This document shows, in pieces, positions 1 through 64,000 of a stretch of DNA of 64,000 bases; positions within the stretch are counted from its first letter, which is position 1, and every line of letters begins with the position of its first letter. This DNA comes from Tricholomella constricta (taxonomy: Eukaryota; Basidiomycota; Agaricomycetes; Agaricales; Lyophyllaceae): assembly GCA_013368375.1 (NCBI GenBank), contig JAACJP010000004.1, forward strand, positions 372,001-436,000, in the 5' to 3' direction. A program made the translations under genes and the position numbers. The notes under the pieces were generated by a model. The model worked only from the letters and a program-made list of their open reading frames with translations. It was not told where the DNA came from and made no database searches.

Positions 1-3000
1 TGTCGAGTGCCTCGACTGTCATCAACGGTGTTGAGATAGAGGCGGAATTCGGGCGCCAAAAAGTCTAAGCAGGTAGCGCGAATTCCGTCGTCAATGAGGG
101 ATCGAGCTTCACGGAAGCTGTTGATAACCGGATTTACTAAATTAAAGGCTACGGCGTCATCAGTGTGATCGTAGGGTGAAATGAAATGAGTGTCGAAGTA
201 TCCGTTGGGTCCCGGCTTTCCGTGAGGTCGGTCTTCCCAGGTGGCAGGACTGTCTTCGGAGGTGTGACGATCGCGGGGGTATCTGGAGTCATAAGTCGAA
301 TATTTGGTGTAGGTCGTTGGCCTTGACAACGGAAGGAGGCGGTCTGCTTGTTCCCTTTGCCAGAGTTCGAGTCGGATGGCTTGGCGTTGAGGGGTCTCGG
401 GGAAGCCTTTCCAGTCGGCTGAGATGACGCGGGTGGTACAAATGATGTTGGCGGCATTGAGAAAGGGTATGGCGAAGTCGGATTTGGGGTCGATGGATTC
501 GGGGTCCGGAGTAGAGAGAGAGTTGTCAGTATCTAGCAAGGGGTGGTTATTGACCTCGCCTTCGAAGTCGAACATGAAATGATGGCGGACTATCGGGGTC
601 TTGTGTTTGGCACACCACGCAGGGTGGCCAGGAGGTGGAGTGGATCCACTGACAGGTGCACGAATTGGGGTGTCGATACCGGCTTGGAAGGTGTCGAAGC
701 TTCGAGCGTCGACAAATCCATACTCATCGCGGTCTTGAGTTATTCGTTGATAAATTAGGTCGATGTTGTACTTGAAGGTGGGGCGGCTACGGGCGAGAAC
801 GAGTTCGGAGGATGGAACGGGGAATGGAGGGGAGGCTGCGCGGTTAGGAATCATGTCGAGGAGTTCGTTTACTGCGTCATCCCAAGTGTCAGCGTACTGA
901 GGGTCATCGAACACGTTCGTGTGCTCACCAATGGCATGTCCTATTACGTCTTGAGGGAGATCGCGAGTGACGAACCGCGGGGATACATCCATTTCGTCGC
1001 TGGAGGAGTCGGGTGTCATGAGGCCGGGTGTCGAGTCGCTGAGATAGTCCTCTTTGCCAGGTTTCGCGAGGAACGATGCTAAGAACTCTGGAGAGGCATT
1101 AGCTTCGTCGAGCGCATCATAAGGAATCGAGGAGGTAGACTCACGCCTTAGTTGTTCGTCAACTTCGGGGTTCGTCACATTGGGATGGTCTTGGGGATGG
1201 CTGGCAGGTGGAGGGGTCGGCAGAGGAGTAGGTAATGGTACAGTATCGAGTCTGGCAGCAGGGATAGTAAAATGGGAAGGTTCGAGTTCCGGGATCGTAG
1301 GTAACGGTGCGAGCAGAAGGTGTTGGGATGGAGTACGAGGTCGGAAGGGGGGAAGTAGTACAGCGGGGTTGATCGTCGTTATCAAAGGCGATAGGTTGTT
1401 GGAAGAAGGGATGGGAGCACTCGTGCCAGTCTCGTTGGCATCCGTCGTGCTCAGAGGGTCGGGGTATCGTAATTCCCGAAGTTCGAGGGGTACGTCCTCG
1501 TCGGCAAGCCAATCGTTGGCTGTCGTTCTATCGGGTGCAGCTGAACTGATCGTTTCCTGCACGATAGAGGAAGAAAAAGCGGGGGAGTCGTCGATGGCAT
1601 TTGGCACGTCTACGGTAGTAGGAGCGATATACGAGGAGTCGGAGTCGTCTGGAGGAAGCAGCTGAGGATTACGGAGGGGAGGGGAGATGATGTCGGGAGC
1701 AATGGAGTCATCTGCGGGCTTAAGCTTACGGCCTGAAGAAAGAGAATCAGTCAGGTCAGCTAGAGGCGAGAAGGGATTCTGGAGAGACGCACGAATGGGG
1801 GGCAGGGGGAGAGGAGACTTTCCGTCACGACGACGGCGATCCCTGCGCTTGCCGCGTTGGGAACGAGCAGTCGAGCCTGCGTCGACGCTGGCTGCAGCAG
1901 TCGAAGAGGAAAGTGAAGTCGTACCAACGGTCTTCTTCCTTCCACGTCTCGTCTTGGTCCAGCCCGGCTCATCCTCACTGCTCTCCATGTCCACATCTTC
2001 CTCCTTTTCTATCCCATTACGCGGCGTGTCAGTCGAACGTTCGAAGGGCGCACTAGCTTGGGTAGTGGCAGTCGGGGCACGATAAACGCGAACGGGCTCG
2101 ACTTCAGGATAGAGGGAGATGTCGAAGGGACGGAGCGGCCCAGCCGCAAGAGCGAGTACAGAGGCAGAGGGTTGAGGAGAAGAGGGAGAGGAAGTCCGAA
2201 TGATGGGGTTGATGGAATCCTGAATGATCGGAAACTCGGCACGCGGTTCCGGATGATCGGTGCGAGTTCCTTGCGAAATCTGAGAATGCAATTGAATGGG
2301 GGAAGGAGTACGAATATCTGTTGGGAAAGTGGAAGGGGTATCGGCAACAATAGATAAATCAGGAGTACGTTCAACGGGAGGAGAAGGAGAGGCATTATAC
2401 ACGAAGTTCGGAGTGGTGAGGTCCCGGTCAACAAAAGTCAGGTACACGTTTCCGGATCGCACGGCAGGGGTTCCTGATCCATTAGGGAACGAGATCATGG
2501 ACACGTCGAACAAGGCCATATTCTCAACGAGGCCTCCGTCAAGGGGGCGGGGATCAATACGGACCGAACGGGGTGCAGCTATGATAACCGAGTGAGTTCC
2601 CTCGATACCGTGAGAAATCCTGTCCCATATCATGGACAAGACATCAAGCTGGGCCCGTGTCTGCGCGACCGTCATGTTGGGGACAATAGAAATGGCGGGG
2701 GGAGGCGGTACCACATCATTGGGAGGAAGTGCAAAGAGATAAAGCGGAGGAGGTGAGATTGAGGGCATTGAGATAGCTGAGTTAGGTTCTTCTGTTTGTG
2801 TATATTGAAATGTGGGGATATTGGTAGAGTTGAGAGCCTCATGTTCAAACTTATATACTATTCTTTCCTGTGCAATACAGATTTGGAGAACAATGAACCT
2901 ATGGAACCGTATGGCAGAAATATCTGAAATCCTGAATTCCTCCATTGTCCTCTTAATCCAGTCTGATGAGAGACTGTAGACTTGTGTTGACTTCAATACT

Positions 3001-5618
3001 TTGACGCGTCGCGCGCATGCGCGTACTTGGTGAAGGTCTCTGATCTGCTTAGCAAGATTTCCTAAACTGGATCCGATCTGTGAGATTGATTCAATGCTGT
3101 GCAGTTCATCAATTTTGGGAAACTGATCGAGAGATTTGATGTCATTCTGAGTCAGTTGTCGGGCTATAGTTGTATTAATTGCTGATGATGGTTCATGATA
3201 CGGAATGACTTCCTGTGATAGATGTGTGTCAATCAATCTTGAATCAATTTCCAGGCTGTCAGATTCTAAAGTTTCAAAGTCTTCTGGAAACAAATTGATG
3301 AATTGTCGCTCTGTAGAAGTGTCAATAGGCGTGGGAACAATGTCCGAAATTTTCGATCCAGAGGGATTGAGACCCGAGTTCTGCACGTATAATCCTGATA
3401 ATTGCTCCCAAAATTCAGAAGAAAATTCTAAAGCTTCAATAGGGTCTTCACAAGCAATGGGGCTTTTTTGAGTGACTATTCCTACTGTAAAAGGATTAAC
3501 TTGAGGAGGCTGCTGTAGATTGAAAGGATAATCCGGTCGTGGCGCACGATCTTTCACTAAGAGTTCGAGAGAAATGTTAGAGTTCTTTCGATCCTTGAAG
3601 AGGAGATAAGTTCCATCAATTCTTTCATCGATAGAGACCAAATTCTGGCGCTGCCATGGACGTCCGAGCAATAAATCGAAAGGCATGTCATCTCCGACGT
3701 ATAAGTTAGCGATAGTTTCGACACTTCCACACCTTAATACAATGTCTGAGATATGTCCCTGGAGATTTCCTGCTCCACCATTGGCATCGCTGATGACTAC
3801 TTTACGTTGAGGATCTATAGGTGTTTCTGCTAAGTCACGGACAAAGTCTCGGTTAATAACATTTAATTCTGATCCGGTATCAATGATGGCCAAGACTCGC
3901 TTATCTTCTAACCGAAGAGGAATACGGATCAAACTGGTAGAGTCCCGTGAGTTTGCGGCATTTGCGGCACTTGCGGCATCTGCGGCATTTGCGGCAAATG
4001 CGGCAACGTGTTCCACTGCCGGCGGCTTGGAATTAAGGTTTTTACGTTTCATCAGATCAACCAACTGATCGGAGACTTCCCGAGAAGAAGCAAGGACCTC
4101 ACCGAGTCGTAACGTAAGGGGCGTGTTCAAGATCTGGGTGACTACTTGTTTTTCATCAACCTGAGCTGAAATCTGAGATTGCCTAACAGGTGCACGTGTT
4201 TTGGATTGTCCTTGTTGTTGACTTAATTGCTGTGGGTTGGTTCGAGGCGGATTGGCATCAACCATTACCACATCGTCAGTTGTCCGTTGAACTACACGTG
4301 GTTGCCTTACGTCTACAGGGGTTGGTGTGATGTCTTCCAGAGGAATTCTTGGTTCTTTGGGCGCTTTCGAAGGGCCTACATTCCGTGTTCTAAATCCATC
4401 AGCTGGTGGATCACGCTGAGGTTCTTTGCCTTTTCTGATAGGTCGAGTTACTTTATCGATTGCGTCTTTACGAGCTCGGGTAATCATGCGTGGCTCTTGT
4501 TCGGCAGCAAATACAACTGCCTCGGGTTCTTCATCGTCTTCTTGATCTGAGATATAATAGTCTGAGGAATCCTTAAAAGAATCAGTTACTTCATACGGTT
4601 CAACAGTTAGTAGGTGGGATGCAAGTCGATTATTCAGGTGACGGTCAACTGCCTGGATAATTGTTTCATTGCCATTACGCTGTACCAAGGATCCATCCTT
4701 AAAGGTAATCTTTCCGAAATCGTCTCTCTTCAGCTCACCTCTCTGAACGCGATCCTGAAGTGCTACACAACTTCTCATACCATGGCCTTCTTTTCCACAA
4801 CCGAAGCATATCAAAGGTCCTCTCGGAGGAAGGTTGTATCCGTTCAGATTCTGAGACATGTGCGGAGGAGGTTGTCTTTGGAAGTTATTACCAGATGATT
4901 GTGCTGGGTAGGGCTCACGGATGGGTGCTCTTTGCTGAGGTGGCTGATTCATGAAGGGCTGTCGCATACGGTTGTTGGAGTTATCATGCTGTTGGATGTT
5001 TAACCTTGGAGGAGGTAAGCACTGAGTTATCATGTTGTCTAACTTGTAAGCTCTGTAATAAAGAACACCATACTTGGGATCATCAATAGATAACTCTGCA
5101 AGTTGGTCAATTAAGTCATCAACTTCACTCTTCGGAATCTTCTTAGGAGTTTCTGATATCCTGGCCTTGGGTAACTTCTTGCTTGGCTTCTGTTTCCGTC
5201 TGTATTTCTTGATGACTTCTTCTTCTTCTGATTCAGATTCAGTATCAGATGAAGAGTAGTGATATCTCTTATTCTTCTTGCTCTTGGACTTCTTGTATTT
5301 CTTCTTGAGGTCTTCGTCTGATTCGGAATCTTCACTTTCATCGGAGCTGTAATCAGAATCATCAGTCCTTCCTTTCCTTGGTTTAGCTAGATGATAGTCA
5401 AAGCGATTGCGCTCAAAGATCCTTTCTACAGCTTCCACTATAGCTGCAATCGGAATAGCCTTCTTAAGAGATAAACTGGGGTTAGTAGCAATAACACGTA
5501 ATTCGATATTCTGTCTGAGGTCTTTATGAATTCCTTCCCAGAAGTAACAGGCTTGTTCCTCTTCACCAAGATGAATCGTTGAATAAGGGGACCAATTCGA
5601 CGAGGACGTCAGTTGATT
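1..5618 (-). CDS. Retroelement Gag-protease polyprotein, 5' truncated and open to window edge
   Basis: The minus frame is open for 1,872 codons, from just after a TGA at 5621-5619 to the left edge, so the C-terminus lies outside the window. There is no ATG until 5033, so the Gag N-terminus is missing. In order: a Gag-like helical segment (5615-5380), an acidic/lysine-rich linker, a CCHC zinc knuckle (CFGCGKEGHGMRSC, 4808-4767), an Ala-Ala-Asn/Asp/Ser repeat, a retropepsin with IIDTGSELNVINRDF (DTGS at 3881-3870) and a flap/C-lobe motif DLLLGRPW (about 3677-3650). About 1,200 further codons are rich in Pro, Ser, Thr and Asp and show no reverse transcriptase. The knuckle and DTGS make the retroelement origin secure. 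The family and the role of the long tail are unknown; a downstream pol may lie beyond the edge. Confidence 0.85.
3952..4005. repeat. 9-bp coding tandem repeat (six units)
   Basis: Six units of the form NNTGCGGCA lie inside the minus-strand Gag-PR frame. They encode AAN/AAD/AAS/AAF tripeptides just N-terminal to the protease. The array keeps frame, so it is a protein-level linker repeat. Confidence 0.85.
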
Positions 5619-5649
5619 TCAATCATGACATTTGACCTTGCACCTAGCT

Positions 5650-7490
5650 GAGGGCTCGTTTAGAATTCCAACATAGTCAATTTTTTCTCGATGTTGAAGA
5701 AAGATTCAAAGAACAACTTGTTTACTATCAGGTACTTGTCAGAAGACCAGTTGTTATCCTCTCCAACTTAGCCAAAAAGCCCGCACTTCAATTAGGCCGG
5801 CATTAGGACGTATACAATCCCACAAGTCGCGAAGCCGATGATGGCAAAATTCCATCGAGTTGTGGACTCGATGATCGGTATTCACTTGAATGCTCACGTT
5901 ATGGGTGGAGTATCATCCTTTGAATGTGGTTCAGGTTTCTTAAGGTCGACGATAGGCGGATGTGAGTTCTTGATGCGAAATTGTACGATGTCTCCAGCGC
6001 AGACCGTTCCCCACCACGTTGACAGCCGACGCCAGATGAAGCTGGAGATAAGATCTGTATATTCGGTATGTGCCAATCCATCGTCGTGATCATTTTTAGA
6101 CATGAAGGACCAGGATTGTCGCGAGGACCTGTATGTAGAAGTTCACTCCCGTAACCATTTAGCCCTCTCACAACTTTATAGATACGGCACGAGCACTTGC
6201 TAGGATGTAAGTTTACCTTTTCTCGACTCAGGACTTTTGAAAAACTTACGGCGATGAATTCATAATAGGATACACAGGTCTTAATTCTTCACGACTGCAA
6301 GAAGTTGACAGTGTTGACATTGCGATAGGTCGGCTACTCCCCAAATGTAATCACCGACAAGTTCCCTTCGCCTACAAAATGTACTCTCGAAAGGATGCTA
6401 CTGGTGGAGACAGAGTACAGCTTTCAAGGAAGCTTTTTCCATTGATGTCGACATCGAGCTTCTGGGCGTTTAGTGAGTCTCTTCTTCCGTTGGGTAAATT
6501 TCGCCACAGAAACATTATGCCATTCCAAGGGATACCGTCGGATCGGTTGGAATGATTCCGAAGCGTCTTCCGTTCACAACTTCAAACACCCACGTTAAAT
6601 ATTTCCGCCATGCTTTAGCTCTCGACGAGCATCGAGTACAGTTCAAGCCCAACTTTTGGAATCGACCGACCCCCGAGGAAGTACAACTTGGTATCCAGAA
6701 AAGACATATGCCTCGTCCCAAACCGAAATCGCAAACCACACGCGACTAACAGCAATTCTCACGCGGAGGTAATCATGCCACCAACATTGAGGAGGTATGG
6801 TTCGCTGGTTGTCATTGCGGTGCGCTGAGTCCTGACTCTTGTCGTCCGGTTGACCGATATAATCATAGACGTTGGGGGAGGCGCAGTAAGTAGTAAAGTC
6901 CGCAACAACCTCGCCCGTATACCTCTGCGCTGGATGGCCCGACCGTGTTTCATTCTCGACACAGGTATCCTTTTCCACAAGGAGATGTTTAAGGCCATTG
7001 GAATGGAACCCGATTCGCTCAACCCCATCGTTCAGCCGCCCGCCTCCGGTCACGGCACTCAGCGCCCCGCATGAGAAAGAGGTCACTTATTTGCCGTCCG
7101 TGGGCACTAGCAGGACCCTTGTCGACGTCTCCGATTTTATCTGTGAAGAAAAAGAGGATCTCGCTGATGCCCTCAGCCCGATCAACGACATGCTCAAGAT
7201 CGCGAAATCCTGGTGGATCCTCGAACTTCTTCCGCAGAAAGTCAAATATCAAGGAGATGACGATGCATGGGTTAAACAGCTCCTGGTGTATGCTGTAATC
7301 ACAGGATTCTAAGGAAGGACATCATGCTGACCCATTATGTCCCTTAGAATCAACCGGGGCCACGGGCGAATGATCCCGAAGCAACAGGCTGGCGTTAAGG
7401 TCCACAGGTCGGTAAAGTTGAGACTGGAAAACGATGCGCTGAACTACAGTCCGAAAGCGCACTGGAGCGTCGACCCAATTTGGGTGGACT
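5650..7490 (+). pseudogene. DUF2235 (Tle1-like hydrolase) pseudogene
   Basis: Scattered plus-strand pieces follow the order of fungal DUF2235 proteins (alpha/beta hydrolase fold, T6SS Tle1-like domain). They are NIVNFFSMLKKD (from about 5662), KEQLVYYQ (5709-5732), TYTIPQVAKPMMAKFHR then MIGIHLNAHVMGG (5808-5910), CEFLMRN (about 5960), TARALARM (about 6184), KEAFSIDVDIELLGV (6426-6470), LPFTTSNTHVKYFRHALALDE (from 6562), EVWFAGCHC (6792), DVGGGAVSSKVRNNLARIP (from 6868) and a C-terminus ending SVDPIWVD-stop at 7488-7490. The pieces change frame. TAG follows ELLGV at 6471, and the GFSRG nucleophile elbow before TARAL cannot be found. Some gaps fit introns, but the whole is not translatable. 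The LINE inserted six bases after the final stop codon. Confidence 0.85.
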
Positions 7491-7495
7491 GACCA

Positions 7496-7508
7496 CGATG
7501 CCCACTAT
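7496..7508. repeat. LINE target-site duplication, left copy
   Basis: CGATGCCCACTAT directly abuts the LINE poly(A) end (poly-T on the plus strand) and recurs exactly at 28166-28178. Confidence 0.9.
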
Positions 7509-8326
7509 TTTTTTTTTTTTTTTTTTTTTTAATTCCATTACCCGTCGGGGCATTGCCCTATGGTGGGTTTACTATTTACAGACTGTATGTATGTGGTACC
7601 AACAAGTTTTCTGTCGTGACTTTGGATCCGTTCCCTTTGCGGGGTCGGGATCCGTGGTGTGAAGGCCTGGAAAAAGGCGTTAGTCCGTATTATGTCGGTG
7701 GCGACGTAGTAGTTGTGGAGAATTATGATGGATTATTGTATGTAGGGCGTTGTCCATGCGGTCCTTCTTTTGTTACTTCCGACCCGACCGTTTTTCGTTG
7801 TGCAACAGCATGTCTCCGAGCGCCTCTTCGAAACGTTTGGTGGCCGTGATGTATATGAAGAGTACCCGCACGGCTTTGGGATCGCTGAGTAGGGTCTGTA
7901 GAGCACTCGGTCCTGGCCTCACCACTTCGTGCATTTTTGCGCGGTGTCTCCTGTATGCTGTACACTCCAACAAAAAATGCTTCACCGTCTCGTCTCCCTG
8001 CTGGCATGCCTGGCATTGTGCTGAGTCGACCTTTTTGAATCGGAATAGATAGGCGTTTAGGGGGCAATGTCCCGTTCGGAGTTGGAAGAGTAGTGCTGCG
8101 TGTTTTCGTGGTAGGCCTTTCACCGTTTGATAGAACTTCCGCGACGGTAGGCTTGGGTCAATTGCCTTCATCCTCTCGTATCTCGGCGATTTCGTGAACG
8201 CTTCGTGTGCCTCTCTTTTCAGCATCTGTTTCTGTCTCCGTACGATGGCCGCTTTGCTGACTGGCAGTGGGGCTGCTAAGCTGGATATGCCAATGCCTCT
8301 GGTCTCCTTCCCTTCCGCTGCCCTTT

Positions 8327-9569
8327 CATCAGGAAAAATAGTTCTGGTCCGTAACACACAGCCAAGATCTGGAGCTGCTGTAGATGGACGGCTTGTAGGT
8401 ACCACTCTGTAGCTGTGATAGTGGTCTGTAGCTTTCACCATTGGTATGTAGACCTCGGGAGCTTACACTTGCCATATGTATAGGTCTCAATCAATACATT
8501 CTTTGAGCGGATGATACACTACTAGTACAGTGCAGATGCTGTGCACCAACTCGTGCAGGTGAAAAATATTGCACCAGGAGAGAAATGAACACTCAGTCTC
8601 ACTTCAAAGTAAATGTCAAACATGGTTGTAACAACCACTGCACCACAACATCCTTGATATACAGCCTCACCTGCACAACCTAATCACGTCCGGCACTGGC
8701 CTTGGACGCAAAAAAGTTTTTGAAGGTGCTTTCAAACTCCGCCCGAGTCCACCCGCATTCAGTCTGTCGTCGTAGCATCCTCCCTCTCACTCCCTCCCTC
8801 CGTTTCGAAGTTTCTGCTCCTGTCTTTCTGTTATTGACAGTGGGTGCTTTGTGATCAGTTTCTGATGACCATGATGTTGGTCCCACCCTGTGGCACAAGC
8901 ACCTCTATAGAGCCCTTATTTTGTGCTTTCCATTTTTTTTTCTGCATGCGCCTTTGAGTCTAGATCCTATGGTGTTCAGGTGAGTTTTCGGTTTTTTCTC
9001 TTATTCCACCCTTGAGCTGAGATGCCTTATGTAGATGAAGACTTTTGTGGAGACTGGACAGAGGCCGGGCCACTTTTGAGGAGAGGGAGCAAGTGTCAAG
9101 GTGAGAATTGGAGGTGTTGTTCATCTGCAGTAAGTCCAGAACTGTCTTCTAATTGATCTATGCTAATGCTAATGCAGCAATAGCTTCCCATCTTAAGATC
9201 ATCCCTTCCCCCCTTCCTTTCCCTACCTTCCACCTATCTTTGCCCACCACTTGCAGCATATTTTCTTCGAGATGGCCATTTGAACCCGGTTGGTGCTCTG
9301 GAGGATTTAGATAGTTTAGATTTGTGTTTTAACTACTTTGAATACACTTTATTTGATTTCGGAATGTTTTTATGTGAGACTATGAACTGTATATAATTCC
9401 TATAGCTCTCGTAGCTGTGGTGTTACAGACATCTATGGAGAGCTACGCAGGAGCTACGGGAGCTTGGCTGGTAGCTACGGACTATTACCTAAAGGGGACT
9501 TGGGTCCGCGAAGTTCACGAGGTACCAAAGCTCCGTACCTCTATGGAGTCATGTCAATTTTTCCTGATG
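8327..9569. mobile_element. 1.24-kb non-autonomous TIR element inside the LINE
   Basis: Perfect 13-bp terminal inverted repeats, CATCAGGAAAAAT at 8327-8339 and its complement at 9557-9569, bound a segment with no transposase-like frame. Removing it with 2 bp of flank joins the LINE ORF2 as ADKEAK-RAAEGKETRG in frame, which supports insertion with a 2-bp duplication. The next bases also allow a 3-bp AAA reading, but that breaks frame. Both ends carry repeated GTAGCT/AGCTAC sub-terminal motifs (8355-8430 and 9405-9480), and a C/T-rich tract lies at 9205-9240. Superfamily not assigned. Confidence 0.75.
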
Positions 9570-9760
9570 TTTCGCCTCTTTGTCCGCTCTTTCGTTTCCG
9601 GGAATGCCTTCATGTGCTGGTGTCCAGTAGATCTGTATTTGCCGTTCTCCTCTCGTTCGCGATATCCTCTCTATCCCTTCCACCACTCGGTCGACCAGGT
9701 ATCGGCCTGTTCCCGGTCCTGGGTTCATCAATGCTTGCATGCCTGCTTGATTGTCGGTTC

Positions 9761-9765
9761 CCACT
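9761..9765. repeat. Gypsy target-site duplication, left copy (CCACT)
   Basis: CCACT precedes the left LTR and the same pentamer follows the right LTR at 22896-22900. Removing the element plus one copy rejoins the LINE RNase H as RTATV-GTDNQAG in frame. Confidence 0.93.
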
Positions 9766-9985
9766 TGTAAGGACACCCACTATCTTATCTAATCTTGGTT
9801 ATCTAATCGTATCTTATCGAGACGATTACGCTATTGTTTGGCAACACCTTCTGGTGTTGCCTATTTAATTCATTACATTAATTAAGTATAAACAACCTTG
9901 TACACCTATACGTAGCAATCGACAGACTTGTCAAGCTTACGTCTAGTGTGAACAACAAGGTCCCAAATTCTGTAACCCCGTTACA
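9766..9985 (+). repeat. Left LTR of gypsy element (220 bp)
   Basis: It begins TGTAAGGACA and ends CCCGTTACA. It differs from the right LTR only at 9775 (A versus G at 22685). It contains a 9-bp stem-loop, GGCAACACC/GGTGTTGCC, with a 4-nt loop at 9840-9861. Confidence 0.96.
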
Positions 9986-10094
9986 TTTTTTTAAGCTACC
10001 TTGCTTTCTATTGCTGCGTACCCACGACGTTACGCAGACCCACATTCCATTTAGAACACCCATCATCAAAAAGAACCAACGAGACCGAGACCCG

Positions 10095-11072
10095 ATGACA
10101 ACAACTCCCACATCCGGAAAGAGCCGAACTCCGGTCCTCGAGGATGCGCTCACAGCGCATCCTCCATCACAACTTCCACTGCAACCAGTGGAAGTCGGAT
10201 CAGTCGCTGGTGGACAAAGTTCACCAGCGCAGAATACACTAGGAGTAGAATCGGAGGAACTTTGGCCAATAGCAAGCACCAATGTGCCTGGGAGCTTGGC
10301 CGACGAATTGGCCAGGTCACATCGACCTGGCCCCACGGCGGGAAGCAGATGGCCAGACAGCCGTCTGTCGAATAGAGCGTTCGGGGCGTCCACCCTGAGC
10401 ATAATCAAGATGGAGTCGGACGAAGACGACTTGTCCGACCCCGAGGCTAATGAAGAAGAGGCCAGCGAAAGGGAACTGCTTGCGCTTCAAGTGAAGCAAT
10501 TCTGGGACACCACCGATGTGGTTAGCGAGCATCGGCGAAGGCGACTGGAGGAACGAGCGGATAGGCTCGTTCTGCGATCTACCGGAGCACAATCCGTTGG
10601 AGAAATGGTCGCACAAGCATATGCCGACCGATACTTGGAAGCGCTGTCCGTAGTAGTTACGGAATACAGGAAGAAGTACCCTAAGGGAACTTCGAATTCA
10701 GCAGTCAGCTCGATCGCTGGGACGCCTGTACCTAAGAAAGCCTCGTTCAACAAAGGAAAAGGTCGTTGGGATGACCTCTTCACTCCTCAAGCAGTGGCTG
10801 CCGGATCGAACCAGCCTCTTGATGAGGCTGCCATGGCAGTATCGGCGCTGCATCAAGCGCGACAGTTAGGAGAATCTGACGACGATTATCGTCGTCGGTC
10901 TGCGGCAGCGAAGCGCGAAAGAATGACTCGTGAAGAGCATCTTGCGCAACCACAGGGATCCAAATGGGCCCCTGTTAGTGAGTCTACGTTAGACCCACCC
11001 ACGGAACGTAAGTATACAACCACGCAAGCAGCTGGCGACGAAAGCGCTGTCAGTTCACACCAAGCTTTATGA
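10095..11072 (+). CDS. Gypsy element ORF1, unrecognised protein (325 aa)
   Basis: The frame starts at ATG 10095 (MTTTPTSGKSRTP) and ends at TGA 11070-11072. The frame is also open upstream into the LTR, but without an ATG. The N-terminal 90 residues are Pro/Ser/Thr-rich. The middle is acidic (ESDEDDLSDPEANEEEASE), followed by a basic helical stretch (EHRRRRLEERADRLVLR) and a second helical region before a disordered tail. No zinc knuckle, protease, transmembrane segment or signal peptide is visible. It lies between the left LTR and gag, where gypsy elements normally have only a leader. A Gag-accessory or structural role is possible but not shown. Its DNA shows the dense small inverted repeats typical of the element (arms 10142-10150/10154-10162 and 10173-10180/10187-10194). 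Confidence 0.7.
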   Translation: MTTTPTSGKSRTPVLEDALTAHPPSQLPLQPVEVGSVAGGQSSPAQNTLGVESEELWPIASTNVPGSLADELARSHRPGPTAGSRWPDSRLSNRAFGASTLSIIKMESDEDDLSDPEANEEEASERELLALQVKQFWDTTDVVSEHRRRRLEERADRLVLRSTGAQSVGEMVAQAYADRYLEALSVVVTEYRKKYPKGTSNSAVSSIAGTPVPKKASFNKGKGRWDDLFTPQAVAAGSNQPLDEAAMAVSALHQARQLGESDDDYRRRSAAAKRERMTREEHLAQPQGSKWAPVSESTLDPPTERKYTTTQAAGDESAVSSHQAL

Positions 11073-11379
11073 AAAAGTTCAGTGTCCAGGCTCAACCGGA
11101 AGCTATTATATGCGACAGGAAGGTCACCTGGTGTTCGTTGGGGAATCCTTCCAGATACGATTACCTAGGAGTGGGTTAGTTTATTATCTGGTCTAGAGAT
11201 GGGTGGTTAGTCAATTGTCTTTGTTGAAGAAATATATCTCAACAATGTTTAAGACAATGAGCAGCTGTGGAGTAGATCGTTAGTGACAGTGATGAGGGTC
11301 GTAGATAGTCGTGATAGATGTCGTGGATAGTCGTGATAGATGTTGTGAATGTGTCGTTGAAGATACTACGTGTATATGA

Positions 11380-11600
11380 TGACTTGATATACGATGGCTT
11401 GATATATGATAACTTGATTAGACTTGACTTAACTTGACTTGACTGACTTGTGTATATATAATGACTTGAATAACCTTGACTTGACTTGACTTGACTTGAC
11501 TGGCAGATGTATACGATAACTTGAATAGACTTGACGGTAACTTGACTGACTTGCAGATATATACGATGACTTGAATGGACTTGACGATGACGAAGGCTTC
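11380..11600 (+). repeat. (ACTTG)n-like microsatellite in the element leader
   Basis: Runs of TTGACTTGACTTGACT and related ATATACGATGACTTGAATAG units repeat several times. The stretch encodes nothing and belongs to the internal non-coding leader of the gypsy element. Confidence 0.8.
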
Positions 11601-11689
11601 CTGATGACAAAAGATAGAATATAGGTCAGTAATAAATGTAATCAACTAACTGATAGTTGATTAATACGAGAAACAATGACGAAATAAAT

Positions 11690-12085
11690 CTAACAAGGTT
11701 GCTCACTGTCTCTTACAGTGACGAACAAGCTTGAGAGATATGGACGATGACGAACACTAGTCTCAATCACACTCTTCTGGGCACTGCCAGGCTCGAGTAG
11801 ATATATACTAGACTTGACGAAGAATACCGAGTTTGCTCACTGTTGTGGACAGTGACGAACAAACTAATTATCAACTTGCTCACTGTTTCGTACAGTGACG
11901 GACAAGATTGACAGACAAGAACGACAGACTAGCTCACTTCGCAACTCTTCTGGGCACTGCCAGGCTCGAGCAGGAATTCCACTAGACTGAAACTGACTTT
12001 CTGGTTTGCTCACTGTTGGCGACAGTGACGAACAAACCAAACTACCAAGTTGCTCACTGTATCTTACAGTGACGAACAACCTTTG
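11690..12085 (+). repeat. Repeated stem-loop units in the element leader
   Basis: At least four units of the type TTGCTCACTGT-(5-9 nt)-ACAGTGACGAACAA occur, at about 11698-11728, 11832-11862, 11876-11906 and 12004-12077. Each can fold on itself. A second recurring block, TCTTCTGGGCACTGCCAGGCTCGAG in form, occurs at about 11767 and 11947. Function unknown. Confidence 0.8.
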
Positions 12086-12269
12086 GTAGACAGAAGCAAC
12101 AGTGAATCAACTAAGATTACTGCCTTGGTCAACAATATGACCAATGGGGGGTGAGTGCAGGCTGTATATTGGATGAAACCACTGTTATACCACACCAGAC
12201 TGGGGGGAATACTCAATTTCCTCTCCCTTATATACATTTTGGCTACCTACGCTTACTAAGCATTGATGC

Positions 12270-12860
12270 AGTACAATGAGTCATGTAGAGTCATATATTG
12301 TAAGTGAAGGAGTCAGAATGAGTCAGGGTGAGTCAGAATGTGTATTTATAGAAAGTAATGAGTCAGGATGAGTCAGAGCATATTTATAGAAATATAATGA
12401 GTCAGATGTTATAAATAAACAGCCTTGACTGTAAATGAGTCATCCTGATGCAATCTATGAGTCAGATTACATGTGTAGAGTTAAAAATAGAATGGTAATG
12501 AGTCAAGTGTTATAATGACTGTAAATGAGTCATCTAGATGCAATCCATGAGTCAGATCACATGTAGAGGGTTAATTATAGAACACTTGAGTCAGATTGTC
12601 AGAATGGAGTCATATAGACATGAGTCATGTTAAGATATGGGTTATATTTAGCACACTTGAGTCAGAATGTCAGATTTGGGTCATGTAGGCAGATGAGTCA
12701 TGTGGGGGTGTGAGTCATGCTGTCATATGAGTCATGCTTACATAAATGTCATGTGGAGCATGTGGACCATCCTGACATATGAGTCATAAAGGTGCAATGA
12801 GTCATGAGCTGCATATGAGTCATAATGACGAAACGAGTCATATGGATCCAATCAGTCAAG
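12270..12860 (+). promoter_or_regulatory. Array of about twenty TGAGTCA (AP-1/Gcn4-type) motifs
   Basis: TGAGTCA, usually as ATGAGTCAT/G, recurs about every 25-30 bp, with several one-base variants. TGA(C/G)TCA is the known binding site of fungal Gcn4/Cpc1 and metazoan AP-1 bZIP factors. The array lies within the element, between ORF1 and gag. Binding and enhancer activity are inferred, not shown. Confidence 0.65.
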
Positions 12861-12889
12861 TTCAGGAGTTATGACTAAGCTGAGGTCAT

Positions 12890-13110
12890 CTGACTTGTCC
12901 TTAGGATTACAGAATCATCAGAATGATGGAGTTAACCATTGCGCCATGTGGGCTGCTTAGTAATCTCTTATGATTATAAAGTTTTGCACCAGGCCGGGAT
13001 TGAAGCAAGGTCAAAAGTGCCAAAGCAGTAGGTGCAATTTAACCACTGAGCCATTGGGCTGTTTGTGACAAGCTAGACTTTAAACTGTTTATAAGGCAGG
13101 GATTGAACTG
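12890..13110 (-). repeat. tRNA-like relics (A-box/B-box) in the element leader
   Basis: On the minus strand, A-box-like TGGCTCAGTGG (13053-13043) pairs with B-box-like GCTTCAATCCC (13006-12996) at tRNA-like spacing. A second A-box TGGCGCAATGG (12946-12936) and another B-box AGTTCAATCCC (13109-13099) flank it. The acceptor stems do not pair, so these are not functional tRNA genes. They look like degraded tRNA- or SINE-derived pieces captured by the element. Confidence 0.5.
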
Positions 13111-13227
13111 GTGTTATAAAATATAAGACCTTTCTTTAGAGTGATCAATTCGACTGAGTGGGCTTTTTATGTCACTTTGTCTGAAACACTTTTCAGGCGT
13201 GACAGCGCGCCAGCTATTCAAGTACCT

Positions 13228-15336
13228 ATGGATGCGAAGGATGGCCGTGTTCCATTAGCGAAAGATTGGAACAACCGAGTCGCATATCAGCGTTTGAGAA
13301 ACGCTGATTTATCACGGAGCAAGTTCACGAATTATGATGATCAAGGAGTCGTCTTCGAAGGACATATGCCCGTAGATGAGATGGCGAGGCAATGGGCCTC
13401 GCAAACTCAAGGTTCGGATGGTGGACTGGGAAATGGGGCCGTCGGAAAACATAATACGACGGCGACGGCTAACAGCCGTCAAGACATGCGGGTTCGTATA
13501 AATGAACCCACTTCACACGCTCAGCCTCGATTTCAAAGTCGAGGCTACTCAATGCCTGACCCGATTCGCAGGAGTCAATCAATTGCGGACGGAATATATG
13601 CTGCTGGAGAGCAGCATAAAACTAAGATGCACGAACGGTTGCATCAACTGATACACGAGCGACTGGCTGTACGCCTATCGCTCCCTGATGGTATGAAATC
13701 TCGCCGTGCGGACTCAAAGTCCGTAGGCACTTATAGTGGAAGCGCCAAGTTTGGCGAATTGGAAGAATGGCTAGCCAGCCTTGTCGTGATGCTAGCCGTG
13801 AGCCAGTTTGGAGGAGCAGAACGCGACCAAGAGCGCGTTCTGATAACATCTGAGTTCCTTGATGGTGAAGCTCGGAAATGGTACAATCGCCATGTTATCC
13901 ATGTGAACCGCGAAAAGCAGTCCTGGACGTTTGAAGACGTCATACTAGGGCTGTACGATCGGTTCGTGCTGCCTTCAACCATGCAGGATGCTCGTAACGA
14001 CTTTAACGCCGTTACCTATTCGGCGAGCAAAGGCATACAAGGTCTGTATGACGACCTTGTGGATCATGCCATGAACATGGCAGCAAGAACGGATGATTGG
14101 ACGTTCCTGGAGAAATTTCTCAAAACACTTCCGCGCGATATGCGGAAGGCATTATTCGATGACGGGCTATCACCCGAAATCAATACAGCCCAAGAGTTCC
14201 TAGCGGTGGGCCTAGCACTTCAAGCCACCCAGAAAACGGCTGATTACTTTGAGCGGACCATAACCGCTCAGCGAAGTCAACCGAGCCAAATGCGGAAACC
14301 AGATGGAGGGCGAGTAAACGCTCCACACAATACTTTCAACAGGCCTCGACGGGTGTATGGCGCAGTAAATGAAAAGCCATATGTCAAGCCAGCGTATCAG
14401 GATCAACCTGGACGTGGAGAGCAAAAGCCCCACGTCGAAAAACCAGCGATGAAGACAGGAGATCGTCCGCGTTACGATCAACCTAAAAACCACGATCATC
14501 ACAACCATCCTCCGGGGGAAGTGTGCTTTAATTGTGGAAAACTAGGGCATTTTGCAAAAGATTGCAAACAGCCCAAGAAACAGCGAGCGTTCCTAAGGGC
14601 CGCACGTACAGCGGCACCTGACGCGGCAAGTGAGGCGGACGATGAAGACACGTCTCCTGAGGACCCGGACGGACGAGACAATGGACGCCCTGATACAGAG
14701 GCGGACAATGAAGACGAAGGCGATGAGTTCGTAGACATGGAGGTCTACGAAAATGAATACTATGCTCGGGACGATGAGACCGAGCGTATGTTTGCAATGA
14801 CAGAAGTAATTGCGTCAGAAGAACGCAATGATAAACCATCAGTTCGCAAAGTTAAAGTGCGGACGGGGAGGGACAAAATTGCTCGTCCCGTAGTTCTGAT
14901 AAAGGACAAGGAGTGCCTTGTCACCTACATTAACGTAGGTGGACATGAGGCTTGGACCCTTTGGGATTCCGGGAGTACAACTACCGGACTTACGCCGTCA
15001 TTCGCTCAAGTGGCCGATATTCGAGTATTTCCGCTGGAGGATCCATTAATCCTCCAGCTCGGGACTAAAGGAAGTCGGGCCACAGTAAACTTTGGTACGA
15101 CGGTGGAAGCCGCTCTGCCAGGGTTTAAAGGCAAGGTTTACATGGACCTTGCTAACTTTGATCGATACGACGTGATTATAGGCACGCCGTTTATGCGCGC
15201 AAATAACGTCGTGCTGGACTTTAACCGTGACGAAGTGGTCGTCAATGGAGTCGCTATACCAGCGACTAAGGTAAAAATGGAGGATACCGATGGCCGAGCT
15301 AGACGCCATCGGTCATTGGAGAAACGAAGAGAATGA
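13228..15336 (+). CDS. Gypsy Gag-protease polyprotein
   Basis: The first ATG of the frame is at 13228 (MDAKDGRVPLAKDW), giving 702 residues to UGA 15334-15336. Gag core helices span about residues 140-370 (ACKWYNR-like region GEARKWYNRHV; FVLPSTMQDARNDF). A CCHC knuckle, CFNCGKLGHFAKDC, is at 14524-14565. A Glu/Asp-rich linker follows, then a retropepsin with WDSGSTTTG (Asp codon 14965) and DVIIGTPFMRANNVVLDF. The active site is DSG rather than DTG, as in many gypsy elements. The product forms particles and matures the polyprotein. Pol lies in the same frame beyond the stop, so Pol is probably made as a Gag-Pol readthrough fusion. The DNA is dense in small inverted repeats, for example 13523-13530/13539-13546. 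Confidence 0.92.
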   Translation: MDAKDGRVPLAKDWNNRVAYQRLRNADLSRSKFTNYDDQGVVFEGHMPVDEMARQWASQTQGSDGGLGNGAVGKHNTTATANSRQDMRVRINEPTSHAQPRFQSRGYSMPDPIRRSQSIADGIYAAGEQHKTKMHERLHQLIHERLAVRLSLPDGMKSRRADSKSVGTYSGSAKFGELEEWLASLVVMLAVSQFGGAERDQERVLITSEFLDGEARKWYNRHVIHVNREKQSWTFEDVILGLYDRFVLPSTMQDARNDFNAVTYSASKGIQGLYDDLVDHAMNMAARTDDWTFLEKFLKTLPRDMRKALFDDGLSPEINTAQEFLAVGLALQATQKTADYFERTITAQRSQPSQMRKPDGGRVNAPHNTFNRPRRVYGAVNEKPYVKPAYQDQPGRGEQKPHVEKPAMKTGDRPRYDQPKNHDHHNHPPGEVCFNCGKLGHFAKDCKQPKKQRAFLRAARTAAPDAASEADDEDTSPEDPDGRDNGRPDTEADNEDEGDEFVDMEVYENEYYARDDETERMFAMTEVIASEERNDKPSVRKVKVRTGRDKIARPVVLIKDKECLVTYINVGGHEAWTLWDSGSTTTGLTPSFAQVADIRVFPLEDPLILQLGTKGSRATVNFGTTVEAALPGFKGKVYMDLANFDRYDVIIGTPFMRANNVVLDFNRDEVVVNGVAIPATKVKMEDTDGRARRHRSLEKRRE

Positions 15337-15339
15337 CTA
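15334..15339 (+). promoter_or_regulatory. Putative UGA-CUA stop-codon readthrough site between Gag and Pol
   Basis: The Gag frame ends GAA-UGA-CUA-AAA. UGA followed by CUA is a known leaky termination context in several viruses and cellular genes. The same frame stays open for 118 codons up to the first Pol ATG (15691) and on to 19236. A 7-bp stem-loop (15379-15385/15395-15401) lies 42 nt downstream. Confidence 0.7.
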
Positions 15340-18300
15340 AAAGTAACAGTAGAAGATGACGATGATCCTGATAATGAGGGTAGGCCGATAAACAGCCTAC
15401 CGGAGGATCATCCAGCACTTTTATTATCCGAGGAAGAGTTTCAAGAAACTCTTAAGGAGGGGGATAAGCCACCTCCGAAGAAGAGAAAACCCCAACGACG
15501 ACAGCAGAAGGCACAAAACGAGCCTTCGAACGAACGAGCACAGGTTGACGAGCCATGCGAAGAACATCAGCGCGATAATGAAGCGCGTAAGACGAGCGGG
15601 GCCGACAAGGATACGGAATCAGAGCCGTATACGAATACGAGTAATCGATCATTTTGGGATAGACCAAATCCACATCCACAATATGAGTGGATGTTCGACC
15701 CACGGATGCCGCAAGAATGGAACGCAGTAATAGCGTCAATGCGGGCTCACGAAGGAAGAAATGTAGGCACGCGAGGACAAGCGTACCGAAATCCACGGCC
15801 TGAGGAAGTATCGGAGCCAACGGAAATGAATTTTCCGGTGAATATACAACGGGCTAAACGGCCGTTGTATCGGTTACCAGTGAAGGATGAGAGTGACTTT
15901 GCTCTCGTAAAACTACGAGCTAGGTTTGATGTTAAACCTAGCAATAAAGACACAGCGCACATTCGCGCTGCAAGAACGGTGAACAGAAAAGGTAAGGCAC
16001 CCAATGGAGGCCTTACCGCGGAAGATTATCCACGACTTCGCCAGCAATGGCATGACGAATTCGAAGATATGGTGGGTGGTACGAAACAACAGCTACCACC
16101 CTGGCGGGAAGTCAATCACGAGATTACTCTCATCGATGATGAGAAACAGTACCAGTACCACGCGCCGAGGTGCCCAATGTCCCTTCGCGAGGAATTCTAC
16201 GCGAAGGTCAATCGGTATACGGATTCTAAATGGTGGGAGCCTCGTTCGGTGAAGCAAGCAGCGCCGCTGCTATGTATCCCGAAAAAAGACGGCTCCCTGA
16301 GAACACCCTTGGACGCACGCCAGCGTAACGATAACACGATCAAGGACGTTACGCCCTTGCCAGACCAGGAAGTTATTCGCGAAGATGTCGCTAGGGGAAA
16401 AATACGGTCCAAAATTGACTTAACGGATGCGTATGAACAAGTACGCATCCTTGAAAAAGATGTACATAAAACCGCCTTCGCAACGATAGCAGGAACATAC
16501 ATCAGTAACATCATGCAAATCGGGGACTGTAATGCTCCCGCGACATTTCAACGATTAATGACATCCATCTTTCGGGACGTCATTGGGAAGTTCATGCATG
16601 TATACTTGGACGATATATTCATATTCTCGAACTCTATTGAGGAACATGAAGACCACTTGCGAGTTGTGTTCGAACGATTACGCGAACAATCGCTCTACCT
16701 TAAATGGAAGAAATGCGAATTGTATTCGGATCGCGTTGATTGCCTTGGTCATATTATTGACGACCAAGGAATTCACCCTGACGCCGACAAACTGGCACGG
16801 ATCCGTGACTGGAGGATACCACGGAATTACAACGATATCCAACGATTCGTTGGACTTGTTAACTATCTGGGACAGTTTCTCCCAGATATATCTGCATACA
16901 CTGGTCCACTAATGGCGATGACCGAGAATGGGTCGCCATTTTATTGGAGACCAATTCATCAGCGATGCTTTGAAATGATAAAGCATATATGTTGCACAAC
17001 TCCAATTATTCGGCCGATTCAACCGAAGACAGGCGAACCAATTTGGATTATCTGTGACGCCTCCAAGTCAGGCGTCGGTGCGATGTATGGACAAGGACCT
17101 ACATGGATCCAAGCCCAGCCGGCTGGATTCATGTCCAAAAAATTCACTAATGCACAGCAGAATTATGCTGTGCATGAACTCGAGACCTTAGCTATTCTCG
17201 AAGCGTTACTTAAGTGGGAGGATAAACTTGTGGGCTATAAAATCCACATCATTACCGACCATAAAGCCCTCGAATTCTTTAAGACCCAGGTGAATTTATC
17301 ACCTAGGCAGCGTCGATGGATGGAATACATGTCGCGATTTAACTTCGACATAACCTATGTGAAAGGCGAACTGAACAAAGTCGCCGACTGTCTATCGCGA
17401 TACTTCGAGAGCGATAACCATCAAGATCGTTACGACGTCCACGACTTCGTAGCTGCTGATGCTAGAATCGATCCTACTGGTGAAGATCTACCAGTACCAC
17501 GATACCATGAAATCGTGGAAAAAGTAGTTGAGATTCGAGCGATGAAAGACGTAGAAATACGTCGAAGCAAGCGTCTTCAAGAACGCCAGGAGGATCGAGA
17601 TGTCGAGGCTCAGATAATGGAGGCTGCGGCACCAAGTACCGCATCCGGAACATCGTCACACCCTCAGAAAAGCATGAGTCCAACCGAACGGGAACGTACG
17701 GTCGGAGATATTGTCCTCGGGAGGGACACAGCTTCCCCTCCCCCAGACAAAACGGATGAAAAGATCCGTCACGACGTTATCCTTGGATACCCAAAGGATA
17801 AACTATTTTCAGTTATTCTCGCTAACCCCAGGGACTTTCGTACGTTCACCACGAAAGACAATCTCATTTGGACCACGAACGCTATAAATGATAGCGTTCT
17901 ATGTATACCGCGAGAACCCGAGCTCATCACCACAATTATTGAGCAAGCCCATAAAACTATGGGCCATTTCGGTGCTGAACGGACTACTGAATATATTCGA
18001 CGATGGTATTGGTGGCCATCACTAGCCACGACCGTGCGTACGTTTTGTAAAACGTGCGAGTACTGCCAGCAGATCAAGACGTCGAATCAAAAACCGTCAG
18101 GGAAACTACACTCCCTGCCAGTACCAACTAAGCCTTGGGATTCTATCGGAATGGACTTTATCGGTCCATTTCCAGAATCAAAGGGATATAATTACCTATG
18201 GGTAGTAATTTGTCGTATGACGAGTATGGTGCATATGATACCCATACATACGACGATGACAGCAGCCCAATTATCATGGGTATACTTATGGGAGATCGTC

Positions 18301-19236
18301 AGGCTCCATGGCCTGCCAAGCTCGATCGTAAGCGATCGAGACTCTAAGTTTACTTCACGCTGGTGGCGCGAACTACATAAGTTATTAGGAGCTAAGCTCC
18401 TAATGTCGACATCTTTCCATCCTCAGACGGATGGACAAACGGAGCGAGCCAATCGTAGTATTGGCCAGATATTTCGTGCCGTTGTGAGGCATGACCAAAA
18501 GGATTGGGTAGATTGTATACCCATGGCTGAGTTCGCGATAAATGCGAGCGTATCGGCTACTACCAAGTTCGCTCCATTTGAGCTGAATAGTGGATACATG
18601 CCGTCCATGTTGAAAGAGATACGCTCAGACAGCGTAATACCGAAGGGAATTCGAGAGTATGCGGAACGCGCATTGCAGAATATAGCGGAGGCGCATGACG
18701 CTATAATCGAAGCGCGCGTATTTCAAACGCGCGAGGCAAACAGGCGCCGATCCGCTGGTCCAGAAATAAAGGGGGGAGACTTGGTGTATTTATCCACCAA
18801 GAACTTGAACCTCCCCAAGGGACGCGCCCGTAAATTGTGCCCGAAATTCGTCGGGCCCTACAAAGTGCTGAAGGCCATGCCAGACACGTCGAACTATACG
18901 TTGGAATTACCTACGGCACTCATGGAGCGCCGGATACATCCAACATTTCATATATCGATGTTGCGCCCATACTACGCAACGAATGATACAATGTTCCCTA
19001 ATAGAACTCATCCGGAGCCCTACGATTTTGGGGCGCCGGATAATCACGAATGGTTTGTAGAAGATATTTTGGGCCATAGATGGACCCAAAATAATACTGT
19101 GGAATATCAGGTTAGGTGGAGCCTGGGAGACACCACCTGGGAACCGCACACCAATTGTAACAAGTTAGCGGCACTGGATCGCTACTTGGAACTACAAGAG
19201 GTGAAGAGCGCGTCGAGATTACCGCGACGAACCTAG
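15337..19236 (+). CDS. Gypsy Pol: RT-RNase H-integrase-chromodomain (readthrough extension of Gag)
   Basis: The frame is continuous with Gag after the UGA; the first in-frame ATG is 15691 (1,181 residues if initiated there). RT: KIDLTDAYEQV, NAPATFQRLM and the YLDD box near 16600-16614. RNase H: CDASKSGVGAMYG (Asp codon 17055), HELETLAILEAL, ITDHKAL. Integrase: HHCC finger (H...GHFGAERT, CKTCEYC) and D,D35E core (GMDFIGPF at 18147; VSDRDSKFTS; HPQTDGQTERANRS). C-terminal chromodomain, about 19040-19200 (WFVEDILGHRW, EYQVRWSLGDTTWEPHTNC), which in chromoviruses targets integration to chromatin marks. The stop is TAG 19234-19236. All catalytic residues are present, so the element may be competent. 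Confidence 0.95.
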   Translation, partial: LKVTVEDDDDPDNEGRPINSLPEDHPALLLSEEEFQETLKEGDKPPPKKRKPQRRQQKAQNEPSNERAQVDEPCEEHQRDNEARKTSGADKDTESEPYTNTSNRSFWDRPNPHPQYEWMFDPRMPQEWNAVIASMRAHEGRNVGTRGQAYRNPRPEEVSEPTEMNFPVNIQRAKRPLYRLPVKDESDFALVKLRARFDVKPSNKDTAHIRAARTVNRKGKAPNGGLTAEDYPRLRQQWHDEFEDMVGGTKQQLPPWREVNHEITLIDDEKQYQYHAPRCPMSLREEFYAKVNRYTDSKWWEPRSVKQAAPLLCIPKKDGSLRTPLDARQRNDNTIKDVTPLPDQEVIREDVARGKIRSKIDLTDAYEQVRILEKDVHKTAFATIAGTYISNIMQIGDCNAPATFQRLMTSIFRDVIGKFMHVYLDDIFIFSNSIEEHEDHLRVVFERLREQSLYLKWKKCELYSDRVDCLGHIIDDQGIHPDADKLARIRDWRIPRNYNDIQRFVGLVNYLGQFLPDISAYTGPLMAMTENGSPFYWRPIHQRCFEMIKHICCTTPIIRPIQPKTGEPIWIICDASKSGVGAMYGQGPTWIQAQPAGFMSKKFTNAQQNYAVHELETLAILEALLKWEDKLVGYKIHIITDHKALEFFKTQVNLSPRQRRWMEYMSRFNFDITYVKGELNKVADCLSRYFESDNHQDRYDVHDFVAADARIDPTGEDLPVPRYHEIVEKVVEIRAMKDVEIRRSKRLQERQEDRDVEAQIMEAAAPSTASGTSSHPQKSMSPTERERTVGDIVLGRDTASPPPDKTDEKIRHDVILGYPKDKLFSVILANPRDFRTFTTKDNLIWTTNAINDSVLCIPREPELITTIIEQAHKTMGHFGAERTTEYIRRWYWWPSLATTVRTFCKTCEYCQQIKTSNQKPSGKLHSLPVPTKPWDSIGMDFIGPFPESKGYNYLWVVICRMTSMVHMIPIHTTMTAAQLSWVYLWEIVRLHGLPSSIVSDRDSKFTSRWWRELHKLLGAKLLMSTSFHPQTDGQTERANRSIGQIFRAVVRHDQKDWVDCIPMAEFAINASVSATTKFAPFELNSGYMPSMLKEIRSDSVIPKGIREYAERALQNIAEAHDAIIEARVFQTREANRRRSAGPEIKGGDLVYLSTKNLNLPKGRARKLCPKFVGPYKVLKAMPDTSNYTLELPTALMERRIHPTFHISMLRPYYATNDTMFPNRTHPEPYDFGAPDNHEWFVEDILGHRWTQNNTVEYQVRWSLGDTTWEPHTNCNKLAALDRYLELQEVKSASRLPRRT

Positions 19237-19364
19237 AATGTGGCGCGGTCATGTGACCACGGCGATCAAGAAAATTACATAACCATCAAAAGTTATGACA
19301 GAAGGTTAAATATGTTTGGCGCTAGACGCGCAACCGATTTTCAACCCTCTCAACACAAACCAAC

Positions 19365-22319
19365 ATGTACCCCAGCCAAGTACCAACCTCCAGCAACGAC
19401 GCGATTCGGGGCGGCGACAGCCGCACCGACCAGCAAAATTTGAACCCGGGGCCGAGTTCAAGTGGGGAGGGAGCGCAGGGGCGCGCGGAAAATGCGCCCC
19501 TGCCCCCAACTTACATGGGCTCGCAGCCCCAATTATACCAATATCCTCCGGTTGGCCATATGAGCCAACCGCCCCATCAGGGGCAACAAACATTTCCGAC
19601 GGTTGGCCATATGAGCCAACCGCACCACCAAGGGCAACAACCACCTATGGGTGGTTTTTACCCGCCAGGGCTGGCATTCCAACAGATGCCATCAATGGCG
19701 GGTTTCATGGGGTACTCGCAACCGACGTGGTACCCCCAAATGCCCATGCAGCCTGTACCGCACAATACGCGGTACAACGAATCGGAGAAGATGGAGGTAG
19801 ACGACCAAAGTCGTCTGCAAGCAAATGTCCCGCCGGCGCAAGTGGTGCGCGGCGAACCGGTGCGGCAACATGTTGCACCGAATGCAGACGACAAAGCGTC
19901 GTCGGCGTCGAGTTCACGGAGGATGGCAGACGATCGTAGAGTATCGCCTGCGTCAAGTTCGAGGAGACCATTCGCAGACGATGGTCTCCTTTCTTCTCTC
20001 TTGGATCGATTGGAAGACGCGGGTATTCACCGCGAATTTTGTGATTTCTTGGACGATGGAATGGCGCAGCTGGTTATAACCCAGCTGCTTGATGCATACG
20101 ATGGAGCTTGCGCGGATTTGAGACGCGTGAAAGCGAGAGAAGCGGCCATGGCTGAGCAACTCAGCCTGGCAAGAAAACGGCCGGCAGTAGCATCGCCGGA
20201 TCGCGGGGAGGGACCATCGTCCCGACCCATAAAAAGGCAGCAAATGGAGGTGCGTCGAGAAGAACGCACCTCATACGAGCCGCGACGACAAGAGAGGAGC
20301 GAGCCCAGGCGTCCGGAACGACGCCTGGAACAGGAGAATCGGCGGTACAACCGCCACCCCGACCAGGAAGTGTGGCGTGACGAACGCCCACTTGATTATG
20401 GTTCTCAACGGGAAGAGCGCCGAGAGGATCAAGGGACGCGCGAAGTGCGCCCCTTACCTGCTCGAGAAATCGAGCGCACGGCGTCGACATCGTCGACGTC
20501 AGCGGAAGCAAAGCCGCAAAACCTATCCGGAGCGTTACCGCCCCCGGGAGAAAGCCGGGTGCGGAACCCAGAACGAGGTTCTCAGAAGAAGGAACCTGTT
20601 GGCAAATATACTTTGCCAGCGCCAGCCCCTGCACCACCTAGTACGATGGTGCAGCCCCCAACGCCGCCATCCAAAGGCAAACAGAAGGCATCGGATCCAT
20701 ATGCCGAGGCTATGGATGAATCGGACTGGGGCGAGTCGTCTGACGACGACAAGCCTGTCAGCAAGAAGAAGGCTGCCGGGCAAAAGCAGCATCGCGAGAA
20801 TATGGCTCGCAAAGCTGAGAAGGAGATGCCGGGGCGGATCCCTGACGAGCTCGGGGTGGTCTTCATCAACGACCGCCACGAGAGGGACAACCGTTTTTGG
20901 GATATGCTAGTGCGGACGATATATGTATCGTCCGCCCAGAATCGTGCCTACGCACTAGGCACCGCAGCGCGAGTGTCCGAAAGCGAGTTGGGGACGGGAC
21001 ACAATTCTCGTCCCCCATCGGGACGGCTATATGCCGTCGCACCACGCGGGTTCCCAATGAACCCTCGTGAAGTTGATCAGTTGTATGCACTGATCAACGA
21101 TCGGCGCCCCGGCGTGACGGATGAAGAGCGGGCAGAGGCCTTTATGCTCTTTAGGGAGTTCCGGCGAGTCTCCCTCTCGGTAGCGCCCCATTTGCGCGAC
21201 CGATCCATGGCTCGAGCAGCCATGGATGAATTTAGAAGCGTCAACCGACCGTTCGATACACGGTCACCCATTTGGCAGGCCGCGCCAATTAGGCGGCCTG
21301 GGAGGGCATTCGAATATAGGCCGGACAAGCCTACACGAGGCGCTGGCCTGCCTCAGCCAGGCCCCGACCATGCCCTCGATGTCGAGCACTGGTGCCGACA
21401 TATGATTCACCATGGGCGTATTGGTTCAAAGAACCAATACGGAGGAATCGTCATGGACTACCGGTTCCGCGTACATAGGCGCGGAACTTGGGGATACTTG
21501 TTGGCGAATGTACTAGCGCCAACTACCCACAGCATGCGGTCATGGTTCATGCGACTTTTCGCGACCATTACTGCGCGGCCATACCTCTACGCAGAGGCTG
21601 TGGCTGCCTATAACGAGGCCAACCCAGATCGGCCTTTCACACCGATCGAAGGCCCTGAGGTTACCATACCTCGCATCCAAGTGATCCCTCCGGAGGTGCG
21701 GATCACTGAACAAGGTGTCTTGCAACACCTTATCAACATTGGTATTCCAGTAAGCTGGATACACCATAGCTACACTTATGGTCTACATTATTTGGACCAT
21801 AACTACTCTAACTCAGGTCCCTATAAGGACCTGTTCCGCAATGTTGACGACGATCGAGTTCGTCGTCTAGATGAAATGGGTGTTCCGCCCGCCATCCCTG
21901 AGTGGGATGGGTGGTACCATCCCACCACCGACGACATCACGCGCATCCAAACACTGATGCACGTGGAATTCCAGACCGAACCACTAGACTGTCTAGTGAG
22001 TTCGGAATGGATGTTTGTGGGTGAAGACCCACACTTCCGAGGACTCCGTGTTCGGGTGGGGGAATATCTCCCCCCAGGCCTGCATCACCCAGCTTCATCG
22101 GGATCGACGTCCATCAACGTCGAAATGGCGGACCCGGCGGCAGCTATACCTGCCCCCGCGACACCCTCCACAGTCGTGGCAGCTCCAACTGGAGCTACCG
22201 AAACCCAAGTGGACCCCGTGTCGGCCCTTACAGGGCCTTTATCACTGGCGGTGATTACCACCAGCCAGGGTCTGGTGGACAACAACACCACCGACCCCGA
22301 CACAGTGATGGAGTCATAG
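19365..22319 (+). CDS. Gypsy element ORF4, unrecognised 984-aa protein downstream of integrase
   Basis: The complete frame from ATG 19365 to TAG 22317-22319 begins 128 bp after Pol. Residues 1-150 are Pro/Gln/Met-rich with a duplicated VGHMSQPxHQGQQ unit. Residues 180-480 are charged and probably disordered, with Arg/Glu-rich tracts. Residues 490-900 look folded, with conserved-type aromatic motifs (NRFWDMLVRTIYVSS, TWGYLLANVLAP, WIHHSYTYGLHYLDHNY). A low-complexity tail ends it. There is no signal peptide, transmembrane helix or fusion peptide, so it is not an obvious envelope; there is no zinc knuckle either. It occupies the env position of the element and shares its inverted-repeat texture (for example 19550-19556/19564-19570), so it evolves with the element. 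Function unknown. Confidence 0.8.
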   Translation: MYPSQVPTSSNDAIRGGDSRTDQQNLNPGPSSSGEGAQGRAENAPLPPTYMGSQPQLYQYPPVGHMSQPPHQGQQTFPTVGHMSQPHHQGQQPPMGGFYPPGLAFQQMPSMAGFMGYSQPTWYPQMPMQPVPHNTRYNESEKMEVDDQSRLQANVPPAQVVRGEPVRQHVAPNADDKASSASSSRRMADDRRVSPASSSRRPFADDGLLSSLLDRLEDAGIHREFCDFLDDGMAQLVITQLLDAYDGACADLRRVKAREAAMAEQLSLARKRPAVASPDRGEGPSSRPIKRQQMEVRREERTSYEPRRQERSEPRRPERRLEQENRRYNRHPDQEVWRDERPLDYGSQREERREDQGTREVRPLPAREIERTASTSSTSAEAKPQNLSGALPPPGESRVRNPERGSQKKEPVGKYTLPAPAPAPPSTMVQPPTPPSKGKQKASDPYAEAMDESDWGESSDDDKPVSKKKAAGQKQHRENMARKAEKEMPGRIPDELGVVFINDRHERDNRFWDMLVRTIYVSSAQNRAYALGTAARVSESELGTGHNSRPPSGRLYAVAPRGFPMNPREVDQLYALINDRRPGVTDEERAEAFMLFREFRRVSLSVAPHLRDRSMARAAMDEFRSVNRPFDTRSPIWQAAPIRRPGRAFEYRPDKPTRGAGLPQPGPDHALDVEHWCRHMIHHGRIGSKNQYGGIVMDYRFRVHRRGTWGYLLANVLAPTTHSMRSWFMRLFATITARPYLYAEAVAAYNEANPDRPFTPIEGPEVTIPRIQVIPPEVRITEQGVLQHLINIGIPVSWIHHSYTYGLHYLDHNYSNSGPYKDLFRNVDDDRVRRLDEMGVPPAIPEWDGWYHPTTDDITRIQTLMHVEFQTEPLDCLVSSEWMFVGEDPHFRGLRVRVGEYLPPGLHHPASSGSTSINVEMADPAAAIPAPATPSTVVAAPTGATETQVDPVSALTGPLSLAVITTSQGLVDNNTTDPDTVMES

Positions 22320-22675
22320 GTCGGGGAGACAACTTAATCCCCCCGTCAACGAACCGACCTCGACACGTAGGGCGTACCGCCGGGCCGACCGCCATTGTCA
22401 GGTGCAGACCACCTGACTCCCGAGGAGCAATCCGCAGGTTGCGTATTAACGCAACATTGGATGTCCTCACCACCATTCTTTGCCGCACGGCACTTTGAGG
22501 CCGTGCAGTGGCGCTAATGCATCCACTACTCGTTAAGTCAAGAATACGTATTTTACCTACGTATTCTTGCATTATTTGATAGGTCTAGGTCGCCGGGACC
22601 TAGACCCTCCTTTTACTCTCTTTTTCTGCCCAACTCCCTGGTGAAGATCGCTACACGCGATCTTAAAGGGGGGTA
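22320..22675 (+). other. Element 3' non-coding region with polypurine tract
   Basis: No coding frame. The purine tract AAAGGGGGG at 22665-22673, two bases before the right LTR, is the expected plus-strand primer. Stem-loops continue here, including a 10-bp AAGAATACGT/ACGTATTCTT hairpin around 22540-22567. Confidence 0.85.
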
Positions 22676-22895
22676 TGTAAGGACGCCCACTATCTTATCT
22701 AATCTTGGTTATCTAATCGTATCTTATCGAGACGATTACGCTATTGTTTGGCAACACCTTCTGGTGTTGCCTATTTAATTCATTACATTAATTAAGTATA
22801 AACAACCTTGTACACCTATACGTAGCAATCGACAGACTTGTCAAGCTTACGTCTAGTGTGAACAACAAGGTCCCAAATTCTGTAACCCCGTTACA
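22676..22895 (+). repeat. Right LTR of gypsy element (220 bp)
   Basis: Identical to 9766-9985 except one base (22685 G). It ends ...GTTACA and is followed by the CCACT duplication at 22896-22900. Confidence 0.96.
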
Positions 22896-25800
22896 CCACT
22901 GTCGCCGTTCGTATGCCCAGTTCCCTCCGTATAAGTTCCATCCCCAGTATTTGACCCACGCACTCTCCTTCGAATACTGTGTGTTCCTTCTCCGTCCCCA
23001 GGAGTTTGCGTAAGACCTTTGGTTGTCGAAATCCTCTGTACAGCACCGCCGCCGCTCCCACTTTCCCTTTGTACCCCGATCCATCCGTGTACACTCTGAC
23101 ATCTGCATCGTTCTCCTTTCTCTTTCCATTGCCGCCTCTTTTCTCGCATCTATCACCACTTTCACTGGACATTCCCATTCGGGCGGCTTCCTCACCACAT
23201 CGATCGTCTCCACTTTCTTCCTCCTCACATCGACTCCTAGGGTGCTCATGACATAGTGCAAAGGCGCCCTGTGCCTCTTCACAAGCTTTGCCGCCTTCTG
23301 GGCTGGTCCGCGTATCGGGTGTTCCGGGGGTAGGGCGGCTATTCGCGCTGCAGACCTTGCACATATCTTTCGGATTTGCGTCGCCATTGGTAGGAGGTCT
23401 GCGTGGATGTTCAGGGTGTCGTTTGGTGTGGTCCGGTACCCGCCTAAGATCTGTATGGCCGCCGTCCTCTGTACCCTCGCTAGCTTCGTGACAAAACCCC
23501 GCGATCCTTTCACGATTGCCCCTGTCTTTGTTTTGATGTCCGGAGTGCACCACACGTCCGCGGCATATAGCATGCTGGGTATCACCACGGCCTGGTAGAG
23601 CTGTCTTGCGAACCCGTTGCGCATCCCCCCGTTCGTTTTGGCCAGGCGCTTCATCTGGCTGACCCATGATGCTCCCTTCCCTACCGCGTGCGCGACGTGC
23701 TCGTGGAATCTGAGCTCTTGGTCTAGGATGACTCCTAGGAATTTGTGGGTGCTTTTTGTCTTGATTTGCTGCCCTGCGATGGTGATGTTCGGCCTAGCTG
23801 CCGGTATCCGTCTCCTCGGGTTTTCGGGGTCTGCTTCTTTTCTCCTCGAGAACCCCATGCACGCGAATTTGTGTACCTCGTATAAGGAGAAGTGCCGCTC
23901 CGCCCATTCCTGTCCTCCTCCTTCCCTTCCCATCATATCCACTACCTTCCGTGCCGCTTCCTCCATGTCCTCCCCGCTCGCTGCAAAGATCGTGTCATCC
24001 GCCCATGCTGTCGCCAATTCGCCATCTCCCCGCCTCGCTCCTTCTATCTGGCTTGCGCTGTAAAAGTTGTAACACATCCCCGAGGTGTTGCAACCCTGGT
24101 CGAGTCCGCTGTTGACTGGAATTCGCTCGGACTTGTAGTCATCGAAGGATATCACTGTTTCCCTCCGCTCTAGCTTGTTCTCGAACCACTGCACCACTAT
24201 CTCTGGTACCCCCTTCCTCCTCATGTCGTGGGCTAGGACTCTTGGCACCGTGTTGGGAAATGCCCCCTTCACATCCAGAAAGAGCGCTACGACCTCGTGT
24301 CCCTTCCGCCATGCGTCCTTGATGAACGTCATGAGGAGGTGCAGCGAGTCTGTGGTGGCCCTTCCCGGTCTTCCCCCGAACTGCATCTTCGGCAACATGT
24401 TCGTCTTCTCCGCATAGTACGTGAGCCTATTCTTTACGCACGATGACAGTACCTTTGCGATGGTGTCCAGAAGCGCAATAGGTCGGTACGCGTTCGGTGT
24501 GCTGTAGTCATCCTTCCCTGTCTTCCTCAGTACCGCCGTATTGAAGACCTTCCACTTCTTTGGGTAGACTCCGATCGCGAACGTTGCCCTGTATATTGGG
24601 CCCAAGAAAGGTATGATGACGTCCTTTGTCTTGGTGAGTACTACGTTGGGGATACCGCTGAGGCCGTGCGCTTTGAATGGATTTAGTTTGCTGATGGCCC
24701 TCCGTATCTCTGTGTCGGTGATTGGGGTCCATGCGAATTTTTCCCCGGGGTATACAGTGTCCTCGGGGATGTTCGTGACCTCCGGCGGCTCATAAAAGAA
24801 AGCTTGATGGAACAGCTTCGCTTTCCCTTCGTTGTCCTGCACCTCCCTCGTTTCCCCCCCCTCCTCTTCCACCTTCAGCGCTGGTATTCTCGTCCTCCCT
24901 CCATCTGTCGGTGGTGCCGTAATGAACTTGTTGGCGTCCCATACGCTTCTCGCGTGGATCTCCTCTAGCCAAGCCCTCCAGAACGCCTTCTTCGTGTCTT
25001 TGATCATCTGCCCGTAGTCGTTCCGTGCTTTCCTGTACCTTTCGTGTGCTGGATGCCCCCCGATGTCTTGTCTTTCCCATGAGTCCCTCCCTAATCTCTT
25101 GACCGTCCGCCGCGCGTCTGTCAGCTCCCTCGACCACCATCTCTTCATATGCGGCGACTGTTTTTTCTCCGGTACCTTGCTCTCTATGGTCTTCTGGAGG
25201 GCTCCCACCAGTTCGTCCAGCCTCTCGTTCAATTCCTCCTCTGTCGTGATCTCCCCCGTCGCTTTCCCCTCCATCCTTCGTTCCACTTCCTCTCCAAACT
25301 TTGCCCAGTCCACCTCCCGGAAGTTCCTCCCTTTCACCACCTCCGCCCTTTTCGTCTCCACATTTATGACCGTCTGGATCGGGAAGTGGTCCGTTTTTGG
25401 AGGTGCATCTTCCGGGATTACTCGACATTCATCCACTGCATGTTCGAGCCCTCCCGATACGAATACATTGTCCGGTCTTGTCAGATTCCCTGTTCCAAAG
25501 GCTCTCAGTGTGGGAGTGCCAGCCGGTAACGCCATCTCCATCCCGTATTCTGCCACCAATTCCAGTAGTTCCTCCGCTGCCTCGGTGTTCGCCCTCGTGA
25601 ATAGATGACAATTCCTCTCTTCATCCCACATCTCGTGATGCCTGTTGAAGTCTCCCGCCCACACGTCTTCGTTTCCTCCACCTCCCGTCCTCCTTCCCTC
25701 CCCGCTGTTTAGGTAGTTCCTCATGGTGTTTGTGCTCCTGTTGTGTGTGCAATCATTGTAAATGCAAAATATCCTGAGCGATCCCCGTTCCGTTTTTATG

Positions 25801-26131
25801 TGTATGGCCGCGACGTCTGGGCTGTCGACGTTTAGCCTCGTCCATGCGTCTGTTGCGATGTTCCGGTTCACTAGTATGAGGGCCCTCGTTCTTTCTGGGT
25901 GGTCTGGGTTGTGGGCTTTCGGGTAGACTGGTATCCATCTCTGGTTCGCTCTCGACTTTTTGTTGAAGTCGAAGTGGGGTTCCTGTATGCAGATGATGTT
26001 GTGTTTGTCGCTGAGTGAGTTTAGCATCGCATGTTGCGCCGTTAGGGACTTGTTCAGGTTCTGCTGCCATATTGTGAGTCTTGTCGCCCTCCTCGTTCCT
26101 CCTCTGCCTCCGTTTCCTTCGTCTTCGCCAT

Positions 26132-27982
26132 TCAGCATCTTCCACCTTCCCTGTTCGCCTGTGCCCACCAGCTCTCATCCACCACCTGTCCCTCGTAGTC
26201 CTCTCTGCCCCTGCCCTGCGTGAGCGATTGCGTCTGTCCGCCTTGGCGATTTCCTTGGTACTCCCATCCGAATTCCATCAGTGAAGTCTGTGTCCCTGGC
26301 ATGTTCCCCTGCGTGTGTGGTGGTTGCGTGCCTATTCTCGGTGTCCCTTGGTCTTCTCTCTGCTGCCCTCCCCCTTGTCCTGGTTCTCCTCCCGCCAACC
26401 TTCCTTGTCCCACCCCTTCATCCTGGTGCCTCGCTTGTGTCCTCCCCACGTATGTCCATCCCTGTTCGTCCCTCACTCCATACTCTGCCCCTCCCCTCGC
26501 GTATCCGCCACCTTCACCTCCTCCGCCGTAGCCTCCCTGACCCCCGTATCCTCCTCCTCCTCTCCTGTCGTTTGTGTCGAATTCCTCCACCCTCACCCAC
26601 GTCCTGACGTCGTTCGTCGGGTAGAACCTGTATTTGAGTTCCGGCATCCTCGATCTCAGTCTGTCCTTCGCTTCCAAAAATACTGGGCATAGCCTATCCG
26701 CTGAGGAGTGGTTGTCCCTCCATCGTCTCGCTCGGCAATTGACACAGCAAAGTTTCCTCACGTCGGTTTCCTTGCAGTCCTTTGTTCTGTGTTGCCCGGC
26801 GCAAGTCCCGCACGTCTCGTGAATCTGCTTGCATTCCTGCGCGATGTGGCCTTTCCCGTAGAACTGGCATTTGAGGCATCTCCGGGGTTCTTGGTCCAAT
26901 TTCTTTGCGGCTACCCTTTTCCCTTCGATTACGAGCCCTTTGTCAATCACTCTGTTCGCCGTCTCCTTGGTCTTGCATGATACGATAAGGTGCGCCGACT
27001 TCTGGTTTGGGTTTGTCCTGGTGTGTGGCGCTCTTACCCATTTTGCCTGTGTGACCTCCCCTTCTCCTAGCCCGTTGACTCTCTCGATTTCCCTCACCGC
27101 CTCCGCCGCGTTGTCTCCCAGAGACGTGGGCACGAACTCCACTAGCAGCGGATATGATCTGTCCTTCAGTTCCACCTCCGCTCCGTACTTCTCGATGAAA
27201 AGTTTCTTCACGTCCGCTCCTCTCAACCACGCCGCCGCCTCCTTCGAGTTCATCTCGTATAGTGCCCCTCCATTTCTCAGCTTCCTCACCGCCACAAATG
27301 CGATCCCTCTTGGTGCGTCCAGGCCTCCGATGCCCATGAGGTCCAGTGTCATCTTCGCCTTCTCTATGAGCAGCTTCTCGGTGAGTCCTGCGATCGCGTC
27401 GGTGCTGCCCTCGCCCTTTCCGTCGATCAGTACTTGCTTGTCTCTGGTTTCTCCCCTCCCCATGACTTCTCGGTGCTCTGCCTCTACCGCCGTGGCCCTA
27501 ACGTCCGGTCGTGCCATGTCCGCGTATAGCCTTGGAGTGTTGCTCGTCGTTGGCCTTGCCGCTGCTTCCCTCGTTTCCCTTTCCTCGTTTCTTCTTCTGA
27601 TGTCTTCCCCTATCTCCTTGACCGACTTCACCGACGCCTCCGCCACCACTCCTACCTCCTCCTTCATCTCCTCCCACATCTTCGCGACTACCATTGCTAT
27701 TGCTTCCTCCACCCTCGTTTGCTCCACGTCTTCGATGCAAAAGGCGACAGCCCTTAGGCCTTCCGTCACTTCGTGTGGTACGCCCTGAACCTTCGACAGC
27801 GTTAGGATCGCGTGTTTGAGGTCGCCTGCTTCCACGTCATCCGGCCTCATGGTGTGTCCGTTGTCCTCTAGCCATTTCTTTGCGTCCTCCTTGCAGCTTA
27901 TCCTTGTCGAACTCGATGTCGAAGTCGCTCTTGTGTTCGGCCGCCCGCTGCCGGGTGGTCCTCTCGCTCCGGGTAGAGCCAT
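26132..27982 (-). CDS. LINE ORF1 nucleic-acid-binding protein
   Basis: The frame runs from ATG 27982 (MALPGARGPPGSGRP) to TGA 26134-26132, 616 residues, uninterrupted. A Ser/Thr-rich N-terminus is followed by a helical, probably coiled segment (MVVAKMWEEMKEEVGVVAEA). A globular part resembles the RRM-like region of LINE ORF1 proteins. Three cysteine knuckles follow, CLKCQFYGKGHIAQEC, CGTCAGQHRTKDC and CCVNC...C, and then a Gly/Gln-rich tail. ORF1 proteins bind LINE RNA and form the RNP. The ORF2 ATG overlaps its stop in ATGCTGA (26138-26132), suggesting coupled termination-reinitiation. Confidence 0.9.
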   Translation of the reverse strand: MALPGARGPPGSGRPNTRATSTSSSTRISCKEDAKKWLEDNGHTMRPDDVEAGDLKHAILTLSKVQGVPHEVTEGLRAVAFCIEDVEQTRVEEAIAMVVAKMWEEMKEEVGVVAEASVKSVKEIGEDIRRRNEERETREAAARPTTSNTPRLYADMARPDVRATAVEAEHREVMGRGETRDKQVLIDGKGEGSTDAIAGLTEKLLIEKAKMTLDLMGIGGLDAPRGIAFVAVRKLRNGGALYEMNSKEAAAWLRGADVKKLFIEKYGAEVELKDRSYPLLVEFVPTSLGDNAAEAVREIERVNGLGEGEVTQAKWVRAPHTRTNPNQKSAHLIVSCKTKETANRVIDKGLVIEGKRVAAKKLDQEPRRCLKCQFYGKGHIAQECKQIHETCGTCAGQHRTKDCKETDVRKLCCVNCRARRWRDNHSSADRLCPVFLEAKDRLRSRMPELKYRFYPTNDVRTWVRVEEFDTNDRRGGGGYGGQGGYGGGGEGGGYARGGAEYGVRDEQGWTYVGRTQARHQDEGVGQGRLAGGEPGQGGGQQREDQGTPRIGTQPPHTQGNMPGTQTSLMEFGWEYQGNRQGGQTQSLTQGRGREDYEGQVVDESWWAQANREGGRC

Positions 27983-28165
27983 TTCGTTATTTGCGGTGTT
28001 CCCCCCTGTTCTCGTAGGATGTTTGGATTTAGAAATGATTAAATGCTGTAAACTATGTCTAGAACCAGTGGTGGACCTGGTGTGGACGCGCGCAAGAGTT
28101 GCTTCGTGTCGACTTTTTCCGGGGTCCCCGGGGTGCCAAGTGATGGTTCGGGACAAAGAGTTTTT

Positions 28166-28178
28166 CGATGCCCACTAT
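28166..28178. repeat. LINE target-site duplication, right copy
   Basis: CGATGCCCACTAT is identical to 7496-7508 and abuts the LINE 5' end (AAAAACTCTTTG on the minus strand). Confidence 0.9.
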
Positions 28179-28507
28179 GAATCACCATTAACGATGTTTC
28201 TTACTACGAATCCACTTCAATTGAAAGTCGAGGCTTCAAAATCTCCGTGTAAGTCGCTGATGTCCACGTCCTCATCCAACGGCATCGGAGTATACAGGTC
28301 AAGACATATTGACCACTGCCACTGCCGTCCAGGTGAAAGAACGCGCTCTCGCGCGACCGACTTCTTGTAAATTTGTATGAATTTTCAACTTAACGCGATC
28401 GCGGTTAACAATGTGATTCTTCACACTAAGTACACGGGGAAAAAGGCTTTGTGAGTTTATGTAAAGAGCCTTAGCGAATGGAGGGATATTGTTCATTTGA
28501 CTACACA

Positions 28508-28834
28508 TCATGCATAGTTATACCATCGAGGGTCTTTGTCCGTCATCAGGGCCTTCTTAAACTTCTCCCGGACCTCTCGAGACGGGACAAAGAAATGAAT
28601 GTCGTTTGGGTCGTTTGAGGCGAGTGCGAGGCAGTTTCGATGTTCTCCATTGACCGTCACACCCACCAGCCTTGCGTGACCCCAGACCCCTCCGCGAAGG
28701 AAAATGGCGGTGGCGGCTTCGAGTATGGTGTTGTTTTTTGCCAATTCATCCTCGTCTGTTCCGAGTTTCATATTTAAACCGTATTGAAGGAGTTTCTCTT
28801 TCTGAACGAGATAACCCAACACCTTCACGACCAT
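28508..28834 (-). CDS. Small conserved-type hypothetical protein (108 aa)
   Basis: An intronless frame from ATG 28834 (MVVKVLGYLVQKEKLL) to TGA 28510-28508. It reads like a compact folded domain (TILEAATAIFLRGGVWGHARLVG, HFFVPSREVREKFKKALM) without a signal peptide or membrane segment. A TATA-like TATATAA lies about 130 bp upstream (28967-28961, minus). I do not recognise the family. The composition and clean frame next to a promoter argue for a real gene. It is convergent with nothing nearby; the LINE lies about 340 bp downstream. Confidence 0.6.
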   Translation of the reverse strand: MVVKVLGYLVQKEKLLQYGLNMKLGTDEDELAKNNTILEAATAIFLRGGVWGHARLVGVTVNGEHRNCLALASNDPNDIHFFVPSREVREKFKKALMTDKDPRWYNYA

Positions 28835-28960
28835 TACTGGATACGCTGGCTAGTATAACATACCAGGAAAACGAAGTGAAGACTTACTGGCTGATTAATG
28901 GTAACGAAACTCGTAGAAATGGACGTTGTGGTGAGATTGAGGAGTGTCCTTTGAGTTGGT

Positions 28961-28967
28961 TTATATA
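28961..28967 (-). promoter_or_regulatory. TATA-like element of the 108-aa gene
   Basis: TATATAA on the minus strand, about 127 bp upstream of ATG 28834. Confidence 0.4.
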
Positions 28968-29069
28968 GGCCCTGTACAGGCCCATCAAATCTATATATCG
29001 TCATTGTTCCCCACAACAATCATGCACCAGCAACAACTGGCCAGCACCTTGGCCTCAGATTGATGTCCG

Positions 29070-29956
29070 TCACACTCGGGATATCAGTCGAACCATTGTT
29101 CTCCCTGATTTGACTTGGTGGCCGGCTTCATCGCAGTAGACCGTTGGCCATGTCATTTGACGACGACCACGTATCTCACGCTGGAAAATGATATATTTGT
29201 ATATAGCATGGTCTGCTGCGATGATGGACCCCACAACGTGGTTTTTTTCGTAGTGCAGAAGAGGCTTGTCAACATGTGAGATAACTAATGTGATAAGGTC
29301 AAATGACGGACGAGGAGGAGGTATGTACTACCTTCCCGCCTGCAGCGCTCGTAGAGGAAAGCTCCTGAAGAGTACTTGGGAACGACTGACTCAATGAAGC
29401 GGAGATATAACATTGGTTGACAGGCGAAGCCGTTCAAAAAGCGCGTATAGAGGCCAGCATTTGCCAAATCATGTCCCCAGGTTTCGCGGATCAAACAGGC
29501 ATCAAAAGGCGATGCTATGCAGTTGTCAACTATGTCGATGATGACGGCGCCTGATGGTATGTCTTTTGCAAGACAGTCGACGCGGACAAGATGGAGACTC
29601 ATACCAAGTTGGTCGGGATGAAAGCGAATGGAAAACTACACGACGACACCGATAATGACAAAGTTGCGGTGAATCTCATTCCTGAACCTTACATTGATGG
29701 GTAGGAGCAGAAAAGGACTCGGGGTAGAACGTGGAGTGCGAAAGGATCAGCAGAAGGTATATGTGTACTTTGTTAGCACAAGGGCTTTTTCTTTTGCGAT
29801 GACGATCATGGGAACTGCAAGATGACCACAAGAAAACCGGAGATGAAGCTTGGTCTGGTCAAAGGCTCGAAGTGTAGCTTGAACAATGTCTAACGCGCCT
29901 ATGGCAGAAGGACTGGGAAGGGAGATTACTCTAGTAGGTTCCCAGAGAGCATCCAT
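29070..29956 (-). CDS. Hypothetical protein, four exons (243 aa model)
   Basis: Exons 29956-29769, 29717-29693, 29635-29332 and 29284-29070 join in frame with GT-AG introns of 47-57 bp and give 243 residues to TGA. The 25-nt second exon gives NPFLLLPIN. The third begins FSIRFHPDQLGMSLHLVRVD and the last encodes VISHVDKPLLHYEKNHVVG. The frame continuity across three short introns is the main evidence. No family is recognised and no signal or membrane segment is seen. The start could be further upstream. The first exon lies inside a tandem duplication (29891-30155), whose second copy repeats the N-terminal coding sequence with frame changes. Confidence 0.55.
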
Positions 29957-30155
29957 TCATCCCAGAGACAATCTTCCAGCTGGTGAGCCTAGAGAGTACA
30001 TGCGAGCCTCTCCTCAGGCCGGACACCGGAGTGTCCTTAACGCGCCTATGGCAGAAGGACTGGTAAGGGCGATTACTCTAGTAGGTCCTCAAGAGCATCC
30101 ATACGTCTGAATCTTCCGGCTAGTGAGATCCTCAGGCCGGACACCGGAGTGTCCT
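29891..30155. repeat. Diverged tandem duplication covering an exon
   Basis: The block starting TAACGCGCCTATGGCAGAAG occurs at 29891 and 30038 (147-bp offset). The trailing CCTCAGGCCGGACACCGGAG block occurs near 30012 and 30130 (118-bp offset), so the second unit lacks about 30 bp. It includes exon 1 of the minus-strand hypothetical gene. Confidence 0.8.
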
Positions 30156-30329
30156 CTGATCAGAGCGGCCCGACGTCAGGAAAGAAAGGCGAAATTTCAA
30201 GATGTCCCTGAGAAAGCAGCACCCAGAGTTGTCCGCCGCGACGGTGCCATGCTGGAATAGATTGAAAAAGCCGCAGCAAGGAACTGCGTTCAGGGGAGGC
30301 CTTTGAATAATACAGAGGGCAAGTACTAA

Positions 30330-31023
30330 CAGGACCCCCCTATACCCTACAAGAGGTTTGATCTTTATGCGACGAATTTGACCCCTTTTGGGCCCCAATG
30401 TCGGATTATTATGCGACGGATCTCGAACTTTTTGGGCGGAGGTTTGATTTTTTATGCGACGATTTGGCCGAGTTGGGGGCGAGGTCAGATCCTATGCGAC
30501 GATTTTTTTGAGAGGATGGTGGTGGTCGTATACTGTAGGTTCACCACATGTCCACCATTTCGAGAGATCTAAACCCTCTCAAACCTATTCAAGGCAGCCA
30601 AGAGTCCCTTACGATGTGGTCTGAGCTCTCATGAGCCAAAAGCGTTAACAATTTTATTATTCCGCATTGGGAAGCTGATGTTTGTTGATACCTGTCTTGA
30701 CGCTTCTTTCTCTTTTTTTTCCCACCGTCCAAAATACATATGATTGCTGCACGCTCGACAACGAAAATACCCAGATCTAGAGAACAATATGTATTACTTC
30801 CTTATTTCGAGTTAATGCTACGAAATGTGCCAATTCGGAGGTTTCAGTGAGGATGCGACAAAATGTGGGCCAAAAAGAGGTCGGATCGGTTATGCTGACG
30901 GAAATGACCGAAAAAGGGGTGCCCTGATCTTTATGCGACGAATACGCCGAAAATTCGTGCGACGAAAACACCCAAAATTCGCGATTTTGGATCAAACATC
31001 GATCCGCATATAGGGGGGTCCTG
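30330..31023. mobile_element. 694-bp TIR element with 6-bp target-site duplication
   Basis: Perfect 15-bp inverted ends, CAGGACCCCCCTATA at 30330-30344 and its complement at 31009-31023, are flanked by TACTAA on both sides (30324-30329 and 31024-31029). Sub-terminal direct motifs TATGCGACGA and near matches recur on both sides (about 30367, 30411, 30455, 30493, 30853, 30934, 30958). There is no transposase frame, so it is non-autonomous. Superfamily not assigned. Confidence 0.85.
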
Positions 31024-31029
31024 TACTAA

Positions 31030-31451
31030 CGCACAACAGCGCCCCGCCCAAAAAAGGAACCTACTTACCTATACTCAACTGCCACCTTCTTTCTGCCGAG
31101 TTGTAATACAGATTGGGCCAGTCACTCAGTTCGCTGAGGACTGCTACTGTAGCCTTCGACCCGCCCGCCCCGCGCTTGCAAGAATCAGAAAGTCTGGGAA
31201 GTGGGCCTTCCAACGCGACGGGCTAGACATTTCCGGCGGACCGCTCCCGCCCGAGCCCATACGAGTCGCGCCAGATTCACTTGGCATCTCGGATGCTGTA
31301 TATCTGAAGCAGAGGATTCTCCGAGAAAGTCGCCCTCACATGACAGCGCACAACGTATCTGGAGCAATAATAGATGGCGAGGTATTCGTATTCTGGAAGG
31401 CTTTAAAGCGGCTGCTCGAAGTCTCGATGTTTCACCAGCCGCGAACACCAT
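31030..31451 (+). other. Upstream region of the GH28 gene
   Basis: No gene seen. This 420-bp stretch between the TIR element and ATG 31452 should hold the pectinase promoter. I see no clear TATA box. Confidence 0.5.
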
Positions 31452-33842
31452 GTTGCTGCAAATTTCCACTCTCCTAATCGCGCATGTTTACGTAGTCGCC
31501 GCGTGGAAGACTTACACTGTTCCTCACACCGACGGACAGGATGACACGCCTGGCCTACTCGCGGCGCTGGACAACTACACGACGGACTCGACGATCCTGT
31601 TCAAGAAGGGCGTGAAGTACAATATATTTACGCCCATTACATTCCCGGTGTTGAACAACGTAGAGATCCGCTTTGAGGGCAACTTGTCGTACCCTACCGA
31701 CATTCCTGCTATCCAAGGTAATGTGCAAAGATAATCTCTCGCGAAATAAGCACTTACCATCGTTCTCTTGCAGCCATTGTCGGGTCGCCCGTAAGTCATT
31801 GACCCACCGCGCCAGAATAAATTCAATAACCTCAGAGCTGCAGAGCTTTTCTGGTCACTGGTACAACGTCTTCCCACCCAGTTTCGCAAACTGCAGAACT
31901 CACGGATATCGCCAGGTTTTCATTCAAAGGCGGCAACAACGTTACCCTTCGTGGAACGACAGACCCGAACTGGGGATGGATCGATGCGCACGGCCAGGCT
32001 GTAAGTGCATTTCAACAATAGCGATCCAAATTCCCGTGAAACTCGATTTACTCGCATTTCCAGTGGTGGAACACCCGCAATCAACTGAACCGCCCACACG
32101 GCTTCGCTTTCAGCAAGATCAATGGCGGTGTCATCAGGGACATGAAGTTGTGGAAGGTACGCGCCAATATTGTCATTCCGCGTGCAAGATATAACTCAAA
32201 CCATCTTGCGCAGCCCATCGCTTGGAACTTCGGCACGGCTGGTTCTAACAACATCCACGCTTTCAACAACAGGATTTTCGCCCTCTCCGAAAACCCCGAC
32301 AAGGTGCGTAATTGTTGTCCGTGATGTTCTCTCGTTATAACACCATCTAATCTCCAGGCCTTCCCATTCAACACGTAAGTTTCGAGCTTTTTTTTCCTCC
32401 AACTGATATAGACGAAGTAAATCGACTTTTTTTGTTAATGAATAGCGATGGTTCGTTTTCACTCTAAGTCATTTCGACGCCATACTTATCTCTGTGGATC
32501 CTACAAGGCTTCTCTGCTGGAGGATCAAACATGCTGTTCGAGAACAACTACATCCAAAATGGTGACGATTGTATCACCGTCGGAAATGGAGCGAAGAATA
32601 TCCACTTTAGGTGAATCTAAACCTTCTTTGCGTCTTAGTAATGTGAACTGACGTTGGAATAGAAACTCCTACTGCGAGGGTGGTCACGGTCTCTCCATCG
32701 GTTCGTTAGGCAAGAACGGACAAGTCGCGGATGTCCAGAATGTCTTGTACGTCCTCATCATCGGCAGTCACTCAGTATTGTATTCGTTGACATTGTCTGG
32801 CCCGAAGGATTGAAAATGTTATCATGGTAAATTACCGCTGCTTTTGTACAGTTGGTGTTTACTGAAATGATTGTAGAAAAATTCGCTCTATGGCGCTCGC
32901 TTCAAGAGCTGGACTGGCGGAAATGGCTTGGCGCGCAAGTGCGTCCATACCTCTCCCTCATGACTTGTTAAGCCTCAATACGATTACCTTGCAGTATCAC
33001 CTGGAAAAACATCGCCTTATCTGACGTCCCCTTCCCCGTACGTCGCATGCGCTGCCTGCGGTTTTACATGCAGCTTACCCATTCCCTTAACTTAACAGAT
33101 CTACATCACCCAAAAGTAAACCTGTCGTAGCTTCATATCCGACACTTGAACTGACACACTAGCGAACAGCTACTGGGACCAGAATGTGTGTAATCCAAAC
33201 TTCTCGACCTTACTTCCCTGTCTTACCCATCACCACGACCTCCACAGCTCGGACCCCGCCCTAACAGTTCCACAAACACCAACACCCGTATCCAGGACTT
33301 CAAGTTCCAAAACTTTGCCGGCTCAATCGACGAGTGGGTGTGATTCATCTCCAAATGTATCAATAAATGCTTAAGAAGAATGACCCCAGCCGTCCCGATT
33401 ACTACGAGGGAACGTGCATCAGCGATCCTTGCTGGTAAAAACCTTCCCCTCTACCGCATCATTTGTAGAGCAGAGATACTCAGTACGGTATACACAGGTA
33501 CTACGTTGAGGGCGCCACAGGCCAAGAGGTCGCCGTCTTCGATCTCTACCCCAACACTGGTACGTCCGAGTTGCAGTCCCTAGTCCCTAGTCCTTACACG
33601 CGATGACCGCATTATTCATGATTTTTTGATAGCTACGAACATCGTCACGAAGGACATCGTCGCTGTCACCAAGACCAGGAAGCCGGTGGCCGTTATGTGC
33701 GACCCCGCCACTGTACGTTACGTTTTACATCGTGCCTTTGTCGAGTGCAGCAGCACTGATATTGTGTTCTGTACAGATCTCGACGGATGTGGGCTTCAAG
33801 TGCTGGAACGGCAAGTTCATACGCACAAAGGCGGGTGTTTAA
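31452..33842 (+). CDS. Secreted GH28 polygalacturonase-family enzyme, about 20 exons
   Basis: A hydrophobic signal peptide (MLLQISTLLIAHVYVVA) starts at ATG 31452. Exons: 31452-31717, 31774-31790, 31838-31860, 31916-32000, 32064-32156, 32214-32303, 32358-32374, 32446-32450, 32508-32610, 32663-32746, 32808-32826, 32877-32938, 32995-33037, 33099-33115, 33170-33185, 33248-33337, 33379-33434, 33498-33559, 33633-33712, 33777-33842; the 33337/33379 junction is least certain. GH28 motifs are in order: NTDG (across the 5-nt exon), NGDDCITVGNG, GGHGLSIGSLG and GARFKSW. The enzyme hydrolyses pectin-type galacturonan outside the cell; RFK replaces the usual RIK. Exo versus endo action is not decided here. 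The frame is intact. Confidence 0.9.
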
Positions 33843-33933
33843 GTCGCTTTTGCGAAATGATGTACGCCACGTATTATAATGAATGGAAAGGATGCCAATA
33901 ATTCTGGCTGTTTAGAGGGGTGATTGAGCGTTA

Positions 33934-34190
33934 CGATAACTATTGATGCGATGAAGAGCAAGGGGACAACGTGCGGGGGAAGCGATGAACTAAATAATCT
34001 GAGTGCTGGAGAAATAAAGCTGTACGTCACGATATCTGGTGCAGGTGAAGTGAGGTAGAGTAATGCGATAACTATTGGTGCGATTCAAAGCAAGGGGACA
34101 GCGTGCGGAGTAAGCATTGAACTAAACGATCTGAGTTGCTGGATGAACGAAAGCTGTGCGTTATGTGAGATCTGTGAGGCGGAGGTATAA
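33934..34190. repeat. Diverged 132-bp tandem duplication
   Basis: CGATAACTATTGRTGCGAT...AGCAAGGGGACARCGTGCGG occurs at 33934 and 34066, with similar 3' parts. It lies between the GH28 stop and the convergent Mug135-like gene. Confidence 0.75.
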
Positions 34191-34221
34191 AAAAATAAAT
34201 CTAAAACCCTGCAAATTAATG

Positions 34222-35054
34222 TTCAGAAACAACCAAGCTGCACACGTAGCTCCCGCTTGGATTTCTCCAGTGTGTCGGACGAAGAAATCCTGACACCATA
34301 ATGGCGAAGCCACTTGGTAACCTGGTCGCTGCTCAGGGCGTCGATATGGGCTTTACTCGTGATGTCCTTTTCATTCTGTATCAAATCAAATCAAATCAGA
34401 AAAACGTCAGCGAGAGGGTATGCATCCCAGAGATGAAAGCGGCGTGCACGCACGCTTGGGTGGTGATTCCCATCATCATTAGGCACGGGAACGAGCGAAG
34501 AGCCTCCCTGGCCCGTAACAGCCATATTGCGCATCTAAGTCCGCACAGTCAGCTCTTTCCGTTTCCGATAAAGATAGTAAAGGGGACGGCACGCGGACAT
34601 ACCAGCGCAACCTGTCGGCGGACCGCGTCCTCGAAGCGCTCAGCGTCGAAAGCCTCTCCAAGCTCGGTCTCGATGTAATTAACGCCATCCGTGATGTCCT
34701 CCATTTTTTCGTCGAGCGCTTCGAGCTTCTCCTCGACGCTGTCGAGTTTTTCGCCCAGATCCATTACCTCGGCCGTGATGTTGCGGTTCATTTTGTTAAT
34801 TCCGTGCGCGAGCGCGTACGCCCAGGCGGGCGCCCCAGGTGGGAGAGTGACGACGTCTGCTACATCCTGTTCTTCTTCGGTGGATTTGTCCCCAGGCTCT
34901 TATACCAGGGTTGAGTAGGGTTGAGTACAGTATATGCATGCTATATACCGGAAAGGGGAGAAAACATACCAAACGGGGGTACTGCTCTGATGTCGTTCTC
35001 AAAGCGGATAGCCTCATGGATGATATCATGCACACGGTTGTAGGCTTCAAACAT
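34222..35054 (-). CDS. Mug135-like C-terminal domain protein (five-exon model)
   Basis: Exons 35054-34970, 34898-34603, 34534-34456 and 34375-34222 join in frame; an extra 5' exon is possible, up to about 35283. The product begins MFEAYNRVHDIIHEAIRFEN. It has a long coiled coil (EVMDLGEKLDSVEEKLEALDEKMEDI), a short SLVPVPNDDG segment and a C-terminal helical repeat-like end (LSSDQVTKWLRHYGV...ELRVQLGC). This plan matches agaricomycete proteins annotated as Mug135-like. They have no established biochemical role; fission-yeast mug135 was found as a meiosis-upregulated gene. The coiled coil suggests oligomerisation. Introns are 69-80 bp. The start is the weakest part of the model. Confidence 0.6.
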
Positions 35055-35687
35055 CGAAAATCAGGACCACTTTTTTTGTATATATGGAGAGAGAGAGAGA
35101 GGGTTTGGTTTGCATACGTGTATTGGGGGTTGTACTGAGAAAGGTCAGCACGCGGGTCTTGTACAATGTTGCCCATGCGATCTGGTCTGCCGTCGCGGGC
35201 AGATGAACGCCATCCGAGGGAAACCATTGCAGGAGATCATGGCCGCACGGGTGGCTTGGATTGGGGAGTCCTGCGATGGTCATGGCGGCTGCGACCTAAG
35301 GCGCGTTGGAACACCTAATATCGTTGCGCGTCACGCGACGCGTCTCGGGTGACCACACCAAAAATACATATCTACCCAGGGTAATTAATATCCCAACTGC
35401 AGAACGATAAACGATAAAATACACTCGTGTCCAAGGACGTCGTCGCTGCCTCCCATCCTCTTCGAGTCATCGGCGCCTATCACAAAAACATCACATATAT
35501 GCGGCATATATTGGCACAAATGCATAAATATCATTCTCAAGCTTATCGCGGTAATAACTAGTTACATTGTACACGGTACTCTGACCCACTAATATCACAC
35601 ACAATATATAGAAAAGGAGCGGGGGCGGAGACGAGTAAACAGAGAAGATATAAAGAAAAAAAAAAGCTGTAGCGTCTCCAGGAGCGT
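35055..35687. other. Intergenic region between Mug135-like gene and H3
   Basis: It may include an unmodelled first exon of the Mug135-like gene (minus, about 35283-35130), a GA microsatellite (35087-35102) and A-rich 3' sequence beyond the H3 stop. No other gene seen. Confidence 0.5.
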
Positions 35688-36417
<730 letters not shown>

Positions 36418-37564
36418 TACGAGTTGTTGTCGAAGAGTTGAGGATTTGTGGTGGAAGTTGCAAGATTTGCAAAATTAAAGTACGAGAGGGTGGAGGCGGG
36501 AAGAGAGGGGAGATGTGATGAGAGCCTCGATTCCAGACACAAAGTGACCCCCAAACTACACTGAAGTTCTCACGGTCTTGGAAGACGCACGAGCCACCGG
36601 ATTCTGAGCTCTTTCTGACTTGGAAGATTGCCCAAATATTTTTCTTTCGTTTTATGAGCCTTTTCCTGGCTCTTTCCCCGCAATTTTTTACGGGCATGCT
36701 CACAGGACATATACAGGCTATCTTGCGGCTTCGCTTGCGCTCAGGTTATCTCAAAGAGCAACTACAGGTGCCTCAGAAATCGGTGTAGAATGGGTGTTTG
36801 GTCGCCTTTGTCATGCTTCGAGGCGGAGCCGGCAAACTTCGGCAACTTCCGCGATGACACTTTGCGCCGGACCGTTGCCACTGGCAGGCGACTTCCGTCC
36901 GACATCCTTTGCAATCTACATACTACAACATCTGTGACTTGACATTTTTACTGAGTTCAGGACATGTACACAACAGGTTTTGAAACTTGTTCTTCATCTC
37001 GACGTCCTGTTATAGCTTTTGAAGTCTACGAGACGCCATGCATCTCTCCTTTCTGCGTTGTTCTCGACTCTTTGCAGTGGGTCGGTTCGGATTCCTCAAC
37101 GGCTCTAGCTAGGATGCTATCCGCATCGCATTGCTATACTTGCGATTTGGCGCGAGATCCTCATCGTTCTCAACCCAGACCTCAATGCCGCTTACAGGGC
37201 ACTTGTTCGATAGGATCAAATGCGAAGTATCACATGAACCGACGAGGATAAGTGGATGGGTTTACGCGCCTTAGAGTACACGGTCATATGCCGCTGGAGG
37301 CCCCTATGCATGGACTCCCCTGGACTCCCGCACTGACCGCGCGAAGGTATAACTCAAGCTCTGGCACCCTCCATTCCAGCATCTCTCGATGGTACCCAGT
37401 TCGCTTCAAAGTTCAAATTGATCACGACAGCCTTGAGAATACCGATGACGTCGTGACATCAGATATAAAAGGCCATCTCTTATTGGCGATATCCCTTGCT
37501 ATAGCCCTGCGAACGTAGGACTTATAACTCCACTCACCGTCATACGCCTCTCCAAGCCACTACA
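36418..37564. other. Intergenic region, H3 and EthD-1 promoters
   Basis: Divergent upstream regions of H3 (minus) and EthD copy 1 (plus). A TATA box, ATATAAAAGG, is at 37463-37472, about 95 bp before the EthD ATG. The block 37345-37410 recurs upstream of EthD copy 2 near 38905-38975. No gene seen. Confidence 0.6.
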
Positions 37565-38063
37565 ATGTCCATCCCATTCCGCACAGATCGTGTCCGCGTC
37601 ATCGTCTTCCTGAAGCGGAAGCCGGGCCTCACGAAAGAGGAGTTCAGCCGCTACTGGCAAGGCCCACACGCCGAACTCTTCATGTCTCTTGACATCGTGA
37701 AGAAGAACGTTATCAAGTATGAACAGGTACGTACGAGATTCATCCCTCGCCGCCGAGTATGCAGGCTCATATGGGATGCTATAGGCACACGTCAATGACA
37801 AATACATCACGGCGCCCCAGGCGATGGGCCTGACCGCGCCGGACTGGGATGGCCTTGTCGTGCTTGACGGCGAAAGCTACGACAAGTTGTTCGAAGTATG
37901 CGTCCTGAAAATAATGATAGCAATGCGAGTATGATGGCTGATCTTAGTCTAGATCTTCTTGTCCGAGGAATACGCGAGGATCGTTGCGCCCGACGAGGAG
38001 CACTTCATCGACCGCCCGAAGTGCCAGATACTGCCGCTGGATTTGTTCACCGCCATCGAGTGA
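37565..38063 (+). CDS. EthD-domain protein, copy 1
   Basis: Exons 37565-37726, 37785-37895 and 37953-38063 give 127 residues ending DLFTAIE-stop. N-terminal DRVRVIVFLKRKPGLTKEEF and YWQGPHAELF are typical of the EthD family (dimeric alpha/beta barrel fold). Members act in fungal polyketide tailoring or in degradation clusters, but many have no known reaction, and no other pathway gene is nearby. It is probably cytosolic, since no signal peptide is seen. It is the intact copy of a duplication whose second copy begins at 39116 with the same exon-intron layout. Confidence 0.88.
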
Positions 38064-39115
38064 AGTGGGAATGGAAAAGATCAAGGAATTGAATATATTC
38101 TGGATCTTGTTCTGCTATGACCATGGATTCGAGACTTATGCAGATGTACGAGTGATATTGTGCTCACTATACTCACTTTGTGCTGCGCTCAGGCACCACG
38201 AGTTAAAATGACCCCAGCCGCTACGCAATCTCAGCGCATTGATCACCTGAAAGTTACCCGCCGAAGTCACAGTCGAAATAGCTCGAACCATCGTACTTAT
38301 CTAGCAGTATGTAAGACCAATGCCCAACCTAATCTTCTGGGGTTCCAATGACTCAGACCTAGAAAATCGACATCGACATCGATAGCTAAGTATCTATCGA
38401 ACCGCCATCCCTGAGTCATCCATGTATGTTCCGACATGCTTGTTACGCCTACGCCCCATGTGGAGCACGGGTCTAGACTCGCGACAGAATGCCTTGGCCA
38501 CGTAAAATTGCGCATTCCCATTATGTTGGTGTGGCCAAACGATAGGATTAGGCAGCAATGTAGAGTATTATAATTTGGAGGTTGGATGATGGATGCAGCG
38601 GACAATTTCCAATGCGCGCTTCATTGACAAACGAGATAGAAACTTCAAGGTTGTCACGTCACGTTGACACCTGATCCGAGGATACCTGTGAGAGCCTGGT
38701 ACGCCTGGACGTGCAATCCATGGGCCATTGGACGGCGGAGAAAAACAAACCGCGCATTCGATTGGGCGGCGCGTCGTATCGTTTCACGATCACGTGCAGG
38801 ACCTTATATTTAGATTATTACGCGCGTCGCGAACACCTCTCCCGCCGAATCGTCATGGCCATATGCTGCTGGAGGCCCTGGTGCATGGAATCCCGCATTA
38901 ACCGCGCGAAGGTATAATACAAGCTCTGGCACCCTCCATTCCAGCTAGCATCTCTCGATGGTACCCAATTCGCTTCAAATCTTGACGTCGTGGCATCAGA
39001 TATAAAGGCCATATCTTATATGGAGATATCCCTCGCTATAGCCCTGCTGCGAACGTAGGACTTATAACTCCACTCACAAACAATTTCTGCGCCTCTCCAA
39101 TCGCAAGCCACAACC
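38064..39115. other. Intergenic region between EthD copies
   Basis: It includes the 3' flank of copy 1; sequence 38155-38300 matches 39637-39775 after copy 2. It also holds the duplicated promoter of copy 2, with TATAAAGG near 39001. No gene seen. Confidence 0.6.
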
Positions 39116-39691
39116 ATGTCCATCCCATTCCGCACAGACCGTGTCCGCATCATCATCTTCGTGAAGCGGAAGCCGGGGCTCTCCAAGGAGGAGTTCAGCC
39201 GCTACTGGAAAGGCCCACACGCTGAGCTCTTCACGTCCCTCGAAACCGTGAAGAAGAATGTTATCAAGTATGAGCAGGTACGTACTACATAAGCCCATCC
39301 TTCGCCGTCGAGTATACAGGCTCATTCATATCAATGGGACGATGTAGGCACACGTCAACGATAAATACATCACGGCGCCCCAGGCGATGGCGATGGGGCT
39401 CACCGCGCCGGACTGGGATGGTTTCGCCGTGTTCGACGCTGAAAGCTACGACAAGTTGTTCGAAGTACGCGTCCCGAATAAAAACCGACAGCAATGCGAA
39501 TGTGGATGGCTGACCTTGAGTTTTCAAAGGTTTTCTCGTCTGAGGAATACGCGAAGATCGCTGTACCTGACGAGGAGAACTTTATCGACCGCCCAAAGTT
39601 CCAGATATTGCCGCTGGATCTGTTCACCCCCATCATACTGTGCTCACTATACTCACTTTGTGCTGCGCTCAGGCATCACAAGCTAAAATGA
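39116..39691 (+). CDS. EthD-domain protein, copy 2, with stop-loss extension
   Basis: Exons 39116-39277, 39348-39464 and 39530-39691 are collinear with copy 1 (MSIPFRTDRVRIIIFVKRKP; YWKGPHAELF). Copy 2 has a two-residue insertion (AMAMG). Its end differs: DLFTPI runs straight into ILCSLYSLCAALRHHKLK-stop. That segment equals sequence about 100 bp downstream of the stop in copy 1 (38155-38210), so a deletion removed the original stop and fused 3' flank to the coding frame. The extension is hydrophobic and may destabilise or relocalise the protein. Same fold and unknown substrate as copy 1. Confidence 0.85.
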
Positions 39692-39885
39692 CCCCAGCCG
39701 CTACACAATCTCAGCGTCTTAATCACCTGAAAGTTACCTGCCGAAGTCACAGTCGAAATAGCACGAACCATCGTAGTCACCTGGTAGCATGCAAGGCCAA
39801 TATCAAATCTGAGCACGTCAAGAAAGAATACACCAAGAAACTTGATACCGCCAAGGGCAACATTCAAGATCCTCTGATCCTTGAA

Positions 39886-41148
39886 TCACACACCTCCACC
39901 AACTGCCTTCCACCCAATCTTGAAGAGCTTATATCCACTCTCATCCGCCCTCCCCACACCCTCCACCTTCTCCGTCACCTCCATCTCCAGCACCGCCAAC
40001 CTCAACTCCCCCGCCTGCGCCTGCACACCCCCATCCTCATCCTCATCCCCCCCAAACACCTGCGTGACAGTCCCATCCAGCCCCTCATGCCTCCCAATCG
40101 GCCTGACCGCAATGATCATCCAAAACACGCCCCCAGCCGGGTTCTCCACGCTCGGGCGCGCAAGTAGACGCTCGACACACCCGCGGAGCCAGCGCGCGTG
40201 GTCCGGGTGGTAGATGACGTCTGCAGCGAGGACAACGTCGAATGACGCGTCGAGCGGCGCGTCGTACGTCGGCGCCTCCCAGTCCAGCAGGTGCACCGAC
40301 ACATGTGCTGCGGGGGTGTTCACGGAGACGTTCGCGGACAGGTTCGCGAGGACGTCCAGGTGGTAGTCCGTTGCTACAATCGTGGGTGCAGGGCAGGCAT
40401 GCGCGAGGAGCTTGGCGGCGAGGATGCTGAGGAGGCCGGTGCCCGCGCCGAGCTCTAGCACCCTGAGGGGACGGTCAGAGCGCGATGTCAGGGAAAATGA
40501 GGCAGGGGCGGTGGAGATGCGCTCGCCGAGGCGGATGCAGCTGCCCCAGCTCTGGAGGCCGACGGAGGTATGGTCGTCATCCAACAAGGCTTCGTCTGTT
40601 AGTTCCACTAAGATCGGTGTGCCTTCGGGCGTGGGGAATGAGAAAGTGCGCACGATTGCCTGTTGTACCTCGCCCTCATCCCCGCTGAAGGCGGAAAGCA
40701 GCGACGTCGCATTATCAAGCAGGCGGTTGCGAGCTGCGTGTTCATCCGGCCCGGGCGCAAGATCGATCCAGGCGCCGGAACGCGCAATGAACCCTGTGGT
40801 CCACTTGATGGCGAACTCACGCTGCAGGGTGTCGGCTCGCAGGACCTCGAGGTGATCCGCGTCCTGGGCGTCAGAAGCGACGTGCGTAATATTCCCGGAG
40901 ATGCCGTCCTCTTCTGACTCCTCCTCTGCGGAGGCGTAGCCAGAATCTGGGACGGACTCGTCATGGATAAGTCTGGCGATGGTGCGTTTCGGTAAGGTTA
41001 TCTTTGCAGGAAGCGGGGGTGGTTTTGGCGGCCAGTAGAGGTTGCGCACTTTTTCTAAAGCATCGGCCACATCCTCGGTAGACTTGGATGAGAGGCGAAC
41101 GAGGGGAGGAAGGAACGAGGTAGGATGGGCTGAGAAGTCGGCGTTCAT
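39886..41148 (-). CDS. Methyltransf_16 family protein methyltransferase (EFM2-like)
   Basis: A single exon of 420 residues, ATG 41148 to TGA 39888-39886. The N-terminal 150 residues are a family-specific region (LVRLSSKSTEDVADALEKV). Then HTSVGLQSWGSCIRLGE and the SAM-binding motif LRVLELGAGTGLLSILAAKLL, acidic post-II ATDYH, and FDVVLAADVIYHPDHARWL. This is the seven-beta-strand Methyltransf_16 group, whose members methylate lysines on translation factors and chaperones. Length and layout resemble yeast Efm2 (an eEF2 lysine methyltransferase), but the assignment to that paralogue is tentative. It is divergent from the GON7-like gene, with 261 bp between start codons. Confidence 0.8.
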   Translation of the reverse strand: MNADFSAHPTSFLPPLVRLSSKSTEDVADALEKVRNLYWPPKPPPLPAKITLPKRTIARLIHDESVPDSGYASAEEESEEDGISGNITHVASDAQDADHLEVLRADTLQREFAIKWTTGFIARSGAWIDLAPGPDEHAARNRLLDNATSLLSAFSGDEGEVQQAIVRTFSFPTPEGTPILVELTDEALLDDDHTSVGLQSWGSCIRLGERISTAPASFSLTSRSDRPLRVLELGAGTGLLSILAAKLLAHACPAPTIVATDYHLDVLANLSANVSVNTPAAHVSVHLLDWEAPTYDAPLDASFDVVLAADVIYHPDHARWLRGCVERLLARPSVENPAGGVFWMIIAVRPIGRHEGLDGTVTQVFGGDEDEDGGVQAQAGELRLAVLEMEVTEKVEGVGRADESGYKLFKIGWKAVGGGV

Positions 41149-41409
41149 TATGATGAGCTATAAGAGTAAATCCGCTTTAATTGGTGTCCGGGTCCGTAAA
41201 ATGCATAGAAGTCTATTGAGTCTAGAGGGTCTCTATAATGAAGCAGGAAGACAGAGCCGAGGTTATTCAAGGACAGGCATAGCAAGGGAGTGGGAGGAGG
41301 AGGACGTTCAGTGTTCAACCCAGCTAAAAATAAATTAAAAGTTTTCTCGCCCACGTGCGTCAGGTGCAACGGAGGCCGCTGGACAACAAATGAAAACAAC
41401 GCTTCGATC
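41149..41409. promoter_or_regulatory. Shared divergent promoter region
   Basis: 261 bp between ATG 41148 (minus) and ATG 41410 (plus), with no other gene. It must carry both promoters. No clear TATA box. Confidence 0.55.
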
Positions 41410-41712
41410 ATGTCTGCGGCGACGATAAAGATCACCTACGAGCTCAATCCGCCCCCACAGACCGTAAAGGATGCCGATAACCTCAGCACGTCGAAAACAC
41501 AAACGTTTCCAGTGAATGCAAATCCTGCGGATGGCCAGGAGAAATATTACAGCGCGTTGCAGAAGGCGATCGCAGGGGCGAAGGATCAACTCGGAAATGA
41601 GTTGACGGTCTGGAGGGACGCTGTTGGGAAGGCAGAATTGAGCAAGGAGACACCGAAGACGTTAAAGTACGACGCAGGGGAGGAGGAGGACGAGGAGGAA
41701 AGTGAACAATAA
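41410..41712 (+). CDS. GON7: GON7-like EKC/KEOPS subunit
   Basis: An intronless 100-residue frame, MSAATIKITYELNPPP to TAA 41710-41712. A short beta-like N-terminus, a helix YYSALQKAIAGAKDQLGNELTVWRD and an acidic Glu-rich tail match the size and plan of fungal Gon7. Gon7 joins the KEOPS complex, which makes t6A on tRNAs and affects telomeres. The frame is open upstream of this ATG, but the upstream part is not protein-like. Moderate confidence, because Gon7 is small and poorly conserved. Confidence 0.65.
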   Translation: MSAATIKITYELNPPPQTVKDADNLSTSKTQTFPVNANPADGQEKYYSALQKAIAGAKDQLGNELTVWRDAVGKAELSKETPKTLKYDAGEEEDEEESEQ

Positions 41713-41826
41713 AGGTCCGTCGAGACAGATGATCACACAGAAATGGAGGGATTGAACAAATATCCAGCCAAAAGAAAAAGAATTAAAATGGCTATCGATA
41801 AATTACCGAGAACATCCTGCGACCTT

Positions 41827-43102
41827 CTAGTTACTGCGCTTTTCTTTTCCCCTTGGACGTTCCCGAATGACCATTTTGTTGCTGTTCTTCGGTCCCTTGG
41901 GTCCGGGCTTCCTTGTCCGTGTTCCCTTGGTGCCCCAGCCCCAGATGGAGACAGGATGCTTGTTGGATTTGGACTTTCCACGACCACCACCGTGAGGATG
42001 ATCATTCCTTTCGAAATAGTTAGCGAAATGTATATCGGATTGGGAGGAATATATCAGAGCAGCAGACGTACGAGTTCATCGCAACACCACGAACGGCGGG
42101 TCTCCATCCTAGCCAGCGCGAGCGTCCAGCCTTACCGAGATTGATGCTTTTCCATAGCGGGTTGCTGACTTTCCCAACAGTCGCGCAGCAGTCCGCCAGG
42201 ATTTTGCGCACTTCACCACTCTGCAGCCGTATGTGGGAGTAGCGCCCTGCGTCCTCGTGGCTCATGACCTGACCGAAAGAGCCGGCTGAGCGGACGAGAA
42301 TGCCAGGTCCCTGTGGTTTAAGAGCAATGTTGTGTATAACGGTCCCAGGAGGCATCAATTTGAGGGGCAAGACGTTCCCCGGCTTGAGTGTCATGGTGCG
42401 AAGGATACCGAGCGCAAGTGAGTGGGCGGAGGTCTCCTTTCCACCAGCAGCCTGTCCCCTCTCGCCGTCGGCAGCGTCTTGTTCCTCAGCAGCCAACGCA
42501 TCGAAACCCGGAATGAAGCCTTCTGGAATTCCCTGCCTGAAACTCTGCACCTCGTCACCTGCCCGCATGCCGTCCGTGGCAAGAATGTACTTCCATTTCC
42601 TTGTGCCCTCTTCCTCTGCGCTCCGACTCCGCACGAGGGCTATGTGCGCCGACCGTCCCGGGTCGTACTCTATGCGCACGACGTCGTACACGCCCGGCTC
42701 CTCGCGCATAAAGTCGATGGTGCGTATCCGCTGTTTGTGCCCGCCTCCACGATGCCGCACGGTAATGCGTCCGTGTGCGTTCCTGCCACCCGACCTCCTC
42801 TTGGCGATGGTGAGCAGCCGCACGGGTCGTCCCTCGTAGAGATGCGAGTTCAGCGGCCGCTTCAGGTGACGGATACCTGGCGACACGGGTTTATAGGTCT
42901 TGAAGAGGGAGGTTGTGCGGGAGAGAGCGTCCTTCATCTCCGTGTTGGCTTTTTTCTCCCATAGGTCGGTAGCGTAGGTACGAATTTGGTGATTGGCGGT
43001 GGGGGCAGCCCAGCGAGAAAAGGCAGGAAGGCATGGACGTGCAGTGGAGGACGACAAGCACGTCCGAAGCAGCGCTGTGCTGCCTCGAACTGAGGACAAC
43101 AT
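41827..43102 (-). CDS. RML2: Mitochondrial large-subunit ribosomal protein uL2m
   Basis: Two exons, 43102-42072 and 42007-41827. The start [23 protein letters not shown] is a basic, Ser-rich mitochondrial presequence; an upstream in-frame ATG (43192) overlaps the RVB2 start and is unlikely. The uL2 core is clear: [42 protein letters not shown] (given in parts), [30 protein letters not shown], and after the 64-bp intron [20 protein letters not shown] then [10 protein letters not shown]. uL2 supports the peptidyl-transferase centre of the mitoribosome. Residues about 240-260 are a low-complexity insert ([20 protein letters not shown]). Confidence 0.95.
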
Positions 43103-43189
43103 GAGAAATTTATGAAAACCAGAAAGGAAATTGTTGGCTGCTTTTGTTTGGTTCAAAAACAGACGCGTTCTCTTCACCACCAGTTCGAT
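43103..43189. promoter_or_regulatory. 87-bp divergent promoter, uL2m/RVB2
   Basis: The start codons of uL2m (43102, minus) and RVB2 (43190, plus) are 87 bp apart, so transcription initiates inside this gap or the genes overlap at their 5' ends. Confidence 0.6.
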
Positions 43190-44993
<1,804 letters not shown>

Positions 44994-45770
44994 TGAAGGC
45001 CTTGATTGGGTCATTATTTTGCTAGCCCATTGACGATCGCTCACCCGCGCACATGCGCCACTCTGCCCTCGACGCCGCTCCGCCCTGAGCTATATTCTAC
45101 TATCTATAAATTCACCATTTTACTCCGCTTCATCGGGCAATGTATTTTTTGACCTCTCAAATGTAGATTAAGCAATCACGGTGGCGGAGAAGCGTGATGT
45201 ACACTTGAGATTGTAAGGAATTCGGGCGCCTATCGAGAGATAGTTCGTTCTATAATTCGGTGAGGACAGCATTGGCCTAACCACACCACCTACACGATTG
45301 GCCTAACCACACCACCTACACGATGCAAGGGATGGGCGGCAGACAGAGCGATACCAAAAGACGTCAAGGCTCGATTGCCGCAATCTGATCGGGAAGCAGC
45401 AACGGCCTTGCCAAAAAGCGCGATGAGAGCACGGCGTCACGCGTGCGCAGACAGGGAAACAGTACATTTTTTCGAAGATCGGGCGGGAGGCGTAATCGCA
45501 TAGTCCACATGCACCATTGCAGCCTTGTGACTTACTGAATCACATCCATTCTTCTGCTTGCAGAGCACGGCGCTCGTTGTCCCTCGGTATCGGTGCCCCA
45601 TGCATTACCACCATCTAGTCGTACACTCTCTTCCTGTTTTTACACATGTCCACGCCAAGGTGCCCAGAAGGGCGGTAATGATACCGGACAGCAGATATGC
45701 TACAATTTGAGAGTACGTTGGTAGCACATGAATCAGTGGAGCAGGGAGAATACGAGCACGAGCAGCAGGA
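44994..45770. other. Intergenic region with 26-bp tandem repeat
   Basis: RVB2 3' flank and the 3' flank of the convergent RS-type gene. A perfect two-copy 26-bp repeat (ATTGGCCTAACCACACCACC...) lies at 45271-45296 and 45297-45322. No gene seen. Confidence 0.7.
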
Positions 45771-46956
45771 CTATCCGAATCTCTGCTTTGCCATCTGTTG
45801 GAACATATCCATTGTGGCCTGCAAAAATGTGTGGATTGAGCGTCGAAGTGAACTAACGAGATTAAAAATCGCTGTACCTGTTCTTTTTGTTTGATCACAG
45901 TGGCTCGTTCTCGAGCGGCAGCAGCCTTTTCCTCCCTCGCTCCGCTGAACCTCTGTTTGGCCGCGTCCCTCCTTGCAATCCTGATGAAAGCCTCGTGTCT
46001 ATGGCGATCCTGAAAATATTTGGGGAGAGCACTCACTGTTCCCTGAAACTATCGCCTCCACCAAGTAACGTGGACTCGTCCACCTCGAGCCCTTCATCTC
46101 CCTTTTCCCTGAAATTTCTGTCAGCGTCCCGCCTCGCCCGCTTCTTCTCTAGCATCCCTTCCCGGCCCACTTCCCGCGGCCCAACCATTTCCTCAATCCG
46201 CTCCTTCGCTTCAAGTTTATCTCGCTTCCGCTTGTACACCCGCTCCTCTTGTTGCTGTTCCGAGACCATTTCGCGAGAAAGCGCAAGGTCCGAGGCAGAA
46301 GGTAATGTCGGCCCTTGAACACGACTTCTGCTCGATCCAGCTTGTGAAGATGTTTCACGGTTGTACGTCGCGGCGCTGATCTCCTCTCGTGCAGCTCGGA
46401 GAGCCTCTTCATCGGCTCGAGACTTTTTGGACGCGAAGGACCATTTATACGCAGTCTGGGTTGTCGCGGAGATCGTCAAAGGGTCGACACCAGCGTACAG
46501 GGATTCTGGGCGCAGTTAGTAAACATTTTCGACGTTTCAAGATAACGTAGGACCGTTACTTCTTAATTTCCCTCTATTCCAAGCCTGGACTTACGAGATG
46601 AACTTCACTGACGCAGGGTGGAAAGACAAGCGCACCTTCACAAACTTTCGGAAATAACTGACTTACAAATCAGAATCCACCGACGGTTGGGATGAATGCG
46701 CTCACCTTCTAGCCCTATCACCAGAGAGCTCGTCAAAGTACTATTAGATCAATAAGACGTGCGTTATGACTAGCAATTGACATAGTGGTCGCACCTTGCC
46801 CTTCTCGTTCTTTAGCCATATTCTGAACTCGTCGCTTTTCTGGAAATAGTCCGACTCTGATATGGGGGAGGCGTTGTTGGGCAGTTCAATATCTCTTTCT
46901 AGTGTCCTTGAGCGTTCTCGACGAGGCGACCTGGAACGGGAACGGTGAGATGACAT
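45771..46956 (-). CDS. Short RS-domain nuclear protein, seven exons, unknown function
   Basis: Exons 46956-46795, 46740-46706, 46657-46636, 46584-46560, 46505-46037, 45998-45878 and 45818-45771 join in frame. The N-terminus MSSHRSRSRSPRRERSRTLE is an arginine-serine region. A conserved-looking core spans five exons: FRIWLKNEKGKYFDELSGDR, then SYFRKFVKAWNRGKLRKSLYAG. A charged coiled segment follows (REMVSEQQQEERVYKRKRDK), and the end is TMDMFQQMAKQRFG. RS tracts usually mean a nuclear, splicing-related protein, but no catalytic domain is present and I cannot name the family. The 22- and 25-nt exons are fixed by frame and by the WLKNEKGKYF/WNRG motif. Confidence 0.75.
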
Positions 46957-47216
46957 GGTCTGTAGAGGTCGGTGACGATTGTGGTCTAGAGGTCGGTGAC
47001 GACTGGTCTCCGAGTCGGTACAAACAACATAAAACTCGTCGTGGCAATTCAATGTATGTAGTCGGAAATTCATCTCAGTTCAACACTAGTATTAATACTT
47101 ACTGGCCCCCGGCCGCGGGACGTTTGACAACGTACATCTTATGGAATTCCACAAATCAATGAATCTAAATAATGTGCCAACTTGAATTCGCTCAGTTGAA
47201 CGAAGTCGATGAGCAT

Positions 47217-49178
47217 CTATCCCCTTAATTTCAGGGCTGCCGCATGGGAAGTAAGCAATGGGTACACTGGCCCATCTGGGTAGACAGCGTAGCCGTCATT
47301 GGGGGTGTTTCCACTAAAAATAATTTTGTCAGGTTAGACATCCTTTCAAGTCAGCGAGAGAGGTAATTACCTGGAGAGGTGCGACCCAGATTGCCTTCAT
47401 GAGCGGAATGAATACAAGTCAGAAATTTCCAGCCAGTGAACACCCGTCGACCTACCAGATGAGATCACCCGCCAATCCTGAGGAGACAATCTCGTTGAAC
47501 CAAGCGGCGTAGACAGTGGGTTGGTTACTTCACACCGAATTCCTCGATGATCACAGGCTTTCCGGCCTTGGTCTGCGAGGCTGCGTGGTCTGCGATCCAT
47601 TGGGTACCCCAAGCCTGCACATTGCCAGATTGTCCCCAGGGTTCCTGTACAAATTCAACACGGGCGTCCACGCGCTCCATAAGACATGATACATACGGGG
47701 TAAGACTGGAATAACGGAACGAGTTAGTCGAGTAGGAATAGAGGAAACTATTGAAAGACGCACGTGGAAAGTCCCGTAGTCAAGTGTACTGATGGCCAAG
47801 TTGACATCGAAATCGATACCCTCGCCACCTCTGTGCCGTACATTAATTCGCAGTCGAAGGCACGCAATATTTGATGTCACACGTACTGGTAAGGGTAGGT
47901 CGGTGCGCCTGGCTGGTTGTAGAAGCCCTCGTCACCAAGGCCGACCAAGTGGTTCGGGTCGATGGACTTGATGTATGCCGACATCGTCTTTGCCCAAGCC
48001 GTAATTGTCGCTGGAGTGCAGGATCCTGACCAGGTGCTGGTATATCATTAGCACCAAGAGTTTATACAACATCAGAGTTTCGTACCCGGAGCTGCCTCTG
48101 CATCTGGGCTCATTAGCAAGCTCCCAGCCGAGAATCGTCGGCTCATTGACATAGCGGCCGACAAACGTCTTGATGTAATTTTTGAACGCAGTCTGGACTG
48201 CAGCATTGGTGTAGAAGAGGTCGTGGTTGGCGGAGTTGGCGATCTGTTTGACATAGACATCCATTCCTCCGTAGTCGGCCCTACGAAAGTTCAATTATCG
48301 TACCCCCGATGAAAATGGCCGATGGAGCCCTACCAGTTGTTCGTGCTGAAAGTTTATCATGAGTGATTGACCGAAATGAAATGAAAGTCACTCACAGAGC
48401 AACGATGAGTCGAATTCCGTTAGCTTTTGCAGCAGCAACGACGTTATCTAAAGAGTGCAGACGTGAGTAAAAGGTTCGACAATGCACCGATATTCCACTG
48501 TACCAAAGTTCTGGAGTCCAGTCGCCCCAGTGTTTATCGTAGGCGTACTTCCTGACCAGCTTTGATACCAATTGCCATTTTGGCTGGTAACTTCGTTGAA
48601 GCCCCTAGTGACTCATATGCATCAAGTCGAGGCACTTATTCCTGAACGTGATAATCATACCATGTTCGGACGGTCGTACCCCCAGCCTTAGCAATATCGG
48701 CAAATGCTGCATTCATATTGGCTGTACTGAGACCCGTCAAGCCGATCCAGTATGCGTTTCCACTGCTCTTGTGTCACAATGCGTTGTGTGAGAGTTCTAA
48801 CAATGCCAACGTACCCAACGATAGTGTATCTCTGGCCATTCAACGTGAAGCGAGTACCAGATGTCTTGACGAAACCAGTCGATACAGGAGGTGGGCTAGT
48901 CATGGTAGTGGAAGAGGTGGTATGGGTAGAGGTGGATGTAGGGCTAGTGGTCGTAGTTCCTGGGAGACATTGATAATACCAGTCGTTCTGGTAAACGCAA
49001 ATCGTCCCTGAGACACAGGCTGAGACGGCTGGTCAGTAAGTTGAAGAGCGCACTAAATAATCAACTTACTCGTTTCTCCAGTCCACCCAATGCCTCCGCA
49101 TTGCGCGTAGATTGGCTGAGCTGCAAGAGACGGCGATATGGCCAATGCTAAAACCACTAGACTAGCGAGAAGCTGCAT
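47217..49178 (-). pseudogene. CBM1-GH5 endo-mannanase, copy A, with frame-breaking change
   Basis: Signal peptide MQLLASLVVLALAISPSLA, CBM1 (QCGGIGWTGE.TCVSGTICV, WYYQCLPG), Ser/Thr linker and GH5_7-type catalytic domain. Exons: 49178-49070, 49019-48815, 48762-48661, 48604-48504, 48447-48396, 48345-48334, 48280-48086, 48036-47887, 47830-47764, 47705-47697, then 47644 onward. The acid/base (GWELANEPRC) and nucleophile (VIIEEFGV) are present. Right after EEFGV the DNA lacks 2 nt relative to copy B and meets TAA (about 47530), while the downstream coding (PTVYAAWFNEIVSS, final TAG 47219-47217) continues in another frame. A 57-bp GT-AG intron there would restore frame but delete about 19 residues. 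The family acts on beta-mannan outside the cell. Confidence 0.8.
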
Positions 49179-49788
49179 GACGTCGAATAAGGAAGAGCAA
49201 AGCTGTAGTTTCTTCACCTTTTATGTTCTCCAGATGTAGAAGGGAAAAAACTTCGCCTTCAAAAGAGCATCCGGTATTCCGCCGTTGCAGTAAAACCGCG
49301 AAAAAATGCCGCGTAACGAGAGAAGCGTAGCATGTCTCATGCGTTGAACTAAAAATAGGACAGTGCCAACGCGGCGACGTTACATTGGGACGGAGTAACT
49401 TGCCAATGAGTGATGCCACGCCGACATGTCAGCTGGGCTCGCGAGCCGTCGTATGAATGGTAGGAGTGACTGGAAGAACGATTGATTGGCAGTTTAAAGT
49501 CCCTTTCTTCTCATTGCTGACCTGTCCCTGTGATGAAGAATTAAACTTGAGAGCTGAGATGGCATTATAATACGTTAGCGATATCGCGCAGTGGAAGGTC
49601 ACGCCAGGCCGGTAGGAGCCTCGTGTGATCGACGCTCCGCGTGGAACCACCGACCCAACTTATAATGATGCATTTCGGTGCAACGGCCATGTTGGGAGAT
49701 GGGCGAGCGTGACAAAGTGCAAGGTTATGAATTGACCTAGAAAAGATACAAGTTTTCATGATAACCTAGCTGTCGAGATACCAGACCA
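49179..49788. other. Intergenic region between the two mannanase copies
   Basis: Promoter of copy A and 3' flank of copy B. Nothing else seen. Confidence 0.6.
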
Positions 49789-51759
49789 TCATCCTCTAGA
49801 CTTCATGGCGGCAGCATGGGAATTCATCAATGAGTACACAGATGACTCTGGATAGATCGCATAGCCATCGTTGTGGGTGTCACCGCTAGAAAGTACAATG
49901 GTCAATGTATTTATCCACGTGGACGGAAAAAAAGCCGTACTAGGAGAGGTGCGATCCGGCTTGCCTGTGTAATCGGCTGAGTTAGACATATACAGATGTA
50001 GGATGCGCGACAACTTACCAGATAAGGTCGCCAGCAATTCCGGACGAGACTATCTGGTTATACCAGGCAGTGTATACAGTAGGTTGGTTGGTCGTGACAC
50101 CGAATTCTTCAAGGATCACCGGTTTTCCGGCCTTATTTTGCGATGCTGCGTGGTCTGCGATCCACTGAGTACCCCAGTTCTGGATATTGCTGGCTTGTCC
50201 CCAATGTTCCTAAGAAACAATAAGTCCCAGAGTCTTCGGCTATCATTTGAGAATTACACACCGGGTAAGACTGGACATGAATTTGCTGTTGGTGAACAAG
50301 GAAACAGAGACCTTAAAAACCAGGCAACGTACGTGGAAAGTACCGAAGTCAAGCGTGCTAATAGCCAAGTTGACGTCAAAATCAATACCCTCGCCACCTC
50401 TTCAGTTCCTTGTCAATAACGGAATTGCGAATTATCAAGATCGTCACGTACTGGTATGGGTAGGTCGGCGCACCCGGCTGGTTATAGAAACCTTCATCAC
50501 CAAGTGCAACCAAGTGGTTGGAGTCAATGGACTTGATGTACGTTGACATAGTCTTTGCCCAGGCTGTGATCGTCGCTGGAGTGCAGGATCCTGACGTAGT
50601 ACTGGTAGATTATGAAAATCAAAAGAGTTGCGAAATTTAGAAGGCTCATACCCAGTGCTTCCTCGGCACCTGGGCTCGTTAGCAAGCTCCCAGCCGAGAA
50701 TCGTCGGCTCGTTGACATAGCGGCCGACAAATGTCTTGATGTAATTTTTGAAGGCAGTCTGAACCGCAGCGTTGGTGTAGAAGAGATCGTGGTTGGCCGA
50801 GTTGGCGATCTGCTTGACGTAGACGTCCATTCCTCCGTAATCGGCCCTATTCGAAATTCATATTTGGGCGGACCGGCGGTAAATCCAGGACTTACCAGTT
50901 GTTAGTGCTGCATGAAATCGTAAGGAACAGGACACCATAAGATCAATGCGCAATACTCACAGAGCGACGATGAGCCGAATTCCATTGGCCTTGGCAGCAG
51001 CTACAACTTTATCTAGATAAAATGACCTTTGGATTGTATATCGGATATTTGAAGGAGGTCACTAGTTACCGAAGTTCTGCAGACCGGTTGCGCCGGTGTT
51101 GATGGTGGGCGTACTGCCCGACCAGCTTTGATACCAGTTTCCGTTTTGGCTGGTCACTTCATTGAATCCCCTAAAGCGACATTATTGAATCATGAAGAAG
51201 GACAGGTAGTCATCGGACATGGGTGATTCTTACCAGGTTCTCACAGTTGTTCCTCCAGCCTTTGCAATGTCGGAGAAGGCTTTGTTCATATCAGCCGTAC
51301 TGAGACCTGTCAGGCCGATCCAGTATGCATTTCCTCTGTTCGATGTCACTCCATGCCGACCACAAGTCAGAAAATTCAACGCACCCCACAATGGTGTATC
51401 TCTGGCCATTCAACGTGAAGCGAGTACCAGACGTCTTGACGAAACCAGTCGATACAGGAGGTGGGGTAGTCGCGGTAGTGGTCGTGGTCGTGGAGGTAGT
51501 GGAGGTAGAGGTGGATGTAGGGGTGGTGGTCGTGGTTCCTGGGAGACATTGAGAGTACCAGTCATTCTGGTAAACGCAAATCGTCCCTGAGACACAGGCT
51601 GAGGGGTACGGTGGGTCAGTAAGTTGAACAACGCTAGAACATCAACTTACTAGTCTCTCCAGTCCACCCAATGCCTCCGCATTGCGCGTAGATTGGCTGA
51701 GCTGCAAGAGATGGCGAAATGGCCAATGCCAAACCAACTAGACTTGCAAGAAGTTTCAT
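49789..51759 (-). CDS. CBM1-GH5 endo-beta-mannanase, copy B (intact)
   Basis: ATG 51759 (MKLLASLVGLALAISPSLA, a signal peptide) to TGA 49791-49789. The exon-intron plan equals copy A, including a 12-nt exon (CACTAACAACTG) and a 9-nt exon (TCTTACCCG). The CBM1 (CGGIGWTGETTC, CLPG) binds cellulose. A Thr-rich linker (TTTTTPTSTSTSTTSTTT) leads to the GH5 barrel: YWIGLTGLSTADM, TWGFNEVTSQNGNWYQ, GWELANEPRC (acid/base Glu), HLVALGDEGFY, VILEEFGVTTNQP (nucleophile Glu) and DLIWQAGSHL. Fungal CBM1-GH5_7 enzymes cut beta-1,4-mannan in wood. I followed every splice junction and the frame is open throughout. A TATA-like TATAA lies about 40 bp upstream. Substrate assigned by family, not tested. Confidence 0.92.
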
Positions 51760-52407
51760 GCTGAACAAGAGGTCTGAAGCTTACATTGCGCTGGGTTCAC
51801 GATTATAAGAAGCACAAGGATAAATATCGCTTTTTTTGCATGGCGGCCGGCATTTTACCGCAGCACCAAGACCATCCCAAGACAATCCAAGACTAAAACC
51901 AGAGCTGCATCGAGGGTGTGCATGCGTTGACCAAGAGTAAATATTCGAGTTGTAACGTTCAACATCGCGAGCGTTTGTTAATGTCGCCGAGTAACTTGGT
52001 CATGGGTAATCGCATCATGGGCGTCAGGTGGTGCGTAGCTTCGCTATATGACAAGTTAGCGATTGCAGCCGTGAACTCCCTAGTCTTCAATTCTCCAGTA
52101 GAAATGATAGGCCGAGAGTAGTGTCATTGACAGTCAATTAATTTAAAAGCTGAACTTGAACGAGGATTTTGGGTTGTAAACATTAGAAAGCGCTTGTTGG
52201 TCGCCGCCAGAACATCAAAGTCTGCAGGTTAAAGAAGATTTAGGAAGAAATATGTCTGCAAACCTCATATTGGCCGATGTAGACGATGAGGAGCTCCGAG
52301 TCGTGAGCAGAGTAGCGGCGTAGAGTTTGTTCGCGTTTGCCAAAGGCCTTGAATGATCGTGATTCTCTTGTCCACTGGTCAACAATCCAAACGACGAAGT
52401 ACAGACA
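51760..52407. other. Intergenic region, divergent promoters of GH5 copy B and centrin
   Basis: 648 bp with no supported gene. AT-rich stretches lie near 52135-52190. It should hold the promoters of both flanking genes. Confidence 0.6.
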
Positions 52408-53089
52408 ATGTACACCTCATCAGCAGCTCAAAAGGCGAAAAGACGAACGCATACTCGCCCAGAACTTTCAGATGAGCAGAAACAGGAGATTAAAGAGGCA
52501 TTCGAGCTGTTTGACACGGACAAGGATGGCTGTGTTGACTACCACGAGTTGAAAGTCGCGATGCGCGCGTTGGGATTCGACATGAAGAAGGCGGAGGTGC
52601 TGAAGATACTACGAGACAACGATAAGACTGGACATGGATTGATGGACTTCGAGGATTTTGCCAAAATCAGTGAGTCGTCTGTTAGCGGTAGCTGGACATT
52701 ACGTTACTTCACCAATCCCTCCTACCTAGAATTACGCGTTTATATCTCTTAGCGATCCATACTCTACATTTTACGCGTATTCTGACTGTCTGCCATCAGT
52801 GAGCGAGCGGATACTGGCCAGAGATCCCATGGAGGAGATCCGACGCGCGTTCCAACTCTTTGACGACGACAACACGGGCAAAATCAGTCTCCGAAATCTA
52901 CGAAGAGTTGCGAAGGAGATTGGAGATCGATTAGAGGATGATGAGCTGTGCGTAACACGTCAGAGCGACGGATTATCCACTTACAGAACCATCGTCTACA
53001 GGCAGGCGATGATTGATGAATTCGACCTCGACCAAGATGGCGAGATCAACGAGCAGGAGTTCTTCGCCATCATGACGGACGATGCGTAG
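52408..53089 (+). CDS. CDC31: Centrin (Cdc31-type EF-hand protein)
   Basis: Exons 52408-52669, 52800-52947 and 53002-53089. A basic N-terminus ([12 protein letters not shown]) is followed by four EF-hand units: [15 protein letters not shown] (canonical loop), a degenerate [29 protein letters not shown], and [14 protein letters not shown] (canonical). Linkers [20 protein letters not shown] and the C-terminal end FFAIMTDDA fit centrin rather than calmodulin. Centrin binds Ca2+ at the spindle pole body and also acts in nucleotide-excision repair and the TREX-2 complex. The first intron is 130 bp, longer than the usual 50-60 bp here. Confidence 0.92.
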
Positions 53090-55822
53090 CCCGGCGCTGC
53101 AGCATACCCACATCTCTATAGGATCCATTTGTCATACTTATTATCGCATCTTGTTCTGTCTCGTCCGTGTAAATCCTCCCTCTAACTCTGTAAGTCATTG
53201 TAAGTCGCTGGATTGCACCTTGTATCTCACTATCTCACCAAGTCAATAGATTACGCAATATAGCTAGTCCAGCTTGTAACAATAATGAATTTATTGAAAA
53301 TCGATTCGGATTAGCCACGACCATGGAAAGCGTGACTTTAGGCGACGCGTCGATTGCAAGAGATGTCGTGTAAACGACGTTGCCTCGCAATCATGACGCA
53401 AAGCTGATGTTGCAGCACGAGTACCGGACTGACCTCAGGTCCAGATCTATCCTGCAACGCTGACATGCCACGGCCCGACTTGAAACTGTGTACCACGGCT
53501 TGTTGCGAAATATATACACTTTTCGATGGATAATACTCGGCGAATCATCGCATTGCATCCTCATGTTCGATCGTTTGTCGCCACAAATTTCCGGGCGGTC
53601 CGGACACTTGTTGAAGAACGAAACTATCGCAAGGCCGCTCTTGGGACAATCATCATTGCCCATTTTTCTACGGAAAAGACCCTGGGCCCCCAATTGTTGT
53701 CCGAAATATCCTCCTGCATAAACCTTCTTCTGCACTTGGAAGCCAGTCAGTTACAGGAACAGGTTACGTTGCATCCAGCCTCAAGATCGAGCAAGAGGAG
53801 ACTGAGGTACACTCAGCACTTTTCGTAAAGCGCCTGAGATGTCTCCGATGCACGGAACAAATTCTAGGCAAACCCTCGCGATAACTGAACGTCAAATATC
53901 CAGGGGTCCAATTGCGCCAAGGTGCAATCGCACGCTATTACTTTGCAATAGGATGACTTGGGGCGACCGCCTGCCGGCGCAGAGGCACATAACCATCAAA
54001 GCCCAGCCAAATCGGAAGATTTACAAGGTAAAAAAAAACGGTAAAAAGTTTAATTTGGGCTAAAATCAGGGCGGGGGCGCTCAGCGGGCTTAACGACGCT
54101 CCGCGTCCTGGGGTACCGATAGGGCAGGAACGCTCGGAATAAATATTCAGCTGTGGCATTGTGTACCTGAGATGTTCCCCCGAATGCACGGACTTGAACG
54201 CCCGAATCGCCGAACGTCGAACGTCGAACAACTCACTCTCTCGTTTCCAGACCCTTGTTTTGCCTAACCTTGCCGAGGCAGATAGGCTCGAATGGCTCAG
54301 CGAACGCATCGCATCGCTCGACGACTCCGGGTATTAGCGGCCGAAGAAACACCTTATCCGGTACACAGCAGAGAATTTGAATTGCCCGGTAGATCAGGTA
54401 CGCTGGCGATATGTGCGCGTATTTTTTAAACACCCGAGTGACTGACGAAAGGCAGAGTGGCCACCTGCAGCGTGTGAGTTACCGAATGTATGGCAATCAT
54501 CCGTCTTGTATGGGCAATGCTCCTTGCGAGTTCAGTCAGTCGTGGGAGGCGTTGAAGCTTAGACGGGGGTAAGGGGTATAGGCTACGGAGCTCCGTTCAT
54601 TGAGGTTGTGATCTCGAAAGACAGACAGCTGATCCGGGTGAGGTTGGTCGAGTTTGGCAGCGGCCTCCGCGCCACATGCAGTGATTATTGATAGGGGAGC
54701 CACAGCCAATAGCCGACTTCGGAATTCCTTGGAACAAGTGTTTCGAACAAGGGCATCGTTGAACGACTGGCAGCCGAAAACATTGAAGCGCGAAGAGGGA
54801 GTTGTTTGTCCTCTGTTGCATGATCAACCTCTGTCCACATGATGTCGTCGAAATGCACCCCACAACAGCATCCTGGCACCTTGCCAACGCAATAAAATTG
54901 TATGTGTTCAACTGAATTGAAGGCTCAGAGCGGCGTAGGCTCATATGATTGACCAAACCACGGAATTGGATCCGAAATCGTGAAGTATTGTTGTAAGGTA
55001 AAGGTAAAATCTGGATGTGTTCGACTGACTCGAAGAGTTAGAGCGGCGCAGGGCTCACATGATTGACCAAAACACGGAATTGGATTCGAAATCGTTAAGT
55101 ATTGTTGTAAGATAAAGAAAAATAAGGTAAGGTAAGATGTACACCATACAAGCTGCGTTGTAATAAGTAAAAATCCGGTGGGGGTATTTGAGGGCGGGGA
55201 GAGCAGAGAGTTCGTGTGTGTGAAGAAGCCATTAAGTAGCTTGCGGGCGGAATAGGGTAGGTAGCTATTGGGGATGCGCGGACGATGAGCTGAATTGCGA
55301 GGGTGGAGAGCGGGAGAGGGGAAGAATGTGAGAGGCGTTGTTGATACAATCATAGTGTGCATCTATGAGGGAAACAGAGGAGATGAAGATATAAAGCGTG
55401 AAGGGAATATTGACGACGAGCGGAACCCAGAAACCCAAATACACAAGCAGTAGAAAACAGGTGAGGGAGGAGAAAAATTGGGAGAGAAGTGAGGTGATGT
55501 GTGATATGAGTGAGGGCGAGCGTCCGTAGAAGCCTTTTAGTATGTGAGTGTGTAAGTGAATGAGCAGAAATTAGGCCCTGTACCCCGCAGGCCCAGATTC
55601 TCATAATTGTGCAACAATGTCCAATAATGATAGCGAGGAGCGAGCGGCGGGTCGAAAGGTCGTGGCGGGATCGTGAATGGGAAGGCAAGGATCACTGGAA
55701 CGGCAACGCGGGAATAGGAATAACGAGGAACACCGAAGTGAGAAAAGATACAGATCCATCCAAGCAGGAACTTGGTATTGTTACAAACGCGAGGCGGCGG
55801 CGAGTTGCTGTTCGAAAGCCAT
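53090..55822. other. 2.7-kb intergenic region without a supported gene
   Basis: Short frames occur, but none shows a domain or consistent splicing. A direct repeat lies at 54902-55118. C/T- and G/A-rich stretches (55190-55560) probably belong to the 3' flank of the C2H2 gene. Confidence 0.6.
54902..55118. repeat. Diverged direct repeat, about 100 bp, two copies
   Basis: TGTGTTCRACTGA...ATGATTGACCAAAMCACGG...AAGTATTGTTGTAAG occurs at about 54902-55003 and 55016-55118 (offset 114 bp), roughly 85% alike by eye. Confidence 0.75.
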
Positions 55823-58138
55823 TCAAGCCTTGTATCCGCTCTGGCCATCCTTGGGGGGGACGTAGTCTTTATGCACACGCATGTGCTGCCCAAGGTTGTC
55901 ATGGCGGCTGAAGTCCTTGCCACAGCCAGGATACGGGCACCGATGAGCTGAGAACGACAACGAATCAGTCAGAAACTATATAAGGGACGACGAGAACGAA
56001 TACTCACGTTTCTCATAAGTGTGGATGCTACGGATATGGCGCTTCAGGTGCTCGCCGCGCGCAAAGAGCTTCCCGCACCCGTCCACGTCGCATGTATAGG
56101 TGCGCAGGCCCTTGGCTACAGCGCCGGCTGCACCCTTCTTCCGGCCAGGAACCTTTGTAGGGGGCTGCACCTCGTCTTCGCCCTGGAAGTCTTCCATGGT
56201 GGGTACACGGCGGCCCCGTGACTTCTTCGTGAGGTTGGGGACGGGTACAGGGATGGGGAGGGTGGTAGTGGGGCGGCTGCGCCGGCGGGGCATATTGGTG
56301 CCCGCGGAGAGAGGGGCATACGTCTCCGACGCAGACGGCGAAACGGAGGTGTGTGAGTAGGAGCGACGGGAGCGGAGGGGCTGTGAGGAGTATTGCTGGG
56401 ACTGGTAATCGTCAGGATAGCGGCCAGTGGGAGAGGCGGAGGAGTAGGAAGGGTAGGGGTTGTATCTGGTCGAGCGAAGGTGCCTTCCCTCGGTGTAGGG
56501 ATAAGATGTAGAAGTATGCCGACGGGGGCGAAGAACAAACTCAGGGTCGCGACTGTCGTCATCCTCGCTCTCCAGCTCCTCGTCATCAATCTCGTCCTCG
56601 TCATCCTCCTGCTGCGCGACCTCCGCTCGACGCTTCAGCTCCTGGTGCGGATCGGGGCTGTCGCCACGCTGAGAAACAACATCGGTGGGCTGCTGTGGCG
56701 GCGAAGGATATTCTTGGGACGAATACCCGGCTTCTAAATCGTCCTCACCATCTGCATCGGCATCTGCATCGGCATCAGCATCGTCATCAGCCACCACAGT
56801 CTGTTCCTGCTGCTCACCAGCAGCAGCAGCAGCCGCGGCCTCCGCATACTCAGCCTCCAAGCATCTGCGCCGCGCTTCCCACCCATCGTCCAGATCACTC
56901 TCCCGCCCCGGATCGACAAGTTCACCCTTGTCAACCGGACCACATCCACTCACAAACTGTGGGTCACACACATCGACGTACCCCGAGTCGGTGCCGTACC
57001 CGGGCTGGTCGTACCTCATGTCCGTGTTGTACCCAACGTCGGCAGGGGGCGCATCAAATCCTGCGTGTGGCACACACGGCTCGGTGGGGGATAGCTCCGC
57101 AGGGTGAATCGCGTAAGTCTGATGCTGCTGTTGCTGGGTCTGATCGGCATGGGGGCGAGAGTAATACGAAGGGGAGAGTGGCGGGGGCTGCATGTGGGGA
57201 GAGTGGGTGGGCACGGACGGCTTGGCTGAGAGGTCGAAGATGTGCGCCTGGCGTGGGCTATGAGTGCTTTGGCCGTTATACCGCCCGAGGGTGGCGTACA
57301 TGTCCATGTCCTCCTGCTTAACGCGCAGACCATTATTAGAGAGTGTTGAATACCCGGAAACCGTGCGCCGCATGGCAGGAGCCTGGGACAGGTCACCGTG
57401 AAGGGCTTGGTAAGGCTGTGTCATCGCGACAGAGTGGGGCTGGGAGTGCGTGTAAGCCGGAGGATACTGAGCATGGTGCGTGGTGGTCGGGCTAGAACGC
57501 CATTCGTCCACGTCGACATCAAAGTATTGCTCCTGTGATTGGTGGTGGACGCGATGGGAGTGTTGTAGAGGGTGGCCTGCGGTGTGAGGAGAGTGGGAGG
57601 CGATCGACGGAGAGTGATGTGATGGAACGTTGGAAGGTACAGGGATGGGGGCAGGCGAATGGATGACAGCGGGAGAGTGCTGCTGCTGTTGGTGAAACGT
57701 AACTGGGGATGTTGGTGGGATGTAGAGGGCCAAGTTCTTCAAACGCTCGACTTCGCTCGGAAGATCCTGTGAGGGCACAGAGCGATAAGAAGATTGCTGA
57801 TGGAAATGCTGGGGGTGCTGAGGCGCAGCCGGTAGTGGCTGCCTCTTCGCGGTCATTACCAGCTCGGGTGATGACCAGTTCACCATGTTGTAGTCAAAGT
57901 CCTGTGGTGTAATGTAGCCGAGTTCGCTGTACACGGGCAGAGAGCTCGACGTGGGAGGGTATCCGACGGCATAGTCCTCCATAGTGCTTGGGTGGTGGTG
58001 TTGGTGGTGGTCCGAGTCAACTATGGCGTCGAAGGCGTCAGAAACAGGGCTGCGGTTGGGGTAAGAAGCACTGGAGCCAGACGAGAAGGGAGAAGGGACG
58101 GAGTAGGACGTGTAAGTAGGGCTGACGGGTTCGGACAT
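55823..58138 (-). CDS. C2H2 zinc-finger transcription factor (Msn2/Msn4-like finger pair)
   Basis: Exons 58138-56008 and 55947-55823; an in-frame ATG at 58210 (MLLLNFSCND) is an alternative start. About 750 residues. The long N-terminal region is Ser/Pro/His/Gln-rich with poly-acidic runs (DDDADADADADADGEDD) and Ala/Gln tracts, as expected of activation regions. Two C-terminal fingers: TCDVDGCGKLFARGEHLKRH and, across a 60-bp intron, CPYPGCGKDFSRHDNLGQHMR. The linker HTYEKPHR is typical of this fungal group. Such finger pairs in Msn2/4 and relatives bind stress-type AGGGG sites; target genes here are unknown. The intron between the fingers is supported by frame and GT-AG ends. Confidence 0.88.
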
Positions 58139-61100
58139 GATGTTGGAGTTAAAGGGACGGGAAGAGGAATCCGGGGAAATATCGTTGCAGGAAAAGTTGA
58201 GCAAGAGCATTTGAAGGCGAAGGGCCCTCGGATAAACGAACTCTCGAACCGGGGCAAATCCCGGAAGCGGCGTGGCTGATTTAAGGGGAACCAAAAGTGT
58301 CAAACAGCAGTTGGATATAATGATCCCAAGAGGTCGGTGTGCTGGGAATGATTAAAAGAGCGATAAATTCGTGTCAATAATGGGGGATTGGAAATGAGCT
58401 TTTTGTCAGATCGCAGTCTTGGCACCGGATATGATCGACGGAGAAAGGACCCGCAGAGCTGGTCAATGGTGCAGCGGGGAGATCTCGTTCTCAGCTTTGT
58501 TTTCTGCACACCGCGCAGGACGAGGACAAAGACGAGCAGGTGCCAAACCTGTTGGAAGCTCTCAAGTACAAAGGTCAATGATCCTGGTCTCGTTCACCTG
58601 ACTGCCGATCAATCTCAGATGTTGCCACAACAGAAATACACACAGGCACCATATACGCTGCAAATCGCTCCAAATCCCTGCAAGCTAGAGGCCAGCGGCG
58701 CGTGATTCTACGGCAGCACGACCTGCAATTATGCGCGCAGCGGGTCTATGTCGTCTCACGTCCGCGAATTGACTCACTTTCTCGACCACTTAGATCGGGA
58801 TCCAGGCCAGGCATGGGGGCCAGTCCTTCCGCTTTTGGACATCTCCCCTCATCTGCCCGCACTGCACCGCCACTCGGGCCGGCCCATGGTTTGGCACTCC
58901 GCCACCACCGCGCATCTCCGAAACCGTCTTCTCCAATCTCTGGCTCATCGATGCCAGCTTGAGCTTCTTCCAACTTGACGTTCGTATTAACCCACTGCGG
59001 CCTGCTTCTCATCACATGTCCAGAGCTATTTTCTGCCGTCGCTGCGATTCCAGAATGCCCCGCTTATCAGCCCTACCACATCCGTGTTCCAAAGACCCGC
59101 AGACAACCATTAAATTCCACACCCAGCTCCGCATCTTGCACCATACTTCCGGTATTGATCACTCCGGTAAACGGCTCCCTTTGCTCCATCCAGACCTCAT
59201 CAGTATCTCAGATCCCTGGTCAGGGCTGCCACTTCATTTCAAATATACTCAAGTCCAATCTCCGATTGTTGGCCCATAAACTTTGCCTTTGATAGCCCAG
59301 TCATATGCGAGCATGCCGTCGCGCTATCCCATTTTAGTCAGCAGAACAAATCTGTGCCCTGGCGTTCGCGAAACAAGCCACTGATTTTCGCCTCTCGTAA
59401 CAAAAACTTGTTCAACAGGCCTGTGGCATCTCAAACAGTGGCGCCTCATTTTGATCTTTCAGGATCCTATGGCTGTTTCTCACTTCAGATTGGTATCACA
59501 ACCAGGGCTGGTTTAATTATGCCTGTCTCTTCCTGGTTCGAAAGTGATTCATGCGTGTTACAGAGGCGCCACAATGAATCTTGTAACCACCCTGCTCCAC
59601 GTTCCTTGCAAGTAGAATCGGTCCCGCCTGGACCACAGTAACTGTTGGCTGGGTGGATGATAGCAAGGTGCTCGGTTAATATGTACCTGCATTTTCAAGA
59701 ATCGTACTTTTGAAATAGGAATTCACCCAGTACGGCCACTCCCATATGGGTCCCAAGAGTGTGACCAACTCACCAACGCCGTCGTCCGTAATCAGCAAGG
59801 TGTTCTAATACGCACCGCGGTGGGCGTAGACATTACGTGTCGTCCCTGACCTTTCTGATCTTCCTTCTTCAGTGAAGTTCTCAAGCTTGTGATCATGGAA
59901 ATCAAGGATATGTATCTCCTACGAAAATCGCAGTGTCCTAAGGTCTTTCCTCTATCTTACAGACGACAAGGATGTTAGAGCGAACGATCGACGTCGCTTA
60001 CGCGAAATTCGGCTGCCTAATGAGTGATGGAAAACTTCGCGATTAACCACGACTAGCAGATTCTCAAGGCTGCCTCGAGGCTCTCTCCACTTAACACTAC
60101 GTGAATTTCGGCAAGTTCCTGATTCCCGATTTCAATTTCTGTTGGATGCTGATGATTCCCTGCGGCTATTTCAGGCTTTCTCCTTTCGTCGTCAATTGCG
60201 AGTCAGCGGCGAAAGGTTACCTGACCTGCCTCTGCATCGTACAATCGACATTCCCCATCCCATACCAACGTTATCATTCCGTGTCATTCAGCGATGGTGA
60301 CGTTGTGTCGATCTGGATGGACTTTGGTGAATTTTCGCTGTCGCGCTGGTGGATTATCCATCTCGCGGACGTTAGTTCGAATTTAGATTCTTCCCTTGCA
60401 TCAATTTTGTACTTGCTGCAAACCCACGACTCCAATCTCAGACAGGCGCCAAAGCGCATTATAGAAATACTCATCACAACGATGACAACGTCCTTGCGTC
60501 GCTTATACTTCGCGTGCTCCGTACGGACTTGTCCCCGGCCATATCGTTACTCTTTTCGTGTCTTTCGTGATTTCGTGCTCTTTTGCGTGCCGGTGTACGT
60601 ACGTACACAACGATTGTGTCATTGAATGTTGTGGCATCTTACTATCAAGCTTCCGCTTCTTTCACTTCCCCTTCTCGAGCCCACCTCCTTCCCGACTTCC
60701 CAACTCGCACACCCTGGTGGCTGGTGACTGCTAGGTTCATTTGTGGTCCATTCCGTCACCTTCTATCTGCTGCGCTACTCGCTTCGCCGAGCCACAGGAC
60801 ACTGATAGCGTCATACTTGTGCCACCCATGCCACTCCCGCGCACCATCACATTAGCTTCGATTTCGAATCCGAATCGCCACGCACCTGCTAGCCTTCTAT
60901 TGCGCACATGGCCTGGCTCTTCCACAGGTACCGTCACTACTCCGAGTCGCCCTCGCAAACTCTCTCTGCATGCCACGGGTGCTGAAGATAAATCTTGATC
61001 ATTGCGCAGTCCGAGTCGGTACAACACTCGTGCTTCGAATTCCACTACATTTTCAGGTTCCAAAGCCACATAACTGTCACTCACTCACCACGCTCCATTG

Positions 61101-64000
61101 ACCATCGCAACGCTCGACGAGGCCCATCTCCATCTCCAGGCCCAAAAAAAAAAATCCTGAATATCTCCCTTCGACTTTCCTTAAACAAACTTTCCATACC
61201 CTCCGACCTTGTCGCGAAGATTGCCACAGTCCCACTAGGAAGCGCTTAGGCTCGTCCAGCCATAGTTGGGGGCGGAAACGCCCGAGATCGATGGTGGTGA
61301 TGATGTGTGGTGATGGCAACATCACTTGCACCTGGACGATAATAAGTCCTATTCCAGGGCGCCTTTGCTGCTTTTGAACTCCGTGACTCGCCATCTCATC
61401 GTCTCGTCGCCTGGCAAAGGTGTCACCTGGCCTCGCGCGTTGATATCGCTACGAGGCCCCGTTGCCCACTCAAACCACCCGTCCAGTTGCTGCTCCACGG
61501 AAAGGAACGCATTACATACACAGCTATGTTCGTGGTAAATGAATACAGGAACTTCTCGACGCGATGGTATAATCTGAATCCGTTGTGCGCGAGCCTTGAT
61601 CTGCGTTTGATCATGAGGGCCAACTTTGCAGGGTGTTATTACCGCTTACCCTCTTATCTTCAGAAGTCGCGGCTTATCATAACCTCGAGGCCAGAATCCG
61701 AGCATCCACATCTATCTATCTATACATGTAAGAGGAACAAAGAGTTTCTCCCTCGCGCCCACACGGCAACACATGTTCCACGGGGCGCCTACTTGACTTT
61801 CCCCAGGTGCGAGATGAAAAGAAGCGCCTCCCCGCTCAGAAGTTTAATTGCCGCCAGGAACGTCGCCGCGAGATCCGGATCGGCGATAACCTTAAAACGC
61901 ACGCTCGCGACACCGACTTGCTAATATAAGCACATGCAAATACAGGACGCAGGCGCACCTAGACAGGCCGGGTAATGGTGCGCGGCTCGGCTCTTGATGC
62001 GCCGCCCCGCACGGGGCTCGACTCTCGCCTGGAGGACGAAGAGTGCGGGGATGGAGCTCGGAAGCGGGGATTGCATATGGTAGCACTGGGGTTCGGATTG
62101 GTGGTCAATAATGGTACTCTTGGCTTGATGGTGGAGAGTTGATGTCATCCACGGACCCTAGTACTAGGAATCTAGAAGCGTCCAAATTATTTAACGGGGC
62201 AGACGATATTTCCATTGAGTCCTTGGAGTTGGTCAGGAACAAGCCCGAGTCGGTGATGCCTTATGCTGCCTTATGCCATTGTCCATTAGTCTTGAAAAAA
62301 AAAAAAAGTGGCCAGGGTGATCACCTACGACTTGATGCAAATTTGCAAATCCATGATGCAGAATGAATTGGCAAGGTTTGGCCAAATGAAGACATGTGGC
62401 GGGAAAAAATATATTATGATGAGGTTGAAAAGCCGAACTACAAATTCGAAAAATATAGGCATCTGTAATATGTCTATTGAGAGCAGTAAGGCGTTGCTAC
62501 GAGGGTGGTAAAAGGGAATAGCGCATCTAGACTGGTAGAGCATGTTTGTTAAACACTAGGCTTATATTAAAATAGCGGGGCTCCGTTCTGAAGCTCGCCA
62601 TTATCGGCCGATTCAAATTGAGTACTTGTCCGAAAAAGATTCCTCCAAATGAGCAGGAGTCTCCGCATGCACGTCGTGCAAAGGCTTTAAAGCCACATTC
62701 CCCAGCCCAGCGGGAATAGTAAGAACAGCGGCGAGTCGATAGTAGCAGACAACTGCGCCGCGCGGCGCGCGGACATTCTTCGGCGTGGCGGGAACGTATG
62801 AGCCAAGAAAGTTGCCTCTCAACGAATTTCAAACCGATGGTCGATCCATATGCCTCTTTCTCTCATAGGCGGTGGGGGATACTATTCGGGAAACGGCGGC
62901 CCGTGGTTTTTAGGTGAAATAGCCCTCTGTGCGGGGTAAGGTGAGAATGAATAGCCTACCAGAAAGGTCCGCGGAAGAAAATGTACAACCCCCGTCGTCG
63001 TTGAGATCAATATGATCGGCCCAAGCGCCGGAAGATCCTGTGAGCGGGGAAAAGAAAAGAAGAAAAAAAAAAACACGGAAGATAAGCCTGATTGGCGTTG
63101 ACGGACGCCCGAGGAATGCAGAACTGCAGCCCGACGGTCGGCGCTTGCATGAAGGAAGCGGCACCGACAAAAAACTCGATCGCGTTTCAGGCCTTCATTC
63201 TAGCGTTTCGAAGCGCGCTAGCACACAGTCGGATGGTGCGCTAAATAACCATGCATGGGGGCCATCCGAGACACATGGCTATTCGGTTCATCGCACAATC
63301 ATCCGTCGCAGGTACTACATCCCGACATCGACGCCGAATCAACATTTATGTATACGTGCATTATCTTTTACAACGATTCATACGATGCAGGGAAGAGATG
63401 CAGGTCTTACTGGAATGCATCGTGTGCATCGCCAAGGCTCGTCAAGAAGAACATGTAGACGTAAATGATACGCAGGTTGAAGAGGCCACGGAAAGGAATG
63501 AGTCTGAAGGACCTTCTGACCGTAAGCGGAGGTCGAATCTCTAGACTTTGGCCACCCGCCATGCTGCTCGGAAGCGATGACATTCCAATGGACTACCGAG
63601 GCGTCCACAGTCAAGGGTGCCATGTGAGGATAGATGTACGAAAGTCGAGGTTTGCATGACGTGTTAGGGTCGCAGGGATAGACAGCAGAGAGGGTCCACA
63701 GTCATCGGGTCCATGTGAGGATAGATGTAGGGTTGTAAGGCTGGCATGACGTGTTAGGGTCGCAGGGATAGGCAGCGGAGGCTAGGACGCCACGCAGGGG
63801 AGTTCGCAGATCTGAATTCGAGACACAATAGCTGATTTGCTGAAGCCTGACAGGGTTCCCACAATTGCAGATGACTGGCATTTATCCTATCTTTCGAAAA
63901 AAGCCGCGTTTGCCATTAAGCATCGGCGCGCAATCTCAAGCTGACTGAGATCATTTCCAAAGAACTTACGACACGGACGCGTCGCACATGCTGAATGTGC
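58139..64000. other. 5.9-kb region without a supported gene
   Basis: Upstream of the C2H2 gene. Many short frames occur on both strands, but none has a domain, signal peptide or consistent splice pattern. A pyrimidine-rich plus-strand stretch at 60640-61250 looks like promoter or leader sequence. Short A-runs lie at 61145-61155, 62295-62308 and 63061-63073. A tandem repeat is at 63602-63785. A gene running off the right edge cannot be excluded. Confidence 0.5.
63602..63785. repeat. 92-bp tandem repeat, two copies
   Basis: Units 63602-63693 and 63694-63785 share GTCCACAGTCA...CATGTGAGGATAGATGTA and CATGACGTGTTAGGGTCGCA blocks with a few differences. Confidence 0.85.

Follow-up and report, generated by a model that had tools for sequence, protein, structure and literature searches.

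Hairpin saturation of a Ty3/gypsy retrotransposon of Tricholomella constricta and probable selection for local folding of its genomic RNA

Positive-strand RNA viruses can show genome-scale ordered RNA structure (GORS), which the accessible part of PMC7642675 describes as raised MFED over the whole genome together with numerous consecutive small stem-loops whose pairings are poorly conserved among relatives; the retrotransposon described here was found to resemble it in these traits. The MFED given in the same part of that paper is 7.5-10.7% for HCV, about 15% for SARS-CoV-2 and 23.4% for the highest coronavirus. GORS is associated with the persistence of animal RNA viruses, and its purpose is hard to isolate there. 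A second likeness is found in the mitochondrial genomes of Nematomorpha, where the portion of PMC6649704 at hand describes perfect inverted repeats in protein genes that were gained and lost among relatives. The Ty1 RNA of yeast is likewise an LTR-retrotransposon RNA with a mapped structure and some well-structured regions (PMC9503155, available sections), and PMC10760457, as far as its accessible part goes, treats local structures in the genes and transposons of maize. Basidiomycete Ty3/gypsy elements contain the same Pol domain set, and many of their proteins were found to be homologs with 51-74% identity. A literature search at the level of titles and listings revealed no account of an LTR retrotransposon saturated with hairpins.

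The window, that is the whole stretch of 64,000 nucleotides that was analysed, was found to contain a hairpin-saturated Ty3/gypsy retrotransposon (family A) at 9766..22895 on the plus strand, as seen from its LTRs, target duplication, Pol domains and hairpins. The element was flanked by a 5-bp CCACT duplication (9761-9765 and 22896-22900). The 5′ LTR (9766..9985, plus strand) and the 3′ LTR (22676..22895, plus strand) contained 220 bases each with TGT...ACA ends, differed from each other at 1 of 220 bases, and contained the hairpins 9840-9848/9853-9861 and 22750-22758/22763-22771, respectively. The plus-strand Gag frame was found in two parts, both with many hairpins, at 10095..11047 and 13201..15336, the latter of which contained a CCHC zinc knuckle and ended in TGA. 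It was followed by the Pol frame at 15337..19236 on the plus strand, which also contained many hairpins and in which the domains were arranged in the order RT, RNase H and integrase (Pfam: RVT_1 at 196-356, RNase H at 449-550, H2C2 at 743-797 and rve at 814-911), together with SH3_Tf2-1 and a weak chromodomain match (PF00385, 19.5 bits, below the cut-off of 25.1). The region 15337-15690 had been considered as non-coding, and this was dropped because the Pol frame is open there and is similar to the N-terminal part of Pol homologs. The Gag stop TGA occupies 15334-15336 and Pol goes on in the same frame with no further start required; judged by the sequence, a stop read-through arrangement is possible at this junction. 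The plus-strand ORF4 at 19365..22319 (984 aa) contained no Pfam domain, an Arg-rich stretch and the highest hairpin density (32 hairpins), followed by the presence of a non-coding stretch of 356 bases with 6 hairpins upstream of the 3′ LTR (22320..22675, plus strand).

The Gag frame was found to be interrupted by about 11048-13200, which the copies L005 and L007 lacked, as did the family B copy L055. On this comparison, the segment is read as a later, foreign insertion of about 2.15 kb, lying outside the saturated element and serving as an internal negative control for hairpins. Since the insertion breaks the Gag frame, the original prediction had listed a separate ORF1, which is in fact the front of the Gag frame. 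The insertion contained 7 hairpins, five of which were one repeated unit (TCACTGT/ACAGTGA), so the saturation that had been claimed for the whole of 9766..22895 held for the coding and non-coding parts of the element and failed in the insertion. Many GAGTCA-like repeats were also observed in it, and its flanks overlapped by 8 bases at the joint. Despite the few hairpins, its MFED was 11.4%, above the other controls, perhaps from its own repeats.

LINE-type ORFs (endonuclease, RT) on the minus strand at 22788-27982 were hairpin-poor and extended into the 3′ LTR, so that the element probably lies within the end of a LINE. The same LTR was observed three times in C4 (335453, 358609 and 381766), each time with an upstream flank and a front part that were identical or nearly so, at spacings of 23,156-23,157 bases. 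This concerns the region 1-13,485 of the window and represents either a triplication in tandem or an artefact of the assembly.

With arms of at least 7 bp and loops of 0-10 bases, the 13,130 bases of the element were found to contain 101 hairpins, against 17 in the rest of the window (50,870 bases), or 7.7 versus 0.33 per kb; with arms of at least 9 bp, the counts were 32 and 0. When the insertion was left out, 94 hairpins were contained in 10,978 bases (8.56 per kb, or roughly one per hundred bases), at a similar density in coding (85 in 9,944 bases, 8.55 per kb) and non-coding sequence (8 in 813 bases, 9.84 per kb). In 60 synonymous-codon shuffles per ORF (loops of 1-10, arms of at least 7), the mean was 0.6 (maximum 2) for the former ORF1, 1.2 (maximum 4) for Gag, 1.8 (maximum 6) for Pol and 1.6 (maximum 5) for ORF4, against 7, 18, 25 and 32 hairpins actually present. 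Among the control ORFs, two LINE ORFs contained 1 and 0 hairpins and three host ORFs 0, 0 and 1.

The original prediction, made by eye, was largely borne out by these counts. It had noticed more than two dozen hairpins, a number far surpassed by the full scan, and had expected a density beyond codon shuffles and host genes without saturation, both of which were found. Its chance rate of about one 8-bp hairpin per 10 kb agreed with the 6 hairpins with arms of at least 8 bp in the 50.9 kb outside the element. All ten of the arm pairs that it quoted were exact reverse complements, including the hairpin at 18384..18404 on the plus strand (arms of 10 bp, loop of 1 base). The positions were correct and some arms proved longer than quoted, for example 10140-10150/10154-10164 with 11 bp; the range of 7-10 bp was too narrow, as arms reached 12 bp in the longest perfect hairpin (22539..22569, plus strand, loop of 7 bases). 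Outside the element, one kilobase (35001-36000) in hairpin-poor surroundings contained three hairpins with arms of at least 7 bp, two of them with at least 8.

The stems were mostly of 6-10 bp and the loops mostly of 3-12 bases. With stems of at least 6 bp and loops of 3-12, family A without the insertion contained 153 hairpins, covering 3,338 of 10,978 bases. The stem excess in A was found at 5 to 10 bp and was absent at 4 bp (244 versus 240 expected), and the chance of stem continuation dropped to 0.23 past 10 bp, as estimated from few cases. Stems never exceeded 12 bp, the non-coding parts included, and stopped abruptly, with pairing past the stem ends of 0.19-0.36 per position, near chance. 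The loop excess in A was found at about 2 to 12. When A, B, D and E were pooled, the loops peaked at 5-8 with a tail beyond 12, and the values were 8-11 for loops of 13-16 and 11-12 for loops of 0-2 against a background of 4.25; the sharp loop limit of 12 seen in A was thus softer after pooling. Third-to-third codon position pairing was found in 22 of 94 hairpins and in 39 of 108 control stems. No common arm sequence or outstanding loop motif was found in 99 loops, only A/T-rich words, and none of 4227 known RNA families matched at gathering score. An origin of the hairpins as mobile inserts was rejected, as the arms were unlike each other and a repeat search at 40 bases yielded a single hairpin unit repeated in the insertion and, in ORF4, a single tandem pair of 51 bases (19541-19642).

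The relatives were examined in one genome, where they form about three independent lineages (A/B/F, D/G and E), with mainly Pol covered for D, G, E and F. All 30 Pol loci of family A (L009-L038 with flanks, from 39 scored matches) contained 52-60 hairpins each in about 6.5 kb (arms of at least 7, loops of 1-12). Family B was 93.8% identical to A in Pol DNA and 84% in ORF4, and family F was 86.5% identical in DNA. At the amino acid level, D and G showed 72 and 75% identity to A (D and G being 98.8% alike in DNA) and E showed 58%. The perfect hairpins per kb of Pol were 8.5 in A, 7.1 in B, 5.9 in F, 4.7 in E, 1.3 in G and 0.9 in D, with the Pol of D and G containing just 3 and 4; the 1.5 kb behind Pol contained 9 hairpins in D and 7 in E. 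For two Ty3 families that are unrelated (about 34% aa), the counts in 2.5 kb were 0 and 1. The trait tracks the clade of elements rather than their host. No relatives were found as DNA among viral and prokaryote contigs.

A, B, D and E each contained an Arg-rich or ORF4-like reading frame 3′ of Pol. The frame downstream of D Pol was a diverged ORF4 relative (best E 6e-12), and the one downstream of E Pol was Arg-rich with no detected similarity to the three searched ORF4 homologs. These three, all from Lyophyllum, were the ORF4 relatives among the 8000 candidates sharing most words; one of them is fused in a gene model with a tannase/feruloyl esterase. The search of the ORF4 profile against solved structures gave a single match, with E 0.15. 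From the Arg-rich stretch of ORF4 and the frames behind D and E Pol, an RNA-binding partner is possible.

The MFED, calculated in 350-base windows at steps of 175 bases with 12 dinucleotide shuffles, was found to be 20.5-30.2% by part in A, 21.8 in B, 21.5 in F, 20.3 in D, 18.9 in G and 23.4 in E, whereas the controls gave 2.3 and 2.6 (the unrelated Ty3 families L049 and L050), -3.0 (LINE), and 0.9 and 1.1 (host). The sequences of A, F, E, D and G were far stabler than their synonymous shuffles, which was not so for one host ORF and the LINE, and far stabler than dinucleotide shuffles in 120-base windows (A, F, E, D and G) and in 100-base windows (A, E, D and F). No folding excess against dinucleotide shuffles was found in L049, L050, the LINE and host sequence. 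Because the Pol of D and G contained few perfect hairpins, the saturation had been regarded as private to A, B, F and E; this was withdrawn, as the folding tests showed D and G to be over-structured too. The excess in A was spread over Gag, Pol, ORF4 and the non-coding parts. Windows without a perfect hairpin (arm of at least 6) were also over-structured, with a mean plus-strand z of -0.62 to -1.77 in the six families and -0.26 to +0.17 in five controls, where the standard errors are approximate as the windows overlap.

Both strands of A were almost equally over-structured. Sense minus antisense folding over 170 windows of A, E and D was -0.68 kcal (se 0.26, p=0.014), with +0.03 in the controls; in A alone it was -0.45 (se 0.34), which is not significant, and F was slightly antisense-leaning. 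In the hairpin-free windows, the gain was larger for the sense strand in A, D, G, E and F and not in B. G-U pairs would help the sense strand if the sense RNA is selected. No preference for G-U pairs over A-C mismatches was found in perfect or near-perfect stems of A, B and F, and A-C was the commoner in A and B.

Arms were found to be conserved at synonymous sites between families of intermediate divergence. At four-fold sites of Pol, the differences between A and F numbered 13 among 97 arm sites, 8 among 24 loop sites and 129 among the other 303 (p=5e-8), the arms differing about three times less. The comparison F-A gave 5/70 in arms versus 137/336, A-B gave 8/114 versus 70/348, and ORF4 in A-B gave 21/136 versus 78/263. 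The hairpin pairs were retained at 0.892 between A and F versus 0.759 for chance stems with long loops, and at 0.850 versus 0.709 in ORF4 of A and B. Covariation of the arms among copies, proposed as a check in the original prediction, was found to be weak: in ORF4, 8 of 12 double changes restored the pair in hairpins and 12 of 26 in control stems.

In the older branches, the hairpins of A were kept no better than controls, which indicates that the positions were largely turned over while the degree of folding stayed high. Of 30 A hairpins, 27 had at most one broken pair in B, 22 in F and 2 in each of D and E, and the A pairs were kept at 0.459 in D (control 0.508) and 0.436 in E (control 0.431). 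In the opposite direction, 12 stems of D were somewhat better kept in A (0.597 versus 0.486) and the E stems slightly better (0.464 versus 0.424). The arms diverged from D more than the rest did (169/442 versus 957/2865, or 0.382 versus 0.334). This held for the first and second codon positions too (100/406 versus 306/1697), for which no excess was found against E (105/362 versus 461/1548). Residues common to at least 6 of 8 homologs had been replaced in 4 of 114 codons in arms versus 45 of 558 others; by this comparison, the hairpins were built where the protein permits.

Polymorphism among 24 recent copies was 40/912 in arms, 18/395 in loops and 275/5236 elsewhere, without a clear difference, and singletons over all 30 copies, with flanks partly misaligned, were somewhat commoner in arms. 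Weak conservation of arms in recent copies would be expected for mutations that arose after insertion. Outside the hairpins of the 24 copies, 36 T to C changes were observed with 18 A to G, and 82 C to T with 74 G to A.

The folding excess in six families, the constraint on the arms and the excess in hairpin-free windows together favour selection for a folded genomic RNA over a palindrome-perfecting reverse transcriptase, and the families probably form a clade of Ty3/gypsy elements in which selection keeps the genomic RNA locally folded almost everywhere. The original prediction had named such selection for a highly structured RNA genome as one cause, which the six families, the four-fold sites and the hairpin-free windows now support well. 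The excess also starts at stems of 5 bp and loops of 3, matching foldable hairpins. The lack of G-U preference, the non-significant strand difference in A, the slight antisense lean of F, the abrupt stem ends, the modest covariation, the unclear conservation of arms in recent copies and the MFED of 11.4% in the hairpin-poor insertion are points against it. A template-switching reverse transcriptase, likewise proposed in the original prediction, would let nascent cDNA snap back at quasi-palindromes and copy one arm from the other, so that the hairpins would be a by-product under purifying selection on the protein. It would account for the perfect, abruptly ending stems of A without G-U preference, for a trait that follows the element clade and for the greater divergence of the arms from D; moreover, a yeast precedent for arm homogenisation is given in the available part of PMC8604942, and homogenisation was suggested for nematomorph mitochondria in that of PMC6649704. 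However, it predicts an excess in perfect hairpins only and runs of changes confined to one arm, whereas hairpin-free windows are over-structured as well, as are D and G with their few perfect Pol hairpins; the stems stop at 12 bp even in non-coding parts, and left-right asymmetry of the arms was absent in 13 comparisons of modest power (e.g., A versus D, |L-R| of 39 versus a null of 41.3). As the main cause it is therefore unlikely, and it may have contributed to the perfect stems of A, B and F.

Two further readings place the selection elsewhere. The hairpins could be dispersed binding sites, or packaging signals, for Gag or for the Arg-rich ORF4 product, with recognition and not folding under selection; the zinc knuckle of Gag and the Arg-rich or ORF4-like frames of A, B, D and E fit this, but the variable stem and loop sizes and the absence of a common arm sequence or outstanding motif in 99 loops do not, and it is rated somewhat more improbable than template switching. 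Slightly less credence still is given to single-stranded cDNA being what is selected to fold, for example by protecting or pacing reverse transcription, which agrees with the near equality of the strands in A but not with the larger sense gain in D, G and E and in the hairpin-free windows of five of the six families. Chance, composition or codon bias has practically no probability, being ruled out by the synonymous and dinucleotide shuffles, the long-loop controls and the host DNA.

Under selection for a folded genomic RNA, the selected object would be the full-length sense RNA, in which single hairpins would be interchangeable and in which synonymous and weakly constrained codons would have been tuned to give stable stems no longer than about one helical turn. 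The putative use, by analogy with GORS in viruses, is most likely a compact RNA that offers little single-stranded target and no long duplex; such an RNA would hinder nucleases and the binding of guide RNAs while giving Dicer no substrate, and would be well suited to packing in the Gag particle. Among the functions suggested by this analogy, compaction for packaging combined with shielding from nucleases or from silencing, the latter being the third cause proposed in the original prediction, would rank first. A stronger version, in which the whole RNA genome is a chain of interchangeable hairpins that acts with the Arg-rich protein of the extra ORF as a genome-wide shielding or packaging system new for retroelements, is doubtful at present. 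As folded and ordinary Ty3 families are found side by side in one fungal genome, the function, whether silencing escape, RNA stability or packaging, would be directly testable here. The element also offers an extreme example of a single sequence that carries both a protein code and a structural one.

Compared with the described systems, the basidiomycete Ty3/gypsy homologs are known here as proteins, and the present clade would differ from them in its long extra ORF behind Pol and its folded genome. The Ty1 RNA contains 11 well-structured regions in about 19% of its length, and hairpin saturation is undescribed in the available sections of PMC9503155. The nematomorph repeats extend to 284 bp without an excess of imperfect repeats (PMC6649704, portion at hand), whereas the repeats found here are of at most 12 bp and far denser, with excess folding also where perfect repeats are absent (the hairpin-free windows, and D and G). 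In comparison with GORS, the stems here are often perfect in A, B, F and E, and synonymous sites in the arms show clear constraint among A, B and F. The MFED of 19-30% lies above the 7.5-17.5% of most viruses and reaches or passes the maximum of 23.4% in the accessible part of PMC7642675, the methods being close and not identical. The carrier is a fungal LTR retrotransposon with an integrase and not a positive-strand RNA virus, so that the clade is regarded as GORS-like in its working and is not filed as GORS; the evidence favours what would be a retrotransposon equivalent of the ordered RNA structure of those viruses.
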